A stretch of DNA of 64,000 nucleotides from Psychrobium sp. MM17-31. GTDB taxonomy: Bacteria > Pseudomonadota > Gammaproteobacteria > Enterobacterales > Psychrobiaceae. The notes under the pieces are model-generated. The model did no database searches. It was given only the letters and a program-made list of their open reading frames with translations, and was not told the origin of the DNA. The stretch is from the NCBI RefSeq assembly GCF_022347785.1, contig NZ_JAKRGA010000001.1:372001-436000 (forward strand), given 5' to 3'. Shown here piece after piece: positions 1 through 64,000 of this stretch. The position numbers and the translations under genes are program-made. Positions within the stretch are counted from its first letter, which is position 1. Every line of letters begins with the position of its first letter.

Positions 1-239
1 TCAAGATATTCAATAATCGCCATTGATTGTGTAATCACCACAGGCTCATAGCGTGTTTTATCTTCCAACGTTGGCACTAAATGACTTGGATTTAGTGCAT
101 CATAGTCATTTAAGTGCTGCTCTCCGCCGTTTTTAACTAAATGTACACTGCGATGCTCATGTGTTAAATCTAACAGGTTCAATACGATACGGACGCGATA
201 AGCGGCACTCGAGCGCCAATACCCATGTAAAATCAACAT
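1..239 (-). CDS. maiA: Maleylacetoacetate isomerase (zeta-class GST), 5' part only
   Basis: This is the N-terminal 79 codons of a gene that runs off the left edge. The translation begins MLILHGYWRSSAAYRVRIVL, which carries the SSxxxR glutathione-site motif of zeta-class glutathione transferases (Ser10-Ser11), followed by a VPTLED cis-proline segment and a TQSMAIIEYL glutathione-contact segment. The family isomerises maleylacetoacetate to fumarylacetoacetate in tyrosine and phenylalanine breakdown. The ATG sits 2 bases after the tyrR stop codon, so the two are probably co-transcribed, fitting an aromatic amino acid regulator next to a tyrosine catabolic enzyme. The usual cysteine after SS (SSC) is alanine here, which also occurs in bacterial members. 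Function is inferred from family motifs. Confidence 0.85.
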   Translation of the reverse strand, partial: MLILHGYWRSSAAYRVRIVLNLLDLTHEHRSVHLVKNGGEQHLNDYDALNPSHLVPTLEDKTRYEPVVITQSMAIIEYL

Positions 240-241
240 AT

Positions 242-1822
242 CTAAGACTCTCCGTTATTTGAATTGTTTAAGGTATTTTTATTAATACCGTAGTCTCGTA
301 ACTTGTTGGCTATCGCCGTATGGGATACGCCAAGCTTTTTCGCCAACAATCGCGTGCTTGGATAGGCGGGATATAAGCGTTTAAGTAAATTCGCTTCAAA
401 CTGCTTGGTTGCTTGATCTAGAGTCCCTTCAAACTCACAGTCGTAATAGCCGAAATCTTTACTATAAGATGGCAACTCTAGCTCGGCGACATCAACTTCA
501 ATTGCATCTAACGATTGGCTGACACCGCGATAAATTGCGTTCTTAAGCTGCCTAATGTTACCCGGCCAACTGTAATCTTGGATATGACGTTTCGCATCGA
601 TCGATAAACGTTGCGCGCTACTATTGAGCTTAAGGGCATAATAAGCCAGAAAGGTCTCCGCCAGTGGAATAATATCTTGCTTGCGTTGCAACAGCGGCAA
701 TAAATTAATCTGCAACACATTAATGCGATAATACAAATCCTCTCTGAATTTGCCCGTTTGAATCAGCTGACTTAAGTCTTGCTGTGACGCGCAAATAATT
801 CGAATATCTACGGTGACTTCTTCATCACCACCAACACGTCTAAACTTATTTGATTCAATCAAACGCACCAATTTGACTTGCATCAGCGGGGTCATTTCAG
901 CAATTTCATCAAAGAACAAGGTACCGCCTTGCGCTTTTTCAATAAGCCCTTGCTTACCTTCTAAACGCTTAGACACCGAATTCGGCGCATAGCCAAACAG
1001 CTCAGATTCAGCCACTTCATCGGGAATAGCGGCGCAGTTGATTGCAATAAACGGCTTATCGCGACGATCGCTATGCTCATGACAAGCACGTGCCAACACT
1101 TCTTTACCCGTTCCAGTATCACCAGAAATAAGAAGCGGCGCATCCAGTACCGCGTGTTGCTTGGCTGTGGCGACTACCTCTTTCATGGCCGGGGAAAATG
1201 CTAACACGTTAGCAAAGCTATTCTCAGGAGCGGATTTAAGGGCGTTATATTGCTTATCGATGCGCTGTGAAGACTTGAGTAAAATAACCGCACCAGTGAC
1301 AATTTTTTTGTCATCAACGTCAGGCAGATAGACAGGTATAATCTCTGCCAAATACTCGATTTTCTCAACGCTCACCCGTGATGCCAATGGCGAGACATCT
1401 TTGCTAGCTAACCATTTGCTAAATGAAAAGCCTGACACCCAATTATTTAATGGTTCTTTATCGCTTGACGACTCATCTTCGCCAATTAACTTTAACGCCG
1501 CATCATTGGCACGGGTAATTTGCCCTTTTAAGTCAATCGAAAAAATTGGATCAGGCAGATTCTTGAGTAACGTAAGTAAACCGTAATGCTCTTGCTCTGA
1601 AGGCATATGCGATACGGCACGAACGTCATTAACCCCGACAATTTTCCGAATGGATTGCATAAGCTTTTGAAAGTCGGAAAATTCAATTTCGGGAAAATGA
1701 ACGTAGACACGGCCAGTTTGGTCAGCGTCAATACCACGTAGATTAAGATTAAAACTCGCCAGTAATCCCAAAATTTCTTGGGCAATACCTAAACGATTTT
1801 CACAAAGAACTTCTAAACGCAC
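242..1822 (-). CDS. tyrR: TyrR family transcriptional regulator of aromatic amino acid metabolism
   Basis: A 526-residue TyrR homologue (E. coli TyrR is 513). It has an N-terminal ACT domain (VRLEVLCENRLGIAQEI), a PAS domain, a central AAA+ domain with Walker A GDTGTGKE near residue 234 and Walker B GGTLFFDEIAEM, and a C-terminal helix-turn-helix TRLLAKKLGVSHTAIANKL. The GAFTGA loop that contacts sigma-54 is absent (the region reads LFGYAPNSVSKRLEG), as is known for TyrR, which works with sigma-70. The start chosen is GTG at 1822: it aligns with the E. coli N-terminus MRLEV and has GAAGAG six bases upstream. The longer frame would start on TTG at 1840 with no ribosome binding site. It is followed 2 bases later by maiA. 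Confidence 0.92.
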   Translation of the reverse strand: MRLEVLCENRLGIAQEILGLLASFNLNLRGIDADQTGRVYVHFPEIEFSDFQKLMQSIRKIVGVNDVRAVSHMPSEQEHYGLLTLLKNLPDPIFSIDLKGQITRANDAALKLIGEDESSSDKEPLNNWVSGFSFSKWLASKDVSPLASRVSVEKIEYLAEIIPVYLPDVDDKKIVTGAVILLKSSQRIDKQYNALKSAPENSFANVLAFSPAMKEVVATAKQHAVLDAPLLISGDTGTGKEVLARACHEHSDRRDKPFIAINCAAIPDEVAESELFGYAPNSVSKRLEGKQGLIEKAQGGTLFFDEIAEMTPLMQVKLVRLIESNKFRRVGGDEEVTVDIRIICASQQDLSQLIQTGKFREDLYYRINVLQINLLPLLQRKQDIIPLAETFLAYYALKLNSSAQRLSIDAKRHIQDYSWPGNIRQLKNAIYRGVSQSLDAIEVDVAELELPSYSKDFGYYDCEFEGTLDQATKQFEANLLKRLYPAYPSTRLLAKKLGVSHTAIANKLRDYGINKNTLNNSNNGES

Positions 1823-1919
1823 GATATGCTCTTCTATCAAACAAATAAACGAAAGTGTAAACCTTTCTTTACTGTTGATGCAAGGGCAAAAATGAAATGT
1901 TACAAAGTGGAAATGAGTG

Positions 1920-1952
1920 AATAAACAATGGCTAACCAGAGCGGTTAGCCAT
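1920..1952 (-). terminator. Intrinsic terminator after secF
   Basis: A perfect 10-base-pair stem (ATGGCTAACC at 1928-1937 with GGTTAGCCAT at 1943-1952) and a 5-base loop lie just after the secF stop. Reading in the minus direction the stem is followed by a T-rich stretch (TGTTTATTC). It separates the sec operon from tyrR. Confidence 0.8.
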
Positions 1953-1966
1953 TATAAACGAGACAG

Positions 1967-2917
1967 TTACAGGTGCATTTCTTCCTGATCTTCGCCTTCT
2001 TTCTCAACCTCAACCGGCATCAGATCTTCTTTGGTAATACCAAGAGATAATGCGATTGAAGAAGCAACGTAAATCGACGAGTAAGTACCGATAAAGACAC
2101 CAAATAGCAATGCTGTCGCAAAACCGTGGATTAGCGCGCCGCCTTTAAAGAATAAGGCGAACAATACGATAATCGTCGTTAATGAGGTAATCAAGGTACG
2201 GCTCATGGTCTGCGTTAGTGAGATATCGATAACTTCACTTGGGCTACCAGTACGCAGCTTACGGAAATTCTCACGAATACGGTCTGATACAACGATGGTA
2301 TCGTTAAGTGAGTAACCGATTACTGCGAGGATTGCCGCCAATACTGTTAGGTCAAACTCTAATTGTAACAGTGAGAATAAACCGACCGTTAAGAACACAT
2401 CATGCGCCAGTGCGAACACTGAACCTAGTGCGAAACGCCATTCAAAACGCAGCGCAACGTAAATCATGATACAGATAAGTGCGGCAAGCATCGCGAGGCC
2501 ACCTTTTTCTGCTAACTCATCACCTACTTTAGGCCCTACGAACTCGATACGGCGCATCTTAACTTCTTGGTCAGAATTGCTATTGAGTAATTCAAGCACC
2601 TGACTACCAATGGTCTCAGGTTTAACGTCTTGACGTGGTGCCAAACGAATTAGTACGTCACGCGGGCTGCCAAAACTTTGTACCACGGCATCGTCGAAAC
2701 CGTTACCTTCAAGTGTTTGACGGATATTCTGAAGATTAGCTTCTTGACTGTAGCCAACTTCAATCACGGTACCGCCGGTGAAATCCAAACCAAGGTTAAG
2801 TCCCTTAGTCGATACCATAGCTACACTTGCAATCATTAATGCCGCTGAAAAAACCATGGCGAGCTTTCGCCATTTCATAAAGCTGATAGTGCTTACATTT
2901 TTAAGGATCTGAAACAT
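1967..2917 (-). CDS. secF: Protein translocase subunit SecF
   Basis: 316 residues, normal length for SecF. Inner-membrane partner of SecD; the pair uses the ion gradient to help SecYEG finish protein export. The N-terminal transmembrane helix is followed by the conserved GLDFTGGTVIEV segment, a short periplasmic domain, then five more predicted helices including VIGYSLNDTIVVSDRIREN, the RND-type motif of transmembrane helix 4. The C-terminus is acidic (PVEVEKEGEDQEEMHL). The ATG lies 10 bases after the secD stop, so secD and secF are one operon. A terminator follows at 1920-1952. Confidence 0.97.
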   Translation of the reverse strand: MFQILKNVSTISFMKWRKLAMVFSAALMIASVAMVSTKGLNLGLDFTGGTVIEVGYSQEANLQNIRQTLEGNGFDDAVVQSFGSPRDVLIRLAPRQDVKPETIGSQVLELLNSNSDQEVKMRRIEFVGPKVGDELAEKGGLAMLAALICIMIYVALRFEWRFALGSVFALAHDVFLTVGLFSLLQLEFDLTVLAAILAVIGYSLNDTIVVSDRIRENFRKLRTGSPSEVIDISLTQTMSRTLITSLTTIIVLFALFFKGGALIHGFATALLFGVFIGTYSSIYVASSIALSLGITKEDLMPVEVEKEGEDQEEMHL

Positions 2918-2927
2918 GAGCTACCAC

Positions 2928-4760
2928 CTAAATTGAAAGTTTATCAACGCGCTTGCCACCAAGCCACGCATTAACAACGGCACGCGTTACCACAACAGCG
3001 GTAAATACCGAGGTTACAATACCGATAGATAACGTAATCGCGAAGCCTTTAATTGGGCCCGCACCAAACGAGAACAAAATGATTGCGGCAATTAACGTGG
3101 TGATGTTGGCATCGAAAATGGTTGAGAATGCACTGTCGTAACCATGATGAATAGCTTGCTGAACACTACGTCCCGCTTTTATCTCTTCACGTATACGTTC
3201 GAAAATAAGTACATTCGCATCCACCGCCATACCAACGGTTAATACAATACCAGCCATCCCCGGTAATGTTAGCGCAACATCCGGGATCATCGACATAACA
3301 CCAATAATTAATACCACGTTAGACGCTAGCGCTACATTTGATACCAGACCAAAGCCGCGGTAGTAAACCAACATAAACAGTAGTACGCCAGCTAGGCCAA
3401 AGATAATCGCCGTTTTACCAAGCTCAATATTTTCTTTACCAAGGCTTGGACCTACGGTGCGCTCTTCAACAATTTGAATTGGCGCGCGTAGTGCACCAGC
3501 ACGTAATAACTGCGCTAAAGAGCGTGCTTCATGCGGGCTATCTAAACCAGTAATACGGAAGTTTTTACCAAGTTGAGTCGCAATGTTTGCAACACTGATC
3601 ACTTCTTCCACTTTCTTAAGAATTTGCTTGCCGTCTTTATCAACTTTTCCTGTTGGCTTGTATTCAATAAACACAGTAGCCATCGGCTGATTGATGTGAT
3701 TCTTAGAAAACTCTGACATTAGGTTACCGCCAGTGGCATCAAGTTTGATGCTTACCTGAGGCATGCCGTTTTCATCGAATCCAGATTGCGCGCCAGTGAT
3801 ACGCTCACCGCGCAAAATTACCTTCTTCTTCAATACAACACTGCCACCTTCGCGGCGTTGGTAAAGTTTAGAATCGGCAGGCACATTATTTGGCGATGCT
3901 TGATAGTCAGCTAAACGCAGCTCTAAGGTCGCAGTAGCACCTAACAGCTCTTTCGCTTTTGCCGTATCTTGAACACCTGGCAATTGCACAACGATACGAT
4001 CTTCACCTTGACGTTGTACGTCTGGCTCCGCCACACCTAGCTCATTAACACGCGAGCGAATAATAGTGATATTCTGCTCAACTGCTTCGAGTTTGGTTTG
4101 GCGTAATAGCTCAGGACTCATTGCAGCGCGAACCGCTAATGGATCTGATCTAAGCTGGGTAAATACCGTTGTACGATAGTTGTTTTCTAATAGCGCTAAG
4201 CCTTTTTGTAACGACTCTTCGTTGCGGAATTTTAGGTCAACACCATCGTTATTCATGCGAATACTGCGATAGCGAATACGCTCTTTACGCAAATCAGTTT
4301 TAAAGTCTAAAACCATTTGCTCGTGAGTCGTCTTCATTAAATCGCGCATATCAACTTCCATTAAGAAGTAGATACCACCGCGTAAATCTAGACCAAGATT
4401 CAATGGCGATGCACCAATAGCAGCGAGCCATTCAGGTGTTGTCTGCGCCATGTTTAGAGCAACTGTGTATTGGTCGCCCAATAGTTCAGTGGCAATTTCA
4501 CGCGCTTTAAGTTGTGCATCGAGATCGTTAAGACGAATCAGCACCTGACCTTTGTCAAGTGACGCCGACTTAACCTCTATTTGCGAGTCTAACTTGCTTT
4601 TAATGCGCTCAAAGGTGCTTAGCTGAACTTCGCGTCCTTTGATACCTGAAATCTGCAGTGCAGGATCAGGCTCATACAAGTTAGGCGCCGCATATAGAAA
4701 ACCGATGATGACTGTCAGTGCAATCAGCAAAGTTTTCCATAATGGGTACCTGTTTAACAT
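2928..4760 (-). CDS. secD: Protein translocase subunit SecD
   Basis: 610 residues, matching the usual length of about 600-620. It has an N-terminal membrane helix (LLIALTVIIGFLYAAPNLY), the large periplasmic P1 domain beginning with GLDLRGGIYFLMEVD, and six helices with the conserved VGMAVDANVLIFERIREE motif. SecD works with SecF in the inner membrane on the periplasmic side of preprotein translocation. It lies between yajC (28 bases upstream) and secF, the standard yajC-secD-secF order. Confidence 0.97.
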   Translation of the reverse strand: MLNRYPLWKTLLIALTVIIGFLYAAPNLYEPDPALQISGIKGREVQLSTFERIKSKLDSQIEVKSASLDKGQVLIRLNDLDAQLKAREIATELLGDQYTVALNMAQTTPEWLAAIGASPLNLGLDLRGGIYFLMEVDMRDLMKTTHEQMVLDFKTDLRKERIRYRSIRMNNDGVDLKFRNEESLQKGLALLENNYRTTVFTQLRSDPLAVRAAMSPELLRQTKLEAVEQNITIIRSRVNELGVAEPDVQRQGEDRIVVQLPGVQDTAKAKELLGATATLELRLADYQASPNNVPADSKLYQRREGGSVVLKKKVILRGERITGAQSGFDENGMPQVSIKLDATGGNLMSEFSKNHINQPMATVFIEYKPTGKVDKDGKQILKKVEEVISVANIATQLGKNFRITGLDSPHEARSLAQLLRAGALRAPIQIVEERTVGPSLGKENIELGKTAIIFGLAGVLLFMLVYYRGFGLVSNVALASNVVLIIGVMSMIPDVALTLPGMAGIVLTVGMAVDANVLIFERIREEIKAGRSVQQAIHHGYDSAFSTIFDANITTLIAAIILFSFGAGPIKGFAITLSIGIVTSVFTAVVVTRAVVNAWLGGKRVDKLSI

Positions 4761-4788
4761 GGTATATCCTTAGTTTAAAAGCCGCCTC

Positions 4789-5115
4789 TTATAGAGACTT
4801 CATCGTGCCTTTTGGCAATACAGCTGAAACGTAATCTTTCTTTACTGTGATTTGTAAGCCTTCGCTGATTTCGATTTGGATGTAATCGTTGTCGTCGCTA
4901 ATTTTAGCGATTTTGCCAATGATGCCACCGTTTGTTAGCACTTCATCGCCTTTGTTCATCGACGACATTAAGTTTTTATGCTCTTTAACGCGCTTTGCTT
5001 GCGGGCGGTAGATAATAAAATAAAATACCAAACCGAAAACGGCTAACATGATCAAGCTACCGTATTCACCACCTGGTGCCGCGCCTGCCGCTGCATGTGC
5101 ATTAGAAATAAACAT
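4789..5115 (-). CDS. yajC: Preprotein translocase accessory subunit YajC
   Basis: 108 residues with one membrane segment (YGSLIMLAVFGLVFYFIIYRPQ) ending in the family hallmark YRPQAKRVKEHK, then the small conserved domain GDEVLTNGGIIGKIAKI. YajC associates with SecDF in the inner membrane. It is the first gene of the yajC-secD-secF group and lies 97 bases downstream of tgt, an order shared by many gammaproteobacteria. Confidence 0.96.
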   Translation of the reverse strand: MFISNAHAAAGAAPGGEYGSLIMLAVFGLVFYFIIYRPQAKRVKEHKNLMSSMNKGDEVLTNGGIIGKIAKISDDNDYIQIEISEGLQITVKKDYVSAVLPKGTMKSL

Positions 5116-5212
5116 TACTTCCCCTTTGTTTTTATAATTAAACGATTAAAAAAATTGACCCTACCCTACCACATAAGTCATATGAAAGGGTCGTAAAATT
5201 ATGATCCTGCTA

Positions 5213-6388
<1,176 letters not shown>

Positions 6389-6470
6389 TTAAATAATGAT
6401 GTGTGGACAGCCGCCGACAATTTCAAGTAATGGGGGCGACTGTTTTGTAATTTTTAAACGGTGTTAGTAT

Positions 6471-7517
6471 TTACTGCGGCGCTTTCTCAATAAACATTGC
6501 ATCGCCGTAACTAAAGAATCGATATTCTTGCGCTATTGCGTGTTGATAGGCCTTCATGACATTGTCAAAACCCGCAAAGGCGCTGATAAGCATAATGAGG
6601 GTAGATTCCGGCAAGTGAAAATTGGTTACCATGGCATCGACCACTTTAAATTCGTAACCAGGATAAATGAAGATGTCGCTATCCCCATAGAACGGCGCCA
6701 TCGATTCGCCATTCTCTAACGCTTTGTTAGCGGCACTTTCAACTGAACGCATCGACGTTGTGCCCACAGTAATAACGCGCTTACCGGCAGCTTTCGTCGC
6801 TTTAATAAGTTCGCTCACTTCTTCTGATACTTCGATGTATTCTTTGTGCATGACATGGTCTGTCACCGAATCTACTTTCACTGGCTGGAAAGTGCCCGCG
6901 CCAACATGCAATGTGACAAAGGCTATTTTCACGCCTTTTTCTTTGATTTTTGCCAAAATGTTGTCGTCGAAGTGAAGGCCTGCAGTAGGTGCGGCAACCG
7001 CACCTGGATTCTTGTTATACACCGTTTGATAGCGTTCTTTATCGCTATCTTCATCTGGGCGGTCGATATAAGGTGGCAGCGGCATATGACCCACGTTTTC
7101 TAATACGTCGAGCACGTTACGACTGTCTTCAAAACGAAGTTCAAATAACGCGTCATGGCGCGCGACCATAGTGACGTTAACGCCGCCATCGAGAATGATT
7201 TTTGAGCCGGGCTTTGGCGATTTAGAACAACGTACATGCGCCAAGACCGTATGTTCATCTAACATACGTTCAACTAATACTTCGAGCTTACCGCCACTTT
7301 CTTTTTGACCAAACACTCGTGCAGGGATCACTCGAGTATCATTGAAGATCATCAAATCACCTTCATTCACTTTGTCGAGAACATCAACAAACTGGCCATC
7401 ATTAATAGCACCTGTTGCACCATCAAGCCCTAAAAGGCGGCTTGCAGTGCGCTCAGCTTGCGGATAACGGGCAATTAAATGAGGTGGTAAATCAAAAGAA
7501 AAATCGGATACTTTCAT
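6471..7517 (-). CDS. queA: S-adenosylmethionine:tRNA ribosyltransferase-isomerase
   Basis: 348 residues, full length for QueA. The enzyme moves the ribosyl part of SAM onto preQ1-tRNA to make epoxyqueuosine, the step after Tgt. The N-terminus [19 protein letters not shown] and the conserved [37 protein letters not shown] and [13 protein letters not shown] blocks are all present. It is the first gene of the queA-tgt-yajC-secD-secF run. A hairpin in the preceding 120-base gap may separate it from the chemotaxis operon. Confidence 0.97.
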
Positions 7518-7540
7518 GAAAAACTGTCAACGTAAAATTA

Positions 7541-7569
7541 GTGCGGCGCTAGTCTATTATTGCGCCGTG
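7541..7569 (-). terminator. Possible terminator between the chemotaxis operon and queA
   Basis: CGGCGC (7544-7549) and GCGCCG (7562-7567) can form a six-pair stem with a 12-base loop; reading minus, it is followed by CTAATTTT. It sits between the DUF2802 gene and queA, where a transcript boundary is expected. The stem is short and the T-run weak, so this is tentative. Confidence 0.35.
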
Positions 7570-7637
7570 CAATAAGCAAGTCTGGCGGCGCTTTTATCGT
7601 GAAAGTGAGGGAGAATTGGCAGTATTCGAACTATGGA

Positions 7638-8033
7638 TTACTTACCGTGCAGGGAGACTAACAGTTCGGCTTCACCACGAGGTAAATCGCATTCTTTCAT
7701 AATGTCTTCTACGTTGGCGCCAAGCTCAACCATTTTCATGGCATGGCCGTAGAGTTTAGATTGTGGATCAGTATTGACCTGAGAGAGTTGCTCCTGACGT
7801 TCCATCGCCTGAGCGAGCTTGCCTTCAACGTCTTGAACACGACTACCAACACCTAAGGTGCCATTGCGCAATTCGTGAATTTCATCTTTGATAGTAGCGA
7901 TTTGACGTTGCTGCTCGTGAAACAATAACTTTAGCGCGCTAATTTGACGCTGGCGCTTTTGGAGAGCTAGCCATAATCCAATAATGGCTAAAAATAAAAC
8001 AACAGGAATAATCCATAAAAATAACGAGTTCAT
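7638..8033 (-). CDS. DUF2802 domain protein, chemotaxis-operon tail gene
   Basis: 131 residues: one N-terminal membrane helix (LFLWIIPVVLFLAIIGLWLAL), a probable coiled coil (residues about 27-85, rich in K, R, Q, E), and a C-terminal domain with SKLYGHAMKMVELGANVEDIMKECDLPRGEAELLVSLHGK typical of DUF2802. The family is repeatedly found just after cheW in Vibrio, Shewanella and Pseudomonas polar chemotaxis operons. No biochemical role is recognised. Here it is 42 bases after cheW and is the last gene of the chemotaxis run. Confidence 0.8.
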   Translation of the reverse strand: MNSLFLWIIPVVLFLAIIGLWLALQKRQRQISALKLLFHEQQRQIATIKDEIHELRNGTLGVGSRVQDVEGKLAQAMERQEQLSQVNTDPQSKLYGHAMKMVELGANVEDIMKECDLPRGEAELLVSLHGK

Positions 8034-8075
8034 GTTTATTCCTGCTGCCCTATCTCTAATTACTAATAGTGAATA

Positions 8076-8567
8076 TTAGAATGACGCGATGTCATCCCAC
8101 TCTTCGTCACTTAATAGTTTGTCTAAATCAACCAAGATAAGTAGTTCGTTTTCTCGGTTACATACACCCTTGATAAATTTAGCGCTTTCGTCGGTACCAA
8201 CGTTAGGTGCGAGCTCAATTTCAGATGCTTTCATGTAAACAACTTCAGCAACGCTATCAACTAAAATACCAATTACTTGCTTGTCTGATTCGATAATCAC
8301 AACGCGAGTATTGTCAGTAATGTCTGACGGCGGCAAACCAAAACGCGAGCGCGTATCGATAACAGTTACAACGCTACCACGTAGATTGATAATACCTAGC
8401 ACATAAGAAGGCGCACCTGGCACTGGTGCAATATCGCTATAACGTAATACTTCTTGAACTTGCATTACGTTCACGCCATATGTTTCATTCTCTAACTTGA
8501 ATGTAACCCACTGCAGCATTTCGTCGTTATCGACTGAATTCACTGACATTTCTGTTTCTGCATTCAT
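8076..8567 (-). CDS. cheW: Chemotaxis coupling protein CheW
   Basis: 163 residues, one CheW domain (VTFKLENETYGVNVMQVQEVLRY, PGAPSYVLGIINLRGSVVTVIDTR, VVIIESDKQVIGILVDSVAEV). CheW bridges chemoreceptors and the CheA kinase in the polar signalling array. It follows parP by 27 bases in the cheYZAB-motCD-parCP-cheW order and should be co-transcribed with it. Normal length for the family. Confidence 0.95.
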   Translation of the reverse strand: MNAETEMSVNSVDNDEMLQWVTFKLENETYGVNVMQVQEVLRYSDIAPVPGAPSYVLGIINLRGSVVTVIDTRSRFGLPPSDITDNTRVVIIESDKQVIGILVDSVAEVVYMKASEIELAPNVGTDESAKFIKGVCNRENELLILVDLDKLLSDEEWDDIASF

Positions 8568-8594
8568 TTTAATTTCCTCTATTACAGCGAGCCG

Positions 8595-9428
8595 TTATTT
8601 CGTCTCATTGCTTTCAAATAATTCGATTAAGGCATCGACGGCTAATAAGCCACACATCCGTTGTTTAACTGTTCCAGCAAGCCAAGGACTCCGCGTCACG
8701 TCAGTTCGCCATTTAATTTCGTCAAATGATAATGTGGTGCTATCGATGAGTCTGTTGCACTCTAAGCCCCAATTACTATCACCAATAACAATAATATACT
8801 GATAATTTGGTGAATATTCTAGTGAGGCTCCGTATTTTTCAGGCATCAAATAACGCGCTGTATCAATCACGTTAAGCTTTTCGTCGCGCTCAATTTGCAC
8901 GCCGCTAAACCAATTTGGTTTGCCGATTAACTTGGTTAACGATTTTTTGCGGTAAATTCCTTTGAGCTTTACTAGTGGCACTGAAAAAGTTTGCCCCATC
9001 ACTTCAAAAAACAGTGCTGGAAAACCTTCTTCGACCTCATCCATTAACGTATTGCGATGTAAAGGCCCTGTTGATGTTGCAACTTGTTCTTCGGTCTCAG
9101 TCGCTGTTTCTGCTTCATTGACAGGCTCTTCAACAACCTCTTCTACGTTAATCTCAACGCGCTCTTTAACGACTTGCTCCACTACTGTCTCAGCTGCAGG
9201 TGTAGCTTCTACAACAATTTCTGGTTCTGCTTGAGTTTCACTCAGTAATGACGGATCAACAAGTTCAGGCGATAATTCCACTTGCGGCGCCACATCACCC
9301 ACTTTCTCCAACAGCTTTTCCAGTGGCTGCGTTTCAACCGCACTCTGTTTTGGCTCATCGAGCAGCACATCAAAGAAGTCTTTCACCGTCTTTGACGAGC
9401 GGCTTTCCATTAATTTTTTTTCGTCCAC
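8595..9428 (-). CDS. parP: ParP-like polar array adaptor with C-terminal CheW-like domain
   Basis: 277 residues. The N-terminal half is acidic and low-complexity (runs of VVEEPVNEAETATETEEQ), starting with a conserved-looking VKDFFDVLLDEP segment; the C-terminal half (about residues 135-270) is CheW-like (FPALFFEVMGQTFSVPLVKLKGIYR). This matches Vibrio ParP, whose CheW-like AIF domain binds CheA and receptors while the N-terminal part binds ParC, keeping arrays at the cell pole. The gene directly follows parC, as in Vibrio. The start is GTG at 9428 with GGTAAG seven bases upstream; an internal ATG at 9410 is the alternative. Confidence 0.82.
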   Translation of the reverse strand: MDEKKLMESRSSKTVKDFFDVLLDEPKQSAVETQPLEKLLEKVGDVAPQVELSPELVDPSLLSETQAEPEIVVEATPAAETVVEQVVKERVEINVEEVVEEPVNEAETATETEEQVATSTGPLHRNTLMDEVEEGFPALFFEVMGQTFSVPLVKLKGIYRKKSLTKLIGKPNWFSGVQIERDEKLNVIDTARYLMPEKYGASLEYSPNYQYIIVIGDSNWGLECNRLIDSTTLSFDEIKWRTDVTRSPWLAGTVKQRMCGLLAVDALIELFESNETK

Positions 9429-9443
9429 AAATAACTTACCGAA

Positions 9444-10214
9444 TTAATCTTCTGCTAATAGCGTATCTAATAACAATCCATAAGCCACGACGCCGCGACT
9501 ACGCGGTGCAAACTGGGGCAATGGTAAATGACGCTCACTGGCGTCTCTAAATTTTGTATCGACGGGAATAACCTTATCCCACACGCGATGCTCAAATGTT
9601 TCTTTCATTGTTTCCAGCGACTGGAGACTCGCTTTGGTTCTGCGGTCAAACATAGTTGGTACGATTAAATAATTGTATGGCGTCTTATTTGACCGCTGCA
9701 TAATCAGCAGTGTTTTAATCATGCGCTCTAAGCCTTTAAACGCCAAATATTCAGTTTGCACCGGCACTACAACCTTACTGCTACACGCGAGGGCATTAAC
9801 CATTAGCACGCCCAGTACTGGTGAGCAGTCGACGATAACGTGATCGTATTGGCCTGATACTCCCGCCAAAATACGTTTTAAGATCAAGCCCATGCCTTCC
9901 TTATGGCCAAGCTCTCGATCAAGTGTTGCTAGTGCCATCGACGATGGAATCAAATCGATTTGTTCGACATTGGTTTTACAAATAACGCGCTGGGTTAAAC
10001 GGTCGATAAATTTTTCAGGGCAAGTAAATAGATCGTACAGCGAATATTCCAATTCATCACAATCAACGCCTAGCGAAAAGCCCATTGAAGAATGCGGATC
10101 GATATCGACCAAGAGCACACGCTTGTTTCTACGCGCTAAAATCCCAGCTAACGTCAAAGCAGTGGTGGTTTTGCCCACACCGCCTTTTTGATTTGCAATA
10201 CTCCAAACTTTCAC
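9444..10214 (-). CDS. parC: ParC: ParA-like ATPase for polar chemotaxis arrays
   Basis: 256 residues beginning [20 protein letters not shown], a deviant Walker A (KGGVGKTT) of the ParA/MinD family, with the later [13 protein letters not shown] and [17 protein letters not shown] switch segments. In Vibrio ParC binds the polar hub HubP and recruits ParP and the chemosensory arrays. Position between motD and parP argues for this role rather than chromosome segregation. Start is GTG at 10214, since the conserved MKVW start fits and only 3 bases separate it from the motD stop. Confidence 0.88.
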
Positions 10215-10217
10215 ACG

Positions 10218-11180
10218 TTACTCCTGTCTACGGGTGGTGATCCTAATTCCACCGTTGGGTAATTCGATAACTTGAATTTCTTTACTATCGGGTAAAGGCT
10301 GCGGTTGTTGCGGCGCTTTTTTTTGCTCGGTGGCAGTTGCGACAACAGGTGGCGGTTTAACCCAACCAAACTTACTAATAGCAATAACCACCCGTCTATT
10401 TTGCGCACGAGTAGCAGCATCTGTATTGTCGACTTTAGGCCTATATTGACCATAGGCTTCGATGGCTAAACGCTGAGGCGCAATATCAAGTTGTTGTAAC
10501 TCTTGTACGATGGCACTGGCTCGCGCCGAAGACAGTTGCCAATTTGATTGAAACTGCTCGTTATTTATCGATTGATCATCGGTGTAGCCACGTACATGCA
10601 CATAATTATTTGCCGGTGCGATAGTACCAATTACCTGACGCAAAACTGCTTTAGTTGCACTGCGTGTTACCGCACTGCCGCTGTCAAATAACAGTCCGCT
10701 TCGAAATTCAATGGTTAACCAATTATCGTCTTGTTCTATTTGCGCGTAACCTTTCTCCACCACTTCAAGAAGATCTTGCTGCAACTTTTCTTTCATCGAC
10801 GAGAATGGCGTACCTAGGTGTTTAACCTCTGGTTTCACAATTTGACTATCACCAGGTACTGGCTCAGAGCCTACTTCATCGAGTAAGCCCTTATTAAAAT
10901 CGTTAAGCTCAGCCACTTTATCGCCAGAAGTTAGCGGCGTATCACTGCTATTTTGCTCGACTTTACCTAATCCGCCCTGCTCTTTTTTTCCCGCAAGATG
11001 AAAAATTTCACCAAGACTATTGGATAAAATGGCGTGTTTCTCTTCTTTGATCAAGGCAAAGGCATATAAAACGACGAAAAGCGCGAACAATAAAGTCATA
11101 TAATCGGCGTACGACACTAACCATCGCTCAAGATGGGTATCTTCTTGAACTAGGTTTTGTGCGCGGCGATTATTGAGCAT
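10218..11180 (-). CDS. motD: Flagellar stator protein MotD (MotB family)
   Basis: 320 residues from ATG 11180. One membrane helix after a charged start (HLERWLVSYADYMTLLFALFVVLYAF) carries the proton-path Asp in SYADY, followed by a variable linker and an OmpA-like peptidoglycan-binding domain (VHVRGYTDDQSINN, RASAIVQELQ, RAQNRRVVIAI). Adjacent to cheB and motC, it corresponds to the MotC/MotD pair of Pseudomonas. The frame is open to 11231 on a GTG, but ATG 11180 begins the typical short N-terminus ([10 protein letters not shown]), has AAGGTGG just upstream, and overlaps motC by only 11 bases. Whether it uses protons or sodium cannot be read safely. Confidence 0.92.
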   Translation of the reverse strand: MLNNRRAQNLVQEDTHLERWLVSYADYMTLLFALFVVLYAFALIKEEKHAILSNSLGEIFHLAGKKEQGGLGKVEQNSSDTPLTSGDKVAELNDFNKGLLDEVGSEPVPGDSQIVKPEVKHLGTPFSSMKEKLQQDLLEVVEKGYAQIEQDDNWLTIEFRSGLLFDSGSAVTRSATKAVLRQVIGTIAPANNYVHVRGYTDDQSINNEQFQSNWQLSSARASAIVQELQQLDIAPQRLAIEAYGQYRPKVDNTDAATRAQNRRVVIAISKFGWVKPPPVVATATEQKKAPQQPQPLPDSKEIQVIELPNGGIRITTRRQE

Positions 11181-11922
11181 AAGCCACCTTGTAAGCATCA
11201 AGACGGCGACTGATGGTTTGTGGATTTTCACCGCGGTGAATCATCAAAGTCCCCTCAAGTACCATCTCGTAGTAAAGAGTATTTTGAAAAATAATATGGC
11301 GTAACTTGTAGTGAATAGGCAGATAGATAAGGTTGGCAAAACCAACACCATAAATAGTTGCAACGAACGCTGTTGCAATACCACCGCCCAGCGCATCAGG
11401 CTGATCTAAATACTGCATCGATTGAATAAGACCAAGTACCGCTCCAAGAATTCCTAACGTCGGACTATAGCCCCCCATAGATTCATACACTTTGGCGCTG
11501 TGGCCAAATTCATCACGCTGAAAGTAGATTTGGGTTTCCATGGTTTCTTGCAGCACTTCTGGCGTTGAACCATCAATCAACATCATTAGACATTGGCGGA
11601 CGATAGGATCGTCTTCTTTTTCAAGCTGATTCTCTAACGGTAAGAAACCATCGCTGCGGGAAATATTGCACCATTTAACTAAGGTATCGATACGCCCTTG
11701 AATATCAAAGCGCGGCGGAAAAAGTACCCATTTAAGTAAAATAAAACTACGAACAAACAAATGCCACGGCGTTTGGATCATGACCGCGGCAACAGTACCG
11801 ACTACAACAATTAATAGCGCCGGGCCATTGTATAAGGCAGCCAAAGAGCCGCCTTCGAGCACTTGGCCACCAATAATAGCGACTAGCGCTAATATAAGAC
11901 CAAATAAGCTCAACCTATCCAT
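11170..11922 (-). CDS. motC: Flagellar stator protein MotC (MotA family)
   Basis: 250 residues with four predicted helices ([85 protein letters not shown]) and the ExxHRGENPQ C-terminal segment of MotA proteins. With MotD it forms the stator ring that drives rotation. It overlaps cheB by 8 bases and motD by 11, indicating translational coupling. The polar stator PomAB pair, if present, is elsewhere. Confidence 0.93.
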
Positions 11923-13075
11923 GGGCCATCTCTTTGACTATTGATTCGCCAATGACATCAATTGGCATTACTTTATCAGTTAAGCCCGCTTTTTTAACGG
12001 CTTGTGGCATACCATAAACAACTGAAGTCGCTTCGTCTTGCGCCCAAATAGTCGCGCCGCGAGTGGTTAACATTTTAGCGCCATCACAGCCGTCGGCGCC
12101 CATTCCCGTTAATACAACAGCAAGCGTATTGCCTTCGTTGTACTTTGAAATAGTGGCAAAGGTTACATCGGCACAAGGCTTGTAATTTAAGTCACTAGGA
12201 CCTGGCACTACTTTTAAGCGATTGCCTCGTTCAAGCAGCATTTGCATGCCGCCTGGCGCTAAATAGGCTTGACCAGGGCGCAATACATCACCATTTTTTG
12301 CTTCTTGCACGCCAATCTTACACAGGCGATTTAAACGCTCGGCAAAAGCCCCTGTAAATGCAGCAGGCATATGCTGAACCATTAAAATCGGGTGCGGGAA
12401 ATTAGCAGGCAATTTACTTAACACAGCTTGTAGCGCAACAGGGCCACCGGTTGATGAGGCTATAGCAAGTAACGAGTATTTTTTACCACTGGCACTGGCC
12501 ACTCCGCTACTACGGGCAGGTGCTGCGCGCTCAGGAATCGATGTTGCTCGTTTGATAACCTGAGGTTGATTATTGTATGTTGTCCCACGGGAACGAGAGG
12601 CAGGGGGAACTGCGCGCTCATTAGTACGTGAAACCGATGGTGTCGGTGTTGAAATCGTACTTGGGCGTCTTGCAGCACTACGTGCACCTAGCGCTTTTAT
12701 CGCGGTGGTAATACGCTCAGTAGCAACTTTGCCGGAACCGGCAATCTCTTCAAATTTCTTAGGTAGAAAATCAGCGGCACCGGCATCTAGTGCATCAAGG
12801 GTCGCTTTTGCGCCTTCGTGGGTTAATGACGAAAACATCAAAATCGGCATTGGATGCTTTGACATGATTTCGCGGGTGGCGTCGATGCCGTTTTTGATCG
12901 GCATCTCAATATCCATCATCACGACATCTGGTCTTAACGACAGTGCTTTATCAACGCCTTCTTGACCGTTTTTAGCGTAATCAACAACTTCCATTCCCTG
13001 TGTTTTAGTGATGATGTCACCAATACAACGTCTGAAAAAATGTGAATCATCAACAATTAATACCTTAATACTCAT
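11915..13075 (-). CDS. cheB: Chemotaxis response regulator and glutamate methylesterase
   Basis: 386 residues. N-terminal receiver domain with phospho-Asp in [14 protein letters not shown], a basic serine-rich linker (about residues 130-195), then the methylesterase domain with its Ser ([11 protein letters not shown]), His ([11 protein letters not shown]) and Asp ([13 protein letters not shown]) triad. CheB demethylates and deamidates chemoreceptors when phosphorylated by CheA, giving adaptation. It follows cheA by 38 bases and overlaps motC. Confidence 0.96.
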
Positions 13076-13113
13076 TTAAGGTAATTCCTCCTACCAAAGG
13101 CACTTGATCCTTA

Positions 13114-15339
13114 CTAAGCGTAGTGCTTGAGTAAGTTACCAATATCGACAATCAATGCGATACTACCATCACTGGTAATAGTCGCGCCTGAAATGCCTGG
13201 TGTACCGTGTAACAATGCGCCTAATGGCTTAATAACAACTTCTTCTTGGCCAATCAATCCATCAACTACGAAGCCAACAGTTTGTGGTCCAATTTGCACA
13301 ATGACGACGTGACCTTCTGTTCTATCCTTGCCATGACAATAATCTTTACTGAGCCACTCATCTAAATAAAACAGTGGAATAGCGCGATTTCGAACAGTAA
13401 TGGTCTTGCGGCCATCAACAATATTTGTTTTGGTTAAATCAAGATTGAAGATTTCATTAACGGCCGCTAACGGTAATGCAAAGATCTGCTGATCAAGCTG
13501 TACCATTAGTGTTGGCATAATAGCCAGCGTTAACGGAACCGTGATACGTAAAACCGTACCAACACCTTTCTCAGATGAAATCTTAACCGTACCGTTTAGT
13601 TGGGTAATTTTTGTTTTAACAACATCCATCCCCACACCACGACCAGAAATATCTGAAATTTCAGTTTTAGTTGAGAAACCTGGTGCGAAAATTAGTTCGT
13701 ATGCGTCTTCATCACTCATACGCGCCGCGCTTTCTTCATCTAACACGCCACGAGAAATCGCAATACTCTTAAGTTTTTCGGCATCCATACCAGCACCATC
13801 GTCTTTAATCGACAGTAGAATATGGTCACCTTCTTGTGACGCTGATAGCACAACAGTACCGGTGCGCGGTTTACCAGCGGCTTCACGGTCATCGGGCATT
13901 TCAATACCGTGGTCCACCGAGTTACGTACCAAGTGAACTAGCGGATCGGCTAGTGCTTCAACCAAGTTTTTATCTAAATCTGTGTCTTCCCCTTCCATTG
14001 TCAGGGAAATGTCTTTTTTAAGACTACGTGCCATATCACGTACTACGCGTGGGAAACGGCCAAATACTTTCTTGATTGGCTGCATTCGCGTTTTCATTAC
14101 TGAACCTTGCAAATCGGCAGTAACATTATCTAGGTTTGCAACGGCTTTAGACATTTCTTCATCGCCGCTGGTTAGACCTAGACTAACAAGGCGGTTACGA
14201 ACCAGTACTAGCTCACCCACCATGTTCATAATTTCATCAAGACGCGCGGTATCAACGCGCACTGTAGTTTCAGCCTGAGCAGCTGGCGTGGCTGCTTTCT
14301 TACTAGCAGCGGCTTTCGCTTCTGAAGCTTTAGCTGGTACTTGCGCGGCTTTTTTTGGAGCGGCTTTTGGCGCACTCGCAGGCTCTTTTACTGGCGCGGC
14401 TTTTTTATGCGCTGGCTTAGGTGTTTCTTTGGCAGCTGGCTTAGCTGGTGCTTCAGAATTTTTAGCGGCTTGTAACTCATCTAATAGCGCTTCGAATTCA
14501 TCATCAGTGATATCGTCTGATTCAGGTTCAGCCTTAGCTGGTTCACTCGCTTTAGACACTGCAGATTCAACGTTTGACGGCGAGCCTTTTTTACCATGTA
14601 ATTCATCTAAGAAGGCTTCAAACTCGTCGTCGGTGATTTCATCAGATGCTGCAGCGACAGAAGCAGCTGGCGTTGGCGAACCTTTAGCACCGTGTAATTC
14701 GTCTAATAACGCTTCAAATTCATCATCAGTAATATCATCACTGTCGCTACTTTCAGAAGACTCTGGTGCCGACGGTTGTGCACTAACACTGCCATTTTTA
14801 CCGTGTAAATCATCAAGCAGCGCTTCAAACTCTTCGTCGGTTATTTCATCGTCAGCTACTTCAGCTGCGCTTTGAGTAGGTTCGGGCTCGGGCTCGGGTT
14901 CTGGCTCAGGTTCTGGTTCTGGCTCAGGCTCTGCCGCTGGCGCGGCACCTTCTGGCTGACTAAGGCGAGCAAGCTCTTCAAGTAGTCGAGGTTCTGCCGG
15001 TGTCAGCGCTTCGCGCGCTTGCACCAAATGAAACATGTCGTTGACGGTATCGAGACCCTCAAGGATTACATCCATTAACTCAGGTGTTACTGAACGCTGG
15101 TTGGTACGTAATAAATCAAATATATTTTCGGCACCGTGACAAACATCTACCAGCTCTTTTAAGCCCATAAATCCAGCACCACCTTTAATGGTGTGGAAAC
15201 CACGGAAAATTGCATTTAATAAATCAGCATCATCAGGATTATTTTCTAGTTCAACTAATTGCTCTTGCAGCAGCTCGAGAATTTCGCCAGCTTCAATCAA
15301 AAAATCCTGGAGTATATCTTCATCAACATCAAACGACAT
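13114..15339 (-). CDS. cheA: Chemotaxis histidine kinase CheA with four linker repeats
   Basis: 741 residues, longer than E. coli CheA (654). Order: HPt domain with phospho-acceptor His49 (FRGFHTIKGGAGFMG), an EP-dipeptide tract (about 137-154), four copies of an acidic 18-residue repeat of the type SDDITDDEFEALLDELHG at about 163-180, 200-217, 232-249 and 274-290, an Ala/Lys-rich linker, dimerisation, ATPase (LVHLVRNSVDHGIE, GRGVGMDVV) and CheW-like P5 domains. It phosphorylates CheY and CheB. The repeats lie where Vibrio CheA carries its localisation domain for ParP; equivalence is inference. Next to cheZ (14 bases) and cheB. Confidence 0.96.
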   Translation of the reverse strand: MSFDVDEDILQDFLIEAGEILELLQEQLVELENNPDDADLLNAIFRGFHTIKGGAGFMGLKELVDVCHGAENIFDLLRTNQRSVTPELMDVILEGLDTVNDMFHLVQAREALTPAEPRLLEELARLSQPEGAAPAAEPEPEPEPEPEPEPEPEPTQSAAEVADDEITDEEFEALLDDLHGKNGSVSAQPSAPESSESSDSDDITDDEFEALLDELHGAKGSPTPAASVAAASDEITDDEFEAFLDELHGKKGSPSNVESAVSKASEPAKAEPESDDITDDEFEALLDELQAAKNSEAPAKPAAKETPKPAHKKAAPVKEPASAPKAAPKKAAQVPAKASEAKAAASKKAATPAAQAETTVRVDTARLDEIMNMVGELVLVRNRLVSLGLTSGDEEMSKAVANLDNVTADLQGSVMKTRMQPIKKVFGRFPRVVRDMARSLKKDISLTMEGEDTDLDKNLVEALADPLVHLVRNSVDHGIEMPDDREAAGKPRTGTVVLSASQEGDHILLSIKDDGAGMDAEKLKSIAISRGVLDEESAARMSDEDAYELIFAPGFSTKTEISDISGRGVGMDVVKTKITQLNGTVKISSEKGVGTVLRITVPLTLAIMPTLMVQLDQQIFALPLAAVNEIFNLDLTKTNIVDGRKTITVRNRAIPLFYLDEWLSKDYCHGKDRTEGHVVIVQIGPQTVGFVVDGLIGQEEVVIKPLGALLHGTPGISGATITSDGSIALIVDIGNLLKHYA

Positions 15340-15353
15340 AGCTTACAATCCTT

Positions 15354-16091
15354 TTAAAAACCTAAACTTGACAGTAGATCATCAACATCATCTTGGCCGG
15401 ACATTACATCGTGCTGCTTGTTTTTTGGAACCATAGGTCCATCGGCTTCGATGCAGTTGTCAATCTTATCTACAGGCTCCTTTTTCTCATGCTGACCAAA
15501 CAGTTTCAGAAGATTAATTAAATCTTCTTCGACGTTTTTCACCATTTCTGAAATTTTCTGCAGTACTTGACCCGTTAAATCTTGATAGCCTTGGGCTAAT
15601 ACAATGTCGTTAAGCTTGACGTTTAGCTCATCGGCATCTTTAACAGATTCGGCAAAATAGGCGTCTAATTTATCTCGTAATAACTTAAACTCGCCTACTT
15701 TGATCTTACAGTCTTTTAAACGTTCCCAAGATGGGAGAATATCGCGCACGGTTTCTTGATGCTTTTGCGCTAAAGGCAAACATTCATCAACGGCATCCAT
15801 GGTTTTGTCAGCCGCTTCCGCTGTCATAGTAACAACGTATTCCAAGCGCTCTTTAGCATCGGGAATCGAAAGATTAACCATTGAAGAAAATCTCTCGTCC
15901 ATACTCATTTCGGTGAATGAATCATGAAATTGTCGAGTCAGTTTACCAACACCATCAAACAATTCATGTTCAATCTTTTGACTCGCGGCTTCTACGATTT
16001 GATTAGCTTGAGCAATATCTCCTTGCTCTAATGCGCTAACCAATTCACGAGCTTCTTCTAACGAGATGTGAGCCGTCTCATTATTCGTCAT
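15354..16091 (-). CDS. cheZ: Protein phosphatase CheZ
   Basis: 245 residues, mostly helical. The catalytic segment LAQGYQDLTGQVLQKI has the active-site Gln in the QDLTGQ motif, and the C-terminus DVDDLLSSLGF is the CheY-binding tail. CheZ dephosphorylates CheY-P. It lies between cheY (21 bases upstream) and cheA. Confidence 0.96.
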   Translation of the reverse strand: MTNNETAHISLEEARELVSALEQGDIAQANQIVEAASQKIEHELFDGVGKLTRQFHDSFTEMSMDERFSSMVNLSIPDAKERLEYVVTMTAEAADKTMDAVDECLPLAQKHQETVRDILPSWERLKDCKIKVGEFKLLRDKLDAYFAESVKDADELNVKLNDIVLAQGYQDLTGQVLQKISEMVKNVEEDLINLLKLFGQHEKKEPVDKIDNCIEADGPMVPKNKQHDVMSGQDDVDDLLSSLGF

Positions 16092-16112
16092 ATATCTTCC
16101 TAGCTCGGCGAA

Positions 16113-16511
16113 TTAAGATTCAATACGTTGGAAAATTTTGTCTAATTTTTCTTTCAACGTACCTGCGGTAAACGGCTTAACAATGTAACCATTTACACCA
16201 GCTTGTGCCGCAGCGATAATTTGTTCACGCTTGGCTTCAGCCGTAACCATTAATACAGGAAGGTGCTTGAGTTTTTCGTCTGCACGAATATGCTTAAGCA
16301 AGTCAATACCTTGCATACCCGGCATATTCCAGTCAGTTACTACAAAATCAAAGTCGCCTTCTTTCAACATTGGTAGGGCGGTTTGACCGTCATCAGCTTC
16401 CTGCGTATTGGTTAATCCTAAATCTCTTAAAAGATTTTTGATGATTCGTCTCATTGTTGAGAAATCGTCAACAACAAGAATTTTCATATTTTTATCCAAA
16501 ATATTCTCCAA
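16113..16511 (-). CDS. cheY: Chemotaxis response regulator CheY
   Basis: 132 residues, a single receiver domain. Phospho-acceptor Asp60 in [10 protein letters not shown], acidic pair in [12 protein letters not shown], Thr in [11 protein letters not shown] and Lys in [11 protein letters not shown]. Phosphorylated CheY binds FliM to switch rotation. The start is uncertain: TTG at 16511 gives [12 protein letters not shown], resembling the N-terminus of Vibrio cholerae CheY3 as I recall it, but no clear ribosome site precedes it; ATG at 16487 would give MKILVVDD. It follows fliA by 22 bases. Confidence 0.95.
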
Positions 16512-16533
16512 ATGTTACATTGCTAAGCTGCAA

Positions 16534-17250
16534 TTACGTCCAACTATTTAATCGACTCTTAAGTCTTACCATCGCCTGTGAGTGGATTTGGCTCACTCGC
16601 GATTCACTAACACTTAAAACTAATCCTATTTCTTTTAAATTAAGCCCTTCGTCGTAATATAACGATAGTGCTAACGCTTCCTTTTCTGGTAACGTCTTGA
16701 TCGCGTCACTTAATGCACCTTGAAATTTTTCCGATGCTGTGTGGTTAAAAGAATCATCGCTGTGTTCATCATCTGTATGAATAACATCTTCTGATACACC
16801 GAGATCTTCTATACCTATAATCTTACCTGTAGATATATCATTAAGCATTTGAGCATATTCGTCTAGGCTTATTGATAACTTTTCTGCAATTTCATAATCT
16901 TTGGGATCGCGACCATACTCTTTTTGCAACTCGTCAATGGCTTGCATAACCATTCGGCTATTGCGATGCACTGAGCGCGGTACCCAATCGCCACGCCTGA
17001 TTTCATCTAACATGGCGCCGCGTATTCTAATACCAGCAAAGGTTTCAAAACTTGCGCCTTTGCTGCCATCAAAGTTTTTCGCCGCTTCCAATAGTCCGAT
17101 CATGCCCGATTGAATCAAATCATCCAGTAGTACATTAGCCGGCAAACGCCCTTTGAGATGATGGGCTATTTTTTTGACTAAGCCAGCGTGAATGACAACT
17201 AACTGATCGTTAGTTGGCGCAGCACTGGCGTAAGCAGCGGCCTTACTCAC
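16534..17250 (-). CDS. fliA: RNA polymerase sigma-28 factor FliA
   Basis: 238 residues from GTG 17250 (E. coli FliA has 239). Regions 2 (LDDLIQSGMIGLLEAAKNF, ASFETFAGIRIRGAMLDEIRR), 3 and 4 (KEALALSLYYDEGLNLKEIGLVLSVSESRVSQIHSQA) are all present. It drives late flagellar and chemotaxis genes. The frame is open to a TTG at 17295 inside flhG, but GTG 17250 begins the family-like MSKAAAY, has GGGAA upstream and overlaps the end of flhG by 8 bases, so it is preferred. Confidence 0.95.
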   Translation of the reverse strand: MSKAAAYASAAPTNDQLVVIHAGLVKKIAHHLKGRLPANVLLDDLIQSGMIGLLEAAKNFDGSKGASFETFAGIRIRGAMLDEIRRGDWVPRSVHRNSRMVMQAIDELQKEYGRDPKDYEIAEKLSISLDEYAQMLNDISTGKIIGIEDLGVSEDVIHTDDEHSDDSFNHTASEKFQGALSDAIKTLPEKEALALSLYYDEGLNLKEIGLVLSVSESRVSQIHSQAMVRLKSRLNSWT

Positions 17251-18112
17251 TCGTGTTTTCCCGTTGTTGGAAGCGATTGTCAACCAACTGTTCAATAAAG
17301 AATTCTAGATGGCCACCCGGCTGATTTGGAATCGGCCATGTCATCACCTTATTTGCTAACGCTTTGTATCCTAACGATGCAGGAGATTGTGGGAATAGCT
17401 CTGAAATGAGTTTTTGTTTACGGACCGAACGGCGTACATTTTCATCAAACGGAATTGTTGCAACAAGCTCTAACGCAACGTCTAAGAAGCGATCTGTTAC
17501 GCGAGTTAACTTAGCAAACAGCTCTTGCCCTTCGCGCATATTTCGCACCATGTTGGCAACAACTTTGATTCTAAATACGCCGTGCTCACGAGATAATAAC
17601 TTAATCAGTGCATAAGCATCGGTAATTGAGGCAGGCTCATCACACACAACGGCAATGACGTCTTGTGCGGCGCGAGCAAAGCTCACTACCATGTCCGAAA
17701 TACCAGCAGCGGTATCGACGATTAATACGTCAAAGTCATGGCGCATATCACTAAAGGCGCGAATTAGTCCGGCGTGCTGCGCTGGATCTAACTCAACCAT
17801 TGATTGCGAGCCTGAAGTCGCAGGAATAATACTAACGCCCTGTGGTCCATGAACAATAATATCATCAAGTTCACACTCACCAGATAAGACGTGAGATAGA
17901 TTCTTCTGAACGCGCAGGCCAAGCATCACATCGACATTTGCCAAACCAAGGTCGGCATCGAGTACCAAAGCGCGTTTTCCTTGCTGGGCTAGTGATGCTG
18001 CAAGGTTAAGAGAAACATTGGTTTTACCAACGCCGCCTTTACCACCTGTTACAGCAATTACTTTAATCATTTTATTCTGATTCATTTTTCTTAAACCACT
18101 CGCTTGATCCAC
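17243..18112 (-). CDS. flhG: MinD-like flagellar number regulator FlhG
   Basis: 289 residues. Deviant Walker A (VTGGKGGVGKTNVSLNL), ALVLDADLGLANVDVMLGL and LIVDTAAGISDMVVSF are MinD/FleN motifs. The N-terminus begins with DQASGLR, the motif through which FlhG stimulates the FlhF GTPase, which supports the GTG start at 18112. It limits the number of polar flagella, in part by restraining FlrA/FleQ. The start is 8 bases after the flhF stop. Confidence 0.96.
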   Translation of the reverse strand: MDQASGLRKMNQNKMIKVIAVTGGKGGVGKTNVSLNLAASLAQQGKRALVLDADLGLANVDVMLGLRVQKNLSHVLSGECELDDIIVHGPQGVSIIPATSGSQSMVELDPAQHAGLIRAFSDMRHDFDVLIVDTAAGISDMVVSFARAAQDVIAVVCDEPASITDAYALIKLLSREHGVFRIKVVANMVRNMREGQELFAKLTRVTDRFLDVALELVATIPFDENVRRSVRKQKLISELFPQSPASLGYKALANKVMTWPIPNQPGGHLEFFIEQLVDNRFQQRENTSE

Positions 18113-18120
18113 TTTACTGC

Positions 18121-19563
18121 CTACCTGTTAAATCTTGCAATATCTTGAGAGTCATTATCGGCATTCTCGCCAATGTGCTCTACTACACTATCTATTAATT
18201 TTTTAATATCTGCGACCCCTATATCCTCTGGGACGCGCTGACCGTTGGTTAAATAACCAATGGGTAATGCATTGCCAATAGCAACGCTTAAAATTTCGCT
18301 CGCACTGATAGCTTCATCCATTTTGGTGACGATAGCGCCAGTTAGCGGAATTTTTCTAAACTGAGTAATAGCATCTTCTAGAACTTGACGCTGTGCCGTC
18401 GCCGGCAGTACTAAATAACTGCGAATAGCAACATGGCTCGAATTCATTAATGTTGTGAGCTGTTCGTTTAAACGAATATCACGCTGCCCCATGCCGGCGG
18501 TATCAATAAGCACTAATCGTTTAGTGCGATATTGATAAATGGCGTCCGCCAATTGCTGGGCGTCTTTAGCAACAGTCACCGGACAGCCCATGATCTTGCC
18601 ATAAGTATTAAGCTGTTCATAGGCGCCAATACGGTAACTGTCAGTGGTTATCATTGCGACATTTTCTTGACCAAAGCGCATCGCATAGCGCGCCGCAAGT
18701 TTTGCGACAGTTGTTGTTTTTCCAACACCTGTTGGGCCAAGCAGTGCTACCACACCACCTTGCTCTAATACGTCATTACGCGTAGAGGCAACACGTTCAA
18801 ACATTGTTGTCGCTAGAGTGGCTTTCGCTTGTTCAATATCGCTGTTAGCCGGGATGTTAACCAACAATTGTTGCGCGACATTGGCATCAAAGCCTAAACG
18901 AATTAGTTCATTACTAATAAGATGACGTACAGGATCTCGACGACTAGCATCTTGAGTCATTAGACTGCTTACTTGATGCTGTAGCAGTTGACGCATTGAA
19001 GCCATTTCTTGACGAAGCTCTTCAATCACAGGGCTCTCAGTCGATGCATTAAATTGCTCTAAGCCGTGAGCTTGATGATTCTGTACTGCTGCTTGTTGCA
19101 CTGGCTCGTTTAACGACTGGGCCCATGCTGGCAGCTCATCAGGTATATTATTAGCATTAACTGGCACCGTAGGTTCCGCCATTTCTGGCTGGATAGGTGT
19201 TAATTCAGACACAGCATTCTGCGCTTGCTGTTTAATGAGTCGTTGTTGAAAACCAGAAAGAGATACTTGGTCATCGTTAAATTCACGTTCAAAACGATTT
19301 GTCGTATCCCAGCTATTGTCGCCAGATTGGCTGCTTTGCGCAGCATTTGCTGCAGCAACCGGTGATTGCGTCGCCTGTTCACTTACAGCAGGAGCACTCG
19401 GCTTTTTAACTACTGCATTGTTGTCTTCGTCAATTGCCGCAACAATTTCAACACCACCTTCGACGTTTTTATTAGACATAATAATAGCGTCAGGACCCAA
19501 TGTGACTTTTATCTCATCGAGTGCTGCGCGTATGTCTTTTGCAAAAAAACGTTTAATTTTCAA
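18121..19563 (-). CDS. flhF: SRP-like GTPase FlhF, polar flagellum placement
   Basis: 480 residues: N-terminal B domain starting MKIKRFFAKDIRAALDEIK, a Gln/Ala-rich linker, then the NG GTPase domain with G1 LLGPTGVGKTTTVAKLAARYA, DSYRIGAYEQL and LIDTAGMGQRD. FlhF marks the pole where the flagellum is built. The start is TTG at 19563: the N-terminus is the conserved one for the family, and GAGG lies six bases upstream, so a rare start codon is real here. It is 14 bases after flhA. Confidence 0.96.
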   Translation of the reverse strand: MKIKRFFAKDIRAALDEIKVTLGPDAIIMSNKNVEGGVEIVAAIDEDNNAVVKKPSAPAVSEQATQSPVAAANAAQSSQSGDNSWDTTNRFEREFNDDQVSLSGFQQRLIKQQAQNAVSELTPIQPEMAEPTVPVNANNIPDELPAWAQSLNEPVQQAAVQNHQAHGLEQFNASTESPVIEELRQEMASMRQLLQHQVSSLMTQDASRRDPVRHLISNELIRLGFDANVAQQLLVNIPANSDIEQAKATLATTMFERVASTRNDVLEQGGVVALLGPTGVGKTTTVAKLAARYAMRFGQENVAMITTDSYRIGAYEQLNTYGKIMGCPVTVAKDAQQLADAIYQYRTKRLVLIDTAGMGQRDIRLNEQLTTLMNSSHVAIRSYLVLPATAQRQVLEDAITQFRKIPLTGAIVTKMDEAISASEILSVAIGNALPIGYLTNGQRVPEDIGVADIKKLIDSVVEHIGENADNDSQDIARFNR

Positions 19564-19577
19564 AGGTTACCTCTACC

Positions 19578-21686
19578 TTACTGGCCAACTGAGCTGACAA
19601 TTTTTATTTGTTTATCATCGGGCACTTCTTGATATGACAGGACTCTGAGTCCCGGAATAGTATTCTTCACAAAGCGCGATAATGTCGATCTTAATACACC
19701 TGACGTCAATAAGATAGCAGGCAAGCCCTCAAGCTCTAATTGCTCGGTCGCAGTTGCTAACGAACTTTGTAGACGCTCTGCCAATCCTGGTTCCATACCA
19801 GCGGCAGCATCGCCACCAGATGCTTGCATCGTCTGGTGCAACATCTGTTCCAAATCAGGCGCTAATGTTATCACAGATAATTCAGGCTCTATACCATTGA
19901 TTTCTTGTACAATTAAACGCTTGAGCGCAATACGCGCAGCGGCGGTCAAGACGTCAGGATCTTGACTCTTCGCACCATACTCTACTAGCGTTTGTACGAT
20001 AGTACGCAAGTCACGGACAGGTACACCTTCGCCGAGTAGGTTTTGCATCACTTTCACCACCACACCTAATGGCAACAAGTCAGGCACTAGGCCTTCTACC
20101 AATTTAGGATATTGACGCTCAAGAATGTCTAGTAGATTCTGTACTTCTTCGTGACCGAGTAATTGCGATGCATTGTTGGTGAGTAATTGGCTAATATGGG
20201 TTGCCACCACAGTCGCGGGGTCAACAACGGTATAACCAAGTGTTTGCGCATGCTCTCGTTGTTCCGGTGCAATCCACACGGCTTCTAAACCAAACGCAGG
20301 ATCTGTGGTTGGCGTACCTTCAACCGCACCGAAAACTTGTCCTGGATTAATCGCTAATTCACAATCATGACGAATTTCAGCCTCACCAATAGTCACCCCC
20401 ATTAGTGATATTCGATAGCTATTAGCATTTAAATCAAGGTTGTCGCGAATATGTACTGCTGGCACTAAAAAACCGTATTCTTGTGATAATTTTTTACGTA
20501 CGCCTTTAATGCGGGACAATAACTCGCCGCTTTGGCCAACGTCTACTAATGGAATTAGGCGATATCCTACTTCAAGTCCGATAACATCAACTTGATTTAC
20601 ATCACTCCAACCGAGTTCTTTCACAGGCTCTGGTGTAGAAGTTGGCGCAGGTGCGCCTCCTGCGGTCGCTAATTCGCCACTTTCTGTTTTCTGCTCACCT
20701 TGTCTATAAAGCTTATAACCAATACCGATAGAAATGAGTGCCATTGATAAGAAGGCAATTGTAGGCATGCCTGGAATGATACCCATCACAAATAATATAC
20801 CGCCGGCTACCAGTAACGCCTTTGGGTTACTTAGCATTTGCGAGTAAACCATCTTACCCATATCTTCAGATTCATTCTGACGAGTTACCATCAACGCGGC
20901 CGCTATTGAAAGTAATAGTGATGGGATTTGCGCAACTAATCCATCACCAATGGTTAGCAAGGTGTAGATTTCAATCGCTTGGCTCATGGTTAAACCATGC
21001 TGGATCATGCCGATAACAAAACCGCCGATAATATTGATAACTAAGATCAAAATACCAGCAATGGCATCACCCTTTACAAATTTTGAGGCACCGTCCATTG
21101 AACCGTAGAAATCCGCTTCTTTGGTAACCTCGGCCCGGCGTTCACGGGCGGTATCTTGATCGATAATCCCTGCGTTAAGATCAGCATCAATCGCCATTTG
21201 CTTACCTGGCATAGCATCTAAGGTAAAGCGGGCGCTAACTTCTGAAATACGGCCGGCACCTTTAGTGACTACCGCAAAGTTGATGATGATGAGGATTAGA
21301 AAGACCACAAGACCAACGGCATAGTTGCCACCGATCACAACAGAACCGAAAGCCTCGATAACCTTACCTGCTGCGTCTCCCCCCTCGTGACCTTCAAGGA
21401 GAACAACACGGGTTGAAGCGACGTTTACCGCAAGACGCAATAACGTTGCAATAAGCAATACGCTGGGAAAGGCAGCAAAATCTAACGGTCGCATCGAATA
21501 GACGGCAACTAGTAGAACAACCATTGATAGAAGGATGTTAAAAACGAATATAGAGTCGAGTAAGAACGGTGGAATTGGCAATACAACCATGCCAAGCGCA
21601 GCTAAAACTAACAATGGGGTCGCTATTCCTTTAATGACCGCTTTATTGTCTGCCAGAACCTGCGAAAATCTCGCTTTGATATCCAT
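19578..21686 (-). CDS. flhA: Flagellar export gate protein FlhA
   Basis: 702 residues with about eight N-terminal membrane helices and a large cytoplasmic C-domain. The conserved cytoplasmic loop RISEVSARFTLDAMPGKQMA and AEIRHDCELAINPGQVFGAVEG are present. FlhA forms the nonameric ring of the flagellar type III export gate. A sigma-54 type promoter lies about 75 bases upstream of its ATG, so flhA-flhF-flhG-fliA and the che genes can form a transcript separate from flhB. Confidence 0.97.
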   Translation of the reverse strand: MDIKARFSQVLADNKAVIKGIATPLLVLAALGMVVLPIPPFLLDSIFVFNILLSMVVLLVAVYSMRPLDFAAFPSVLLIATLLRLAVNVASTRVVLLEGHEGGDAAGKVIEAFGSVVIGGNYAVGLVVFLILIIINFAVVTKGAGRISEVSARFTLDAMPGKQMAIDADLNAGIIDQDTARERRAEVTKEADFYGSMDGASKFVKGDAIAGILILVINIIGGFVIGMIQHGLTMSQAIEIYTLLTIGDGLVAQIPSLLLSIAAALMVTRQNESEDMGKMVYSQMLSNPKALLVAGGILFVMGIIPGMPTIAFLSMALISIGIGYKLYRQGEQKTESGELATAGGAPAPTSTPEPVKELGWSDVNQVDVIGLEVGYRLIPLVDVGQSGELLSRIKGVRKKLSQEYGFLVPAVHIRDNLDLNANSYRISLMGVTIGEAEIRHDCELAINPGQVFGAVEGTPTTDPAFGLEAVWIAPEQREHAQTLGYTVVDPATVVATHISQLLTNNASQLLGHEEVQNLLDILERQYPKLVEGLVPDLLPLGVVVKVMQNLLGEGVPVRDLRTIVQTLVEYGAKSQDPDVLTAAARIALKRLIVQEINGIEPELSVITLAPDLEQMLHQTMQASGGDAAAGMEPGLAERLQSSLATATEQLELEGLPAILLTSGVLRSTLSRFVKNTIPGLRVLSYQEVPDDKQIKIVSSVGQ

Positions 21687-21719
21687 TAAATGATAAGCCT
21701 TGATAACTCACTAAATTTG

Positions 21720-21742
21720 GCCGTCAATTAGTCTTTGACGGC
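21720..21742. promoter_or_regulatory. Inverted repeat in flhA leader, possible FlrA/FlrC site
   Basis: GCCGTCAA (21720-21727) and TTGACGGC (21735-21742) form a perfect 8-base inverted repeat with a 7-base spacer. The GTCAA/TTGAC half-sites are those of the FleQ box but are spaced wider. It lies just downstream of the predicted flhA start point, a position used by FleQ and FlrC enhancers in relatives. Confidence 0.45.
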
Positions 21743-21759
21743 ATCGTTAACGTCCATAC

Positions 21760-21775
21760 TGCAATGAGTAGGCCA
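21760..21775 (-). promoter_or_regulatory. Sigma-54 promoter for flhA
   Basis: On the minus strand the bases read TGGCCTACTCATTGCA, against the consensus TGGCACGNNNNTTGCA: GG and GC are exactly placed with ten bases between, and the -12 element is perfect. It lies about 75 bases before the flhA ATG. Confidence 0.7.
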
Positions 21776-21992
21776 TAACATTCAGTTTTATTTTTTAGTT
21801 TAATTACATAGAAATAACAAGCAATTAGCCAATAGTCAACCTTACATCACGGCAGTCATTTTCTTGACGTTGTCAAATTTATTCGTAAATCGCAGATTTT
21901 GTTGTGAGCCAACAAGGAGATAGCAAAAGTGAATTTAAACTAACGATAGATTTAGCTCAAAATAGACAAGTGACAACAGCTCAAAAATCGCA

Positions 21993-23123
21993 CTAGTGTT
22001 TTAGCTCGTCGGGAATATCAAACTCTTTCGGTAACTTGGTTGGACGGCGTCCTTTACGCTTTTTAAACTGCTCCAATTGATAAACGTAAGCGAGAACTTG
22101 TGCCACCGCCGCAAATAGCCCATCGGGAATTTGCTCGCTTATCTCAGTGGTGTGATAAATCGCCCTTGCAAGGGCTGGACTAGAAATTATCGACACATCG
22201 TTATCTCGTGCTACCTCTCTGATCCTAAAGGCCATGTGATCACTACCCTTGGCCACAACAGTCGGCGCGCTCGAGCCGTTAACATCATATTTTAACGCGA
22301 CAGAAAAGTGAGTCGGGTTAGTCACCACCACATCTGCTTCCGGCACATCTTGCATCATGCGTCGTTGCGATACTTCGCGTTGCAACTGACGCTGACGTCC
22401 TTTGACTTCAGGTTTACCCTCAATATTCTTATGCTCATCTTTAACCTCTTGCATGGTCATTTTAAGCTCTTTCTTGTGCTTAAAGATCTGATAAGGCGCA
22501 TCGGCAGCTGCTATCAACAGCAATGAGCAACACAGTAGAATGAAAATCCACAGCAAAATATCTAGAGCTTCGATGACATTGAGGGGAAAAGAGGTTTGGC
22601 TGAGGCCAAGAATTTGCGCGAAATAATAAGTGAGCAGCGTCCACGCTAAAATGGCAATTACCGCAAACTTGCCTATAGATTTGAGTAATTCCACCAATGC
22701 CTGCATACCAAACATTCGCTTGAAACCAGCAATGGGACTCATTTTAGACGCTTTAGGCATCATAGCTTCGCTACTGAATGTGAGGCCTCCCAATACGATA
22801 CTGCCAACAAATGCCGCAATAAACAAACTCACCACAAAGCCAATAATCGGCCATGCAATAGTCGACATGACTTCTGCCCACATTAAGCCAAATTGGTTAG
22901 TATCAAAAGCCTCATTGCGCTTTAACGTAAACATTCGCTTCATCACGTTATAGAGCGACATAGCGATAGCACTGCCAAAAATATACATGCCAACTGCTGA
23001 GGCAATAAGAACTGCTGCAGTACCAAGATCTTTTGAGCGGGGAACCTGCCCTTTTTCTCTCGCTTGCTGCAGCTTCTTGGGGGTTGCTTCTTCGGTTTTT
23101 TCTTGACCGTCACTCTCTGCCAT
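21993..23123 (-). CDS. flhB: Flagellar export protein FlhB
   Basis: 376 residues: four N-terminal membrane helices and a cytoplasmic domain with the self-cleaving NPTH motif (VVTNPTHFSVALKY) that switches export from rod/hook to filament substrates. The charged N-terminus GQEKTEEATPKKLQQAREKGQVPRS is typical. It follows fliR by 15 bases. Standard length. Confidence 0.97.
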   Translation of the reverse strand: MAESDGQEKTEEATPKKLQQAREKGQVPRSKDLGTAAVLIASAVGMYIFGSAIAMSLYNVMKRMFTLKRNEAFDTNQFGLMWAEVMSTIAWPIIGFVVSLFIAAFVGSIVLGGLTFSSEAMMPKASKMSPIAGFKRMFGMQALVELLKSIGKFAVIAILAWTLLTYYFAQILGLSQTSFPLNVIEALDILLWIFILLCCSLLLIAAADAPYQIFKHKKELKMTMQEVKDEHKNIEGKPEVKGRQRQLQREVSQRRMMQDVPEADVVVTNPTHFSVALKYDVNGSSAPTVVAKGSDHMAFRIREVARDNDVSIISSPALARAIYHTTEISEQIPDGLFAAVAQVLAYVYQLEQFKKRKGRRPTKLPKEFDIPDELKH

Positions 23124-23138
23124 TATTGAGCGCCTCCC

Positions 23139-23924
23139 CTAGAATTCACACTTGGTATTAATGACATTACACATCATTTCCATACCGCGTTGCCATTGCG
23201 AATCAAAATGCGCCATCACAGTATCAAGCGTTAACCAAAGTACTAATAAACCGGCTAGCATGGTTACAGGGAAACCAATTGCGAAAATATTAAGCTGCGG
23301 TGCTGCGCGCGTTAAAATACCGAACGAGAAGTTAATCACCAGCAGTGCTACCATCGCGGCAATTGACATGGCTAGGGCCGAGGTAAACATCCATGCGCCC
23401 CACTTGGCAATTTTCTCCATAGTTACGCTTGAGAGCCCTTGTTCGCCAACAGGTAAAGTCTCAAAGCTCACTACCAGCATCTTGACCATAATAAGATGGC
23501 CGTCGATAGCCAAAAACATCAAGGTTGCTAACAGTAAGAAAAACTGACCAACAACAGGCACGGTTTGACCAGATCCTGGATCGACCATAGATGCAAATCC
23601 CAAACTGGTTTGCATGCCGATAACCTGACCGGCGATAACAAATGATTGCATAACCAATACCGAGATAAAGCCAATGGCTACGCCAATTAGCGTTTGTTGG
23701 ATTACAATCAAATAACTGGAAAAAGAAAACAGTTCAGCTTCCGGTAACGGCCCAACAATAGGAACAATTAAATAGGTCATTACCAACGCGTAAAACAAAC
23801 GAATACGTGTCGATAGATTATTACTACCAACCACGGTCATGACCATAAACATCCCTGAAACGCGCGCAAATACCCAAATGTGGGCAGCAAGCCATTCCAT
23901 GATGATGTTTTCGTAAAGAGTCAC
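23139..23924 (-). CDS. fliR: Flagellar export protein FliR
   Basis: 261 residues with about six hydrophobic helices, including LGFASMVDPGSGQTVPVVGQFF, the conserved loop of FliR proteins. Part of the FliPQR export gate in the inner membrane. The start is GTG at 23924, with AGGA six bases upstream, directly after fliQ. An in-frame ATG nine codons on is less well placed. Confidence 0.95.
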   Translation of the reverse strand: MTLYENIIMEWLAAHIWVFARVSGMFMVMTVVGSNNLSTRIRLFYALVMTYLIVPIVGPLPEAELFSFSSYLIVIQQTLIGVAIGFISVLVMQSFVIAGQVIGMQTSLGFASMVDPGSGQTVPVVGQFFLLLATLMFLAIDGHLIMVKMLVVSFETLPVGEQGLSSVTMEKIAKWGAWMFTSALAMSIAAMVALLVINFSFGILTRAAPQLNIFAIGFPVTMLAGLLVLWLTLDTVMAHFDSQWQRGMEMMCNVINTKCEF

Positions 23925-23927
23925 GAT

Positions 23928-24197
23928 TTATCCTATGACGCGAGGAATAGCTTCGATCATGCCGATGGTAAAGTCCATCAACTGTTGCGTAAGCCAGTGA
24001 GCGCCGAAAATTAGCGCTAAAAGAGTAACCATTAAACGAGGTAGAAAACTTAGGGTTTGCTCATTGATAGAGGTAGCCGCTTGAAACACCGCGACAATCA
24101 AACCAATGATCAAACTTGGCACAACAATAGCCGCAACCAGAATCATGACTACGTATAATGCATCGCGAAATATATCGACAAAAACTTCAGGTGACAT
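23928..24197 (-). CDS. fliQ: Flagellar export protein FliQ
   Basis: 89 residues, two membrane helices (ALYVVMILVAAIVVPSLIIGLIVAVFQAAT and LMVTLLALIFGAHWLTQQL) around the conserved ATSINEQTLSFLPR loop. Component of the FliPQR gate; exact family length. It is 3 bases upstream of fliR and 23 after fliP. Confidence 0.96.
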   Translation of the reverse strand: MSPEVFVDIFRDALYVVMILVAAIVVPSLIIGLIVAVFQAATSINEQTLSFLPRLMVTLLALIFGAHWLTQQLMDFTIGMIEAIPRVIG

Positions 24198-24220
24198 TGC
24201 GCTCTCCTATCTCAGTTTCG

Positions 24221-24958
24221 TCACAAGCCAAAACTCTTGGCTAACGTGCCCATCACTAACGCCCAACCATCAACTAACACAAACAACATTAGTTTAAATG
24301 GCAAAGAAACGATCATCGGCGATAACATCATCATACCCATGGCCATTAATACACTGGCTACAACTAAATCGATAACCAAAAATGGAATGAACAGCATAAA
24401 GCCTATTTGGAATGCCGTTTTCAATTCGCTGGTAATAAAGGCGGGAATAAGCACTGTCATTGGCGCATCTTCTGGCGCTTTAACATCGGTGCGATTAGCA
24501 ATATCGAGGAAAGTGGCAATATCTTTTTCGCGGGTTTGCGACAGCATAAATTCGCGAATTGGCCCTTGAGCGAGCTCTAGTGCCGCTATGGCGTCAACCT
24601 GCTCGTTAACATAAGGCTGGACAGCAACTGTGTTAATTTTGTCGAGTACCGGTGACATAATAAACAAACTTAAAAAGAGTGCTAAACCGATAATAACTTG
24701 ATTAGATGGCGCCTGCTGTAACCCCATTGCTTGTCGCAAGATAGACAACACGATAACAATACGGGTAAACGACGTCATCATAATAAGCACCGCTGGGATA
24801 AAGCTCAGCGCCGTCATTAACGCTAAAACTTGCAGCGTAATACTATAACTTTGTGTACCGTCCGGGTTTGGTACTACGGTAACAGCTGGTAAGCCGGTAT
24901 CGGCCATTACCACTGGCGATACTAGAAATACGGCTAGCGCAATCAAATACTTGATCAT
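24221..24958 (-). CDS. fliP: Flagellar export protein FliP
   Basis: 245 residues with an N-terminal signal peptide ([19 protein letters not shown]) and four membrane helices; conserved [28 protein letters not shown] and [21 protein letters not shown] blocks. Core of the FliPQR gate. Its ATG overlaps the fliO stop (ATGA), so translation is coupled. Confidence 0.97.
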
Positions 24959-25386
24959 GACTTCCCTTTCTTAAGTAGTGATTGAATTGTTAGCGGCATA
25001 TTATCATTACTCATACCGCTACTAGTGTCAGTTTTTTCGATAGGTTTCTCAAGCTTGTGTAGCAGATTAACACTTTGGCTTGTTACTCCTAATAGCAATT
25101 GCTCGCCATTAACCTCAACCACCACTACACGCTCTTTGGGGCCAATTGACAGGTGGGCAATACTACGCAGATTCTTTTGACTATGTGGGGTAATTTTGAG
25201 CTTTTTAACAACAAAAGCAAGAACAAAGATAACAGCCAATACAATGACTAAGGATATTATCATCCGAAGAAAATCAGGGGGTTGTGCGCTTACGGACGCC
25301 GCTGCGGGTAAACTAACGGCGACAGCAAATGTCGCCATTAATACTCTAACGCAATTTTTTAATACGTTCTGTTTGACTAATAACAT
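24955..25386 (-). CDS. fliO: Flagellar assembly protein FliO
   Basis: 143 residues: a hydrophobic N-terminal segment that may be a signal peptide, one membrane helix ([23 protein letters not shown]), and a small cytoplasmic domain with [35 protein letters not shown], the FliO hallmark. It helps FliP assemble. The ATG at 25386 overlaps fliN by 41 bases; ATG at 25338, 8 bases past the fliN stop, is a rival start but leaves the hydrophobic segment without its positive charges. Confidence 0.88.
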
Positions 25387-25735
25387 CAGTTAATCGAATA
25401 CCAAATTTATCGTTTACTACAACAACTTCACCGTGTGCAATCAAGGTGCCATTAACCAATACATCAAGTGACTCACCAGCAACGCGATCTAGCTCGATAA
25501 CTGAGCCCTGATTTAACTGTAATAGGTTACGGATAGTGATGTTAGAGCGTCCAACTTCCATCGAAATTGTTACTGGAATATCTAAAATAGCATCGAGTTT
25601 TTCATTACCCGATGATTCGCCGTCGCCACCAATGGCAGACTCGTCAAGTTGCTCTAGCTCTGCTTTTTCAGCTTCAGCAGCCTCTGCGTCAGCCTGCTCG
25701 GCCATGGCGTCAGCCCAATCATCCATATCACTCAT
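25346..25735 (-). CDS. fliN: Flagellar motor switch protein FliN
   Basis: 129 residues: acidic, alanine-rich N-terminus (DDWADAMAEQADAEAAEAEKA) and a C-terminal SpoA domain (ILDIPVTISMEVGRSNITIRNLLQLNQGSVIELDRVAGESLDVLVNG). FliN lines the cytoplasmic ring and takes part in switching. 14 bases after fliM. Confidence 0.96.
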   Translation of the reverse strand: MSDMDDWADAMAEQADAEAAEAEKAELEQLDESAIGGDGESSGNEKLDAILDIPVTISMEVGRSNITIRNLLQLNQGSVIELDRVAGESLDVLVNGTLIAHGEVVVVNDKFGIRLTDVISQTERIKKLR

Positions 25736-25749
25736 GTTCTATCTCTCAT

Positions 25750-26772
25750 CTATGATTTTTCTTCAGACATCTTGCGCTGAAGTAATTGAAATTCTGTCTT
25801 TTGCGATTCTGGTCGCGGAATAATAGAGGTTATTTCCAAGCCGTAGTTATCATTTACTTGGCCAAGTTTGCCTCTAAACGACGGTAACTCTTCAGCTTTT
25901 ATTACTAATTCGTCAGGCATCTCGAATGGGATAATGTCTCCCGCCTGCATTTCCATGATTTTACGTAGCGAAAGTTCAACTTCACCAAGACCAACTTCGA
26001 GCTCAACTTCCACATCCATGATTTCGTCTTTTAATGCCGCACTCCAACGTTGGTCGGTATCTTCTTTATCGGATTGAACACCAGCGTCAAGCAGTTCACG
26101 GATCGGCTCTAACATTGAATACGGCAATGCAATATGGAAATCACCACCACCGCCATCGAGTTCAATGTGGAAAGAACACACAACAATGACTTCGGTTGGG
26201 CTAACAATGTTCGCCATGGATGGGTTTACTTCAGAATCTAGGTATTCAAACTCGACATCCATCACTGGTGCCCAGGCTTCCATGTAATCTTCGAAAACAA
26301 TTTTCAGAAGCAGCTGAATGATTCGACGTTCGGTTGGCGTAAATTCGCGGCCTTCAATTTTCGCTGGGTAACGGCCATCACCACCAAAAAAGTTGTCCAC
26401 TAGTATAAACACTAAACGTGCTTCAAGGGTGATTAATCCGGTACCTTTTAACGGTCTAAAGCGCACCATGTTCAAACTGGTTGGAACAAACAAAGTGTGA
26501 ATGTATTCGCCAAATTTGAGCATTTGCACACCATTAATTGATACCTCAGTGGTGCGGCGCATCAAGTTAAATAAGCTAATACGCAAATGACGAGCAAAAC
26601 GTTCGTTAACCATTTCGAGGGTGGGCATGCGACCACGGACAATACGATCTTGTGAAGAAAAGTCATATTCCGCGGCGCCATCATCACCGCCGGCCGAGAC
26701 TTCTTCTTCTTCAACGTCATCAACGCCGTGTAACAGCGCATCAATTTCGTCTTGACTCAGTAGATCATTCAA
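25750..26772 (-). CDS. fliM: Flagellar motor switch protein FliM
   Basis: 340 residues. The N-terminus MNDLLSQDEIDALLHGVDD is the CheY-P binding segment; the middle CheC-like domain and C-terminal SpoA domain follow. The start codon is TTG at 26772: this conserved N-terminus fixes it, and AAGGTGG lies about eight bases upstream. FliM receives CheY-P and sets rotation direction. Confidence 0.97.
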   Translation of the reverse strand: MNDLLSQDEIDALLHGVDDVEEEEVSAGGDDGAAEYDFSSQDRIVRGRMPTLEMVNERFARHLRISLFNLMRRTTEVSINGVQMLKFGEYIHTLFVPTSLNMVRFRPLKGTGLITLEARLVFILVDNFFGGDGRYPAKIEGREFTPTERRIIQLLLKIVFEDYMEAWAPVMDVEFEYLDSEVNPSMANIVSPTEVIVVCSFHIELDGGGGDFHIALPYSMLEPIRELLDAGVQSDKEDTDQRWSAALKDEIMDVEVELEVGLGEVELSLRKIMEMQAGDIIPFEMPDELVIKAEELPSFRGKLGQVNDNYGLEITSIIPRPESQKTEFQLLQRKMSEEKS

Positions 26773-26822
26773 GCTTTAGCCCACCTTAGTTAATTAACAA
26801 CTGCGATAAACACCAATGGTGC

Positions 26823-27362
26823 TTACTGCATTACAAACCCAATAAATAACACTTTTTCTACCACTGGCTTACCTACCAATGGCTCTAATGCCTGCTGGAC
26901 AGCGGCAAGCGATTCGCGGCGAAGCTCTTGCTTTCCTTCATTGGTGGAAAGTTTTTCCGCATTCGACGTACTAAAGGTTGTTAGTAACGTATCTTCAATC
27001 AATGGAATATGCTTGCGAGCGATAGTGTCGTGTTCGCCGCCGCGCACCATTAGTTGTACCTTAATTTGTACTAAACGATCACGACCGTAGCCAGGTACGT
27101 TGAATACAAATGGTCGTGGCATACCAACATAAAATGCATCGCCAACTTCAGCTTCACCCTCTTCACCACTGGCCTCTTCAGTATCTTCAGCGGTTAAATC
27201 AGCACCTTCTTCTAAGGACATTTCTTGGTCAACAGGCTCATCAGAACCTGATAAAAAGAAAAATGCCCCAGCGCCACCAGCAATCAATACAACAACAGCA
27301 ATGATAATAATGAGAAGTTTCTTACTACCACCTTGGGATTCTTCAACTGCTTCTTCAGCCAT
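26823..27362 (-). CDS. fliL: Flagellar basal body protein FliL
   Basis: 179 residues: one membrane helix (LLIIIIAVVVLIAGGAGAFFFL), an acidic linker, and the periplasmic FliL domain (YVGMPRPFVFNVPG, DRLVQIKVQLMVRG) ending in VLFIGFVMQ. FliL surrounds the stator and supports torque. It opens the fliLMNOPQR-flhB group, 133 bases after fliK. Confidence 0.95.
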   Translation of the reverse strand: MAEEAVEESQGGSKKLLIIIIAVVVLIAGGAGAFFFLSGSDEPVDQEMSLEEGADLTAEDTEEASGEEGEAEVGDAFYVGMPRPFVFNVPGYGRDRLVQIKVQLMVRGGEHDTIARKHIPLIEDTLLTTFSTSNAEKLSTNEGKQELRRESLAAVQQALEPLVGKPVVEKVLFIGFVMQ

Positions 27363-27495
27363 TCTAACTTTCCTTCACAAAAACTATGTTTCTAAACCAC
27401 AGATCCTAACACTCTAATTAAAGCAATTGAACCCGTGATAAATCATCGATTTAAAGCTACCACAATACGATGCATTATCCTATTAGCGATCGCCA

Positions 27496-29505
27496 TTAGG
27501 CATAATAATCAATGCCGTTGGTCGATTGTTTGTTCAACACTAAAGTGATTGGCGCTTGTTCGCCTTCATCCAAGTCAGTTTGTTCACCAAAGCCAGCATA
27601 TTCTTCGGCTCCTTGCGAATCTTTCTGCTGCTGGTTTTGCTCTTTAACATCACTTTGATTTAAGGCAATACCTTGCTCTTGTAACGACTCTTTCAACTTA
27701 GCCATTGCCTGCTCTAACATGTCCTTCGCTTGTGGATTACTCACCTGAAATTGCACATTCATTTGGTCTTGTTGCATCACAATGCGCACAGACATTGCAC
27801 CTAACTCTTCAGGATCTAAGTTAAGCACCGCATGCCCCACGCCGCCACGCATCATCATGGTCATGTGCTCTTTAATTTGCTGTGACGCTAGGCTGTTGTC
27901 ATTTAACGTAATGCGCTGCGCCATATTTTCTGGCGCCTTTTGTGCCGTTAGTTGACTTGCATTAACTTCTTTAGCTACTTGCTGTTCAACGCGCGTTACC
28001 GAAGCCACCTGTGTATCTGCAGGCGTGTTACTCGTACTATTATTTCTAAAACTTGCTTCTAACTGCGAGACTAACGCATCGACTTTATTGCTAGCCCCCT
28101 TAGGTGCGTTTGCTTCGCCCTCTAACTTAACTGGCTCTTCGATATTAATTGCGTCACTTGTCTTGACGTTAACGCCTTTTTCATTTTCGGCGCTCGCTTT
28201 AGCTAACTTAGGATCAATAGGGGCGTTAGTAATCGGTGAATTAGCCGTTTTTTGCTCACCATTAGATTGTGCCTGCTTTTCTTCGGCAATTCCTGATTGG
28301 TTAGCAGGCTGCAGACTCGCTCTATTTTGCTCTACTTGCGCTTGCTTTTCATCAGAACTCTCTGATTGGGAAACAGGCTGTAAACTCGCTCTACTTTGCT
28401 CGATTTGTGCTAGTATTTGCTTGGCCGTTTGCACATCTGCGACTATATTTGAGTCTTCTTTTGCCTTTAACGGCTGATTTTCTTGCGAGATAATTTGATT
28501 AAAATAACGACGCTCTTCGCTACTAAGTTGGCTGATGATGGCAGCTAACTTATCGATCGCAGCTTTTTCTTTGTCAGAAAGTTGCGCGATTGCAACCTGC
28601 GGAGAAGCTATCGACTCACTATCAATATCAGCTATTTGTTGCTCAGAGAATTTAGCGATCGTTGCATCAATCTTTTCATGAAGCGGATTAACAGCCTGTG
28701 CTAACTCACGATTGTTGTCAGCAAATTGTTCAAGTTGCTTCATCAATTGCGTCATTTGTTGTGACAAATCGGCAGCATCGTCACCATTAGATAATTCTAT
28801 ATCAGCAAGTTGTTTGTTGACTGCCTGCAGCGAGTCAATCAATTGTGTTAAATCGCTATTTTGTTGATTAGTTTGCTTGATAACATTAAGCGCTTCTAAT
28901 TGCTGGCCAATAACAGCTTTCAGCTCTGACAGCATTTGTATTGATGCTTGTTCATCACCTTTAGTAAACAACGATTGTTCAAGCTCACTGAGCTGGGGGG
29001 TATCAATATTAATTTCGTCAGCTAACAAGGATTTTATTTCACTAACAACGGATTCAAATTGACTGCGCTGCTGAGCAGGCAACTCACTTATAAACTTATC
29101 TATTGTCGCCAAGAGCTCGAAAGATGCATCACCATTTTCTGTGTCAGTTTGCTCGTCTAACAACGCTGTATCTGCGCCTGCTATTTGACTTTCACTATCA
29201 GTTGCATCACTTTGCCCTTTTTCAGATAGCGCTTTATCAGAATGTGCCTTTTGTTCCAAAAGTAACTTAACGATTTGCATGGCAAGCTCTGAGGCTTCAT
29301 TGTCAGATGATGTTGATTGTTGTTGCTGCGATTCATTAATTGAATTAGCAAGGAGCTCATTGAAGCTCAATGTGGTTGCCTGGTGAAATAATGCCGATTG
29401 CTCAGCATTAGTGCCATTTAATGCAGCACTGGAAGACGAAGCGGCAAAAGTTGCCGAATTATCGACACTTGAGCCTAAGTTCATTAAATTGAATGATTCC
29501 AACAT
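27496..29505 (-). CDS. fliK: Flagellar hook-length control protein FliK
   Basis: 669 residues from ATG 29505, long for FliK. The body is Gln/Ser/Ala-rich and the C-terminal domain contains MMMRGGVGHAVLNLDPEELGAMSVRIVMQQDQ, the conserved export-switch domain. It measures hook length and signals FlhB. A 23-residue tandem duplication (EQSRASLQP and EQNRASLQP copies) sits in the middle. The frame is open to TTG 29550, but ATG 29505 has AAGGA seven bases upstream and is preferred. Confidence 0.9.
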   Translation of the reverse strand: MLESFNLMNLGSSVDNSATFAASSSSAALNGTNAEQSALFHQATTLSFNELLANSINESQQQQSTSSDNEASELAMQIVKLLLEQKAHSDKALSEKGQSDATDSESQIAGADTALLDEQTDTENGDASFELLATIDKFISELPAQQRSQFESVVSEIKSLLADEINIDTPQLSELEQSLFTKGDEQASIQMLSELKAVIGQQLEALNVIKQTNQQNSDLTQLIDSLQAVNKQLADIELSNGDDAADLSQQMTQLMKQLEQFADNNRELAQAVNPLHEKIDATIAKFSEQQIADIDSESIASPQVAIAQLSDKEKAAIDKLAAIISQLSSEERRYFNQIISQENQPLKAKEDSNIVADVQTAKQILAQIEQSRASLQPVSQSESSDEKQAQVEQNRASLQPANQSGIAEEKQAQSNGEQKTANSPITNAPIDPKLAKASAENEKGVNVKTSDAINIEEPVKLEGEANAPKGASNKVDALVSQLEASFRNNSTSNTPADTQVASVTRVEQQVAKEVNASQLTAQKAPENMAQRITLNDNSLASQQIKEHMTMMMRGGVGHAVLNLDPEELGAMSVRIVMQQDQMNVQFQVSNPQAKDMLEQAMAKLKESLQEQGIALNQSDVKEQNQQQKDSQGAEEYAGFGEQTDLDEGEQAPITLVLNKQSTNGIDYYA
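28270..28402. repeat. Two tandem 69-base units inside fliK
   Basis: The marker ACTCGCTCT recurs 69 bases apart (28315 and 28384). The encoded units are 23 residues each, matching at EQxRASLQPxxQSxxxxEKQAQ. Divergence between copies shows the duplication is not recent. Confidence 0.7.
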
Positions 29506-29633
29506 CGTGATTCCTTGTTTAAACCCATCATAAAATACAATTAAAACCAATACTTATCAGTTACTTAAATTTACTGCTGTTTAACACCTAGCAATGTGTC
29601 AAATATTGGATGTACGGCGCTGGCTATATCAAA

Positions 29634-29648
29634 GCAAACGTCATACCA
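29634..29648 (-). promoter_or_regulatory. Possible sigma-54 promoter for fliK
   Basis: Minus strand TGGTATGACGTTTGC fits GG-N10-GC spacing with a good TTGC -12 box but two mismatches in the -24 box. It lies in the 169-base gap between fliJ and fliK, leaving a leader of over 100 bases. Confidence 0.4.
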
Positions 29649-29674
29649 AGATGTGAAATTAATAAAGAAGGAAT

Positions 29675-30121
29675 TTAGCGGTGCTGTTTGCGGTGATGAG
29701 ACATCATGGCGAATTCATCCGCCATTTTTTGCTGCTGCTTGTCTTCTTTAAACTGCGCTTCTTTGTGCTGTTTATCGATGAGAAATTCAATAGAGTCGGC
29801 GTATTGTTTGGCTTTAGCCCAAGTTTCGCGGCGCGCATCTACGGCAAGTGAAGCCTTTGCAATAACATCGCGCTGCTGAAAAATAGATTGATCGATTTGC
29901 GCTAGAAAACCTTGCAAACGAATAAGTTTATCGGCGCTTACTTGTTGGATATTTTCCGGTTTCATTTGCGCTAAATAGTCTTGCTTATATTGGGCCAATG
30001 ATTCCATCTGCTCTTTAAGCTGATTGAGCTGTTGCTGCGCTTGACTAAACACCTTGAGCGCATCTTGCTCTTTTTGCTGTGCCATTTCTAAAACAATGGT
30101 GAGCTGTTTTACGTTAGCCAT
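29675..30121 (-). CDS. fliJ: Flagellar export chaperone FliJ
   Basis: 148 residues, Gln/Lys-rich and almost entirely coiled coil (ALKVFSQAQQQLNQLKEQMESL; QKMADEFAMMSHHRKQ at the end). FliJ links the FliI ATPase ring to FlhA. Its ATG overlaps the fliI stop by one base (TAATG). Confidence 0.93.
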   Translation of the reverse strand: MANVKQLTIVLEMAQQKEQDALKVFSQAQQQLNQLKEQMESLAQYKQDYLAQMKPENIQQVSADKLIRLQGFLAQIDQSIFQQRDVIAKASLAVDARRETWAKAKQYADSIEFLIDKQHKEAQFKEDKQQQKMADEFAMMSHHRKQHR

Positions 30122-31464
30122 TATTGCAGTGCTTGTCCAAGTTGAGTCAGCGCGACTAACGACTCGTCATAAGGATGGGACTCTTTCATCATTTGCTGAC
30201 AGAACGCTTCAATCACTGGATAAAACTGAATTGCTTTATCAACTTTGGGATCAGCACCTGCGACATAAGCACCAATGGCAATGAGATCTTTGTTCTGTTG
30301 ATAAAGTGAATAATTTTGTTTGACGAGTCTTGCGTATTGCATGTGCTCATCACTTACCACCATCGGCATGACACGAGAGATTGACGCTTCTACATCAATC
30401 GCCGGATAGTGACCAGCTTCTGCAAGGCGACGAGAAAGTACAATGTGACCATCTAGAATCGCTCGCGATGAATCCGCGATAGGATCTTGTAAATCATCCC
30501 CTTCCGTTAATACGGTATAAAAAGCAGTGATAGATCCTTGCCCTTCGCCACCATTACCAGCGCGCTCTACCAACTGCGGTAATTTAGCAAATACTGAGGG
30601 CGGATAGCCTTTTGTGGCTGGCGGCTCACCAATAGCTAATGCAATCTCACGTTGGGCCTGAGCAAAACGGGTGAGTGAATCCATCAGCAATAACACTTCC
30701 ATGCCCTGATCGCGAAAGTACTCTGCAATAGTTACCGAAGTTTCACAGGCTTTTAGACGCATTAAAGGTGAAGTATCAGCAGGCGCAGCAACCACCACTG
30801 AGCGCTTACGTCCTTCTTCACCGAGGATTTCTTCAATAAATTCTTTAACCTCGCGACCACGCTCACCAACTAGACCAACGACGATAACATCAGCACTAGT
30901 ACCGCGTGTCATCATACCAAGTAGCACACTCTTACCAACACCAGAGCCGGCGAAAAGTCCCATACGCTGGCCTTTACCCACGGTAATAAGCGTATTAATC
31001 GCGCGAATACCAACGTCAAGTGCATGAGTAATTGGCCGACGAGCGAGTGGATTAATAGGTGTTGCCTTACCTGAGACATTACTGGCGGTTTTTATTGGGC
31101 CAAGACCATCAAGAGGATTGCCGATACCGTCGATAACACGGCCAAGTAGTTCAAGCCCTACAGGTAAGCCTTGCTGAGTCGATAATGGCTGAACGGTTGC
31201 GCCAGGAAGCACGCCATGGATTTCTTCACTTGGCATTAAGTAGAGAACTTCATCACTAAAACCCACCACTTCAGCATTGATTTTTCCAGTGAGCGTTTCA
31301 ACGCTACACTGACTACCGACAGGCGCTCGACAACCAATGGCTTCCATCGTTAGGCCAACAACGCGCTTAAGCTTACCCGCCATTACAGGTTGAAATTGAT
31401 TAACGTTTTCTTGATGTTTACTGAGTTGCTTAACCCAGTCGACTTGTGGAATGGGATCAGTCAT
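30121..31464 (-). CDS. fliI: Flagellum-specific export ATPase FliI
   Basis: 447 residues from ATG 31464. Walker [18 protein letters not shown], Walker [18 protein letters not shown] and the type III ATPase block [23 protein letters not shown]. It powers unloading of export substrates. The frame extends to TTG 31476, but [10 protein letters not shown] from ATG is preferred and overlaps fliH by 8 bases. Confidence 0.97.
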
Positions 31465-32404
31465 GTTCGTCGTCAATTAGCGTTGAATCACCGTCATTCT
31501 GTAATGAATCGTCGGTTGCTGCTAATGAATCTTGGTTGTTTTGCTCGGCAGTCACGTCTTCTTGGAGAGTGACATCAGCTTCAGTTGACGCAGTGCTTTC
31601 ATGAGAAGATTCGACAGCTTCATAACCCGGCGCTGGTTTAGCATAGAAATCATCAAATACTTGATTAATACGATCTTCCAGATTCATGCTTACTGAGCTA
31701 TGACTGGTTTCTAAAAAACAATCGCCGATAGCCAGGCCAGGATCTGAATTAATTGTCAGTCGAGTATTAGCTTGTTGCTGACCAAATAGATTATCGATAA
31801 CCTCTAAATCAGAAGGATTGACGGTTAAGTTAACTGGGCTATCCCCACCAATAACCTTTACCCCTTCACTCACCGCTTGAACAATTGGTGCTTGACTCTG
31901 AGTGACTTCAACGTGGACAATTTTCTTAGCTAGGGTTAATGCAAGCTCTAGTAACGAAGATTCCACAGCTTTATCTTGATTTGATAGTGGTTGCTGTAAT
32001 TTATTAATCATCGCATCAATCAAGGCAACACGTTGCTCAATTTGTGGCTGAGCTTGTTCAAGACCTTGGGCAATGCCCTCTTCAACACCTTGTGCGAGTC
32101 CTTGTTCATAGCCCTCTTGATGGCCTTGAAGCAGTCCTTCCTCTTTACCTTTAGCAAGGCCTTCTTGGTAACCTTGTTCTTGCGCTTGTTGGGTGATTTC
32201 CTCCAACGCTTGAGCTGAGAGGGTACCGTCATTAGCCTCTTCTTCCACTTCAACTTCTGCTGGTTGAGGTTTGTTGAGATCGGCAACATTCATTCGCAGC
32301 GCATTAGTGCGCTCTTTGGGAATTTCTTTGGTTACATTAGGCGCATACCAGCGCTTAAGCAGTTCTAATTCTTCGTCCGTTGGTTTGTACACTTCACTTG
32401 GCAT
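31457..32404 (-). CDS. fliH: Flagellar assembly protein FliH
   Basis: 315 residues. The region about 78-125 is a run of Gx3G repeats ([19 protein letters not shown] and on), the FliH hallmark, followed by the C-terminal domain that binds FliI ([17 protein letters not shown]). The acidic tail beyond residue 265 is an extension beyond the usual 230-260 residues. FliH regulates FliI and docks it at FliN. Confidence 0.94.
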
Positions 32405-32430
32405 GCTATTTCCTCGCTATCTATGACGAA

Positions 32431-33477
32431 TTATAAGAATTCGTCACCGCCGCCGCCGCCAAGCATGATTTCACCAGAATCAGCAAGACGTGTTGCAACT
32501 GCCAAAATTTCTTTTTGCGCCACTTCAACTTCACTCACGCGAATTGGTCCCATGGCTTCAAGGTCGTCCACCAGCATGTCTGCGGCACGTTTCGACATGT
32601 TGTTAAGGAATTTCTCTTTGAGGGCTTCGTCAGCACCTTTAAGCGCTTTCATGAGATCTTCAGTTTGTACGTCACGTAAAATCGCTTGGATACCACGGTC
32701 ATCAACATCAATAAGATTCTCAAATACAAACATGAGATCTTGAAGTTTCTGCGCCATTTCCTCGTCGGTATCGCGAATAGAATCCATCAACTGACCTTCG
32801 ACGTTATTATCGAGGTAGTTCATGATATTAGCAGCAGACTTGAGACCGCCCATCTTCGCGGCTTGTGCGCCCGCTTGACCAGCGAATTGTTTTTCCATAA
32901 TGTCATTAAGTTCTTGTAATGCCGCCGGTTGTACTTCTTCAAGATTGGCGATACGCATCATCAAATCAAGACGAATCTTTTCTGGGAACTGCGATAGAAT
33001 TTCAGCCGACTGCTCAGGATCAAGATATGACAATACAATGGTTTGGATCTGCGGATGCTCACTAACGATAATATTCGCCACTTGACGCGCGTCCATCCAT
33101 TTAAGGGATTCAAGACCTTTGGCACTACCACCCAAAATAATCTGATCGATAATATTCGATGCTTTATCTTCACCCAGCGCTTCAATAAGCGCTTTACGGA
33201 TAAAGTCTTCAGAATTAAGGCCAATTGACGATAGCTCTTGAATATCGTCGAGAAAACAACGTAATACAGCTTGTACTTTAGCAGGCGTAAAATCCTCAAA
33301 CCCCGCCATCGCTTGACCAACGTATTGCACTTCTTTTGGCTCAAGTGACTTTAAAATACTCGCCGCATCTTCTTCCTTCAAACTAAGAAGCAACAAAGCA
33401 GTCTTTTGCAAGCCAGTTAAATTACTAACATCAAAGCCAGCTTCTTCTTTTTCTTGAGTTGCTAATTCTTCAGCCAT
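32431..33477 (-). CDS. fliG: Flagellar motor switch protein FliG
   Basis: 348 residues. LTGLQKTALLLLSLKEEDAASILKSL at the start, the EHPQIQTIVLSYL middle domain, and the C-terminal torque helix with LKGADEALKEKFLNNMSKRAADMLVDDLE are all conserved. FliG contacts the stator and transmits torque. It is 3 bases after fliF. Confidence 0.97.
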   Translation of the reverse strand: MAEELATQEKEEAGFDVSNLTGLQKTALLLLSLKEEDAASILKSLEPKEVQYVGQAMAGFEDFTPAKVQAVLRCFLDDIQELSSIGLNSEDFIRKALIEALGEDKASNIIDQIILGGSAKGLESLKWMDARQVANIIVSEHPQIQTIVLSYLDPEQSAEILSQFPEKIRLDLMMRIANLEEVQPAALQELNDIMEKQFAGQAGAQAAKMGGLKSAANIMNYLDNNVEGQLMDSIRDTDEEMAQKLQDLMFVFENLIDVDDRGIQAILRDVQTEDLMKALKGADEALKEKFLNNMSKRAADMLVDDLEAMGPIRVSEVEVAQKEILAVATRLADSGEIMLGGGGGDEFL

Positions 33478-33480
33478 TTC

Positions 33481-35217
33481 TTATCCGTCACTATCTTGAT
33501 ACAACCAGTTCTTCACTACTTGGATAGAAAGATCTGGTTCATTTGCAACTAGCGCACGTACGGCGCGTAATAAATCGTCTTCTTTACGCAGATCAGGGAT
33601 CTTAATCGAACCATCATCTGCATAGGTGTAATCACTGTCAGATGCCGCTAACATGTCAACGGTATCCGCCGCGAATTGGTCATCAAAGTCAGCTAAGTCA
33701 TCTTCGTTCATGGCATCAGCTTCTTCTTCCACATCAGGGTAGATGAGGCGATTGAGCATTGGGCGCACTAGGAAAATAATGATGATTGCAATGAGTAAGA
33801 AGCCAATCACTAGCTTAGCAATTTTAATAAACCACGGTTGTTCCCACAGCGGCGGCTCTGGGATATCTTCGAGCTCTTCTTGATAGAATTGAGTCGTCAC
33901 CACTTCTAAAATATCACCACGAGCCTGATTAAAACCAATACTACCTTGCAATAGTCGTGTGATATTAGCGAGCTCCTCAGCGCTGCGTGGCGCTTGCGTC
34001 GCTGCACCGCCATCTGCACCTGGTACAGTCTTATAGTCAAGGGCGACCGAAACACTAACGCGCTTAACGATGCCAACCTGCTGACGAATATGGCTAATAG
34101 TGGTATCTAACTCGAAATTGCGGGTTGCTTCTTTTTGGAATTGTCCCGGCTGACCAGAACCACCTTGACCGCCTTCTAATTCACTGACTTGTTGCGGAAT
34201 TTCAGATTCGAGCGGCGGTTGGTTACTCAAAGCACCAGCAATACCGCTAGTGACATTACCGACATTGCGGTTTTCTGAAGTTCGTTCACTGCGAATCGCT
34301 GGTAAGTCAGGGTTATAGCGTTGCTGCGTTTCTTCTACTGCCGTAAAGTCCATAGTGACGTCGACTTGGGCAGTGTAATTGCCCAAACCAACAACCGGGA
34401 TCAAAATAGTGTCAATTTTTGAAAGGTAAGCGTTCTCTTGCTTCTTTTCTTGTTCAAATTCTTTGCGGCTGCGGATAGCTGATGGATCTTCATTACCAGA
34501 TTTTAGTGAGCGGCCAGCTTGATCGGCGATAGATACACGGCCAGGCTCAAGCGATGGTACTGCAGATGACACGATATCGACAATGCTGTCGACTTCTTCT
34601 TGAGTTAATTGACGGCCGCGATTTAAGGTAACAACGACTGTTGCGCTGGCTTTTTTGTCGCGGCGAGAAAATACGTTTTCTTTCGGGATGGCCAATAACA
34701 CGCGAGCACGTGATACGTTTTTTAACTCGGCAATGGCACTTGCTAGTTGTTTTTCACGACTGTGCTTAAGACGTTCTCTCTCTAGGCGCTGTGATACACC
34801 AAAGCCCATGTCCTGCATTAGAATATCATCGCCGTTAGCTGGTGCTGCGTCCATTCCAGCGCGCACTAGTGCAAGTTTAATCTTTTGATAATCGTCTTGG
34901 GTAACTAAAATTTCACGGTTTTCGGTTTTGTAGTCGTACTTATTCTGGTCGAGGAAATCTAATGTTTGAGTAAATTCTTCGGTGGTCATTTTACCCAAGG
35001 GACGATACTCTGGCTCTTGCGCCCAAAATACCACCATCACAGCAAGTGCTAAACACACTGTTAGCGCTACAACCATAATCACTTGACGCATTGTTTCGCC
35101 ATCGCCTAATCCTGCAAGAGGACCAGATTTCGCTTCGGGCACGTCGGTTGAAGAAGTGGTGATAGGATGTTGGTCGTCCGAAACCATCATATCTGTCGAT
35201 TCACTCGCTTGACTCAC
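33481..35217 (-). CDS. fliF: Flagellar MS-ring protein FliF
   Basis: 578 residues with two membrane helices (about residues 50-72 and 470-492), ring-building motifs, and a C-terminal FliG-binding tail. The periplasmic part has the conserved YVVSRAR-like SRARVLLAIPKENVFSRR block. The start is GTG 35217, with AAGG seven bases upstream. FliF is the base on which the whole motor assembles. Confidence 0.96.
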   Translation of the reverse strand: MSQASESTDMMVSDDQHPITTSSTDVPEAKSGPLAGLGDGETMRQVIMVVALTVCLALAVMVVFWAQEPEYRPLGKMTTEEFTQTLDFLDQNKYDYKTENREILVTQDDYQKIKLALVRAGMDAAPANGDDILMQDMGFGVSQRLERERLKHSREKQLASAIAELKNVSRARVLLAIPKENVFSRRDKKASATVVVTLNRGRQLTQEEVDSIVDIVSSAVPSLEPGRVSIADQAGRSLKSGNEDPSAIRSRKEFEQEKKQENAYLSKIDTILIPVVGLGNYTAQVDVTMDFTAVEETQQRYNPDLPAIRSERTSENRNVGNVTSGIAGALSNQPPLESEIPQQVSELEGGQGGSGQPGQFQKEATRNFELDTTISHIRQQVGIVKRVSVSVALDYKTVPGADGGAATQAPRSAEELANITRLLQGSIGFNQARGDILEVVTTQFYQEELEDIPEPPLWEQPWFIKIAKLVIGFLLIAIIIIFLVRPMLNRLIYPDVEEEADAMNEDDLADFDDQFAADTVDMLAASDSDYTYADDGSIKIPDLRKEDDLLRAVRALVANEPDLSIQVVKNWLYQDSDG

Positions 35218-35308
35218 AGGGTTACCTTTTGAAATTTACTAATTAGTTAGACCAAGTCTATTTTGCTAATAATGTCATAATTTAAAAGACATTACCTAAC
35301 AAAATTTA

Positions 35309-35668
35309 CTATACAGGCATACTCATGATTTCTTTATAAGCTTCTACGAACTTATTGCGCACTTCTACTGTTGCTTGAAAGGCAACGCTAGATTTTTGTG
35401 AGGCGATCATTGCATCTGAAATACTGACACTACGGTCACCCATTTCAACGGCTGTTTGCAGGGCTTTTGAGTGTTTTTGTAAGGCATTTACGTTATCAAC
35501 AGCACTCTTTAACATATTAGCGAAATCACTGCCGTTGGTTTGCGTCACTTGGCGATTTTCGATATTGCCCATTGTTGGGTTGTTAATACCCGGTGTTTGC
35601 ATCTGCGCCTTTGAAATCATGTTCTGCATATTTGCTAGCATGGCATTTGAGTTAGTGTTGATTTGCAT
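35309..35668 (-). CDS. fliE: Flagellar hook-basal body protein FliE
   Basis: 119 residues from ATG 35668 (MQINTNSNAM). C-terminal half DFANMLKSAVDNVNALQKHSK and VEVRNKFVEAYKEIMSMPV is the FliE signature. FliE joins the MS ring to the rod and is the first exported protein. The frame extends to 35764, but that would run over the sigma-54 promoter; GGGAG lies upstream of 35668. Confidence 0.93.
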   Translation of the reverse strand: MQINTNSNAMLANMQNMISKAQMQTPGINNPTMGNIENRQVTQTNGSDFANMLKSAVDNVNALQKHSKALQTAVEMGDRSVSISDAMIASQKSSVAFQATVEVRNKFVEAYKEIMSMPV

Positions 35669-35693
35669 GTTCTGTGCTCCCGAAAAGCTGACT

Positions 35694-35707
35694 GACAATA
35701 TTTTGTC
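35694..35707. promoter_or_regulatory. Palindrome in fliE leader, possible FlrA/FlrC site
   Basis: GACAATATTTTGTC: half-sites GACAA and TTGTC with a 4-base spacer, the same architecture as the FleQ box. It lies between the sigma-54 promoter and the fliE start codon. Confidence 0.45.
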
Positions 35708-35731
35708 GATAACCGTATTTAACAGTGACAA

Positions 35732-35747
35732 TGCAGACATCGTGCCA
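35732..35747 (-). promoter_or_regulatory. Sigma-54 promoter for fliE operon
   Basis: Minus strand TGGCACGATGTCTGCA: the -24 box TGGCACG is perfect and the -12 box is CTGCA, with correct ten-base GG-GC spacing. It lies 64 bases before the fliE start. Confidence 0.85.
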
Positions 35748-35762
35748 GAAAAGCAGCAACGC

Positions 35763-35799
35763 AAAAAAGCAGGCTGGAATGTGCTTTCTAGCCTGCTTT
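35763..35799 (-). terminator. Intrinsic terminator after flrC
   Basis: AAAGCAGGCT (35766-35775) and AGCCTGCTTT (35790-35799) form a 10-pair stem with a 14-base loop; in the minus direction it is followed by a run of six T. It separates the flrC transcript from the fliE promoter 16 bases on. Confidence 0.85.
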
Positions 35800-35820
35800 A
35801 TAAGGTATTTTATGGAGTAA

Positions 35821-37185
35821 TTATGCAGGTAGTTCGATGCCCTGCTCACGAATTTTTGCGAGTTTATAGCGCAGTGTGCGTGGGCTAATACCAAGCTTTT
35901 CGGCGACGGCTTTACGTGAACCATTACAAGCGGCTAGCGTATCGATAATAATTTGGTTTTCTTGCTGCTTTAGCTCATTGCCCAGGGGTTCGTTGCTAGC
36001 AACATTGGCTGATGTCGCTACCATGGTCGGAACACTTGGCGCTTCGCTTTCAAACGACTCTTCGATTGGCTCAATAATTAAATCACTATCAGTCACTTCT
36101 TGGCCATTACTTAAGATAAGTGCGCGTTGAACAACGTTATCGAGCTCACGAACGTTACCAGGCCATGAATGGCGCTGCAGCATGAGTTTGGCGTCTGTCG
36201 ACAATTCTGGCGCAATGCCACCGCCCTGCCAATGGCGAGAAACAAGATGCTGTGCCAATGGAATAATATCGCCGCGACGATCTTTAAGTTGTGGCCAAGC
36301 GAGTGGAAATACATTAAGGCGGTAGTATAAATCTTCGCGGAATTCTTTCGCTTTCACCGCTTGACGCAAGTCGCGGTTTGACGTGGCTAACACGCGCACA
36401 TCGAGTTTGATTGTTTTACGAGATCCTAAGCGCTCGACTTCTTTCTCTTGTAACACACGCAATAATTTCGCTTGTAGGTTAATATCCATCTCGGTGATTT
36501 CATCAAGCAAGATAGTGCCACCTTGTGCTTGCTCGAATTTACCTGGACAGGCTTGAAGCGCACCAGTAAAGGCGCCTTTTTCATAGCCAAATAAGGTTGA
36601 TTCCAGCATATTTTCTGGAATAGCAGCGCAGTTAATGGCAACAAACGGCTTATCACTGCGTTTTGATTGGTTATGAATGTATTGACTTAATACTTCTTTA
36701 CCCGAGCCAGACGGCCCGCTGATCATCACTGACGCATCACTTTGCGCGACTTTCTTAGCCAGCGCCAATAATTCGACAGACTTTGGATCGCCAATCACAG
36801 GATCATTTGACTCAATCGTTGGTACAGGTAAGTAACGGCTCACTAAGTTAAGTAATACTTCTGGCGCAAACGGCTTGGCCATGTAATCAGAAGCGCCATC
36901 ACGCATCGCACTAACGGCGTCGTCAATAGTTGCGTACGCCGTCATTAGTAGCATTGGCAATTCAGGCCATTTGAGTTTAATGCTGCGCAGTAATGACAAA
37001 CCAGACATACCGCCCATTTGTACATCAGACACCACCATTGAAACCTGAGTTGTTTTTAAGGTAAGCAGCGCTTCTTCACCACTTTCGCATTCGACACATT
37101 CATAGCCACCAAGCATTAGCGTATCAACTAGGGCTTCACGTAAGCCCGCGTCATCTTCGACAACTAAAATTTTATGAGGATTCAT
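35821..37185 (-). CDS. flrC: Sigma-54 response regulator FlrC
   Basis: 454 residues: receiver domain (ILVVEDDAGLREAL, phospho-Asp in MVVSDVQMGGMSGL), AAA+ domain with Walker A ISGPSGSGKEVLSQ and the sigma-54 contact GAFTGA ([11 protein letters not shown]), and a Fis-type helix-turn-helix GSRKAVAEKLGISPRTLRYKL. Phosphorylated by FlrB, it activates class III flagellar genes. A terminator follows. It is 28 bases after flrB. Confidence 0.96.
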   Translation of the reverse strand: MNPHKILVVEDDAGLREALVDTLMLGGYECVECESGEEALLTLKTTQVSMVVSDVQMGGMSGLSLLRSIKLKWPELPMLLMTAYATIDDAVSAMRDGASDYMAKPFAPEVLLNLVSRYLPVPTIESNDPVIGDPKSVELLALAKKVAQSDASVMISGPSGSGKEVLSQYIHNQSKRSDKPFVAINCAAIPENMLESTLFGYEKGAFTGALQACPGKFEQAQGGTILLDEITEMDINLQAKLLRVLQEKEVERLGSRKTIKLDVRVLATSNRDLRQAVKAKEFREDLYYRLNVFPLAWPQLKDRRGDIIPLAQHLVSRHWQGGGIAPELSTDAKLMLQRHSWPGNVRELDNVVQRALILSNGQEVTDSDLIIEPIEESFESEAPSVPTMVATSANVASNEPLGNELKQQENQIIIDTLAACNGSRKAVAEKLGISPRTLRYKLAKIREQGIELPA

Positions 37186-37213
37186 GTTCTCTCTCCTAAT
37201 AAATGGCTATGAG

Positions 37214-38269
37214 TTAGCTAACAGCAGCGTGTTTAACAACAACTGCGGCTTCGCGGTGTAGCGGTAAAATAATTGAAAAACACGAACCCTGCCCTTGTTT
37301 TGAAACTAAGGTCAGTTGTCCGCGATGAGATTTGGCCACCGACTGCACCACAGCAAGGCCTAATCCGGTGCCTTGCGACTTTGTAGTATAAAAGGGTTCA
37401 AATATCTTCTGCTGATCCGCCACCGAAATACCAGGGCCATTATCAACCAATGAAATTTCTACTTCGTTTTCACCGTGACGCTTAGCAATCAAATGCATCA
37501 TTAACCCTTGTGGTTTTGCCTGAATAGCGTTGTGAATCAAATTCGTAATAGCGCCGCTAAGTGCAGTGCGGTTGCCCATCACTAATAGATCAGGATCTGG
37601 CAAGGTTACCATTAAATTTGCTTTATGTTGTGCCAACATCGCATCACTCGATGCTTGAACTTCAGTCAGAATTTCTTGCAGTGAAATTTCCGCTGAGATT
37701 TGACCGCTATCACTGCGGGCGAACATCAACATATCGTTGACTTGCTGCTCTAAATCTTTGAGACGCGCCATCAATTTATCGTGAAAGCGCTCTTTTGACG
37801 CTTCATTCATCGCCTTACTTTTAAGATTGGCAGCATATAGCATTGCGGCAGAAAGTGGCGTGCGCACCTGATGGGCAAGTGATGCTACCATTTTACCAAG
37901 TGCCGACAAGCGCTGCATGTGCGCCATGTTGTTTTGCATTTGACGAGTTTCCGTCAAATCAGTCACCAGAATTAATTGACCATCTTCTGGCTCTAGTGAA
38001 GAGATTGCAATCTTAAGACGACGGCCATCTTTTAAAGACACTTCATGACCATCATCGGCGCGAGGTTCAAAAACCGTATTGATAACTGTAGCCCAACGCT
38101 GGCCCACTACGTCCGTGCCGAAGAAATCTAACGCCATGCGATTGGCTTCTTCAACGCGACCATTGGCATCGAGAATGATCACGCCAGATGGAAGTACATC
38201 GACCAAGTGCGCTAAACGATTTTGAGAAACGCGTCCTGAAGTCGATGGTTGATGAAATTGTGGTGCCAT
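37214..38269 (-). CDS. flrB: Flagellar sensor histidine kinase FlrB
   Basis: 351 residues: PAS domain (VVDVLPSGVIILDANGRVEEANRMA type), phospho-His region LSALGKMVASLAHQVRTPLSA, and HATPase with NLIHNAIQA and GTGLGLAVVQSVAKSH. No membrane helix is seen, so it is cytoplasmic. It phosphorylates FlrC. A sigma-54 promoter and a large inverted repeat lie just upstream. Confidence 0.95.
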   Translation of the reverse strand: MAPQFHQPSTSGRVSQNRLAHLVDVLPSGVIILDANGRVEEANRMALDFFGTDVVGQRWATVINTVFEPRADDGHEVSLKDGRRLKIAISSLEPEDGQLILVTDLTETRQMQNNMAHMQRLSALGKMVASLAHQVRTPLSAAMLYAANLKSKAMNEASKERFHDKLMARLKDLEQQVNDMLMFARSDSGQISAEISLQEILTEVQASSDAMLAQHKANLMVTLPDPDLLVMGNRTALSGAITNLIHNAIQAKPQGLMMHLIAKRHGENEVEISLVDNGPGISVADQQKIFEPFYTTKSQGTGLGLAVVQSVAKSHRGQLTLVSKQGQGSCFSIILPLHREAAVVVKHAAVS

Positions 38270-38275
38270 AACAGC

Positions 38276-38314
38276 CTCGTCAATAAATTGTCTGATTAAC
38301 TATTTATTGACGAG
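38276..38314. promoter_or_regulatory. 13-base inverted repeat with FleQ-box match in flrB leader
   Basis: CTCGTCAATAAAT (38276-38288) and ATTTATTGACGAG (38302-38314) form a perfect 13-base inverted repeat with a 13-base spacer. The left arm continues as GTCAATAAATTGTC (38279-38292), one base from the published FleQ consensus GTCAATAAATTGAC. It overlaps the expected transcription start of flrB. Confidence 0.75.
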
Positions 38315-38316
38315 AA

Positions 38317-38332
38317 TGCACCTAATGTGCCA
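38317..38332 (-). promoter_or_regulatory. Sigma-54 promoter for flrBC
   Basis: Minus strand TGGCACATTAGGTGCA: perfect TGGCAC -24 box and GTGCA -12 box with GG-N10-GC spacing. It is about 48 bases upstream of the flrB ATG and just after the preceding methyltransferase gene. Confidence 0.82.
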
Positions 38333-38344
38333 ACTTTTTAACTG

Positions 38345-39268
38345 TTATTTATCAGTATCTTGTGCGTTAAATTTAGTGAAGTGGCTAGCGAATACACTAT
38401 TCTCAACCCGCAAACATGGGATGTCTGCAATGATGGGATAAGCACGTAAACCTTCTTCACTGTATAAGGCGCCAGCACCGGCTATTAACGGTGTTTTGTG
38501 TTCAGGGCATGCCAAAATATGCTCAGGAAGAGGAGTGTCGGTGAGCTTTTTGATAACGGTAATTGCAGTGGGATTCAGCGGATTTGAACTGTGAGCAAAG
38601 CGTTCGTGTTTTAACACACGATAGCCCAGCGCTAAGCAATGCTCTTTAATATCGCGACAATAGCCTAAACGCTCCATCCGTGCTTTACCTTCGTCACAGG
38701 CCATTTCATAACTTGGTTCTAACAACACGACATATTTGCGAGCGATACGAAACAGCTCTTGTATTACGGCTTTTTCATTGCCGTGATTAGGCTCTATCGC
38801 GTGGGAAGTAAAAACGAGGTCGATTGAATTATCCGCAAAAGGTAAATCAGTCAGGTTTCCACTGCAAAGTCGCGTTGAATTATGGCCTTGCTTGGCTAAC
38901 CACTCTTTGGCGTAACTTAAGCGCGACCAGCTAATATCAACAGCGTAACTGTCAATTGCCCCGTTGTATTTATCAAGCAATGGCGCAAGCGTGATGCCTT
39001 CACCAACTCCCGCATCGAGAATAGAATTAATAGACTGTAATTGGCTGAGTTCGTTAAATAGCGCGTCGATATATTGATGTTTAAATTCGACATAGTGAGG
39101 TGCGTTAATCATCGCATCAACATAACAGCCAGACTGCATGTCGTAAGCAACTTCAATCACCTCTTGTTGCTGTTTGTCTTTAAAGTGCGACGTGAGGTAA
39201 CTCATGATGTTTTCACCTCGGCGATACATTTCCTGTAGTCGCCGAGCTGAGATAGGTAGTTTTAGCAT
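38345..39268 (-). CDS. SAM-dependent methyltransferase with Trm112-like tail, between flrA and flrB
   Basis: 307 residues. Class I methyltransferase fold: motif I SILDAGVGEGITLAPL, acidic SYAVDISWSRLSYAKEWL, and post-motif DLPFADNSIDLVFTSHAIEPNH (UbiE/COQ5-like). The last 55 residues (LACPEHKTPLIAGAGALYSEEGLRAYPI) look like a Trm112-type domain with a single CPxH remnant. Substrate unknown. It starts 3 bases after the flrA stop, so it should be transcribed with flrA, and interrupts the usual flrA-flrB-flrC order. A role in flagellin or glycan methylation is a guess from context. Confidence 0.75.
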   Translation of the reverse strand: MLKLPISARRLQEMYRRGENIMSYLTSHFKDKQQQEVIEVAYDMQSGCYVDAMINAPHYVEFKHQYIDALFNELSQLQSINSILDAGVGEGITLAPLLDKYNGAIDSYAVDISWSRLSYAKEWLAKQGHNSTRLCSGNLTDLPFADNSIDLVFTSHAIEPNHGNEKAVIQELFRIARKYVVLLEPSYEMACDEGKARMERLGYCRDIKEHCLALGYRVLKHERFAHSSNPLNPTAITVIKKLTDTPLPEHILACPEHKTPLIAGAGALYSEEGLRAYPIIADIPCLRVENSVFASHFTKFNAQDTDK

Positions 39269-39271
39269 TAG

Positions 39272-40717
39272 TTATCCGTCTTTCGACATGCCGTATTTAC
39301 GCATTTTTTCAACGAGCGTTGTGCGGCGCATGCCTAAGATATCTGCGGCACGAGAGACTACATAGTCTTGTTGCTCTAACGCTTGGCGTATTAAATCAAC
39401 TTCTAGCTCTGATAGCATCTCTTTTAGGTTGACACCTTCAGATGGTAATTCAGTCATTACCGTCTTCTCAGGCACCTCAACTACATCTTCGCCACTAAAT
39501 ATTGCTGCAAAAGCATCTTGCTCTTGTAGCTCTTCTGGGTAATCAGGTTCAAATTCAGGAACATCGAGATGACGATATTTAGCCGGTAGATCGTTGACAT
39601 CAATAAGATTGTTTGGATAAAGAATAACCAAACGTTCAACCAAGTTGCTTAGCTCACGAACATTACCAGACCAGTCTGCCATCATTAACGATTCCATACA
39701 GCGCTGAGTAAAACGTACAGAGGTGTTGTAAGCCGATTCCATACGCTGAACTAATTCTTGTAGCAATAATGGAATATCGTCTTTGCGCTCACGTAGCGCA
39801 GGCACTTCAATTGGAAATACATTCAGGCGATAGAATAAATCTTCACGGAACTTTCCGTCTTTGATTTGTTCTTCTAGATGTTGGTGGGTTGCCGCAACGA
39901 TACGGACATTACAGGTCATGGTTTTGTTGCCACCAACCCGCTCAAAAGTACGTTCTTGTAAGACACGTAATAATTTAACCTGCATTGGGTGCGGCATATC
40001 ACCGATTTCATCAAGAAATAATGTGCCGCCTTCAGCCAATTCGAAACGCCCTTTACGCGCAGTATAAGCACCAGTAAAAGCGCCCTTTTCATGACCAAAT
40101 AACTCACTTTCAAGCAGTTCAGGCGGAATAGCACCACAGTTAACCGGAATAAACGGCCCTTCTCGGCGTTTAGAGTAATAATGCACGTTGCGGGCAATCA
40201 CTTCCTTACCAGTACCTGATTCACCTAACACCAATACGTTAGCGTCTGTTTGTGCCACCTGCTCGATAAGCACACGAACATTTTGAATGTTATCACTACG
40301 GCCAACTAGGCTTCTAAACAGCATTGATGATGAGCCAGAAACGGCGTGCGTAGCAGGTCGTTTATTGACAAAGTCCTGACAATTGTGCAGCTCTTGCGTT
40401 AATTTTGCGTACTTAGCGTCATAGGGCAATACGCCAATTACGTTTGGATGGTTGTTTACCAAGTGAGCAATATCGTCACCAGCGATTAAAAATGGCTGCT
40501 TAGGAAGCTCTGTAATTAAACTTTCACTAAAGTTTTCAACACCATGGTCGATAATAACACTACGGTAAATAGTTTCTTGACCAACGATTAGAGCTTCGAG
40601 CTCTGCAATGGAGTTGCTTTTTATAACGGTTTCGCCAATAAAATCCAAGATGGTGGAAAACGACTCTAAATATACTGCGTTAGAACTACATACGAGTATC
40701 GCGTTGGAAAGTTGCAT
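39272..40717 (-). CDS. flrA: Flagellar master regulator FlrA (FleQ family)
   Basis: 481 residues: FleQ-type N-terminal domain without a receiver Asp, LFRSLVG at 133-139 (the LFRS arm that FleQ uses for c-di-GMP), AAA+ Walker [16 protein letters not shown], sigma-54 contact [15 protein letters not shown], and a Fis-type helix-turn-helix [20 protein letters not shown]. It should activate flrBC with sigma-54 and respond to c-di-GMP; FlhG is its usual antagonist. A perfect palindromic FleQ-like box is 90 bases upstream. Confidence 0.95.
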
Positions 40718-40761
40718 CTGTTGACATTACCTTTTAAAAAACAAAGTGATTTACTATTTTT

Positions 40762-40767
40762 AGTATA
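40762..40767 (-). promoter_or_regulatory. Possible sigma-70 -10 box for flrA
   Basis: TATACT on the minus strand, about 45 bases before the flrA start. No convincing -35 is visible. The overlapping plus-strand TATAAT (40764-40769) could equally serve the pse operon. Confidence 0.35.
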
Positions 40768-40806
40768 ATGAGTTATTCTAACTGCCATGATCAAAACATA
40801 GCAATA

Positions 40807-40820
40807 GTCAATTTATTGAC
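40807..40820. promoter_or_regulatory. Palindromic FleQ-like box between flrA and pseB
   Basis: GTCAATTTATTGAC is a perfect palindrome matching the FleQ consensus GTCAATAAATTGAC at 12 of 14 bases. It lies 90 bases upstream of flrA and 98 upstream of pseB, so it could autoregulate flrA, control the glycosylation operon, or both. Confidence 0.7.
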
Positions 40821-40905
40821 GGCTAGTGTAGCTGATAGTTTTAGTTTTTACACCCGCCTTTTTTGCCGTGGCACAACAAATCAAAAAATAACAATAATTT
40901 TCTGA

Positions 40906-43051
<2,146 letters not shown>

Positions 43052-43055
<4 letters not shown>

Positions 43056-43738
43056 ACATCGCCATTATCCCAGCACGCGGCGGTAGCAAAAGAATTCCCC
43101 GCAAAAACATCAAAGACTTTTGCGGCAAACCAATCATTGCCTACTCCATAGAAACCGCCCTTGAAAGCGGCCTATTCGACAAGGTAATAGTCTCAACCGA
43201 TGATGAAGAAATTGCTGAGGTTGCAAGAAAATACGGTGCAGAATGCCCCTTTATGCGACCAAAAGAATTGGCAGATGATTTTATTGGAACCAATGCGGTC
43301 GTTAAACACACAGTTGAATGGTACAAGAGTTGTAACATTACCATTTCGAATGTTTGTTTAATTTATGCAACATCGCCACTACTGACGAAAGAAACTCTTC
43401 AAACGGCCCAACAACAATATAATAATTCCGATTGTGATATAGTTTTCTGCGCCGTAGAGTATGACTTTCCAATTTGGCGAGCCTTAAAGCCCTCCAGCAA
43501 TGGGAATGTAACCCCAATTTTTGAACAGAGTATAAATAAGCGCTCTCAAGACCTGCCACAAGCGATACATGATGCAGGTCAATTTTATTGGGGTAAACCT
43601 AACGCCTTCAAATTAGACTCATCCATCTTCAATGAAAAGTGTACCCCCTATTTAATTCCTAGCTTCCGAGCACAAGATATCGATACATTAAATGATTGGA
43701 AGAAAGCAGAATTAGCCTATCGTTTAATTAATGACTAA
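43052..43738 (+). CDS. pseF: Pseudaminic acid cytidylyltransferase, PseF
   Basis: 228 residues from ATG 43052. CMP-sialate synthase family motif IIPARGGSKRIPRKNIKDFCGKPII, then IVSTDDEEIAEVARKYGAECPFMRP. It activates pseudaminic acid as CMP-Pse. A GTG six bases earlier is in frame, but the ATG overlapping the pseC stop (ATGA) is better. Its stop overlaps that of the opposing dioxygenase-like gene. Confidence 0.95.
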
Positions 43739-44769
43739 TACGCACTAGCGAATGTTCTAAATGATTGGAATTTACTATCAAATGGGCGTATTACAAGCAC
43801 TAGAGTTTTCCGTGATTTATTAATTTTACAAGGAGTTGCTGTATGAATTAATCTACCATGAAAAGCCAATGCTTCTCCGACATCCATTGTCATTGCTAAC
43901 GGTGCTATATCCTGGCTAGTCGCAATGAAATCGGATAAAAAAGTTGCTGTGCTAGTATAGATATTTGAGGTTCTAAAAATCCTGTGATATTCGGACCAAA
44001 GTAGTGAATTACTTTGTTCAGGATGATGGGAGCTAGGTACAACGAGCATTGGGCCGCAATCGTTCTTAATATCTTCCAGAGGTAGCATGATTTTCACAAA
44101 CTCACCAATATTGTCAACGTGCCAGAATCTATCCATACTATATCCCGCTGGAGCTTCTAATTCCTCATACAAAACACTAAATTCGGGCAACAACCTATAT
44201 TCACAATTAAAGTAACTACTTAAGATTTCGTGAGTTAATACATCACTAACCAAGTCATTCAAAAATGAAGGAATCGAATTCGCTTCCCAAACTAAACGTT
44301 TACGACCTTCAGCAGGATAGACATTTAATTGTCTTGAATCTTGATTTAGGGATGCTAAAGAATCATTCATCGTCTGCTTTAGCTTAGCTTTAATAGATTC
44401 TAAGTTTTCGACTTTAAATTTAAACTTATGAAAACCGTAACTATTAATTTTAGTGTCATTAAATTGGGGCAAGAATAAATTATCTTCTGATAACAAATGT
44501 GAGAAATGCACACCGAATGCTTCGTTAGTAATTGATTCTTTTAACGTAATACTAGGCTTATTTATATGTGAGAAGATATACTTGAATAAAGCAAAGTCAT
44601 TATCCAAAAGATACTTAACATCTTGATTATATTTAATTAACGGATTGTTGTGCCATCTTTGCTTTCCCATTCTTGAATAATCTAAAAAACAACACATCCA
44701 AAATTCTTTATCTAACAACCATTCCTTATCGTAATTTTTGTCATTTTTTATATTCACTGATTCCACCAT
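43735..44769 (-). CDS. PhyH-like Fe(II)/2-oxoglutarate dioxygenase
   Basis: 344 residues from ATG 44769 (an upstream TTG at 44796 is less likely). Probable iron ligands His217 and Asp219 (DRFWHVDNIGE) and His309 with Arg320 for 2-oxoglutarate (FHGRLIHTATPCKINKSR) follow the phytanoyl-CoA dioxygenase pattern; LLVVPSSHH-type GPMLVVPSSHHPEQ is also typical. The first 150 residues are not recognised. It faces pseF tail to tail, overlapping by 4 bases, and is divergent from the CBS-methyltransferase gene. It could hydroxylate a sugar or acyl substituent; substrate unknown. AT-rich. Confidence 0.72.
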   Translation of the reverse strand: MVESVNIKNDKNYDKEWLLDKEFWMCCFLDYSRMGKQRWHNNPLIKYNQDVKYLLDNDFALFKYIFSHINKPSITLKESITNEAFGVHFSHLLSEDNLFLPQFNDTKINSYGFHKFKFKVENLESIKAKLKQTMNDSLASLNQDSRQLNVYPAEGRKRLVWEANSIPSFLNDLVSDVLTHEILSSYFNCEYRLLPEFSVLYEELEAPAGYSMDRFWHVDNIGEFVKIMLPLEDIKNDCGPMLVVPSSHHPEQSNSLLWSEYHRIFRTSNIYTSTATFLSDFIATSQDIAPLAMTMDVGEALAFHGRLIHTATPCKINKSRKTLVLVIRPFDSKFQSFRTFASAY

Positions 44770-44911
44770 ATATATTCTACAGAAGGGTACGAACAACTAA
44801 TTCCACGCTGTCAAATTACCACGAGTTGTGTTAGTTTTACCTCATAATCTATTTATAAATCAATATGAAAGATAATATTCTCTCATACTTAATTCAAGGT
44901 GATTATTTTGT

Positions 44912-45901
44912 ATGCGCATTTCTGAAATTCTCGAAAATCTGGATAATAGAATTTGTTGTTATTCTGATGAATTCGTTCATAAAATTATTGAATCGCAATC
45001 CCTTACCCATACGGGATGTAATATAGTTATCGATAAAAATCACAAACTCGTCGGGATAATTACCGATGGAGATATTCGTAGAGCCATAGCGAACCACACG
45101 AATATTAAAGTAGTGACCGTTAACGACATTATGAATAAATCTCCAAAATTCACCTATGCGTCTGCTCAGGTTTCTGATGTTTTCACCCAAATGACTGATT
45201 CAGAAATAAATCAATTACCGATAGTCGATGACACCAATAACGTTATAGGCTTAGTAAGTTATCACAACATAGCCAAATCTCTGTCGCCAGAGCAGCTATT
45301 TATCAATCTAGATAATCAGGATTTGTCAGACAACGAACTGAGGCATATGGCGCGATACAAATTCGCTAGAAGTTTTATAAAAGCAGATGATTTAGTACTC
45401 GACGGAGCTTGCGGCTCTGGTTACGGCAGCAAAATTTTGGCGGGTAAAAGTAAGAACATTATTGGTATAGACCTAAATGCTCGTTCAATTAATTATGCGA
45501 AAAAGAATTACGGCGACAGCGTAAAAGAATTTAACTGCTCAGATATCGAACAATTAAACTACGATAATAATAGCATAGATGTGGTCGTCAGCTTTGAGAC
45601 ACTGGAGCACATCCCTTATGATGTGTGCAGAAACTACTTAAAGAAGATTGGTGATTGGTTGAAACCTGGCGGTATATTGGTAGCGTCCTCTCCGATGTTA
45701 AGATTTAAAGATGGAGAGCCTTACGTTACCAATCCATATCATATTAATGAACTACCTAAAAATGAACTATTGAATCTATTTGACAGCACGCTGCCAAATT
45801 TCAATAAACATTATTACCATCAAAAAGAAACTGAGTTCTTACCGTTACAAACTGAACATACAGGTTTTTGTATAATTGTCGCCCGCAAGAATCAAGAGTA
45901 A
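44912..45901 (+). CDS. CBS-domain pair fused to SAM methyltransferase
   Basis: 329 residues. Residues 1-125 are a CBS pair (CBS1 ends CNIVIDKNHKLVGIITDGDI, CBS2 ends QLPIVDDTNNVIGLVSYHNI) like those fused to sugar nucleotidyltransferases and KpsF isomerases. Residues from about 150 are a class I methyltransferase: motif I LVLDGACGSGYGSKIL at 161-176, IIGIDLNARSINYAKKNY, and VVVSFETLEHIPYD. CBS pairs usually bind adenine nucleotides, so methylation may be gated by a nucleotide. I know no named family with this architecture. First gene of the AT-rich plus-strand cassette; AAGGTG lies 11 bases before the ATG. Confidence 0.8.
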   Translation: MRISEILENLDNRICCYSDEFVHKIIESQSLTHTGCNIVIDKNHKLVGIITDGDIRRAIANHTNIKVVTVNDIMNKSPKFTYASAQVSDVFTQMTDSEINQLPIVDDTNNVIGLVSYHNIAKSLSPEQLFINLDNQDLSDNELRHMARYKFARSFIKADDLVLDGACGSGYGSKILAGKSKNIIGIDLNARSINYAKKNYGDSVKEFNCSDIEQLNYDNNSIDVVVSFETLEHIPYDVCRNYLKKIGDWLKPGGILVASSPMLRFKDGEPYVTNPYHINELPKNELLNLFDSTLPNFNKHYYHQKETEFLPLQTEHTGFCIIVARKNQE

Positions 45902-45913
45902 TATTGAATCACT

Positions 45914-46786
45914 ATGCATCCAACTATTCTTAAAAATCTAAAACGTGTCGATAAACTAGTTAACGACAACATTTCCAAATTAGACAACGGTGCACCTGCA
46001 CCAAGTTGGATTGAGCTTAGCCCAATAGACACCTGTAATAGAAAGTGCACATTTTGTCCTAAATCTGATGACAGCATAGCTCCGGATCAACCATTTTTTA
46101 TGCAACCAGCACTTTATAAGAAGATAGCTAAAGAGTTAAGAGAAAGTAATTTCAAAGGCACGATAATGCTTGCTGGCTACGGTGAACCAATGTTGTCGCC
46201 AAAGATATACGATATGATTTCACTCTTTTCAGAATTCTGTAATGTTGAGATAACAACTAATGGTGACTTTCTCAATGATAAAACGCTGAAGAAACTAATT
46301 TCGAGTGGGATTGATAAAATTATTTTAAGCTTATATGACGGTCCTGAGCAACTGACTCAATTTAATAATCTATTTTCAGAAAATGAGATAAGCTCTGATA
46401 AATTTATTTTAAGAGATCGATGGTACAGCGAAGAAGAGGACTTTGGACTAAAACTGACCAATCGCGGTGGCACTATAAGTTTTGGTACCCCAATTGAGGT
46501 CGATGCATGTAAGCCATGTTACTACCCACATTATTCTATGATGGTGGATTGGAATGGTGACGTATTTCTCTGCCCTCAAGACTGGAATCGGCGTATAAGA
46601 ACTGGAAACTTGGCTTTTGATACAATTTTTGACGTGTGGGATTCGAAACAGTTAAAACGTTATAGACAATCCTTGGCAAAAGGGAATAGAAAACTTCCTC
46701 CCTGTAATAAATGCAATGCTGATGGCACTCTCCATGGCAAAGAACAAGAGCTCATTTGGCGTGAGTATTACGCACCTAAGAAGTAA
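45914..46786 (+). CDS. Radical SAM protein with SPASM-like C-terminus
   Basis: 290 residues. The iron-sulfur motif CNRKCTFC (Cys41, Cys45, Cys48) identifies a radical SAM enzyme; GYGEPMLSP and VEITTNGDFL are the following conserved strands. The C-terminal part has CKPCYYPHYSMMVDWNGDVFLC and PPCNKC, like a SPASM or twitch domain holding another cluster. Shorter than most SPASM proteins (350 or more): the middle of the barrel after QFNNLFSENE seems trimmed. 12 bases after the CBS-methyltransferase. Substrate unknown; such enzymes occur in aminosugar and glycan loci. Confidence 0.82.
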   Translation: MHPTILKNLKRVDKLVNDNISKLDNGAPAPSWIELSPIDTCNRKCTFCPKSDDSIAPDQPFFMQPALYKKIAKELRESNFKGTIMLAGYGEPMLSPKIYDMISLFSEFCNVEITTNGDFLNDKTLKKLISSGIDKIILSLYDGPEQLTQFNNLFSENEISSDKFILRDRWYSEEEDFGLKLTNRGGTISFGTPIEVDACKPCYYPHYSMMVDWNGDVFLCPQDWNRRIRTGNLAFDTIFDVWDSKQLKRYRQSLAKGNRKLPPCNKCNADGTLHGKEQELIWREYYAPKK

Positions 46787-46798
46787 AGGACTTTAAAA

Positions 46799-48061
46799 AT
46801 GAACAGTATCAACGTCCTCAATGAAGGTTACTCATCAGCTTTCAATGAAGTTGACTTTCACTGCACAAATGCCGATGGATCCAAGATTTTTGATGAAGAT
46901 AATAATGCTTATATCGACCTCTCAATGGGAGGAGGCTGTTGTTTATTAGGCCATCAGCCACCTTTTATAACAACGGCAATAACCCAACAGTTAATGCGTG
47001 GAAGCATTTACACAATTCCAAACAAATTAACGTACCAGTGTGCAGAGAATCTACACGCGATGATGCCATGGTATTCGGATTTTGTATTTTGTAGTACAGG
47101 CTCTGAAGCAACACTCAGAGCACTCAGAATTGCCCGCGCTTATAATAAAAAATCTAAAGTTGCTATGTTTAGTGGAAGTTGGCACGGTTCACATGATTTT
47201 CTTCTCTACGAAGAAGACTACGACAATGAATCTAATGAACCTTCATTGAAAAGAAAATCGTCGGGCATGCTCGACTCATTAGATGAGCACGTAGTTTTAT
47301 TACCTTACAATGATCCCTATGCTTTCGAAATATTAGACAAATTCAAAACCGAACTCTCACTAGTAATCATTGAACCTGTGCAAGGTTCGAATCCACAATC
47401 AAAAATCGATGAATTCTTAAATCAATTGAGAGAGTTTTGTACTCACAATAAAATTCTCCTATGTTTTGATGAAGTGATTACCGGTGCTCGTTTAGCTTTA
47501 GGCGGAGCACAAGAATACTTCAATATTAAGGCGGATCTTGCAACCTATGGAAAATCAATTGGAGGTGGGCTACCTTTAGGCATAGTCGCAGGCACACCAG
47601 AAGTAATGTCTACGATTAAGAGTACTCACTCACCCGTTTTTATGGGAGGGACATTTTCTGCAAACCCTTTATCTATGGCCGCGTGCTTAGCTACTACTTC
47701 TTATTTAATTAATAATAAGTATTGTTATCTTGAACTCGAACAATCATCAAATTATTTACGCTCTAGTATTAATGAATTCTGTATTAACCACTCAATTAAG
47801 GCAAAGCTCATAGGCATAGGATCATTCAATCGGCTCATATTCACCGATGTTTCTATACGAAGTCGAAAAGAACGAGATTTACTTGAATTAGAGTGGAGTG
47901 AACAAGCTGATTTTTTCTCACATCTAAGAAGGTTAGGCGTTTATATTGGTAGTAATAGAATTATATATCTATCTACTGCACACTCAGTCAATGACATTGA
48001 CAAAGTAATTTTGGCATTTGAAACAGCACTATCGTTATATCATTCAAAAGGTTTCATTTAG
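46799..48061 (+). CDS. Class III PLP aminotransferase (glutamate-1-semialdehyde aminomutase-like)
   Basis: 420 residues. Class III hallmarks: FCSTGSEATLRALRIARAY, LVIIEPVQGSNP, LLCFDEVITGARLALGG and the PLP Lys in LATYGKSIGGGLPLGIVAG. Similar proteins in glycan loci aminate sugar or short-chain aldehyde substrates; hemL for haem synthesis is expected elsewhere in the genome. 12 bases after the radical SAM gene. It could use the aldehyde made by the LuxC-like protein encoded opposite, but nothing in the sequence proves that. Confidence 0.83.
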   Translation: MNSINVLNEGYSSAFNEVDFHCTNADGSKIFDEDNNAYIDLSMGGGCCLLGHQPPFITTAITQQLMRGSIYTIPNKLTYQCAENLHAMMPWYSDFVFCSTGSEATLRALRIARAYNKKSKVAMFSGSWHGSHDFLLYEEDYDNESNEPSLKRKSSGMLDSLDEHVVLLPYNDPYAFEILDKFKTELSLVIIEPVQGSNPQSKIDEFLNQLREFCTHNKILLCFDEVITGARLALGGAQEYFNIKADLATYGKSIGGGLPLGIVAGTPEVMSTIKSTHSPVFMGGTFSANPLSMAACLATTSYLINNKYCYLELEQSSNYLRSSINEFCINHSIKAKLIGIGSFNRLIFTDVSIRSRKERDLLELEWSEQADFFSHLRRLGVYIGSNRIIYLSTAHSVNDIDKVILAFETALSLYHSKGFI

Positions 48062-48067
48062 ACATTT

Positions 48068-49054
48068 ATGGAACCAAGATTTAAAACGCCATTATTTAAA
48101 CGCTGTAGTCGGACATTATTTCGAATAATTAAACTACTATCTCCTGTATTTTCGATAGTTGTACTCAAAAAAAAGTTTCCTGCAAATAAACTAGCACCTG
48201 TTTTGTGGGATAACTTTTTAGCAGCCCTATTTAGTAAAGAAATTAATCTGCACTACGGTCAACAGTTTAAACAACTACCAAAATTTAATAATAAAGATAC
48301 CAATACTATATTTGTCCTTGGATGCGGACAAAGTGTCAATAACATAACGGCCGAACAATGGAATATTATTAGTAAACATCTAGGAATAGGTGTTAGTTAT
48401 TTTTTTGTCAATCAACACTACTCGCCAAATATTAATATAGTTGAACTCGGTGCTTCGGCAAACGCAGTTAAATTGTTTAACGATTATTGTTTAGACAAAA
48501 ATCAAAAACAAATAAACGTACTGCAAATAAGACACGTTGTTGATGCAAGTCAGCAGTTTCGAAACTCAAATAACCTATTTTACTTTAGTCCTAAAACATT
48601 ACCAACGAATGACAAAGAATTACTAGCGGCGTTTCACTTAAGATATGCTAAATCGAAACAATTAATTACAATGCATCATGCAAGCTGTTTAGATGCCGCA
48701 GTTACACTCGCAGCTCAATATAACCCTAAACAAATAGTTTTGATAGGCGTTGACCTCGACGGACTAGATTATTTCTGGGAAAACGGAAAAACACAAGCAG
48801 AGCGAGATGCGAAATACACTGTTCAAGAAGATTTAAAAAATCTGCCGTTTGATAAGAGCCAAGAAAAACTCCATCCTTCCATGAACGAAAAATATGCAAG
48901 CGATAGAAAAATTTTACCGCTGGACCAGTACCTTAACATTTTAAAAAATGTATACCTCAAGGAGAAAGGAATTGAACTATTAATAGCCAATCCTAACTCT
49001 AAACTTTGCGATAGAATAAACATCAAAACTTATGATTTTGGTAAGAAACGCTAA
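48068..49054 (+). CDS. Small Maf/DUF115-fold protein, probable glycosyltransferase
   Basis: 328 residues, not firmly recognised. It contains TIFVLGCGQSVNNITAEQW followed later by QIVLIGVDLDGLDYFWENG, mirroring the VLGGGPSLDD and VLLAGVDMCYG blocks of the large Maf protein at 58139-60634 and of Campylobacter-type sialyltransferases. That suggests a nonulosonic acid transferase or a relative. N-terminal 35 residues have a hydrophobic stretch (RIIKLLSPVFSIVVL). Last gene of the plus-strand cassette, 6 bases after the aminotransferase gene. Confidence 0.55.
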   Translation: MEPRFKTPLFKRCSRTLFRIIKLLSPVFSIVVLKKKFPANKLAPVLWDNFLAALFSKEINLHYGQQFKQLPKFNNKDTNTIFVLGCGQSVNNITAEQWNIISKHLGIGVSYFFVNQHYSPNINIVELGASANAVKLFNDYCLDKNQKQINVLQIRHVVDASQQFRNSNNLFYFSPKTLPTNDKELLAAFHLRYAKSKQLITMHHASCLDAAVTLAAQYNPKQIVLIGVDLDGLDYFWENGKTQAERDAKYTVQEDLKNLPFDKSQEKLHPSMNEKYASDRKILPLDQYLNILKNVYLKEKGIELLIANPNSKLCDRINIKTYDFGKKR

Positions 49055-49094
49055 AAACTTTTATATATAGTTTACTGTTGATAGGATTATTAAT

Positions 49095-49112
49095 GGGGCT
49101 TAAATAGCCTTG
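49095..49112. terminator. Weak hairpin between convergent genes
   Basis: GGGGCT-TAAAT-AGCCTT with a following TTTTA on the plus strand could terminate the plus cassette. The stem is only four to six pairs with wobbles. Confidence 0.3.
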
Positions 49113-49114
49113 TT

Positions 49115-50074
49115 TTATCGATAACTCATAATTTTTCGGCACATTTGTGGGCTGATTTGCAATAAAAAAATTCCCCAATACTTGAGTGGCATACTGAAAC
49201 GCCTTAGTTTTACAGCGCAACGAAGATTTTTTTTGAAGAGCTCTATGTTGTTAGCTCTTAAATAATAAAGACTCGCAGAGAAGTACTCTCCCGCGATCCC
49301 TTTTCTCAAGGATTGACTATCAACACTATGGCTCTCACTCATTATGTTTCTTGCCAAGATCATATCTATTTTGCACTGTTCACGTCTCTCAACGGAAAAC
49401 TTAGTTAACCCAGTACTGCCACTATCGCGAATCCGATAACAACTCAGTGGATATTTCAACACAATGCCGCGATTTGCAGACGCCATTAACTGCAGATTAC
49501 GCAAATAGTCGTCAATAACTCGAATCTCAGGACAGACAGAAACATTTTGAATTAAAGATGCGCGAAAGGATATTGAACTAGGTAGGATAAAACTCCCCAA
49601 TTCAATTAAATCTTCAAACCGAAATCCATCTTTAAATTTTCCAAAATGATAATGTTCGGAATAATGCTGCCCTGCTAATGGAATATCTTGCTCGTCAACT
49701 TTTGACAATTCACAGCACACCAAATCGATCTCACTATTAGCTTCTAATTCTGCTAACGTTCTCTCAATCCTGTTAGATAACATTAAATCATCGCCGTCTA
49801 AATGCACGACATAATCAGTATCAACTCTGCGATACAGATCAATAACATTTGCGGCAGTCCCCACATTTTGTTTTCTATAGACTACATCTAGATTCGAATA
49901 GCGTTGCTCCAATTGTTGTAGAATTTCACAGCTATTATCACTTGAACAATCGTCCCCGACGAGAACTTTAAATTTAAATCGAGTTTGTTGGGTAAGAGCG
50001 CTAAGAACCGCCTCTTCAATATATTCTTGTAAATTAAAACAAGTAATAACGACCGTGCATTTATATTTGCTCAC
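49115..50074 (-). CDS. Family 2 glycosyltransferase
   Basis: 319 residues from GTG 50074. GT-A fold: VVITCFNLQEYIEEAVLSAL, LVGDDCSSDNS, DTDYVVHLDGDDLM (the DxD). The frame is open to 50161, but that would overlap the previous gene by about 100 bases; GTG 50074 begins four residues before the first strand and overlaps by 14. Acceptor sugar unknown. Last gene of the minus-strand operon that starts at the large maf gene. It likely extends or decorates the flagellin glycan. Confidence 0.82.
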   Translation of the reverse strand: MSKYKCTVVITCFNLQEYIEEAVLSALTQQTRFKFKVLVGDDCSSDNSCEILQQLEQRYSNLDVVYRKQNVGTAANVIDLYRRVDTDYVVHLDGDDLMLSNRIERTLAELEANSEIDLVCCELSKVDEQDIPLAGQHYSEHYHFGKFKDGFRFEDLIELGSFILPSSISFRASLIQNVSVCPEIRVIDDYLRNLQLMASANRGIVLKYPLSCYRIRDSGSTGLTKFSVERREQCKIDMILARNIMSESHSVDSQSLRKGIAGEYFSASLYYLRANNIELFKKNLRCAVKLRRFSMPLKYWGIFLLQISPQMCRKIMSYR

Positions 50075-51083
50075 GCCAGAGTCGCTCCCCAATAAAACAA
50101 AATTGTCTATGCTCTTTGAAGTGAGCCAAATATACTTCCTTTCCGTAGTCCTCATCTTCACACTTCATACATGAATTTAAAAGTAATTCACGAAAAACCA
50201 AATACTCATCAGGTAAAGTTTCAAGCACAAATTTAATTTTTTCGCTGTATTGAGTGAGGACAGATAAATCGTCAATAGTTATCGTCGATTTATTAGACAC
50301 TCTTAAAAATTCAGTAACTAACGAGGTTGAAATATAACTAGCTTTCTCTTTACAAATATGGCTATTTATTAAAGCAGCTAATATCTTTGCCTTATCTTTT
50401 AATTGCTTTTCAGCATGGCTATGACAGATGGAATGATCATGAAGATTGTAATAGTAAAGAACCTCTGGCACATTTAAAAAGCTAATATCTCGGTTAAATA
50501 TCATTCTAGAGAACAATTCAAAATCTTCGACATAGTCTGCCGACAAGTTATATCGAAATTCTCGTAGTAACGAAGTAGATGTCATAATAGCCGCGTGACA
50601 TACAGGGGTTTTCCCTAGGAGTAACAAAATTTTTGAGAAATTGCTATCGACTCTATAGTGCCAAATAGCTTTGGATTTATTTGTCGTTTGAACCCAACTA
50701 CCGCAAATTGTTCTTTCGCTCTTTCCCTCTAACCAGGCGAGCTGCCGCTCAAATCGATTTGGAGCGACAATATCATCTGCGTCCATTCTTGCGACTAAAG
50801 GAGTCTCAACACAATCTATAAGTTCATTTAACGAACCTATCAGACCTTTATTTTTTCTACTAATTACCTTTATACGACTATCTTTTAATTGATATTCATT
50901 AATGATTTCTAATGTATTATCGATGGAGCCATCATTTAAAATCAAAAATACAAAGTTCCGATAAGATTGATTTAAAATACTTTCTATAGCTGCTGCGATG
51001 TACTCTTCAGCATTATAAGCAGGCATAATAACGGATAAAATCGGCTGGTGCTGATTGGATTCTGAAATATTAATGACTGACAC
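50061..51083 (-). CDS. Family 2 glycosyltransferase
   Basis: 340 residues. LSVIMPAYNAEEYIAAAIESIL, LILNDGSIDNTLEII and PLVARMDADDIVAPNRFERQ give the nucleotide-sugar fold and DxDD motif. Start GTG 51083 with GGAG eight bases upstream; it overlaps the LuxC-like gene by 14 bases. The C-terminal 110 residues are helical and unrecognised. Acceptor and donor unknown. Confidence 0.85.
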   Translation of the reverse strand: MSVINISESNQHQPILSVIMPAYNAEEYIAAAIESILNQSYRNFVFLILNDGSIDNTLEIINEYQLKDSRIKVISRKNKGLIGSLNELIDCVETPLVARMDADDIVAPNRFERQLAWLEGKSERTICGSWVQTTNKSKAIWHYRVDSNFSKILLLLGKTPVCHAAIMTSTSLLREFRYNLSADYVEDFELFSRMIFNRDISFLNVPEVLYYYNLHDHSICHSHAEKQLKDKAKILAALINSHICKEKASYISTSLVTEFLRVSNKSTITIDDLSVLTQYSEKIKFVLETLPDEYLVFRELLLNSCMKCEDEDYGKEVYLAHFKEHRQFCFIGERLWREQI

Positions 51084-52215
51084 AGAATTGCTCCAATAGA
51101 TTCATCCCATCCCAGTGATGAGAAAATTCATGCATTTTTTCCATCGGTACTAAACGACAAAAATCGAGATTTGTATACAAGGGTAAAACCTCATCTCGTT
51201 CCAATCCATAAAGCCCTAACGTTTGAAACTTATCATAATGACTAAACATCACCGTTCGAAACTCTTTCTCGTTACAGCTAATAAACAAGCCTTGACCACT
51301 ATGCATTTTCAATAACTGAGTTATTGAATTTATGGGAGATTCTACAATATTTAACCGATAAAATGGGTCCGAATAAATAGCCTGACTATCATTGGCAAAT
51401 GAAAAATCCAAACTCAGTTTTTTAGCAATAATATTAGAAACCGATAACGGTAACTCGATATCCGAATCTAAAACGGTACAAACTCTTTGTTTAGCCTGTG
51501 CGATATCATTTTCATCACCAAACCAAATGATCATCTTTGGAGAAGTACAAGCTTGTTGTTCGAAAGCTAGGCCTGTTCTTAATAGTTGCGAAACAAATCT
51601 CTCTGGAGCATTCTTAACCTTTAGTGCGCTAACCGCACATGCGGAATATTTGGTATGAAAATGAACATCATGAGCACCACTCTTTAACTTGGTTTTTGAT
51701 AATTTAGCAACTGTATCATCGCCTCCCCAAATAGCTCGAATGTCACAAAGTTCAGCCAATTCTAAATTGATACTCTCTTCATGTTTATAAGAGAAAAATA
51801 ACTGTCCCTTGCCTAATTCATTGAACTGCTGTGATTTAAAAAGAAGCTCTATATCTTTCAATAGTATTAGTGTTGTCGCTTGTGCACGTTGGGAAATTCT
51901 AACTAAGTTTTTATTCCCTAGTAGAAAAGAAAGAGCCCATGAATAGGCAAATATTGTGTCAACATTACTCGGTGCGATATGAAATACGGTGCCGGCTCTT
52001 TGAACCTGTTCAATACGAGAAAATTCTTCCTTCATTCTTTGTAGATTACTTTTTCGCAGCCAAAACCCTAATGCCGCAATCTCGCTATTATCACTTTTTA
52101 CCCATTTCCTTGAAAGTGCTATCAAAGCGCTCATGACATCCGTAGAAAATGCTTCGTGATAACTCGATAAATGTAATTGATTTATAATTGAACTATCAAA
52201 TGACTTAACCTTCAT
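51070..52215 (-). CDS. LuxC-like acyl-thioester reductase
   Basis: 381 residues from ATG 52215. The family motif GTVFHIAPSNVDTIFAYSWALSFLLGNKNLVRIS, IRAIWGGDDTV, and the nucleophile Cys in AFEQQACTSPKMIIW match LuxC-type reductases, which use NADPH to turn acyl-CoA, acyl-ACP or acyl-enzyme into aldehyde. The open frame extends to 52323, but ATG 52215 overlaps the LuxE-like gene by just 11 bases. No luciferase genes are near; the glycan setting suggests reduction of an acyl chain used for decoration. Confidence 0.82.
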   Translation of the reverse strand: MKVKSFDSSIINQLHLSSYHEAFSTDVMSALIALSRKWVKSDNSEIAALGFWLRKSNLQRMKEEFSRIEQVQRAGTVFHIAPSNVDTIFAYSWALSFLLGNKNLVRISQRAQATTLILLKDIELLFKSQQFNELGKGQLFFSYKHEESINLELAELCDIRAIWGGDDTVAKLSKTKLKSGAHDVHFHTKYSACAVSALKVKNAPERFVSQLLRTGLAFEQQACTSPKMIIWFGDENDIAQAKQRVCTVLDSDIELPLSVSNIIAKKLSLDFSFANDSQAIYSDPFYRLNIVESPINSITQLLKMHSGQGLFISCNEKEFRTVMFSHYDKFQTLGLYGLERDEVLPLYTNLDFCRLVPMEKMHEFSHHWDGMNLLEQFCVSH

Positions 52216-53281
52216 AGGTATTACTGCATCCCTTGTTTTGAGCGTTTTTAATGCGGCCATATACTTTAAAGTATCGACCGTTTTTCCCACAAGGACAGTC
52301 ATCTTCGCCCAATAATTTTCCAAGATCTTCAGTCAATAGATTATGACCTGGATAACTAAGTGGCAACATAGACATCACCTGAATTATTCCCTTTTCTAAT
52401 TTACCCAACACTCCTAACGTTTTCTGGCATCGAATAACCACATTATTAAAATTCGAGCAATGTAAGTGGCCATATTCGCATTCCACAAAAATAGAGCCAG
52501 TTTGTTCAACCATGCCATAAAAATTGTGCACTTTTACATAACCAAGCACGCTAGCTAATCGCCGCTTAAATTCGGAATCTGTCACCTTCTCTTGTTCTAG
52601 CTTTTTCCAGCCCCCTGAGTGCAATAACACTGCATCCATAAAATCAAAAGACACCCCCATTTTACCCAAAGCTGATGTAAAATAACGCCAAACCATAAAC
52701 GTAAAACCAAAAATTAACACGCGTTGGTGTTTATACTTTTCGTAAAACTGCTTAACAATATCTAAATTTAGTGACATATCCTCATTTAAGGCGTAGTGAT
52801 GGTCACGCCCCATTAACGCGACTCCTTGAACTCCAGCACCTCGCGCTGAAAATTCAAGTCGGTTTTTTATTAAATTTCGAGGTTCAATAATAAGCATTGG
52901 TAATCGCTTTATTGAAGTGAAAGGTTGAAGCGTTTTGACTAATGCCTTAGCTTGTAGTCTTGCTGTCATGCCATCAAGCTCAATACGCGATAAACTTGCC
53001 CCCGAAGTACCAGAGGACGTTAATGTTTTAATCTTATCCTCCGCTATAATCGAGCTCAAATTCATCGTCTTGAATAATTGACTACTAATATAAGGGTATG
53101 ATTCCAGAGAACTAGCTAAGGGACTTTGGCAAATATTAGCTATAATGTTGCCATATGGTGGACAGTGCTGCTTATGATGCTCATTTAAAAAGCGTAATTG
53201 TTCTGCTTGCCATTTGTTCTTGTCATTTGACCTAAGGCTATAAGGTTCCAATTCGAATAGTTCGTCTATATTATTCATCAT
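52205..53281 (-). CDS. LuxE-like acyl-protein synthetase
   Basis: 358 residues from ATG 53281. IKTLTSSGTSGASLSRIELD is the ATP-binding loop and VHNFYGMVEQTGSIFVEC the family's second block; a C-terminal CPCGKNGRYFKVYGRI ends it. LuxE proteins activate a carboxylic acid as acyl-AMP and move it to a cysteine, then to LuxC. Coupled to the AMP-ligase gene (11-base overlap) and to the LuxC-like gene (11-base overlap). The upstream GTG at 53287 is an alternative start. Confidence 0.82.
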   Translation of the reverse strand: MMNNIDELFELEPYSLRSNDKNKWQAEQLRFLNEHHKQHCPPYGNIIANICQSPLASSLESYPYISSQLFKTMNLSSIIAEDKIKTLTSSGTSGASLSRIELDGMTARLQAKALVKTLQPFTSIKRLPMLIIEPRNLIKNRLEFSARGAGVQGVALMGRDHHYALNEDMSLNLDIVKQFYEKYKHQRVLIFGFTFMVWRYFTSALGKMGVSFDFMDAVLLHSGGWKKLEQEKVTDSEFKRRLASVLGYVKVHNFYGMVEQTGSIFVECEYGHLHCSNFNNVVIRCQKTLGVLGKLEKGIIQVMSMLPLSYPGHNLLTEDLGKLLGEDDCPCGKNGRYFKVYGRIKNAQNKGCSNTYEG

Positions 53282-54644
53282 AAGCACGCTCTATACATTG
53301 ATAGTCAATCTTTCCCGACGAAGTTCGAGGCCATTCTTGCAATTGAATAAAACGAACATGAGTATGAAATACATTTACTTCAGAGCGTAATAGTTTCAAT
53401 ATATCTTGCTGTGATACTTGCGATTTTATTGCGATAATTAGCCTTCCAGCAGATTCGCCGACTTTAACATCGAATTCATTCTGATTTAGTAATTCTTCAA
53501 TACCATCTAGGTCGACTCGTTGATGTGATACTTTGCAAAAACGATTACTCCGCCCAGTGATATAAAAATATCCTTCATCATCAAAATACCCTAAATCACC
53601 TGTATTAAGCTCTTCAATATGAGGAAAATAAGCTAAATCAGTAACTTCAGTTGAGTATCCCAACATTACGTTAGGGCCTTTGTAACAAATTTCGCCGATG
53701 ATAAAAGGGTCTTGTATGAGCGCATTATTTGAATCTCTAACCACCAAACGACCATTAGGAATTGCCTGTCCAACACTATTTTTCTTTTCAAAAACTTTAT
53801 CAGAGGATAGACAGCTTATTCTTGCGGTAGCCTCTGTCTGCCCATACATTTTAAAAAAGGATAAATCATTTCTCTCTGCCCACTCACAGAGGTAGTCGCA
53901 CATTTCCTCAGGAAGTCGCCCTCCCGCCTGAGTAACTACCTTTAATTTGGGAAGCGTTTTCGAGGCAATACGAAGTCGTTTAAATATTTCAAAATGAAAA
54001 GGAACTCCTGAAATACTAGTGATATTGCTACGACTCATTAATTCCCAGAATTGAGAAGTTAGTGGTGACGAAACTGTTAACTGTACAGATGCGCCGGAAA
54101 TCAGATAAGAATTGAGTATCGATAAACCAAAAGAATAATGTAAAGGAAGATTAGTTATAGTCCGACTATTTTTATCAATCTTTAGCACTAGGCTAATAGA
54201 TTCTGCATTGCTAAGAATATTGTCATAGGATAAAGCAACAAACTTTGACGACCCTGTAGAGCCCGATGTACTAAGTAAGAGAGCGAGATTATCCGCTAGA
54301 ATATGCCTTTGACTAGAGATTTCCTTCAACACGCCGTCATAAATATAATTGACACAATATGAATTCGCTATGTTCAAACATTTTGAATCATCCATATTTG
54401 CGTCAATCAATAACATTACATGATTGTGTTTGAGGCAAAAGAGATACAGTGAAATAGCGCGCAAATCACATGTAATTTTGAATAATATTAAGCACCTAAT
54501 ACGGCCAAGTTTCGACTCCCATCTCTCTATCTCCAGTGCTAAGTCTTTATATGTAATCTGATTTCCACTTTCCTCTATTAGAGCAATATCAGGGAAGTTG
54601 TTCGAAGAAATAAATGGAAAACTAGTTCGCATTACAGTGACCAT
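53271..54644 (-). CDS. AMP-dependent acyl/aminoacyl ligase
   Basis: 457 residues. ANL family: P-loop LLLSTSGSTGSSKFVALSY, FKMYGQTEATARIS, ELNTGDLGYFDDEGYFYITG and the catalytic Lys in TSSGKIDY. It should adenylate a carboxylic acid and load it on the ACP encoded two genes upstream. Start ambiguous: ATG 54644 has GGAGG directly against it; ATG 54632 (TAATG junction with the SDR stop) has it 12 bases away. No integral carrier domain. Confidence 0.86.
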   Translation of the reverse strand: MVTVMRTSFPFISSNNFPDIALIEESGNQITYKDLALEIERWESKLGRIRCLILFKITCDLRAISLYLFCLKHNHVMLLIDANMDDSKCLNIANSYCVNYIYDGVLKEISSQRHILADNLALLLSTSGSTGSSKFVALSYDNILSNAESISLVLKIDKNSRTITNLPLHYSFGLSILNSYLISGASVQLTVSSPLTSQFWELMSRSNITSISGVPFHFEIFKRLRIASKTLPKLKVVTQAGGRLPEEMCDYLCEWAERNDLSFFKMYGQTEATARISCLSSDKVFEKKNSVGQAIPNGRLVVRDSNNALIQDPFIIGEICYKGPNVMLGYSTEVTDLAYFPHIEELNTGDLGYFDDEGYFYITGRSNRFCKVSHQRVDLDGIEELLNQNEFDVKVGESAGRLIIAIKSQVSQQDILKLLRSEVNVFHTHVRFIQLQEWPRTSSGKIDYQCIERAYDE

Positions 54645-55375
54645 CCTCCGTCAATTTTTAACACCTCTCCCGTCACAAAACGACTCTCATTACTCAGTAA
54701 ATAAGCGCATGCTTGTGCCACATCTTTTGGGGAAATTAGTTTGCCCAGTGGAATTTCACTTTCAGTTTTCTCTTTTATCTCTTCCGACAGTTGCGCATAA
54801 AGCTGAGTATCAACTGCACCAGGTGCGACTGCATTTACCCTCACATTATAAGTCGCTAATTCAAGTGCCATGGTTTTAGTAATTGACTCCACTGCTGCTT
54901 TCGTTGCGCTGTAAATTAACTGCCCTTTGACTGCATTAGTTGCTAAAATAGAACTCATATTCACTATACTACCGCCCTTTTTAGACATTAATCTGCTTGC
55001 AAACTGACTCATAGAAACGATTGAATACACGTTGGTCGAAAAATTGTCTTCAAAAGTTTCTCTATTCACTAGCTGAAGTGGCGCTTGAGACATAACACCA
55101 GCATTATTAACTAATCCAGTCAGCCCCCCTGCTTTTTTCAGCCTGATAAAAACCTCTTTAATCGCCAACTGCTCATTAACATCAAAACACTCAATAGAAA
55201 TATTCGAAGAATAATGACGCAACTCTTCCAATCTCTGAATATTTCTACCGCAAGCTATCACTGATGCTCCCAAATCAGCCACTAGTTTTGCGATTTCTCT
55301 GCCAATTCCTTCACTAGCACCTGTAATTAGAATTCGTTGTCCAATCAAACTAATCAATTGAAAACCCAATTCCAT
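54632..55375 (-). CDS. Short-chain dehydrogenase/reductase (FabG-like)
   Basis: 247 residues. Rossmann motif RILITGASEGIGREIA, NNAG, catalytic Ser in IVNMSSILAT and YSATKAAVESITKTMALELA (YxxxK). Closest in type to 3-oxoacyl-ACP reductases, C-terminus FVTGEVLKIDGGWSL. It overlaps the acp gene by 26 bases. It probably reduces the carrier-bound acyl intermediate. Confidence 0.86.
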   Translation of the reverse strand: MELGFQLISLIGQRILITGASEGIGREIAKLVADLGASVIACGRNIQRLEELRHYSSNISIECFDVNEQLAIKEVFIRLKKAGGLTGLVNNAGVMSQAPLQLVNRETFEDNFSTNVYSIVSMSQFASRLMSKKGGSIVNMSSILATNAVKGQLIYSATKAAVESITKTMALELATYNVRVNAVAPGAVDTQLYAQLSEEIKEKTESEIPLGKLISPKDVAQACAYLLSNESRFVTGEVLKIDGGWSL

Positions 55376-55601
55376 ATTTAATTAAAATTTCTCTAGACTT
55401 ACCAACACTATTCATATCGATAATGTCATCCGTATCCAGCATCACATCAAATTCATCCTCTAGTTCCGCAATTAACGTCATATGTGCAGTGGAATCCCAC
55501 TGCTCAATTGAGTTATACATCAATCCATCATTCACTAGATGTTCGTCAATGTTTAATGCGCTTGAAAAAACCTGAACTAGTTTTTTATTGTTAATACTCA
55601 T
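55350..55601 (-). CDS. Acyl carrier protein
   Basis: 83 residues, acidic, four-helix pattern. The phosphopantetheine Ser is in EQWDSTAHMTLIAELEDEF (DST instead of the usual DSL, as in many specialised carriers). It overlaps pseH by 4 bases (ATGA), directly tying the acyl module to pseudaminic acid synthesis. Not the housekeeping fatty acid ACP, which differs in the DSLDTVE motif. Confidence 0.85.
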   Translation of the reverse strand: MSINNKKLVQVFSSALNIDEHLVNDGLMYNSIEQWDSTAHMTLIAELEDEFDVMLDTDDIIDMNSVGKSREILIKYGIGFSID

Positions 55602-56122
55602 CGAATAAACCTTATGATTTTCTTTTTTTCTCTTTCATAATTAGAACTTGATAACTGCATGTAAACTATTCCAGCATCAATATGACTAACTTCATATCCA
55701 AATAGCCTGTTATAACGCAACGCTGCATTATTTTCCTCAAGGACTTGTGCAAAAACTCGATCGACATTTAGAACATTGAAACAATAATCCAATAAAGCAA
55801 GACCTAAACACTGGGCCAGAAAAGTTCCCCTGTATTGGGCGTCTCCAATATACAAACCAGTGTTTAATTTATTTGTATCTCTAAGCTGTTTTACATTGGC
55901 ATATCCAACACAATTCCCCTTGTAATCAACACTAAAATGAATTTCATCTACCTTTCTATCAAGAGACGAAAACCAATCAAGTTGTTGTTGTTCTGAAATA
56001 ACTGACTGATCGAGCATGAAACTTCGAATTTCATCGCTATTACGCCACTTTCGAAGTTTATTTAGGTCGGCTATTTCTATTGGCCGTAACGTCATTTTAT
56101 AAGCAGTGTAACTTTTTTGCAT
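55598..56122 (-). CDS. pseH: GNAT N-acyltransferase, PseH type
   Basis: 174 residues. LRPIEIADLNKLRKWRNSDEIRSFM and GLYIGDAQYRGTFLAQCLGLALLDYCF are PseH/GNAT blocks. PseH acetylates N4 of UDP-4-amino-4,6-dideoxy-AltNAc. It starts on the base after the pseG stop, with GAGGG upstream, and overlaps the acp gene. Because the next gene encodes an ACP, it may accept an acyl group other than acetyl; that is inference. Confidence 0.85.
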   Translation of the reverse strand: MQKSYTAYKMTLRPIEIADLNKLRKWRNSDEIRSFMLDQSVISEQQQLDWFSSLDRKVDEIHFSVDYKGNCVGYANVKQLRDTNKLNTGLYIGDAQYRGTFLAQCLGLALLDYCFNVLNVDRVFAQVLEENNAALRYNRLFGYEVSHIDAGIVYMQLSSSNYEREKKKIIRFIR

Positions 56123-57079
56123 TTAACCCTCTTTCTTCATGAGGTAATCATAAATACATTGCGCAACTCTCTTTGCACCATTTCCATCAACAATATTACA
56201 AAGACCATCAATATTAGATTCCATTTTATCAACAGCTTCAATCCAACAAACAATATTATTAAGTAAGTCAATATCCTCTTTACTACCTGATTCAAAATAA
56301 CCTGTTTGCTTAAGAACCGTCATAGCTGGACGCTGATTACTCGCAATTTCAATCATATAGCTAGGAACCCCCATGTAAGCTAACTCAAACACTGTTCCAC
56401 CGCCAGCAGTAATTGCACTTTTGGCGCACGCCATTAACGTTTCTATATTCCCGACGTTTTCGTAAACTTTAATACCATTTCGCTCACAAAAGCTAAGGAT
56501 GAATTCTTTATCTTGACAGCCTGGACCAATCACGACATCTAAACGACATGATATTGTAGGAAATTGGGATAAATGTTGACAAATAGGTAACGTCAATCCG
56601 CCAAAATCACTTCCTCCCATAACGAGTAATATTCTATTTCGGCGACTATATTCATTACGACAAGCATGCTTAAATTGTTGCCTCAGTATCGCATAGTCAA
56701 AGCCAAGTAAACATTTTTGAAAGTTTATCCGCTCATAATCATTTCTATCGATCGGGTTCACGACTGCTGTGGCTTTAAAAATACCTCGATTATTTTCGTC
56801 ATCTAATACCACAGTAGGCACACGGGAAAAATAATAATTAAGCTGCGCGGAATCTTCGCTATAACTATCAACGATAAGAAGCTCAGTAGATATTGGTAAT
56901 GTGTCATCAATTCTATAATCAATGACTCGGTAATGATGAGAAATATCAAGATCAATAGCACCCCATAAAGTCACTGAAAATCTAAATTTCTCTAATTGCT
57001 CCGCAATTGCCAAACAGCGAATGAGATGGCCAGCACCAGTTGTAACTGTTGCATCAACTCTAATAACAATGGATTTCAT
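56123..57079 (-). CDS. pseG: UDP-sugar hydrolase PseG
   Basis: 318 residues from ATG 57079 (MKSIVIRVDATVTTGAGHLIRCL, with the family's GxGHxxR motif; the upstream GTG or TTG frame to 57115 is unlikely). It has LLVMGGSDFGG and AITAGGGTVFELAYMGVPS, glycosyltransferase-B-like blocks. It removes UDP from UDP-2,4-diacetamido-2,4,6-trideoxy-altrose before PseI. One base separates it from the pseI stop. Confidence 0.93.
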   Translation of the reverse strand: MKSIVIRVDATVTTGAGHLIRCLAIAEQLEKFRFSVTLWGAIDLDISHHYRVIDYRIDDTLPISTELLIVDSYSEDSAQLNYYFSRVPTVVLDDENNRGIFKATAVVNPIDRNDYERINFQKCLLGFDYAILRQQFKHACRNEYSRRNRILLVMGGSDFGGLTLPICQHLSQFPTISCRLDVVIGPGCQDKEFILSFCERNGIKVYENVGNIETLMACAKSAITAGGGTVFELAYMGVPSYMIEIASNQRPAMTVLKQTGYFESGSKEDIDLLNNIVCWIEAVDKMESNIDGLCNIVDGNGAKRVAQCIYDYLMKKEG

Positions 57080-57080
57080 A

Positions 57081-58130
57081 TCAAACAATATGTTCCCATT
57101 GTATTGATTGACCATACATTAAATCCGATTTAGCGGCTTTACCAATGACGTTATCCAAATACTTAGGTTCCAATCCATTCGCAGGACGCAGTACAGATAC
57201 ATGATCTTTAGTGATGATCTCGCCTTTCTTCAAATTCTTTGTCACATAGATTGACCTTCTGTACCTCTTAGAATCACGTTCGGATTCACTACCACCATAG
57301 ACAATTTCTCCCATGGCTTGATAGCTATTCTTCAATTCTTGAACGAGTAGTTGAAACTCTTTAGGTTCTAGCGAAAATTCAGCATCTACTCCACCGGCCC
57401 GTCTATCGAGTACAAAATGTTTTTCAATAACCTTCGCGCCAATAGCACTAGCGCTTATAGCCACACCAATTCCCTTAGTGTGATCCGATAACCCAACTTC
57501 ACAACCAAAAGCGGATTTCATATGTGCAATAGTGTTTAGATTTGAATCCTGCGGTTTTGCTGGGTATGCGCTGGTACACTTTAGTAGCAGTATTTTCTCG
57601 CAACCATAATCTCTAAGGCAGCGTACAGCTTCCTCAATCTCAGATAATGTAGCCATTCCCGTTGATAAAATCACCGGCTTACCTGTCTTAGCAACATGTT
57701 TTAGCAAAGGTAAATCTGTGCATTCAAAGGAGGCGATTTTATAACACGGAACATTTAATGACTCTAAAAAATCGACCGATGTCTTATCAAATGGTGAGCT
57801 AAATGCATACAAACCTAGTTCTCTAGCTCGAGAGAATATCTCTTCATGCCATTCCCAAGGGGTAGCCGCACGCTGGTATAATGCAAATAGTGACTCTCCT
57901 TGCCACAAATTATCATGTTCTTTAATCACAAAACGGTCTAGTTCACAGTCCAGCGTCATTGTTTCGGCTTTATAAGTCTGCAATTTTATTGCGTCAACCC
58001 CTGCATTAGCAGCCTCTTCAACCATTTGTAACGCAGTATCCAAACACTGATTGTGATTGCCTGATAATTCTGCGATAACAAAGGGGCTGGCACTATTATC
58101 CAGCTCAAAAACGGATTCTAATTTATTCAT
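57081..58130 (-). CDS. pseI: Pseudaminic acid synthase PseI
   Basis: 349 residues, NeuB-like TIM barrel plus C-terminal SAF (antifreeze-like) domain. FVIAELSGNHNQCLDTAL, AIKLQTYKAETMTLD, CYKIASFECTDLPLL, LSDHTKGIGVAISA and RSIYVTKNLKKGEIIT are typical. It condenses the hexose with phosphoenolpyruvate to give pseudaminic acid. The PseI-type AIKLQTY (not NeuB) agrees with the neighbouring pse genes. Start is 8 bases after the maf stop. Confidence 0.94.
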   Translation of the reverse strand: MNKLESVFELDNSASPFVIAELSGNHNQCLDTALQMVEEAANAGVDAIKLQTYKAETMTLDCELDRFVIKEHDNLWQGESLFALYQRAATPWEWHEEIFSRARELGLYAFSSPFDKTSVDFLESLNVPCYKIASFECTDLPLLKHVAKTGKPVILSTGMATLSEIEEAVRCLRDYGCEKILLLKCTSAYPAKPQDSNLNTIAHMKSAFGCEVGLSDHTKGIGVAISASAIGAKVIEKHFVLDRRAGGVDAEFSLEPKEFQLLVQELKNSYQAMGEIVYGGSESERDSKRYRRSIYVTKNLKKGEIITKDHVSVLRPANGLEPKYLDNVIGKAAKSDLMYGQSIQWEHIV

Positions 58131-58138
58131 TCTATTTA

Positions 58139-60634
58139 CTACTTAGTTGCTTCACTACCAACGTGTTGTTCAAGCTTTTGTACCATCTCTGTAGCGATGC
58201 GATGCTCGGAATCTAAAGACAGAACAAACTGAAACGCCATTAGCGCACTTTCAAAAGCCGCGATATCAATAAGAATGCTGCCAAGCTCTAACCAGCCATC
58301 AATGTCCTGTTTAAAAACCTCAAGATACGTTGAATAAGCATCCACAGCTTCATCTTTTAATCCATGATGAGCTAGTAATTGCCCATATAAACGATTTAAT
58401 CCAAGGTTGTTAGTGACTAATGAGTTTAGAAGTTGCATTGCTTTTTCATATTGCTCACAAGCAACCAATACATCTACAAACTGTTCCCGATCCCATTGAG
58501 AAAGCACTGACTCATCAGCACATTCAAATAATTCTGCAGCCTGACTATATTTACTATCCCAAAAGGCACCGTGTGCCAATGCCAGATTTTTAAGATTTTT
58601 AACTTTGATAGGATCTTCTTTTGATCTTGACAAAAACTCAATCACGGCAGTTAATCCTTCTCGATCTTTGTTTTTAGCAAGCTCACGAATCTTATTATCG
58701 ACTCCCTCTAATCCATGCTTTAATTGCGCATACGCATCGACAATGCTTTGATCATATTCTTGATGCTGCTCTTTCATCGCAACTAATCCGTTACGTTCGT
58801 CAGGACTTAATTCTCTATCTCGCTTTAGCAATAGAACTTCTGCCACTCTATATTCGTCGTGCTGACAAAAGTAATCAGTTACTAACTCAACATTCATTGG
58901 TTTCTTGTACGCGTGAATTGCCACTTCAATTCGTTCTCGTGCTGGATTTAATAATGTTTTTAATTGTTTAACGCCATTAACGTAAGCTTGATAATAATTG
59001 ATATTACGCTGTGCTAAATCTTGATTAGATAGAGAGGACGCACTTCCGCCGATTAAAATTTTAGCAAAGTCTTTAAATGCTAATGTTTTAAGAAGCTTAT
59101 CCAAGTAACCAAAGGACTGCTTTATTTTCCGTTCAACTTTTTCTATTTTTTTACGATGAACAATGGATTGCTTTTCGCTAGTATTTTCTAAATAAGCTAT
59201 GTTTGTCGCATCAATCGCTTCTTTTGCTAAAGAATCTATTACATTCAAATCCTTCGAAACCTTGATAAACTCACTATTTAATTGATTCAAATCTCGTCTT
59301 ATATCATTTGTTGAAACACTAGGAATTAAGCATCCAATGGTTTCTTTCGGCGAAAATTCAAAATTAGCCAAATCAAATTCTGAAGTATGTTTATATTCAA
59401 CAAAATCTAACTTAAGTGCATTTTTAGAAAGATTATAGACATTAACCCCTTTGTCTTTCGCGTATTTAGCATGTTTTGACAAGTAATTAGCGGTCAAAAT
59501 TAGAGGAATTATCGTTTCCGCTTTATGGCCAGCGTAAGTCTCGAGCCATTGGCTTTCCCTGCTTATATCAATTTCTCTCTCAGACTCAAAGCTGCCACTT
59601 GCGTGTGTCGATCCATCTGTGCCATAGCACATATCGACCCCAGCTAGTAAAACCTCAGCACATCCCATATCTACTGCTGCAATCAATGCTGCGTTTACCA
59701 CTGTAGGTCCTTCGGTAAAATGAGGTTCTGGGTTCAGTTTACTATCCCATGGAACACGATTTCCAAGATAAGCACTCCTCCCCTTCCACTGAGACATTAA
59801 CCTTGGAATAACGTGATAAGAAGTCAAGAATGTCACATTGGAGGGAAAGTTATAGAGCTCTTTACTCACGTTATAGCTAATTTGTTGAGGGTCAAGCGCA
59901 ATTACGATATCCGGCACTAAGCCTACTTCTTGAAGTTTTCGACTTATTCTCGAAACAGCAATAATCAAAAGTTTATCTTTGTTCTCAGTAACCCACGGTA
60001 AGCAATCGTCAAGCGAGGGCCCACCACCCAATACAATACATGTTTTAGATTCGAACGCCCCGTTGAGCAGTTGAGCTGAGTTGAAGTTAAACGGAGCGTT
60101 CTTTAATTGACACTCTATAAACTCGCGATTTCCAAGCGCTGCACTATTCTCATATACCTTATTTCTATAAATAAAGTTTAATCGCAGTTTTAATTGATGA
60201 TAAAGCTCACTTCTTCCAGCTCTAATTGCACTGCTATAATGAAGCAGTACCGCTTCATTATAGAAATATGCTGCGGCGGTTTCGTGATCAAATCCTTGCT
60301 CCCATTCTTCCGCCGTGCAGAACTTTAAAACCTGTTGCCACTCGTCATTCAACTCAGGACGAATAAGCTCAATATACTCAGAACATTCAACAAACAAATA
60401 AACAGAGTTTTTCGGGATCCCTTCATTGACGATATGCTCAATCAATAAGCCAGAATCTGTGCCTGCCACAACGTGATAGCTATCTTCCTTCCAGAAGTTT
60501 TCAGATAACAGTTGGTTATAGTGCTCTTTAGCACTTTGATTAGCGAATGTGTCGCCATTAATCGAATACAAAAATTGATTTCCAAATTCATTCGACAAAA
60601 TTGGTTCGTCAATGACAGTTTGTTGCGATGACAT
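58139..60634 (-). CDS. maf: Maf-type flagellin glycosyltransferase with TPR tail
   Basis: 831 residues, longer than most Maf proteins. DUF115 core: CIVLGGGPSLDDCLPWVTEN near residue 204, VPDIVIALDPQ, and EVLLAGVDMCYG. The C-terminal 200 residues (AHGAFWDSKYSQAAELFEC, LGLNRLYGQLLAHHGLKDEAVDAYSTYL) look like TPR repeats. Maf proteins attach CMP-linked pseudaminic acid to flagellin Ser/Thr. It heads the minus-strand operon with pseI, pseG, pseH and the acyl module. A GTCAATAAAAA half-site is 20 bases upstream of its ATG. Confidence 0.9.
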   Translation of the reverse strand: MSSQQTVIDEPILSNEFGNQFLYSINGDTFANQSAKEHYNQLLSENFWKEDSYHVVAGTDSGLLIEHIVNEGIPKNSVYLFVECSEYIELIRPELNDEWQQVLKFCTAEEWEQGFDHETAAAYFYNEAVLLHYSSAIRAGRSELYHQLKLRLNFIYRNKVYENSAALGNREFIECQLKNAPFNFNSAQLLNGAFESKTCIVLGGGPSLDDCLPWVTENKDKLLIIAVSRISRKLQEVGLVPDIVIALDPQQISYNVSKELYNFPSNVTFLTSYHVIPRLMSQWKGRSAYLGNRVPWDSKLNPEPHFTEGPTVVNAALIAAVDMGCAEVLLAGVDMCYGTDGSTHASGSFESEREIDISRESQWLETYAGHKAETIIPLILTANYLSKHAKYAKDKGVNVYNLSKNALKLDFVEYKHTSEFDLANFEFSPKETIGCLIPSVSTNDIRRDLNQLNSEFIKVSKDLNVIDSLAKEAIDATNIAYLENTSEKQSIVHRKKIEKVERKIKQSFGYLDKLLKTLAFKDFAKILIGGSASSLSNQDLAQRNINYYQAYVNGVKQLKTLLNPARERIEVAIHAYKKPMNVELVTDYFCQHDEYRVAEVLLLKRDRELSPDERNGLVAMKEQHQEYDQSIVDAYAQLKHGLEGVDNKIRELAKNKDREGLTAVIEFLSRSKEDPIKVKNLKNLALAHGAFWDSKYSQAAELFECADESVLSQWDREQFVDVLVACEQYEKAMQLLNSLVTNNLGLNRLYGQLLAHHGLKDEAVDAYSTYLEVFKQDIDGWLELGSILIDIAAFESALMAFQFVLSLDSEHRIATEMVQKLEQHVGSEATK

Positions 60635-60763
60635 AGCAATCCCTAAATTAAATCGTCAATAAAAAGAGCATACGCCTTTTATGCACAATTGATACCTATT
60701 TAGCCCTTTAAGATTATCGATGATTTCTGTTTGCACTTTAATTGAACAGTAACTAATTGCATC

Positions 60764-60779
60764 GGGCATGTTAATTGCT
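60764..60779 (+). promoter_or_regulatory. Sigma-54 promoter for fliS-fliT
   Basis: GGGCATGTTAATTGCT has GG-N10-GC spacing, a perfect TTGC -12 box and two mismatches in TGGCACG. It is 126 bases upstream of fliS, leaving a leader that holds the 60803 site. Confidence 0.55.
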
Positions 60780-60802
60780 GAGACAGCCAACGTATTACAC
60801 GC

Positions 60803-60816
60803 GTCAATTGTTTGTT
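60803..60816. promoter_or_regulatory. FleQ-like half-site in fliS leader
   Basis: GTCAATTGTTTGTT has one clear GTCAA half-site and a degenerate partner at the 4-base spacing. It lies about 25 bases downstream of the -12 box, the same side as in flrB, fliE and flhA. Confidence 0.35.
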
Positions 60817-60904
60817 ACGCGCCAAAATAAATTTAACAATAGATAGCAAGGCCTTCCGTGCTTAGGTATTATGAAGTTCTTATATCAATTGAAATGGATA
60901 TAAC

Positions 60905-61306
60905 ATGAGTAGACTTTCAATAAATAAATATAAACAAAACAGTATTTCTGGTAGTGCAGAAAATCCGCATCAGTTGGTATCGGCAATTTTTCGTCAATTG
61001 CTTGGCAACGTTGCCGCAGCAAAAGGAGCTATTGCCCAAAAAGATATCGAACAGCGCAATTCACTGATCAATAAAGCGACATCATTGATCGCAGTGTTAG
61101 AAGATTCGCTAGATTTTGAAAATGGTGGCGAAGTTTCAAATAATTTAGCTTCACTATATGAGTATTGTTCAATTTTATTGTTTAAAGCCAATATTGAAAA
61201 TGATGCAGAAAAATTAGAAGAGGTTATTCAGATTATTTTGCCAATAAAATCAGCTTGGGATCAAATTCCATCCGAAGAGCGCACTAAAGTAGGTTTTAGT
61301 AATTAA
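60905..61306 (+). CDS. fliS: Flagellin export chaperone FliS
   Basis: 133 residues, helical: NPHQLVSAIFRQLLGNVAAAKGAIAQKDIEQRNSLINKA is the FliS signature, with LASLYEYCSILLFKANI. It keeps flagellin unfolded for export. It lies on the plus strand, convergent with fliD, an unusual orientation, and overlaps fliT by one base (TAATG). Confidence 0.9.
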   Translation: MSRLSINKYKQNSISGSAENPHQLVSAIFRQLLGNVAAAKGAIAQKDIEQRNSLINKATSLIAVLEDSLDFENGGEVSNNLASLYEYCSILLFKANIENDAEKLEEVIQIILPIKSAWDQIPSEERTKVGFSN

Positions 61307-61635
61307 TGTCGACGCTTAAAGAAGATTTGCAAGCTATCATCGAGCTGACTCAATCAATGTTGCATGAGCTTGAGCAACTGCCACGGCCAATCTGCGAAGC
61401 TTCACAGATAGAGGCGATCAATCCACTTAACCGTGACAGAGACGTTTTAATTTCACAGCTATTTAAAAATTACACGCAAGATGAACTCGCGACAATTCCT
61501 CAAGACTTAGCAAAATTTGCCGCAGTTGATAACCAACTTATCGATATAGCAAATTCTCTAAAACAACAGATGTCACAACAAGTGCTCAATCAGAAAAAAA
61601 ATACCAAAGCCGCTAAGGCATATAAATCGCCATAA
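61306..61635 (+). CDS. FliT-like flagellar chaperone
   Basis: 109 residues, helical, Gln/Leu-rich. Weak similarity to FliT, which binds the FliD cap and FliI; size (about 100-120) and position directly after fliS support it, but motifs are few (NRDRDVLISQLF, VDNQLIDIANSLKQQM). The C-terminus is basic. Followed by a bidirectional terminator. Confidence 0.65.
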   Translation: MSTLKEDLQAIIELTQSMLHELEQLPRPICEASQIEAINPLNRDRDVLISQLFKNYTQDELATIPQDLAKFAAVDNQLIDIANSLKQQMSQQVLNQKKNTKAAKAYKSP

Positions 61636-61660
61636 AAAAAGCGGCTTACGCCGCTTTTAT
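61633..61660. terminator. Bidirectional terminator between fliT and fliD
   Basis: AAAAGCGGC (61637-61645) and GCCGCTTTT (61650-61658) form a 9-pair stem with a 4-base loop TTAC. A-run on the left and T-run on the right make it work in both directions between convergent genes. Confidence 0.9.
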
Positions 61661-61683
61661 AAACTAATACTCTAGGTTCAAAT

Positions 61684-63087
61684 TTAACTACGATTTCCGT
61701 AGTTTGGTACGTTCGCCAATTGAGCTAACGCCCCCTGGCTCGAAGCGTTTAATCCAGCGACCAATGAATCCATTGCATTGTACTGTGCGAACAAGCGCGC
61801 CTCTAATCGTTCCATCTTTTCATTGAATTCCGTTGTACTTTCTTCTAAATCTTTAAGTTGATTTTCATAAGAATCAACTCTTGAATCTAATAAACCATTA
61901 GTTCTAGTATAATTCTCTAGTTTGTCATTAAAAGAAGTTGCGAATCCAGGCTTATCTTTGGTGCCTAAAAAGAAATTTTGCACAGCATCTGCATTTTTCT
62001 CTAACTGCTCATCTAGCTTTTCTTCATCGAAGCTAAGCTTACCATACCTATCTGACGTCACCCCCAATTGACTTAAAGTCAAAGTTTCGTCAGTCGCAGA
62101 CTCATAAGTTGCACTCATCATGTTACGAAGGCTTGAGTTGAGGCTACGAAGCATGGCATCACCGGATAACACTCCACCATTTTCACCTTGGCCACCTGCC
62201 TTACCAACCTGATTGGCAACTTCGCGATAAGCATTATAGGCGTCAACGAACTTCGTTAGTGTTTCTTTTACGACATTATTATTTTCAGAAATGCTGATTT
62301 GTGAGATATCGTCGTCAACATCATGCGCCTTCTTAACGTTAATTGTTAATCCTTGAATTGCATTTTTAAATTCATTCGAAGGACTCGTTAACGTCACGGA
62401 ACCATCGACCGTAATTGAAGCATCTCTAGCTTCAGTTAGCTGTGTTAACTGAGTTGCAGGATCGGTATTTCCCTTATCGAACTCGGCTAATCGACCAGAT
62501 GCTCCCGAAACACTAATATCCAAAGCATTGTCAACTCCAGTATTTTTTGCACTCATGACTAAACGCTGCGCACCATTACTATCAGTAATAATAGTAGCTA
62601 TTGCAGAATCATTACCATCAGCGTTATTAATCTTATCTCGAACGTCTTTAAGTGTATCTTCATCGGTAATATCAACGTCAAACGTTTTTGAACCATCAGC
62701 AGTCGCGATTGAAATAGTGCCAGCACCAAGCGTCTCTTCATTAGTAAAATTAGAGCTAATAACCTTATGTGCAGTCGCAAGATTATTAACTTTCAAATCA
62801 AAATTGCCCACTTGTGCAGACTTATCGGAAGTTACATCAAAGAAATTATCAGCGCCGGAAACACTTCTTTTTTGGAAATTATCTTCAGATGTTAAATCTT
62901 CAAGAGCCGTTTGTAATTTATCTAATTCACTTTTAAGTGTGCCTACTGCAGAGATTGAAGTATCTAAGTTAGTCTTTTGAACATTACTACGCTGTTCGAA
63001 TGGCTGTCTTTCAGCCTGCACCAAACCAGTCACTATATCGTTAACCGGCAGGCCGGAACCTAATCCCGTAAATGAAATTCCTGACAT
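61684..63087 (-). CDS. fliD: Flagellar filament cap protein FliD
   Basis: 467 residues. N-terminus GISFTGLGSGLPVNDIVTGLVQAERQPFEQRS, middle D2/D3 domains and C-terminal coiled coil RVDSYENQLKDLEESTTEFNEKMERLEARLFAQYNAMDSLV are FliD hallmarks. FliD caps the filament and guides flagellin folding. 33 bases after flaG. Confidence 0.96.
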   Translation of the reverse strand: MSGISFTGLGSGLPVNDIVTGLVQAERQPFEQRSNVQKTNLDTSISAVGTLKSELDKLQTALEDLTSEDNFQKRSVSGADNFFDVTSDKSAQVGNFDLKVNNLATAHKVISSNFTNEETLGAGTISIATADGSKTFDVDITDEDTLKDVRDKINNADGNDSAIATIITDSNGAQRLVMSAKNTGVDNALDISVSGASGRLAEFDKGNTDPATQLTQLTEARDASITVDGSVTLTSPSNEFKNAIQGLTINVKKAHDVDDDISQISISENNNVVKETLTKFVDAYNAYREVANQVGKAGGQGENGGVLSGDAMLRSLNSSLRNMMSATYESATDETLTLSQLGVTSDRYGKLSFDEEKLDEQLEKNADAVQNFFLGTKDKPGFATSFNDKLENYTRTNGLLDSRVDSYENQLKDLEESTTEFNEKMERLEARLFAQYNAMDSLVAGLNASSQGALAQLANVPNYGNRS

Positions 63088-63120
63088 TTTAAATCTCCAA
63101 AAACGCTAAGCTCAAAGCGA

Positions 63121-63537
63121 TTAAGCTTGAGAATTGATAAAGTTACCTGCTGCGTCAGACAGTTTAGCAACCAATTCTAACACTTCTTCCGAAGGGTATT
63201 GACGAACAACTTCATCTGATTCTCGATCGATTACCTTGATTACATCGCGACCAGACTCTTCATGAACACTAAATTGCAATCCTTTATTTAAGCTACTGAC
63301 GAACTCTTGCAATTTTTCAGCCAATACTTCAAGCTGCTCTTTAGAAACATCTTGATTTGTTAATGAATTTGCTTCTTCAGACTTTGCAACTACTTTCTCT
63401 AGTTTTCGCTCATTGGCAGCTTCAACACTCTCAGTTTGCTGATACGAGCTAACCATATTTGAATTGGATTGTTTTACTTTCTCAACAGCTGACAGCGATG
63501 ACAATTGTTGATTAGCAATGGATGAATCAATATTCAT
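63121..63537 (-). CDS. flaG: FlaG protein
   Basis: 138 residues from ATG 63537. The C-terminal domain GLQFSVHEESGRDVIKVIDRESDEVVRQYPSEEVLELVAKL is the FlaG fold. It influences filament length in relatives. GTG 63543 is in frame, but AGGA lies seven bases before the ATG, so ATG is chosen. It lies between flagellin and fliD. Confidence 0.93.
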   Translation of the reverse strand: MNIDSSIANQQLSSLSAVEKVKQSNSNMVSSYQQTESVEAANERKLEKVVAKSEEANSLTNQDVSKEQLEVLAEKLQEFVSSLNKGLQFSVHEESGRDVIKVIDRESDEVVRQYPSEEVLELVAKLSDAAGNFINSQA

Positions 63538-63621
63538 TTTCACTTCCTCTTCATATTGTTCACATGACTAGTACAACTTACATGTTGAATAAATTAGGTT
63601 AAGTTTACCAAGTTTCTATAA

Positions 63622-63655
63622 CCAAAAACACCGTTGCTGATAAATCAGGCAACGG
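63622..63655 (-). terminator. Intrinsic terminator after flagellin
   Basis: On the minus strand CCGTTGC-CTGA-TTTA-TCAG-CAACGG can form a stem of about ten pairs with one bulge, followed by TGTTTTTGG. It lies 75 bases after the flagellin stop. Two further inverted repeats (63669-63699 and 63699-63720) lie between it and the stop codon. Confidence 0.8.
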
Positions 63656-63730
63656 CTGTTTATTATTTTCTCCACAAAGGATAATTTTAGCTGTGGAGAA
63701 GCCCGTCATTTGACAGGCTTACATCAACCA

Positions 63731-64000
63731 TTAACCTAATAGACTTAATGCTGCTTGTGGTAACTGATTGGCCTGTGCAAGAATCGAAGTACCAGCTTGT
63801 TGCAGAATTTGGTTCTTAGTCATTGCAGCAGTTTCAACAGCGAAGTCAGTGTCACGAATTCGGCTACGAGATGCTGATACGTTTTCTTGAACATTAGCTA
63901 AATTAGAAATAGTGTGTTCAAAGCGGTTTTGAGTTGCACCAAGTTTCGCACGTTCAGAATCCACAGTAGCGATAGCAGCATCAATTGTAGCAATGTGCGC
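63731..64000 (-). CDS. Flagellin, C-terminal end (runs off the window)
   Basis: The last 89 codons of a flagellin gene. The C-terminal D0/D1 sequence [63 protein letters not shown] is diagnostic. The reading frame stays open to the right edge (codons [17 protein letters not shown]), so the start lies outside. It is the presumed acceptor of the glycan made by the island. Confidence 0.95.

Follow-up and report, generated by a model that had tools for sequence, protein, structure and literature searches.

The window, the whole stretch of 64,000 nucleotides of Psychrobium sp. MM17-31 DNA that we analysed, holds five consecutive genes for an acyl carrier protein (ACP), an SDR reductase, an AMP-forming acyl ligase, a LuxE-like acyl-protein synthetase and a LuxC-like acyl reductase. 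Genes for maf, pseI and pseG flank this module on one side and two GT2 genes on the other, and flagellin genes lie near (Table 1). Coordinates and Pfam matches confirmed what had been read from the sequence alone: all five genes are real, stand in the order first noted and overlap their neighbours, and the ACP gene overlaps pseH by ATGA. The overlaps between neighbouring module genes amount to 4-26 nt if LuxC starts at the internal ATG at 52215, which we consider likelier than the listed start of the open reading frame at 52323; the latter gives a LuxE/LuxC overlap of 119 nt. The absence of a luciferase, also claimed in the sequence-only reading, held for the locus, where none was found among the neighbouring proteins scanned by profile, and no LuxD was seen beside the module. 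LuxE was matched once in the genome and LuxC twice, the second LuxC match (21 bits) lying on a different contig. Promoter-like sites numbered 30, below the 41.1 of the shuffled expectation, and terminator-like sites 8, near the expected 6.4; neither enters the interpretation.

Table 1. Features of the module and its surroundings in the window (pseC and pseF named by their translations and by phmmer kin in other pse loci).
Feature	Position	Strand	Evidence
Second GT2 glycosyltransferase	49115..50161	-	30.6% identity over 281 aa to L150 12405-13358
GT2 glycosyltransferase, downstream of and overlapping luxC	50061..51083	-	PF00535 115.9 bits
LuxC-like acyl reductase, aldehyde-dehydrogenase fold	51070..52215	-	PF05893 69.6 bits (cut-off 21)
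LuxE-like acyl-protein synthetase	52205..53287	-	PF04443 153.3 bits (cut-off 24.9)
AMP-forming acyl ligase, predicted ACP loader	53271..54644	-	PF00501 116.3 bits (cut-off 29.9)
SDR reductase, FabG/glucose-1-dehydrogenase-like	54632..55375	-	PF13561 203.4 bits (cut-off 27)
ACP gene, dedicated acyl carrier protein	55350..55601	-	PP-binding 19.9 bits (just under cut-off 20.8); D-S motif
PseH-like GNAT, predicted acyltransferase of the module	55598..56122	-	TIGR03585 76.6 bits (under cut-off 93.1); module-specific clade
PseG-like UDP-sugar hydrolase	56123..57115	-	TIGR03590 138 bits (under cut-off 153.55)
PseI, pseudaminic acid synthase	57081..58130	-	TIGR03586 490.6 bits (over cut-off)
Maf-type flagellin glycosyltransferase	58139..60634	-	PF01973 140.8 bits; PseD-like 46.8 bits (under cut-off)
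pseB, pseC, pseF	40918..43738	+ (opposite strand)	ORFs; pseB ORF Polysacc_synt_2 332.4 bits

The catalytic residues of the module are conserved throughout. In our alignments the LuxC cysteine was kept in 108 of 108 proteins and is shared with luminescent LuxC, the acyl cysteine near the LuxE C-terminus in 109 of 109, where it aligned with that of luminescent LuxE, the AMP-ligase lysine in 108 of 108, the SDR active-site tyrosine and lysine in 73 of 73 and the ACP D-S motif in 98 of 98, window ACP included. Score and acyl cysteine thus place the one protein in the LuxE family PF04443, and score, catalytic cysteine and fold the other in the LuxC family PF05893. While LuxC found no PDB match by sequence at 0.01, a fold search with its AlphaFold model (pLDDT 89.8) returned as best match 7xc6_A, the LuxC of the LuxC-LuxE complex. 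The module has the families, the LuxC fold and the catalytic cysteines of luminescence LuxCDE, but it differs in its additional ACP and AMP-ligase, in its low equivalog scores and in its neighbours, among which neither luciferase nor LuxD was seen. LuxE reached 41.4 bits against the luminescent LuxE equivalog (cut-off 550, exceeded by the luminescent LuxE used for comparison), LuxC had no NCBIfam match at 0.001, and every NCBIfam match of the SDR fell below its cut-off. Solved relatives of the AMP-ligase include oxalate-CoA and 2-succinylbenzoate-CoA ligases.

The PseH of module loci

The AlphaFold model of the window PseH (pLDDT 95.0) has as nearest solved structures PseH 4ri1 (Z 21.7) and, practically tied with it, FdhC 5ktc (Z 21.2), which was solved with CoA and a 3-hydroxybutanoylamino-sugar. 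As the protein misses the TIGR03585 equivalog, it is PseH-like by fold and place and not an acetyl-PseH equivalog. In a tree of PseH proteins, 44 of the 48 that accompany a module, together with one from a split module, lay beyond a 100/99 branch that enclosed none of the 29 others; the remaining four fell outside this main clade. Both kinds occur, and separate, within five families (f1, f6, f7, f10 and f25). The tree was computed without L078 and L225 (length) and without L109 and L150 (duplicates of L059 and L067), and its labels (lux, amp, none) were assigned by fixed rules on distance and score: L234 counts as 'none' despite a nearby RfbL-like gene and SDR genes, and L254 as 'amp' despite a LuxC-like match of 61 bits.

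Aligned to H. pylori PseH, whose residue roles we took from the passages available of PMC4363471, the acyl-pocket and CoA-loop residues on the donor side are changed in the module PseH. The G-x-G of the CoA pyrophosphate loop was found in one of 48, against 10/18 and 7/11 of the others; since 12 of these 29 others also have no G-x-G, its loss is no proof of an ACP donor. At the position of Leu91, 41/48 module proteins carry P, T, A or S, whereas 24/29 others carry W or L (at this acetyl contact the H. pylori enzyme carries Leu and not Trp), and at the equivalent of Glu126 a Q, T, K or L in 36/48 stands against E in 20/29. Both equivalents were mapped by reading the alignment.

Distribution and relatives of the module

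The neighbourhood search for LuxE and LuxC near pse genes that the sequence-only reading had proposed gave a positive result. From 394 genomes of the order we took 51 LuxE regions (matches above 31 bits); 38 of them carried the module, and 29 loci of this set were of pse type. Same-strand adjacency in the 38 loci (PseH-ACP 29/31, AMP-ligase-LuxE 31/36, LuxE-LuxC 35/38) argues that the grouping is not chance. The SDR was not seen in 4/29 pse-type loci of the order set and 1/20 of the named set, which weakens its standing as an obligatory part; there, another reductase would serve or the product would differ.

LuxE relatives of the module kind occurred in at least 557 places of a species-level genome collection, and the 80 named loci span Bacillota, Spirochaetota and proteobacteria. 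Sixty of these 80 loci, a set that includes 18 shorter than 15 kb, are without two or more pse genes, so that the module is not fixed to pse genes. Formally, this is the wide occurrence outside pse loci that had been named beforehand as counter-evidence, although it does not refute a role within them. Among non-pse loci of at least 15 kb (order and named sets, loose score limits), 35/50 carry another aminotransferase or N-acyltransferase and 15/50 neither; the core therefore looks like a general acyl cassette, with the pse version one of its forms. Some loci combine it with VioA and hexapeptide acyltransferases. Transketolase was present in 26/50 non-pse but 2/44 pse loci (at least 15 kb; Fisher p 2e-7, loci counted regardless of kinship), which suggests that the acyl is not always the same and weakens the idea of one acyl for all modules. 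The conserved core of the module loci includes no methyltransferase. Of the fetched pse loci without LuxE, 11/80 have an RfbL-like ligase and SDR near the PseH gene, with ACP seen in four, so other acyl cassettes exist. The suggestion that Shewanella flagellar loci hold similar genes was right for Shewanella sp. NIFS-20-20 (L109), which carries the module, but not for S. oneidensis MR-1, whose published sfm cluster consists of different genes and is not the same system.

By profile, the module LuxE and LuxC are far nearer to a fused LuxE-LuxC protein of tetronate-type cassettes with ACP, AMP-ligase and iron ADH (297-299 and 127-130 bits) than to the luminescent pair (83-92 and 65-86 bits). The fused cassettes (L079, L080, L279-L281) have one LuxE-LuxC protein of 825-827 aa and an iron ADH, whereas the window has separate LuxE and LuxC and an SDR; NeuB-, PseC- or PseF-like genes adjoin them, and no PseH was seen. 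Across 196 genomes of the same genus as G369, the fused protein had four matches. The layout of these cassettes is presumably that of the V. cholerae O1 tetronate genes, of which we take RfbM to be the iron ADH and RfbN the LuxE-LuxC protein; the tetronate pathway starts from malate, and the sugar is perosamine. VC0248-VC0252 (rfbK-O) and like-built cassettes share the functions of ACP, AMP-ligase, dehydrogenase, LuxE and LuxC beside an amino-sugar pathway, and the same combination is found in the window. Having neither the fusion nor the iron ADH, the window module is not a tetronate-type member and would only work alike. RfbL of V. cholerae is reported, in the part of PMC12208996 available, to activate 2,4-dihydroxybutanoic acid. 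ACP, ligase, LuxE and LuxC also form a core close to flagellin genes in enterobacterial flagellin islands (Acp/LuxE/LuxC/CaiC/FabG; passages of PMC4875605) and in Dickeya zeae (aldH-luxE-fadD-tktAB-fabG-acpP; PMC7575072), the latter with vioA and transketolase genes in place of pse genes and PseH.

The acyl group and its predicted route to pseudaminic acid

The gene set is already in print, in the same order, for the Aeromonas 'Group II' flagellin islands; the passages available of PMC7874193 guess at a 'liposugar' and give no tested function. A. piscicola AH-3, A. hydrophila ATCC 7966 and A. enteropelogenes (L150) share with the window the order pseH-ACP-SDR-AMP-ligase-luxE-luxC-GT2 within a locus of pse genes, with maf near pseI. 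The window differs in having pseB, pseC and pseF on the opposite strand and two GT2 genes after luxC, and its proteins are distant from those of L150 (LuxE 49% identity, LuxC 33% over 200 aa, PseH 29%). The L150 glycosyltransferase directly downstream of luxC, in the position of Fgi-1, is nearer to the second window GT2 (Table 1) than to the first, which it matches at 29.0% over 100 aa.

According to second-hand accounts of Wilhelms 2012, flagellin of the module-bearing AH-3 carries a 376.14 Da sugar and a separate 'unknown 102 Da' moiety. These values come from a genus other than that of the window. A pseudaminic acid that bears one N-acetyl and one C4H6O3 acyl group (376.148 computed) would account for the sugar mass, and 102 Da fits the same C4H6O3. 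In an Fgi-1 mutant, where the first sugar alone remains, the same accounts still give 376 Da, which places the extra mass on pseudaminic acid itself. The dihydroxybutanoyl version cannot be told by mass from one with O-methylglyceroyl, with glycolyl plus hydroxybutanoyl or with other combinations. Within the open-licence library searched, no paper mentions dihydroxybutanoyl-type groups together with pseudaminic acid; among the papers listed, none was seen to link a dihydroxybutanoyl group with flagellin, and term searches of PMC9290775 and PMC7371886 found nothing on the module.

The sequence-only reading had proposed a reduced or hydroxylated short acyl group passed on through PseH or a glycosyltransferase. 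PseH clade, residues, mass fit and tetronate-type kinship favour the transfer through PseH, which probably does move a short hydroxylated acyl. We lean towards the view that the five genes and pseH form a dedicated N-acylation cassette that makes a dihydroxybutanoyl-type acyl-ACP for N7 of pseudaminic acid. The balance tips slightly towards dihydroxybutanoyl as the group in AH-3; for the window organism, the same group is a tentative assignment.

A different small acyl (3- or 4-hydroxybutanoyl or O-methylglyceroyl), with LuxE and LuxC serving another reduction, is the less likely but still serious alternative. FdhC provides a known case of a nucleotide sugar with a hydroxybutanoyl group, the LuxE-free loci with RfbL-like ligase and SDR near PseH would agree with it, and O-methylglyceroyl is isobaric. 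But hydroxybutanoyl gives 360.15 and not 376.14, a methyltransferase is missing from the core, and glycerate would make LuxE and LuxC needless. It is improbable that the acyl goes to another glycan sugar as the terminal moiety while PseH still acetylates: the separate 102 Da moiety and the modules beside VioA and hexapeptide acyltransferases could be read that way, yet the kind of PseH changes where the module is present and the Fgi-1 mutant retained 376 Da. A long-chain fatty aldehyde or acyl, making the glycan a liposugar as the authors of PMC7874193 suggested, in keeping with the family names LuxC/LuxE/FabG/ACP and with 'fatty acid synthesis' in the passages of PMC4875605, can be dismissed as very improbable, since one decanoyl would give 428.25 Da and LuxE and LuxC score closer to the tetronate-type fusion than to the luminescent pair.

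If the module is the N-acylation cassette that we favour, its substrate would be a small (di)carboxylic acid, with malate the likeliest, which LuxE would activate at one carboxyl and hand to the LuxC cysteine; LuxC with NADPH would reduce the acyl to the aldehyde, from which the SDR would make the alcohol. Loading of the acid onto the dedicated ACP by the AMP-ligase could precede or follow the reduction. PseH would then take a dihydroxybutanoyl-type group from ACP, where other PseH take acetyl from CoA, and place it on the 4-amino nitrogen of UDP-4-amino-4,6-dideoxy-AltNAc, later N7 of pseudaminic acid. PseG, PseI and PseF would lead to CMP-Pse5Ac7(dihydroxybutanoyl), Maf would attach the Pse5Ac7(dihydroxybutanoyl) to flagellin, and the GT2 enzymes may extend it.

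The short-acid reading offers a testable identity for the unexplained Aeromonas flagellin masses, gives each gene a step in place of 'liposugar', and predicts a PseH class that draws its acyl from a carrier protein. More speculatively, an unnamed ACP/AMP-ligase/LuxE/LuxC cassette may, in several phyla, attach small reduced acids to amino sugars of the cell surface, and exchange of its acyltransferase and of its finishing enzymes (SDR, iron ADH or transketolase) would re-target it; flagellar loci would then have their own acyl-ACP-dependent PseH class, and the Aeromonas 376 and 102 Da groups would be its dihydroxybutanoyl product. Since LuxE relatives of this kind are so numerous and spread over several phyla, the answer would bear on many surface sugars. 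If this wider reading is true, the LuxC and LuxE of luminescence would represent a specialised offshoot of a family that decorates sugars.

The pseH-coupled module and its flagellar setting

The sequence-only reading had described five consecutive genes, for an ACP, an SDR, an AMP-ligase, a LuxE-like and a LuxC-like protein, coupled to pseH in a pseudaminic acid (Pse) locus. This arrangement was borne out by the ORF list, by Pfam and NCBIfam families and by the ATGA overlap of pseH with the ACP gene. From 44 kb on (window 44000-64000), the G+C content falls from about 44% to 35-39% over the island and the flagellar genes, as expected of an island. Between pseF and the remaining island lie genes for a PhyH-type dioxygenase (43735-44796, minus) and a CBS-domain/methyltransferase fusion (44912-45901, plus). 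The genome holds a single LuxE copy, and a LuxE match was found in none of the 8 other searched genomes of the genus, 3 of which are only 80-88% complete.

Genes of the island and of the adjoining flagellar region (window positions)
Feature	Position	Strand	Basis
pseB, pseC, pseF	40918-43738	plus	
two GT2 genes	after LuxC	minus	ORF list
LuxC	51070 to about 52215	minus	ORF list, Pfam/NCBIfam
LuxE	52205-53287	minus	ORF list, Pfam/NCBIfam
AMP-ligase	53271-54644	minus	ORF list, Pfam/NCBIfam
SDR	54632-55375	minus	ORF list, Pfam/NCBIfam
ACP	55350-55601	minus	ORF list; score below curated cut-off
pseH	55598-56122	minus	ORF list; score below curated cut-off
pseG	56123-57115	minus	ORF list; score below curated cut-off
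pseI	57081-58130	minus	ORF list, Pfam/NCBIfam
maf	58139-60634	minus	ORF list, Pfam/NCBIfam
FliS	60905-61306		adjoins island; 82.9 bits, above cut-off
FliD-like	61684-63087		adjoins island; below cut-off or truncated by window end
FlaG-like	63121-63543		adjoins island; below cut-off or truncated by window end
flagellin 3' end	63731-63964		adjoins island; below cut-off or truncated by window end

Distribution of LuxE-type modules and other acyl cassettes

PF04443 matches occurred in 60 of the 394 genomes of the order. From the matches scoring above 31 bits, 51 LuxE regions were fetched, comprising 38 module loci, 2 fused LuxE-LuxC cassettes, 3 luminescent LuxE (705-726 bits versus an equivalog cut-off of 550) and 8 other LuxE kinds. 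By score thresholds, all 38 module loci held AMP-ligase and LuxC, 37 an ACP, 33 an SDR and 31 a PseH; at least two pse genes were present in 29 and a transketolase in 3. AMP-ligase and LuxE form one protein at L042 (9438-12071, 877 aa, by Pfam) and at L051 (7670-10477, 935 aa, by length and score).

A scan with one genome per species confirmed at least 557 LuxE relatives. Among the matches listed, 80 are named loci, from Marinomonas, Rheinheimera, Aliidiomarina, Aeromonas enteropelogenes, Shewanella, Kosakonia, Roseburia, Treponema, Helicobacter and others; 20 of these 80 had at least two pse genes. In loci that lack pse genes, aminotransferases (VioA-like or of other kinds), hexapeptide acyltransferases and split transketolase genes were frequent. 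Since pse genes are missing from many of these loci, often with other aminotransferases and acyltransferases present, the module core looks like a general cassette of which the pse type is one form. Transketolase was found in 26 of 50 non-pse versus 2 of 44 pse loci of at least 15 kb, and the acyl product of the transketolase-bearing module probably differs. The split transketolase accompanies the module at L039, L084, L090, L126, L148 and others, where VioA is frequently present too, as is a hexapeptide acyltransferase.

At L240, in a sister genome of the same genus, the maf gene scores 1231 bits to the window maf, and pseG, a PseH of another clade, ACP, ligase, SDR and pseI are grouped beside it (5740-9594), with no LuxE or LuxC seen among its genes beside maf. 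Members of the genus thus appear to exchange acyl cassettes at loci of this type. A second cassette type, in which a PseH of another clade has an RfbL-like AMP-ligase and an SDR nearby but no LuxE, occurs at 11 pse loci (L240, L201, L230, L237, L247, L251, L254, L259, L260, L266, L273); an ACP was seen in 4 of the 11, and L254 has a LuxC-like match.

PseH as partner of the module

PseI exceeded the cut-off in 140 of the 394 genomes. From the set of these genomes 80 PseI loci were fetched, chosen without LuxE at that place; under the score limit applied, most of them contributed nothing to the PseH set. The 78 rows of the PseH tree came from module loci (48), from loci with an RfbL-like ligase nearby but no LuxE (11), from loci having neither (18) and from genome G058 (1). 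A single branch (support 100/99, length 1.68) unites 44 of the 48 module PseH with the G058 row and excludes all 29 PseH of the two non-module groups. Of the other four module rows, L101 forms a weak sister, and L112, L130 and L146 fall outside. The module label changes 5 times on this tree versus a shuffled mean of 24.2, and 0 of 500 shuffles were that low. Five families (f1, f6, f7, f10, f25) hold both PseH kinds, which are still separate in the tree, so pseH appears to be exchanged along with the module. In G058 (L255/L274 and L057), module-type PseH and an AMP-ligase stand at the pse locus, with LuxE, LuxC, ACP and SDR about 60 kb off.

Module PseH was aligned via L199 to the solved H. pylori PseH, with ligand contacts taken from PMC4363471. 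Among the changed sites are two acetyl-touching residues and the CoA-pyrophosphate loop. The predicted window PseH (pLDDT 95.0) is nearest to PseH 4ri1 (Z 21.7, rmsd 1.6, 161 aligned), tied within 1 with FdhC 5ktc, which has a bound 3-hydroxybutanoylamino-sugar (Z 21.2, rmsd 2.2, 171 aligned). The changed contact sites and the FdhC-like predicted fold suggest that the acyl donor of module PseH is likely a carrier protein.

Candidate acyl product and mechanism

L079 and L080 encode an ACP, an AMP-ligase, an iron ADH and a LuxE-LuxC fusion of 825 aa (at L079, LuxE part 595 bits, LuxC part 429 bits), an order which we take to be that of V. cholerae O1 rfbK-L-M-N. The same four genes recur in the same order in three further genomes of the L080 genus (L279, L280, L281); in this genus, at L080 as well as at the other three loci, NeuB- and PseF-like genes of nonulosonic acid type, and at L279 also a PseC-like gene, lie beside the cassette. 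Against the module LuxE profile the fused proteins scored 297-299 bits versus 83-92 for luminescent LuxE, and against the module LuxC profile 127-130 versus 65-86. In alignments the catalytic residues are kept (LuxC Cys 108/108, LuxE Cys 109/109, AMP-ligase Lys 108/108, ACP Ser 98/98, SDR Tyr and Lys 73/73), the SDR Ser in just 36/73 as aligned.

PMC7874193 describes Group II flagellin glycosylation islands with this gene order in 98 Aeromonas strains; there the module genes are termed fatty-acid synthesis genes and a liposugar is proposed. For A. piscicola AH-3 (Group II) the same paper reports a 376.14 Da Pse derivative together with an unassigned 102 Da moiety, only the 376 Da sugar remaining after deletion of the GT gene fgi-1. 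AH-1, which the paper gives as an example of a small island, has a single 403 Da sugar. Similar gene sets are described for enterobacteria (PMC4875605 and PMC7575072), and the accessible parts of these three papers report no deletion of a module gene.

The residue mass calculated for Pse with one N-acetyl kept plus C4H6O3 is 376.148; the same calculation gives 316.127 for acetyl, 360.153 for hydroxybutanoyl, 374.133 for succinyl, 390.127 for malyl and 428.252 for decanoyl. With C4H6O3 as the 102 Da moiety, the published 1491 Da glycan totals 1491.49. O-methylglyceroyl, an isomer of the candidate, has the same mass.

LuxE and LuxC would reduce one carboxyl of malate or a like dicarboxylate, the SDR would carry out the next reduction, the AMP-ligase would load the acid on the ACP before or after reduction, and PseH would acylate the nitrogen destined to become N7. 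That the module builds a reduced or hydroxylated short acyl group and passes it to the sugar had been suggested from the sequence, and this direction gains support from the PseH clade, the mass fit and the kinship with the fused cassette; the 4 of 29 pse loci that lack the SDR, and the transketolase acquired in other loci, count against a single fixed product. The gene set of the module was already known, and we hold the full statement, product and acyltransferase together, to be slightly favoured. What is added here is a specific candidate product and a specific candidate acyltransferase.
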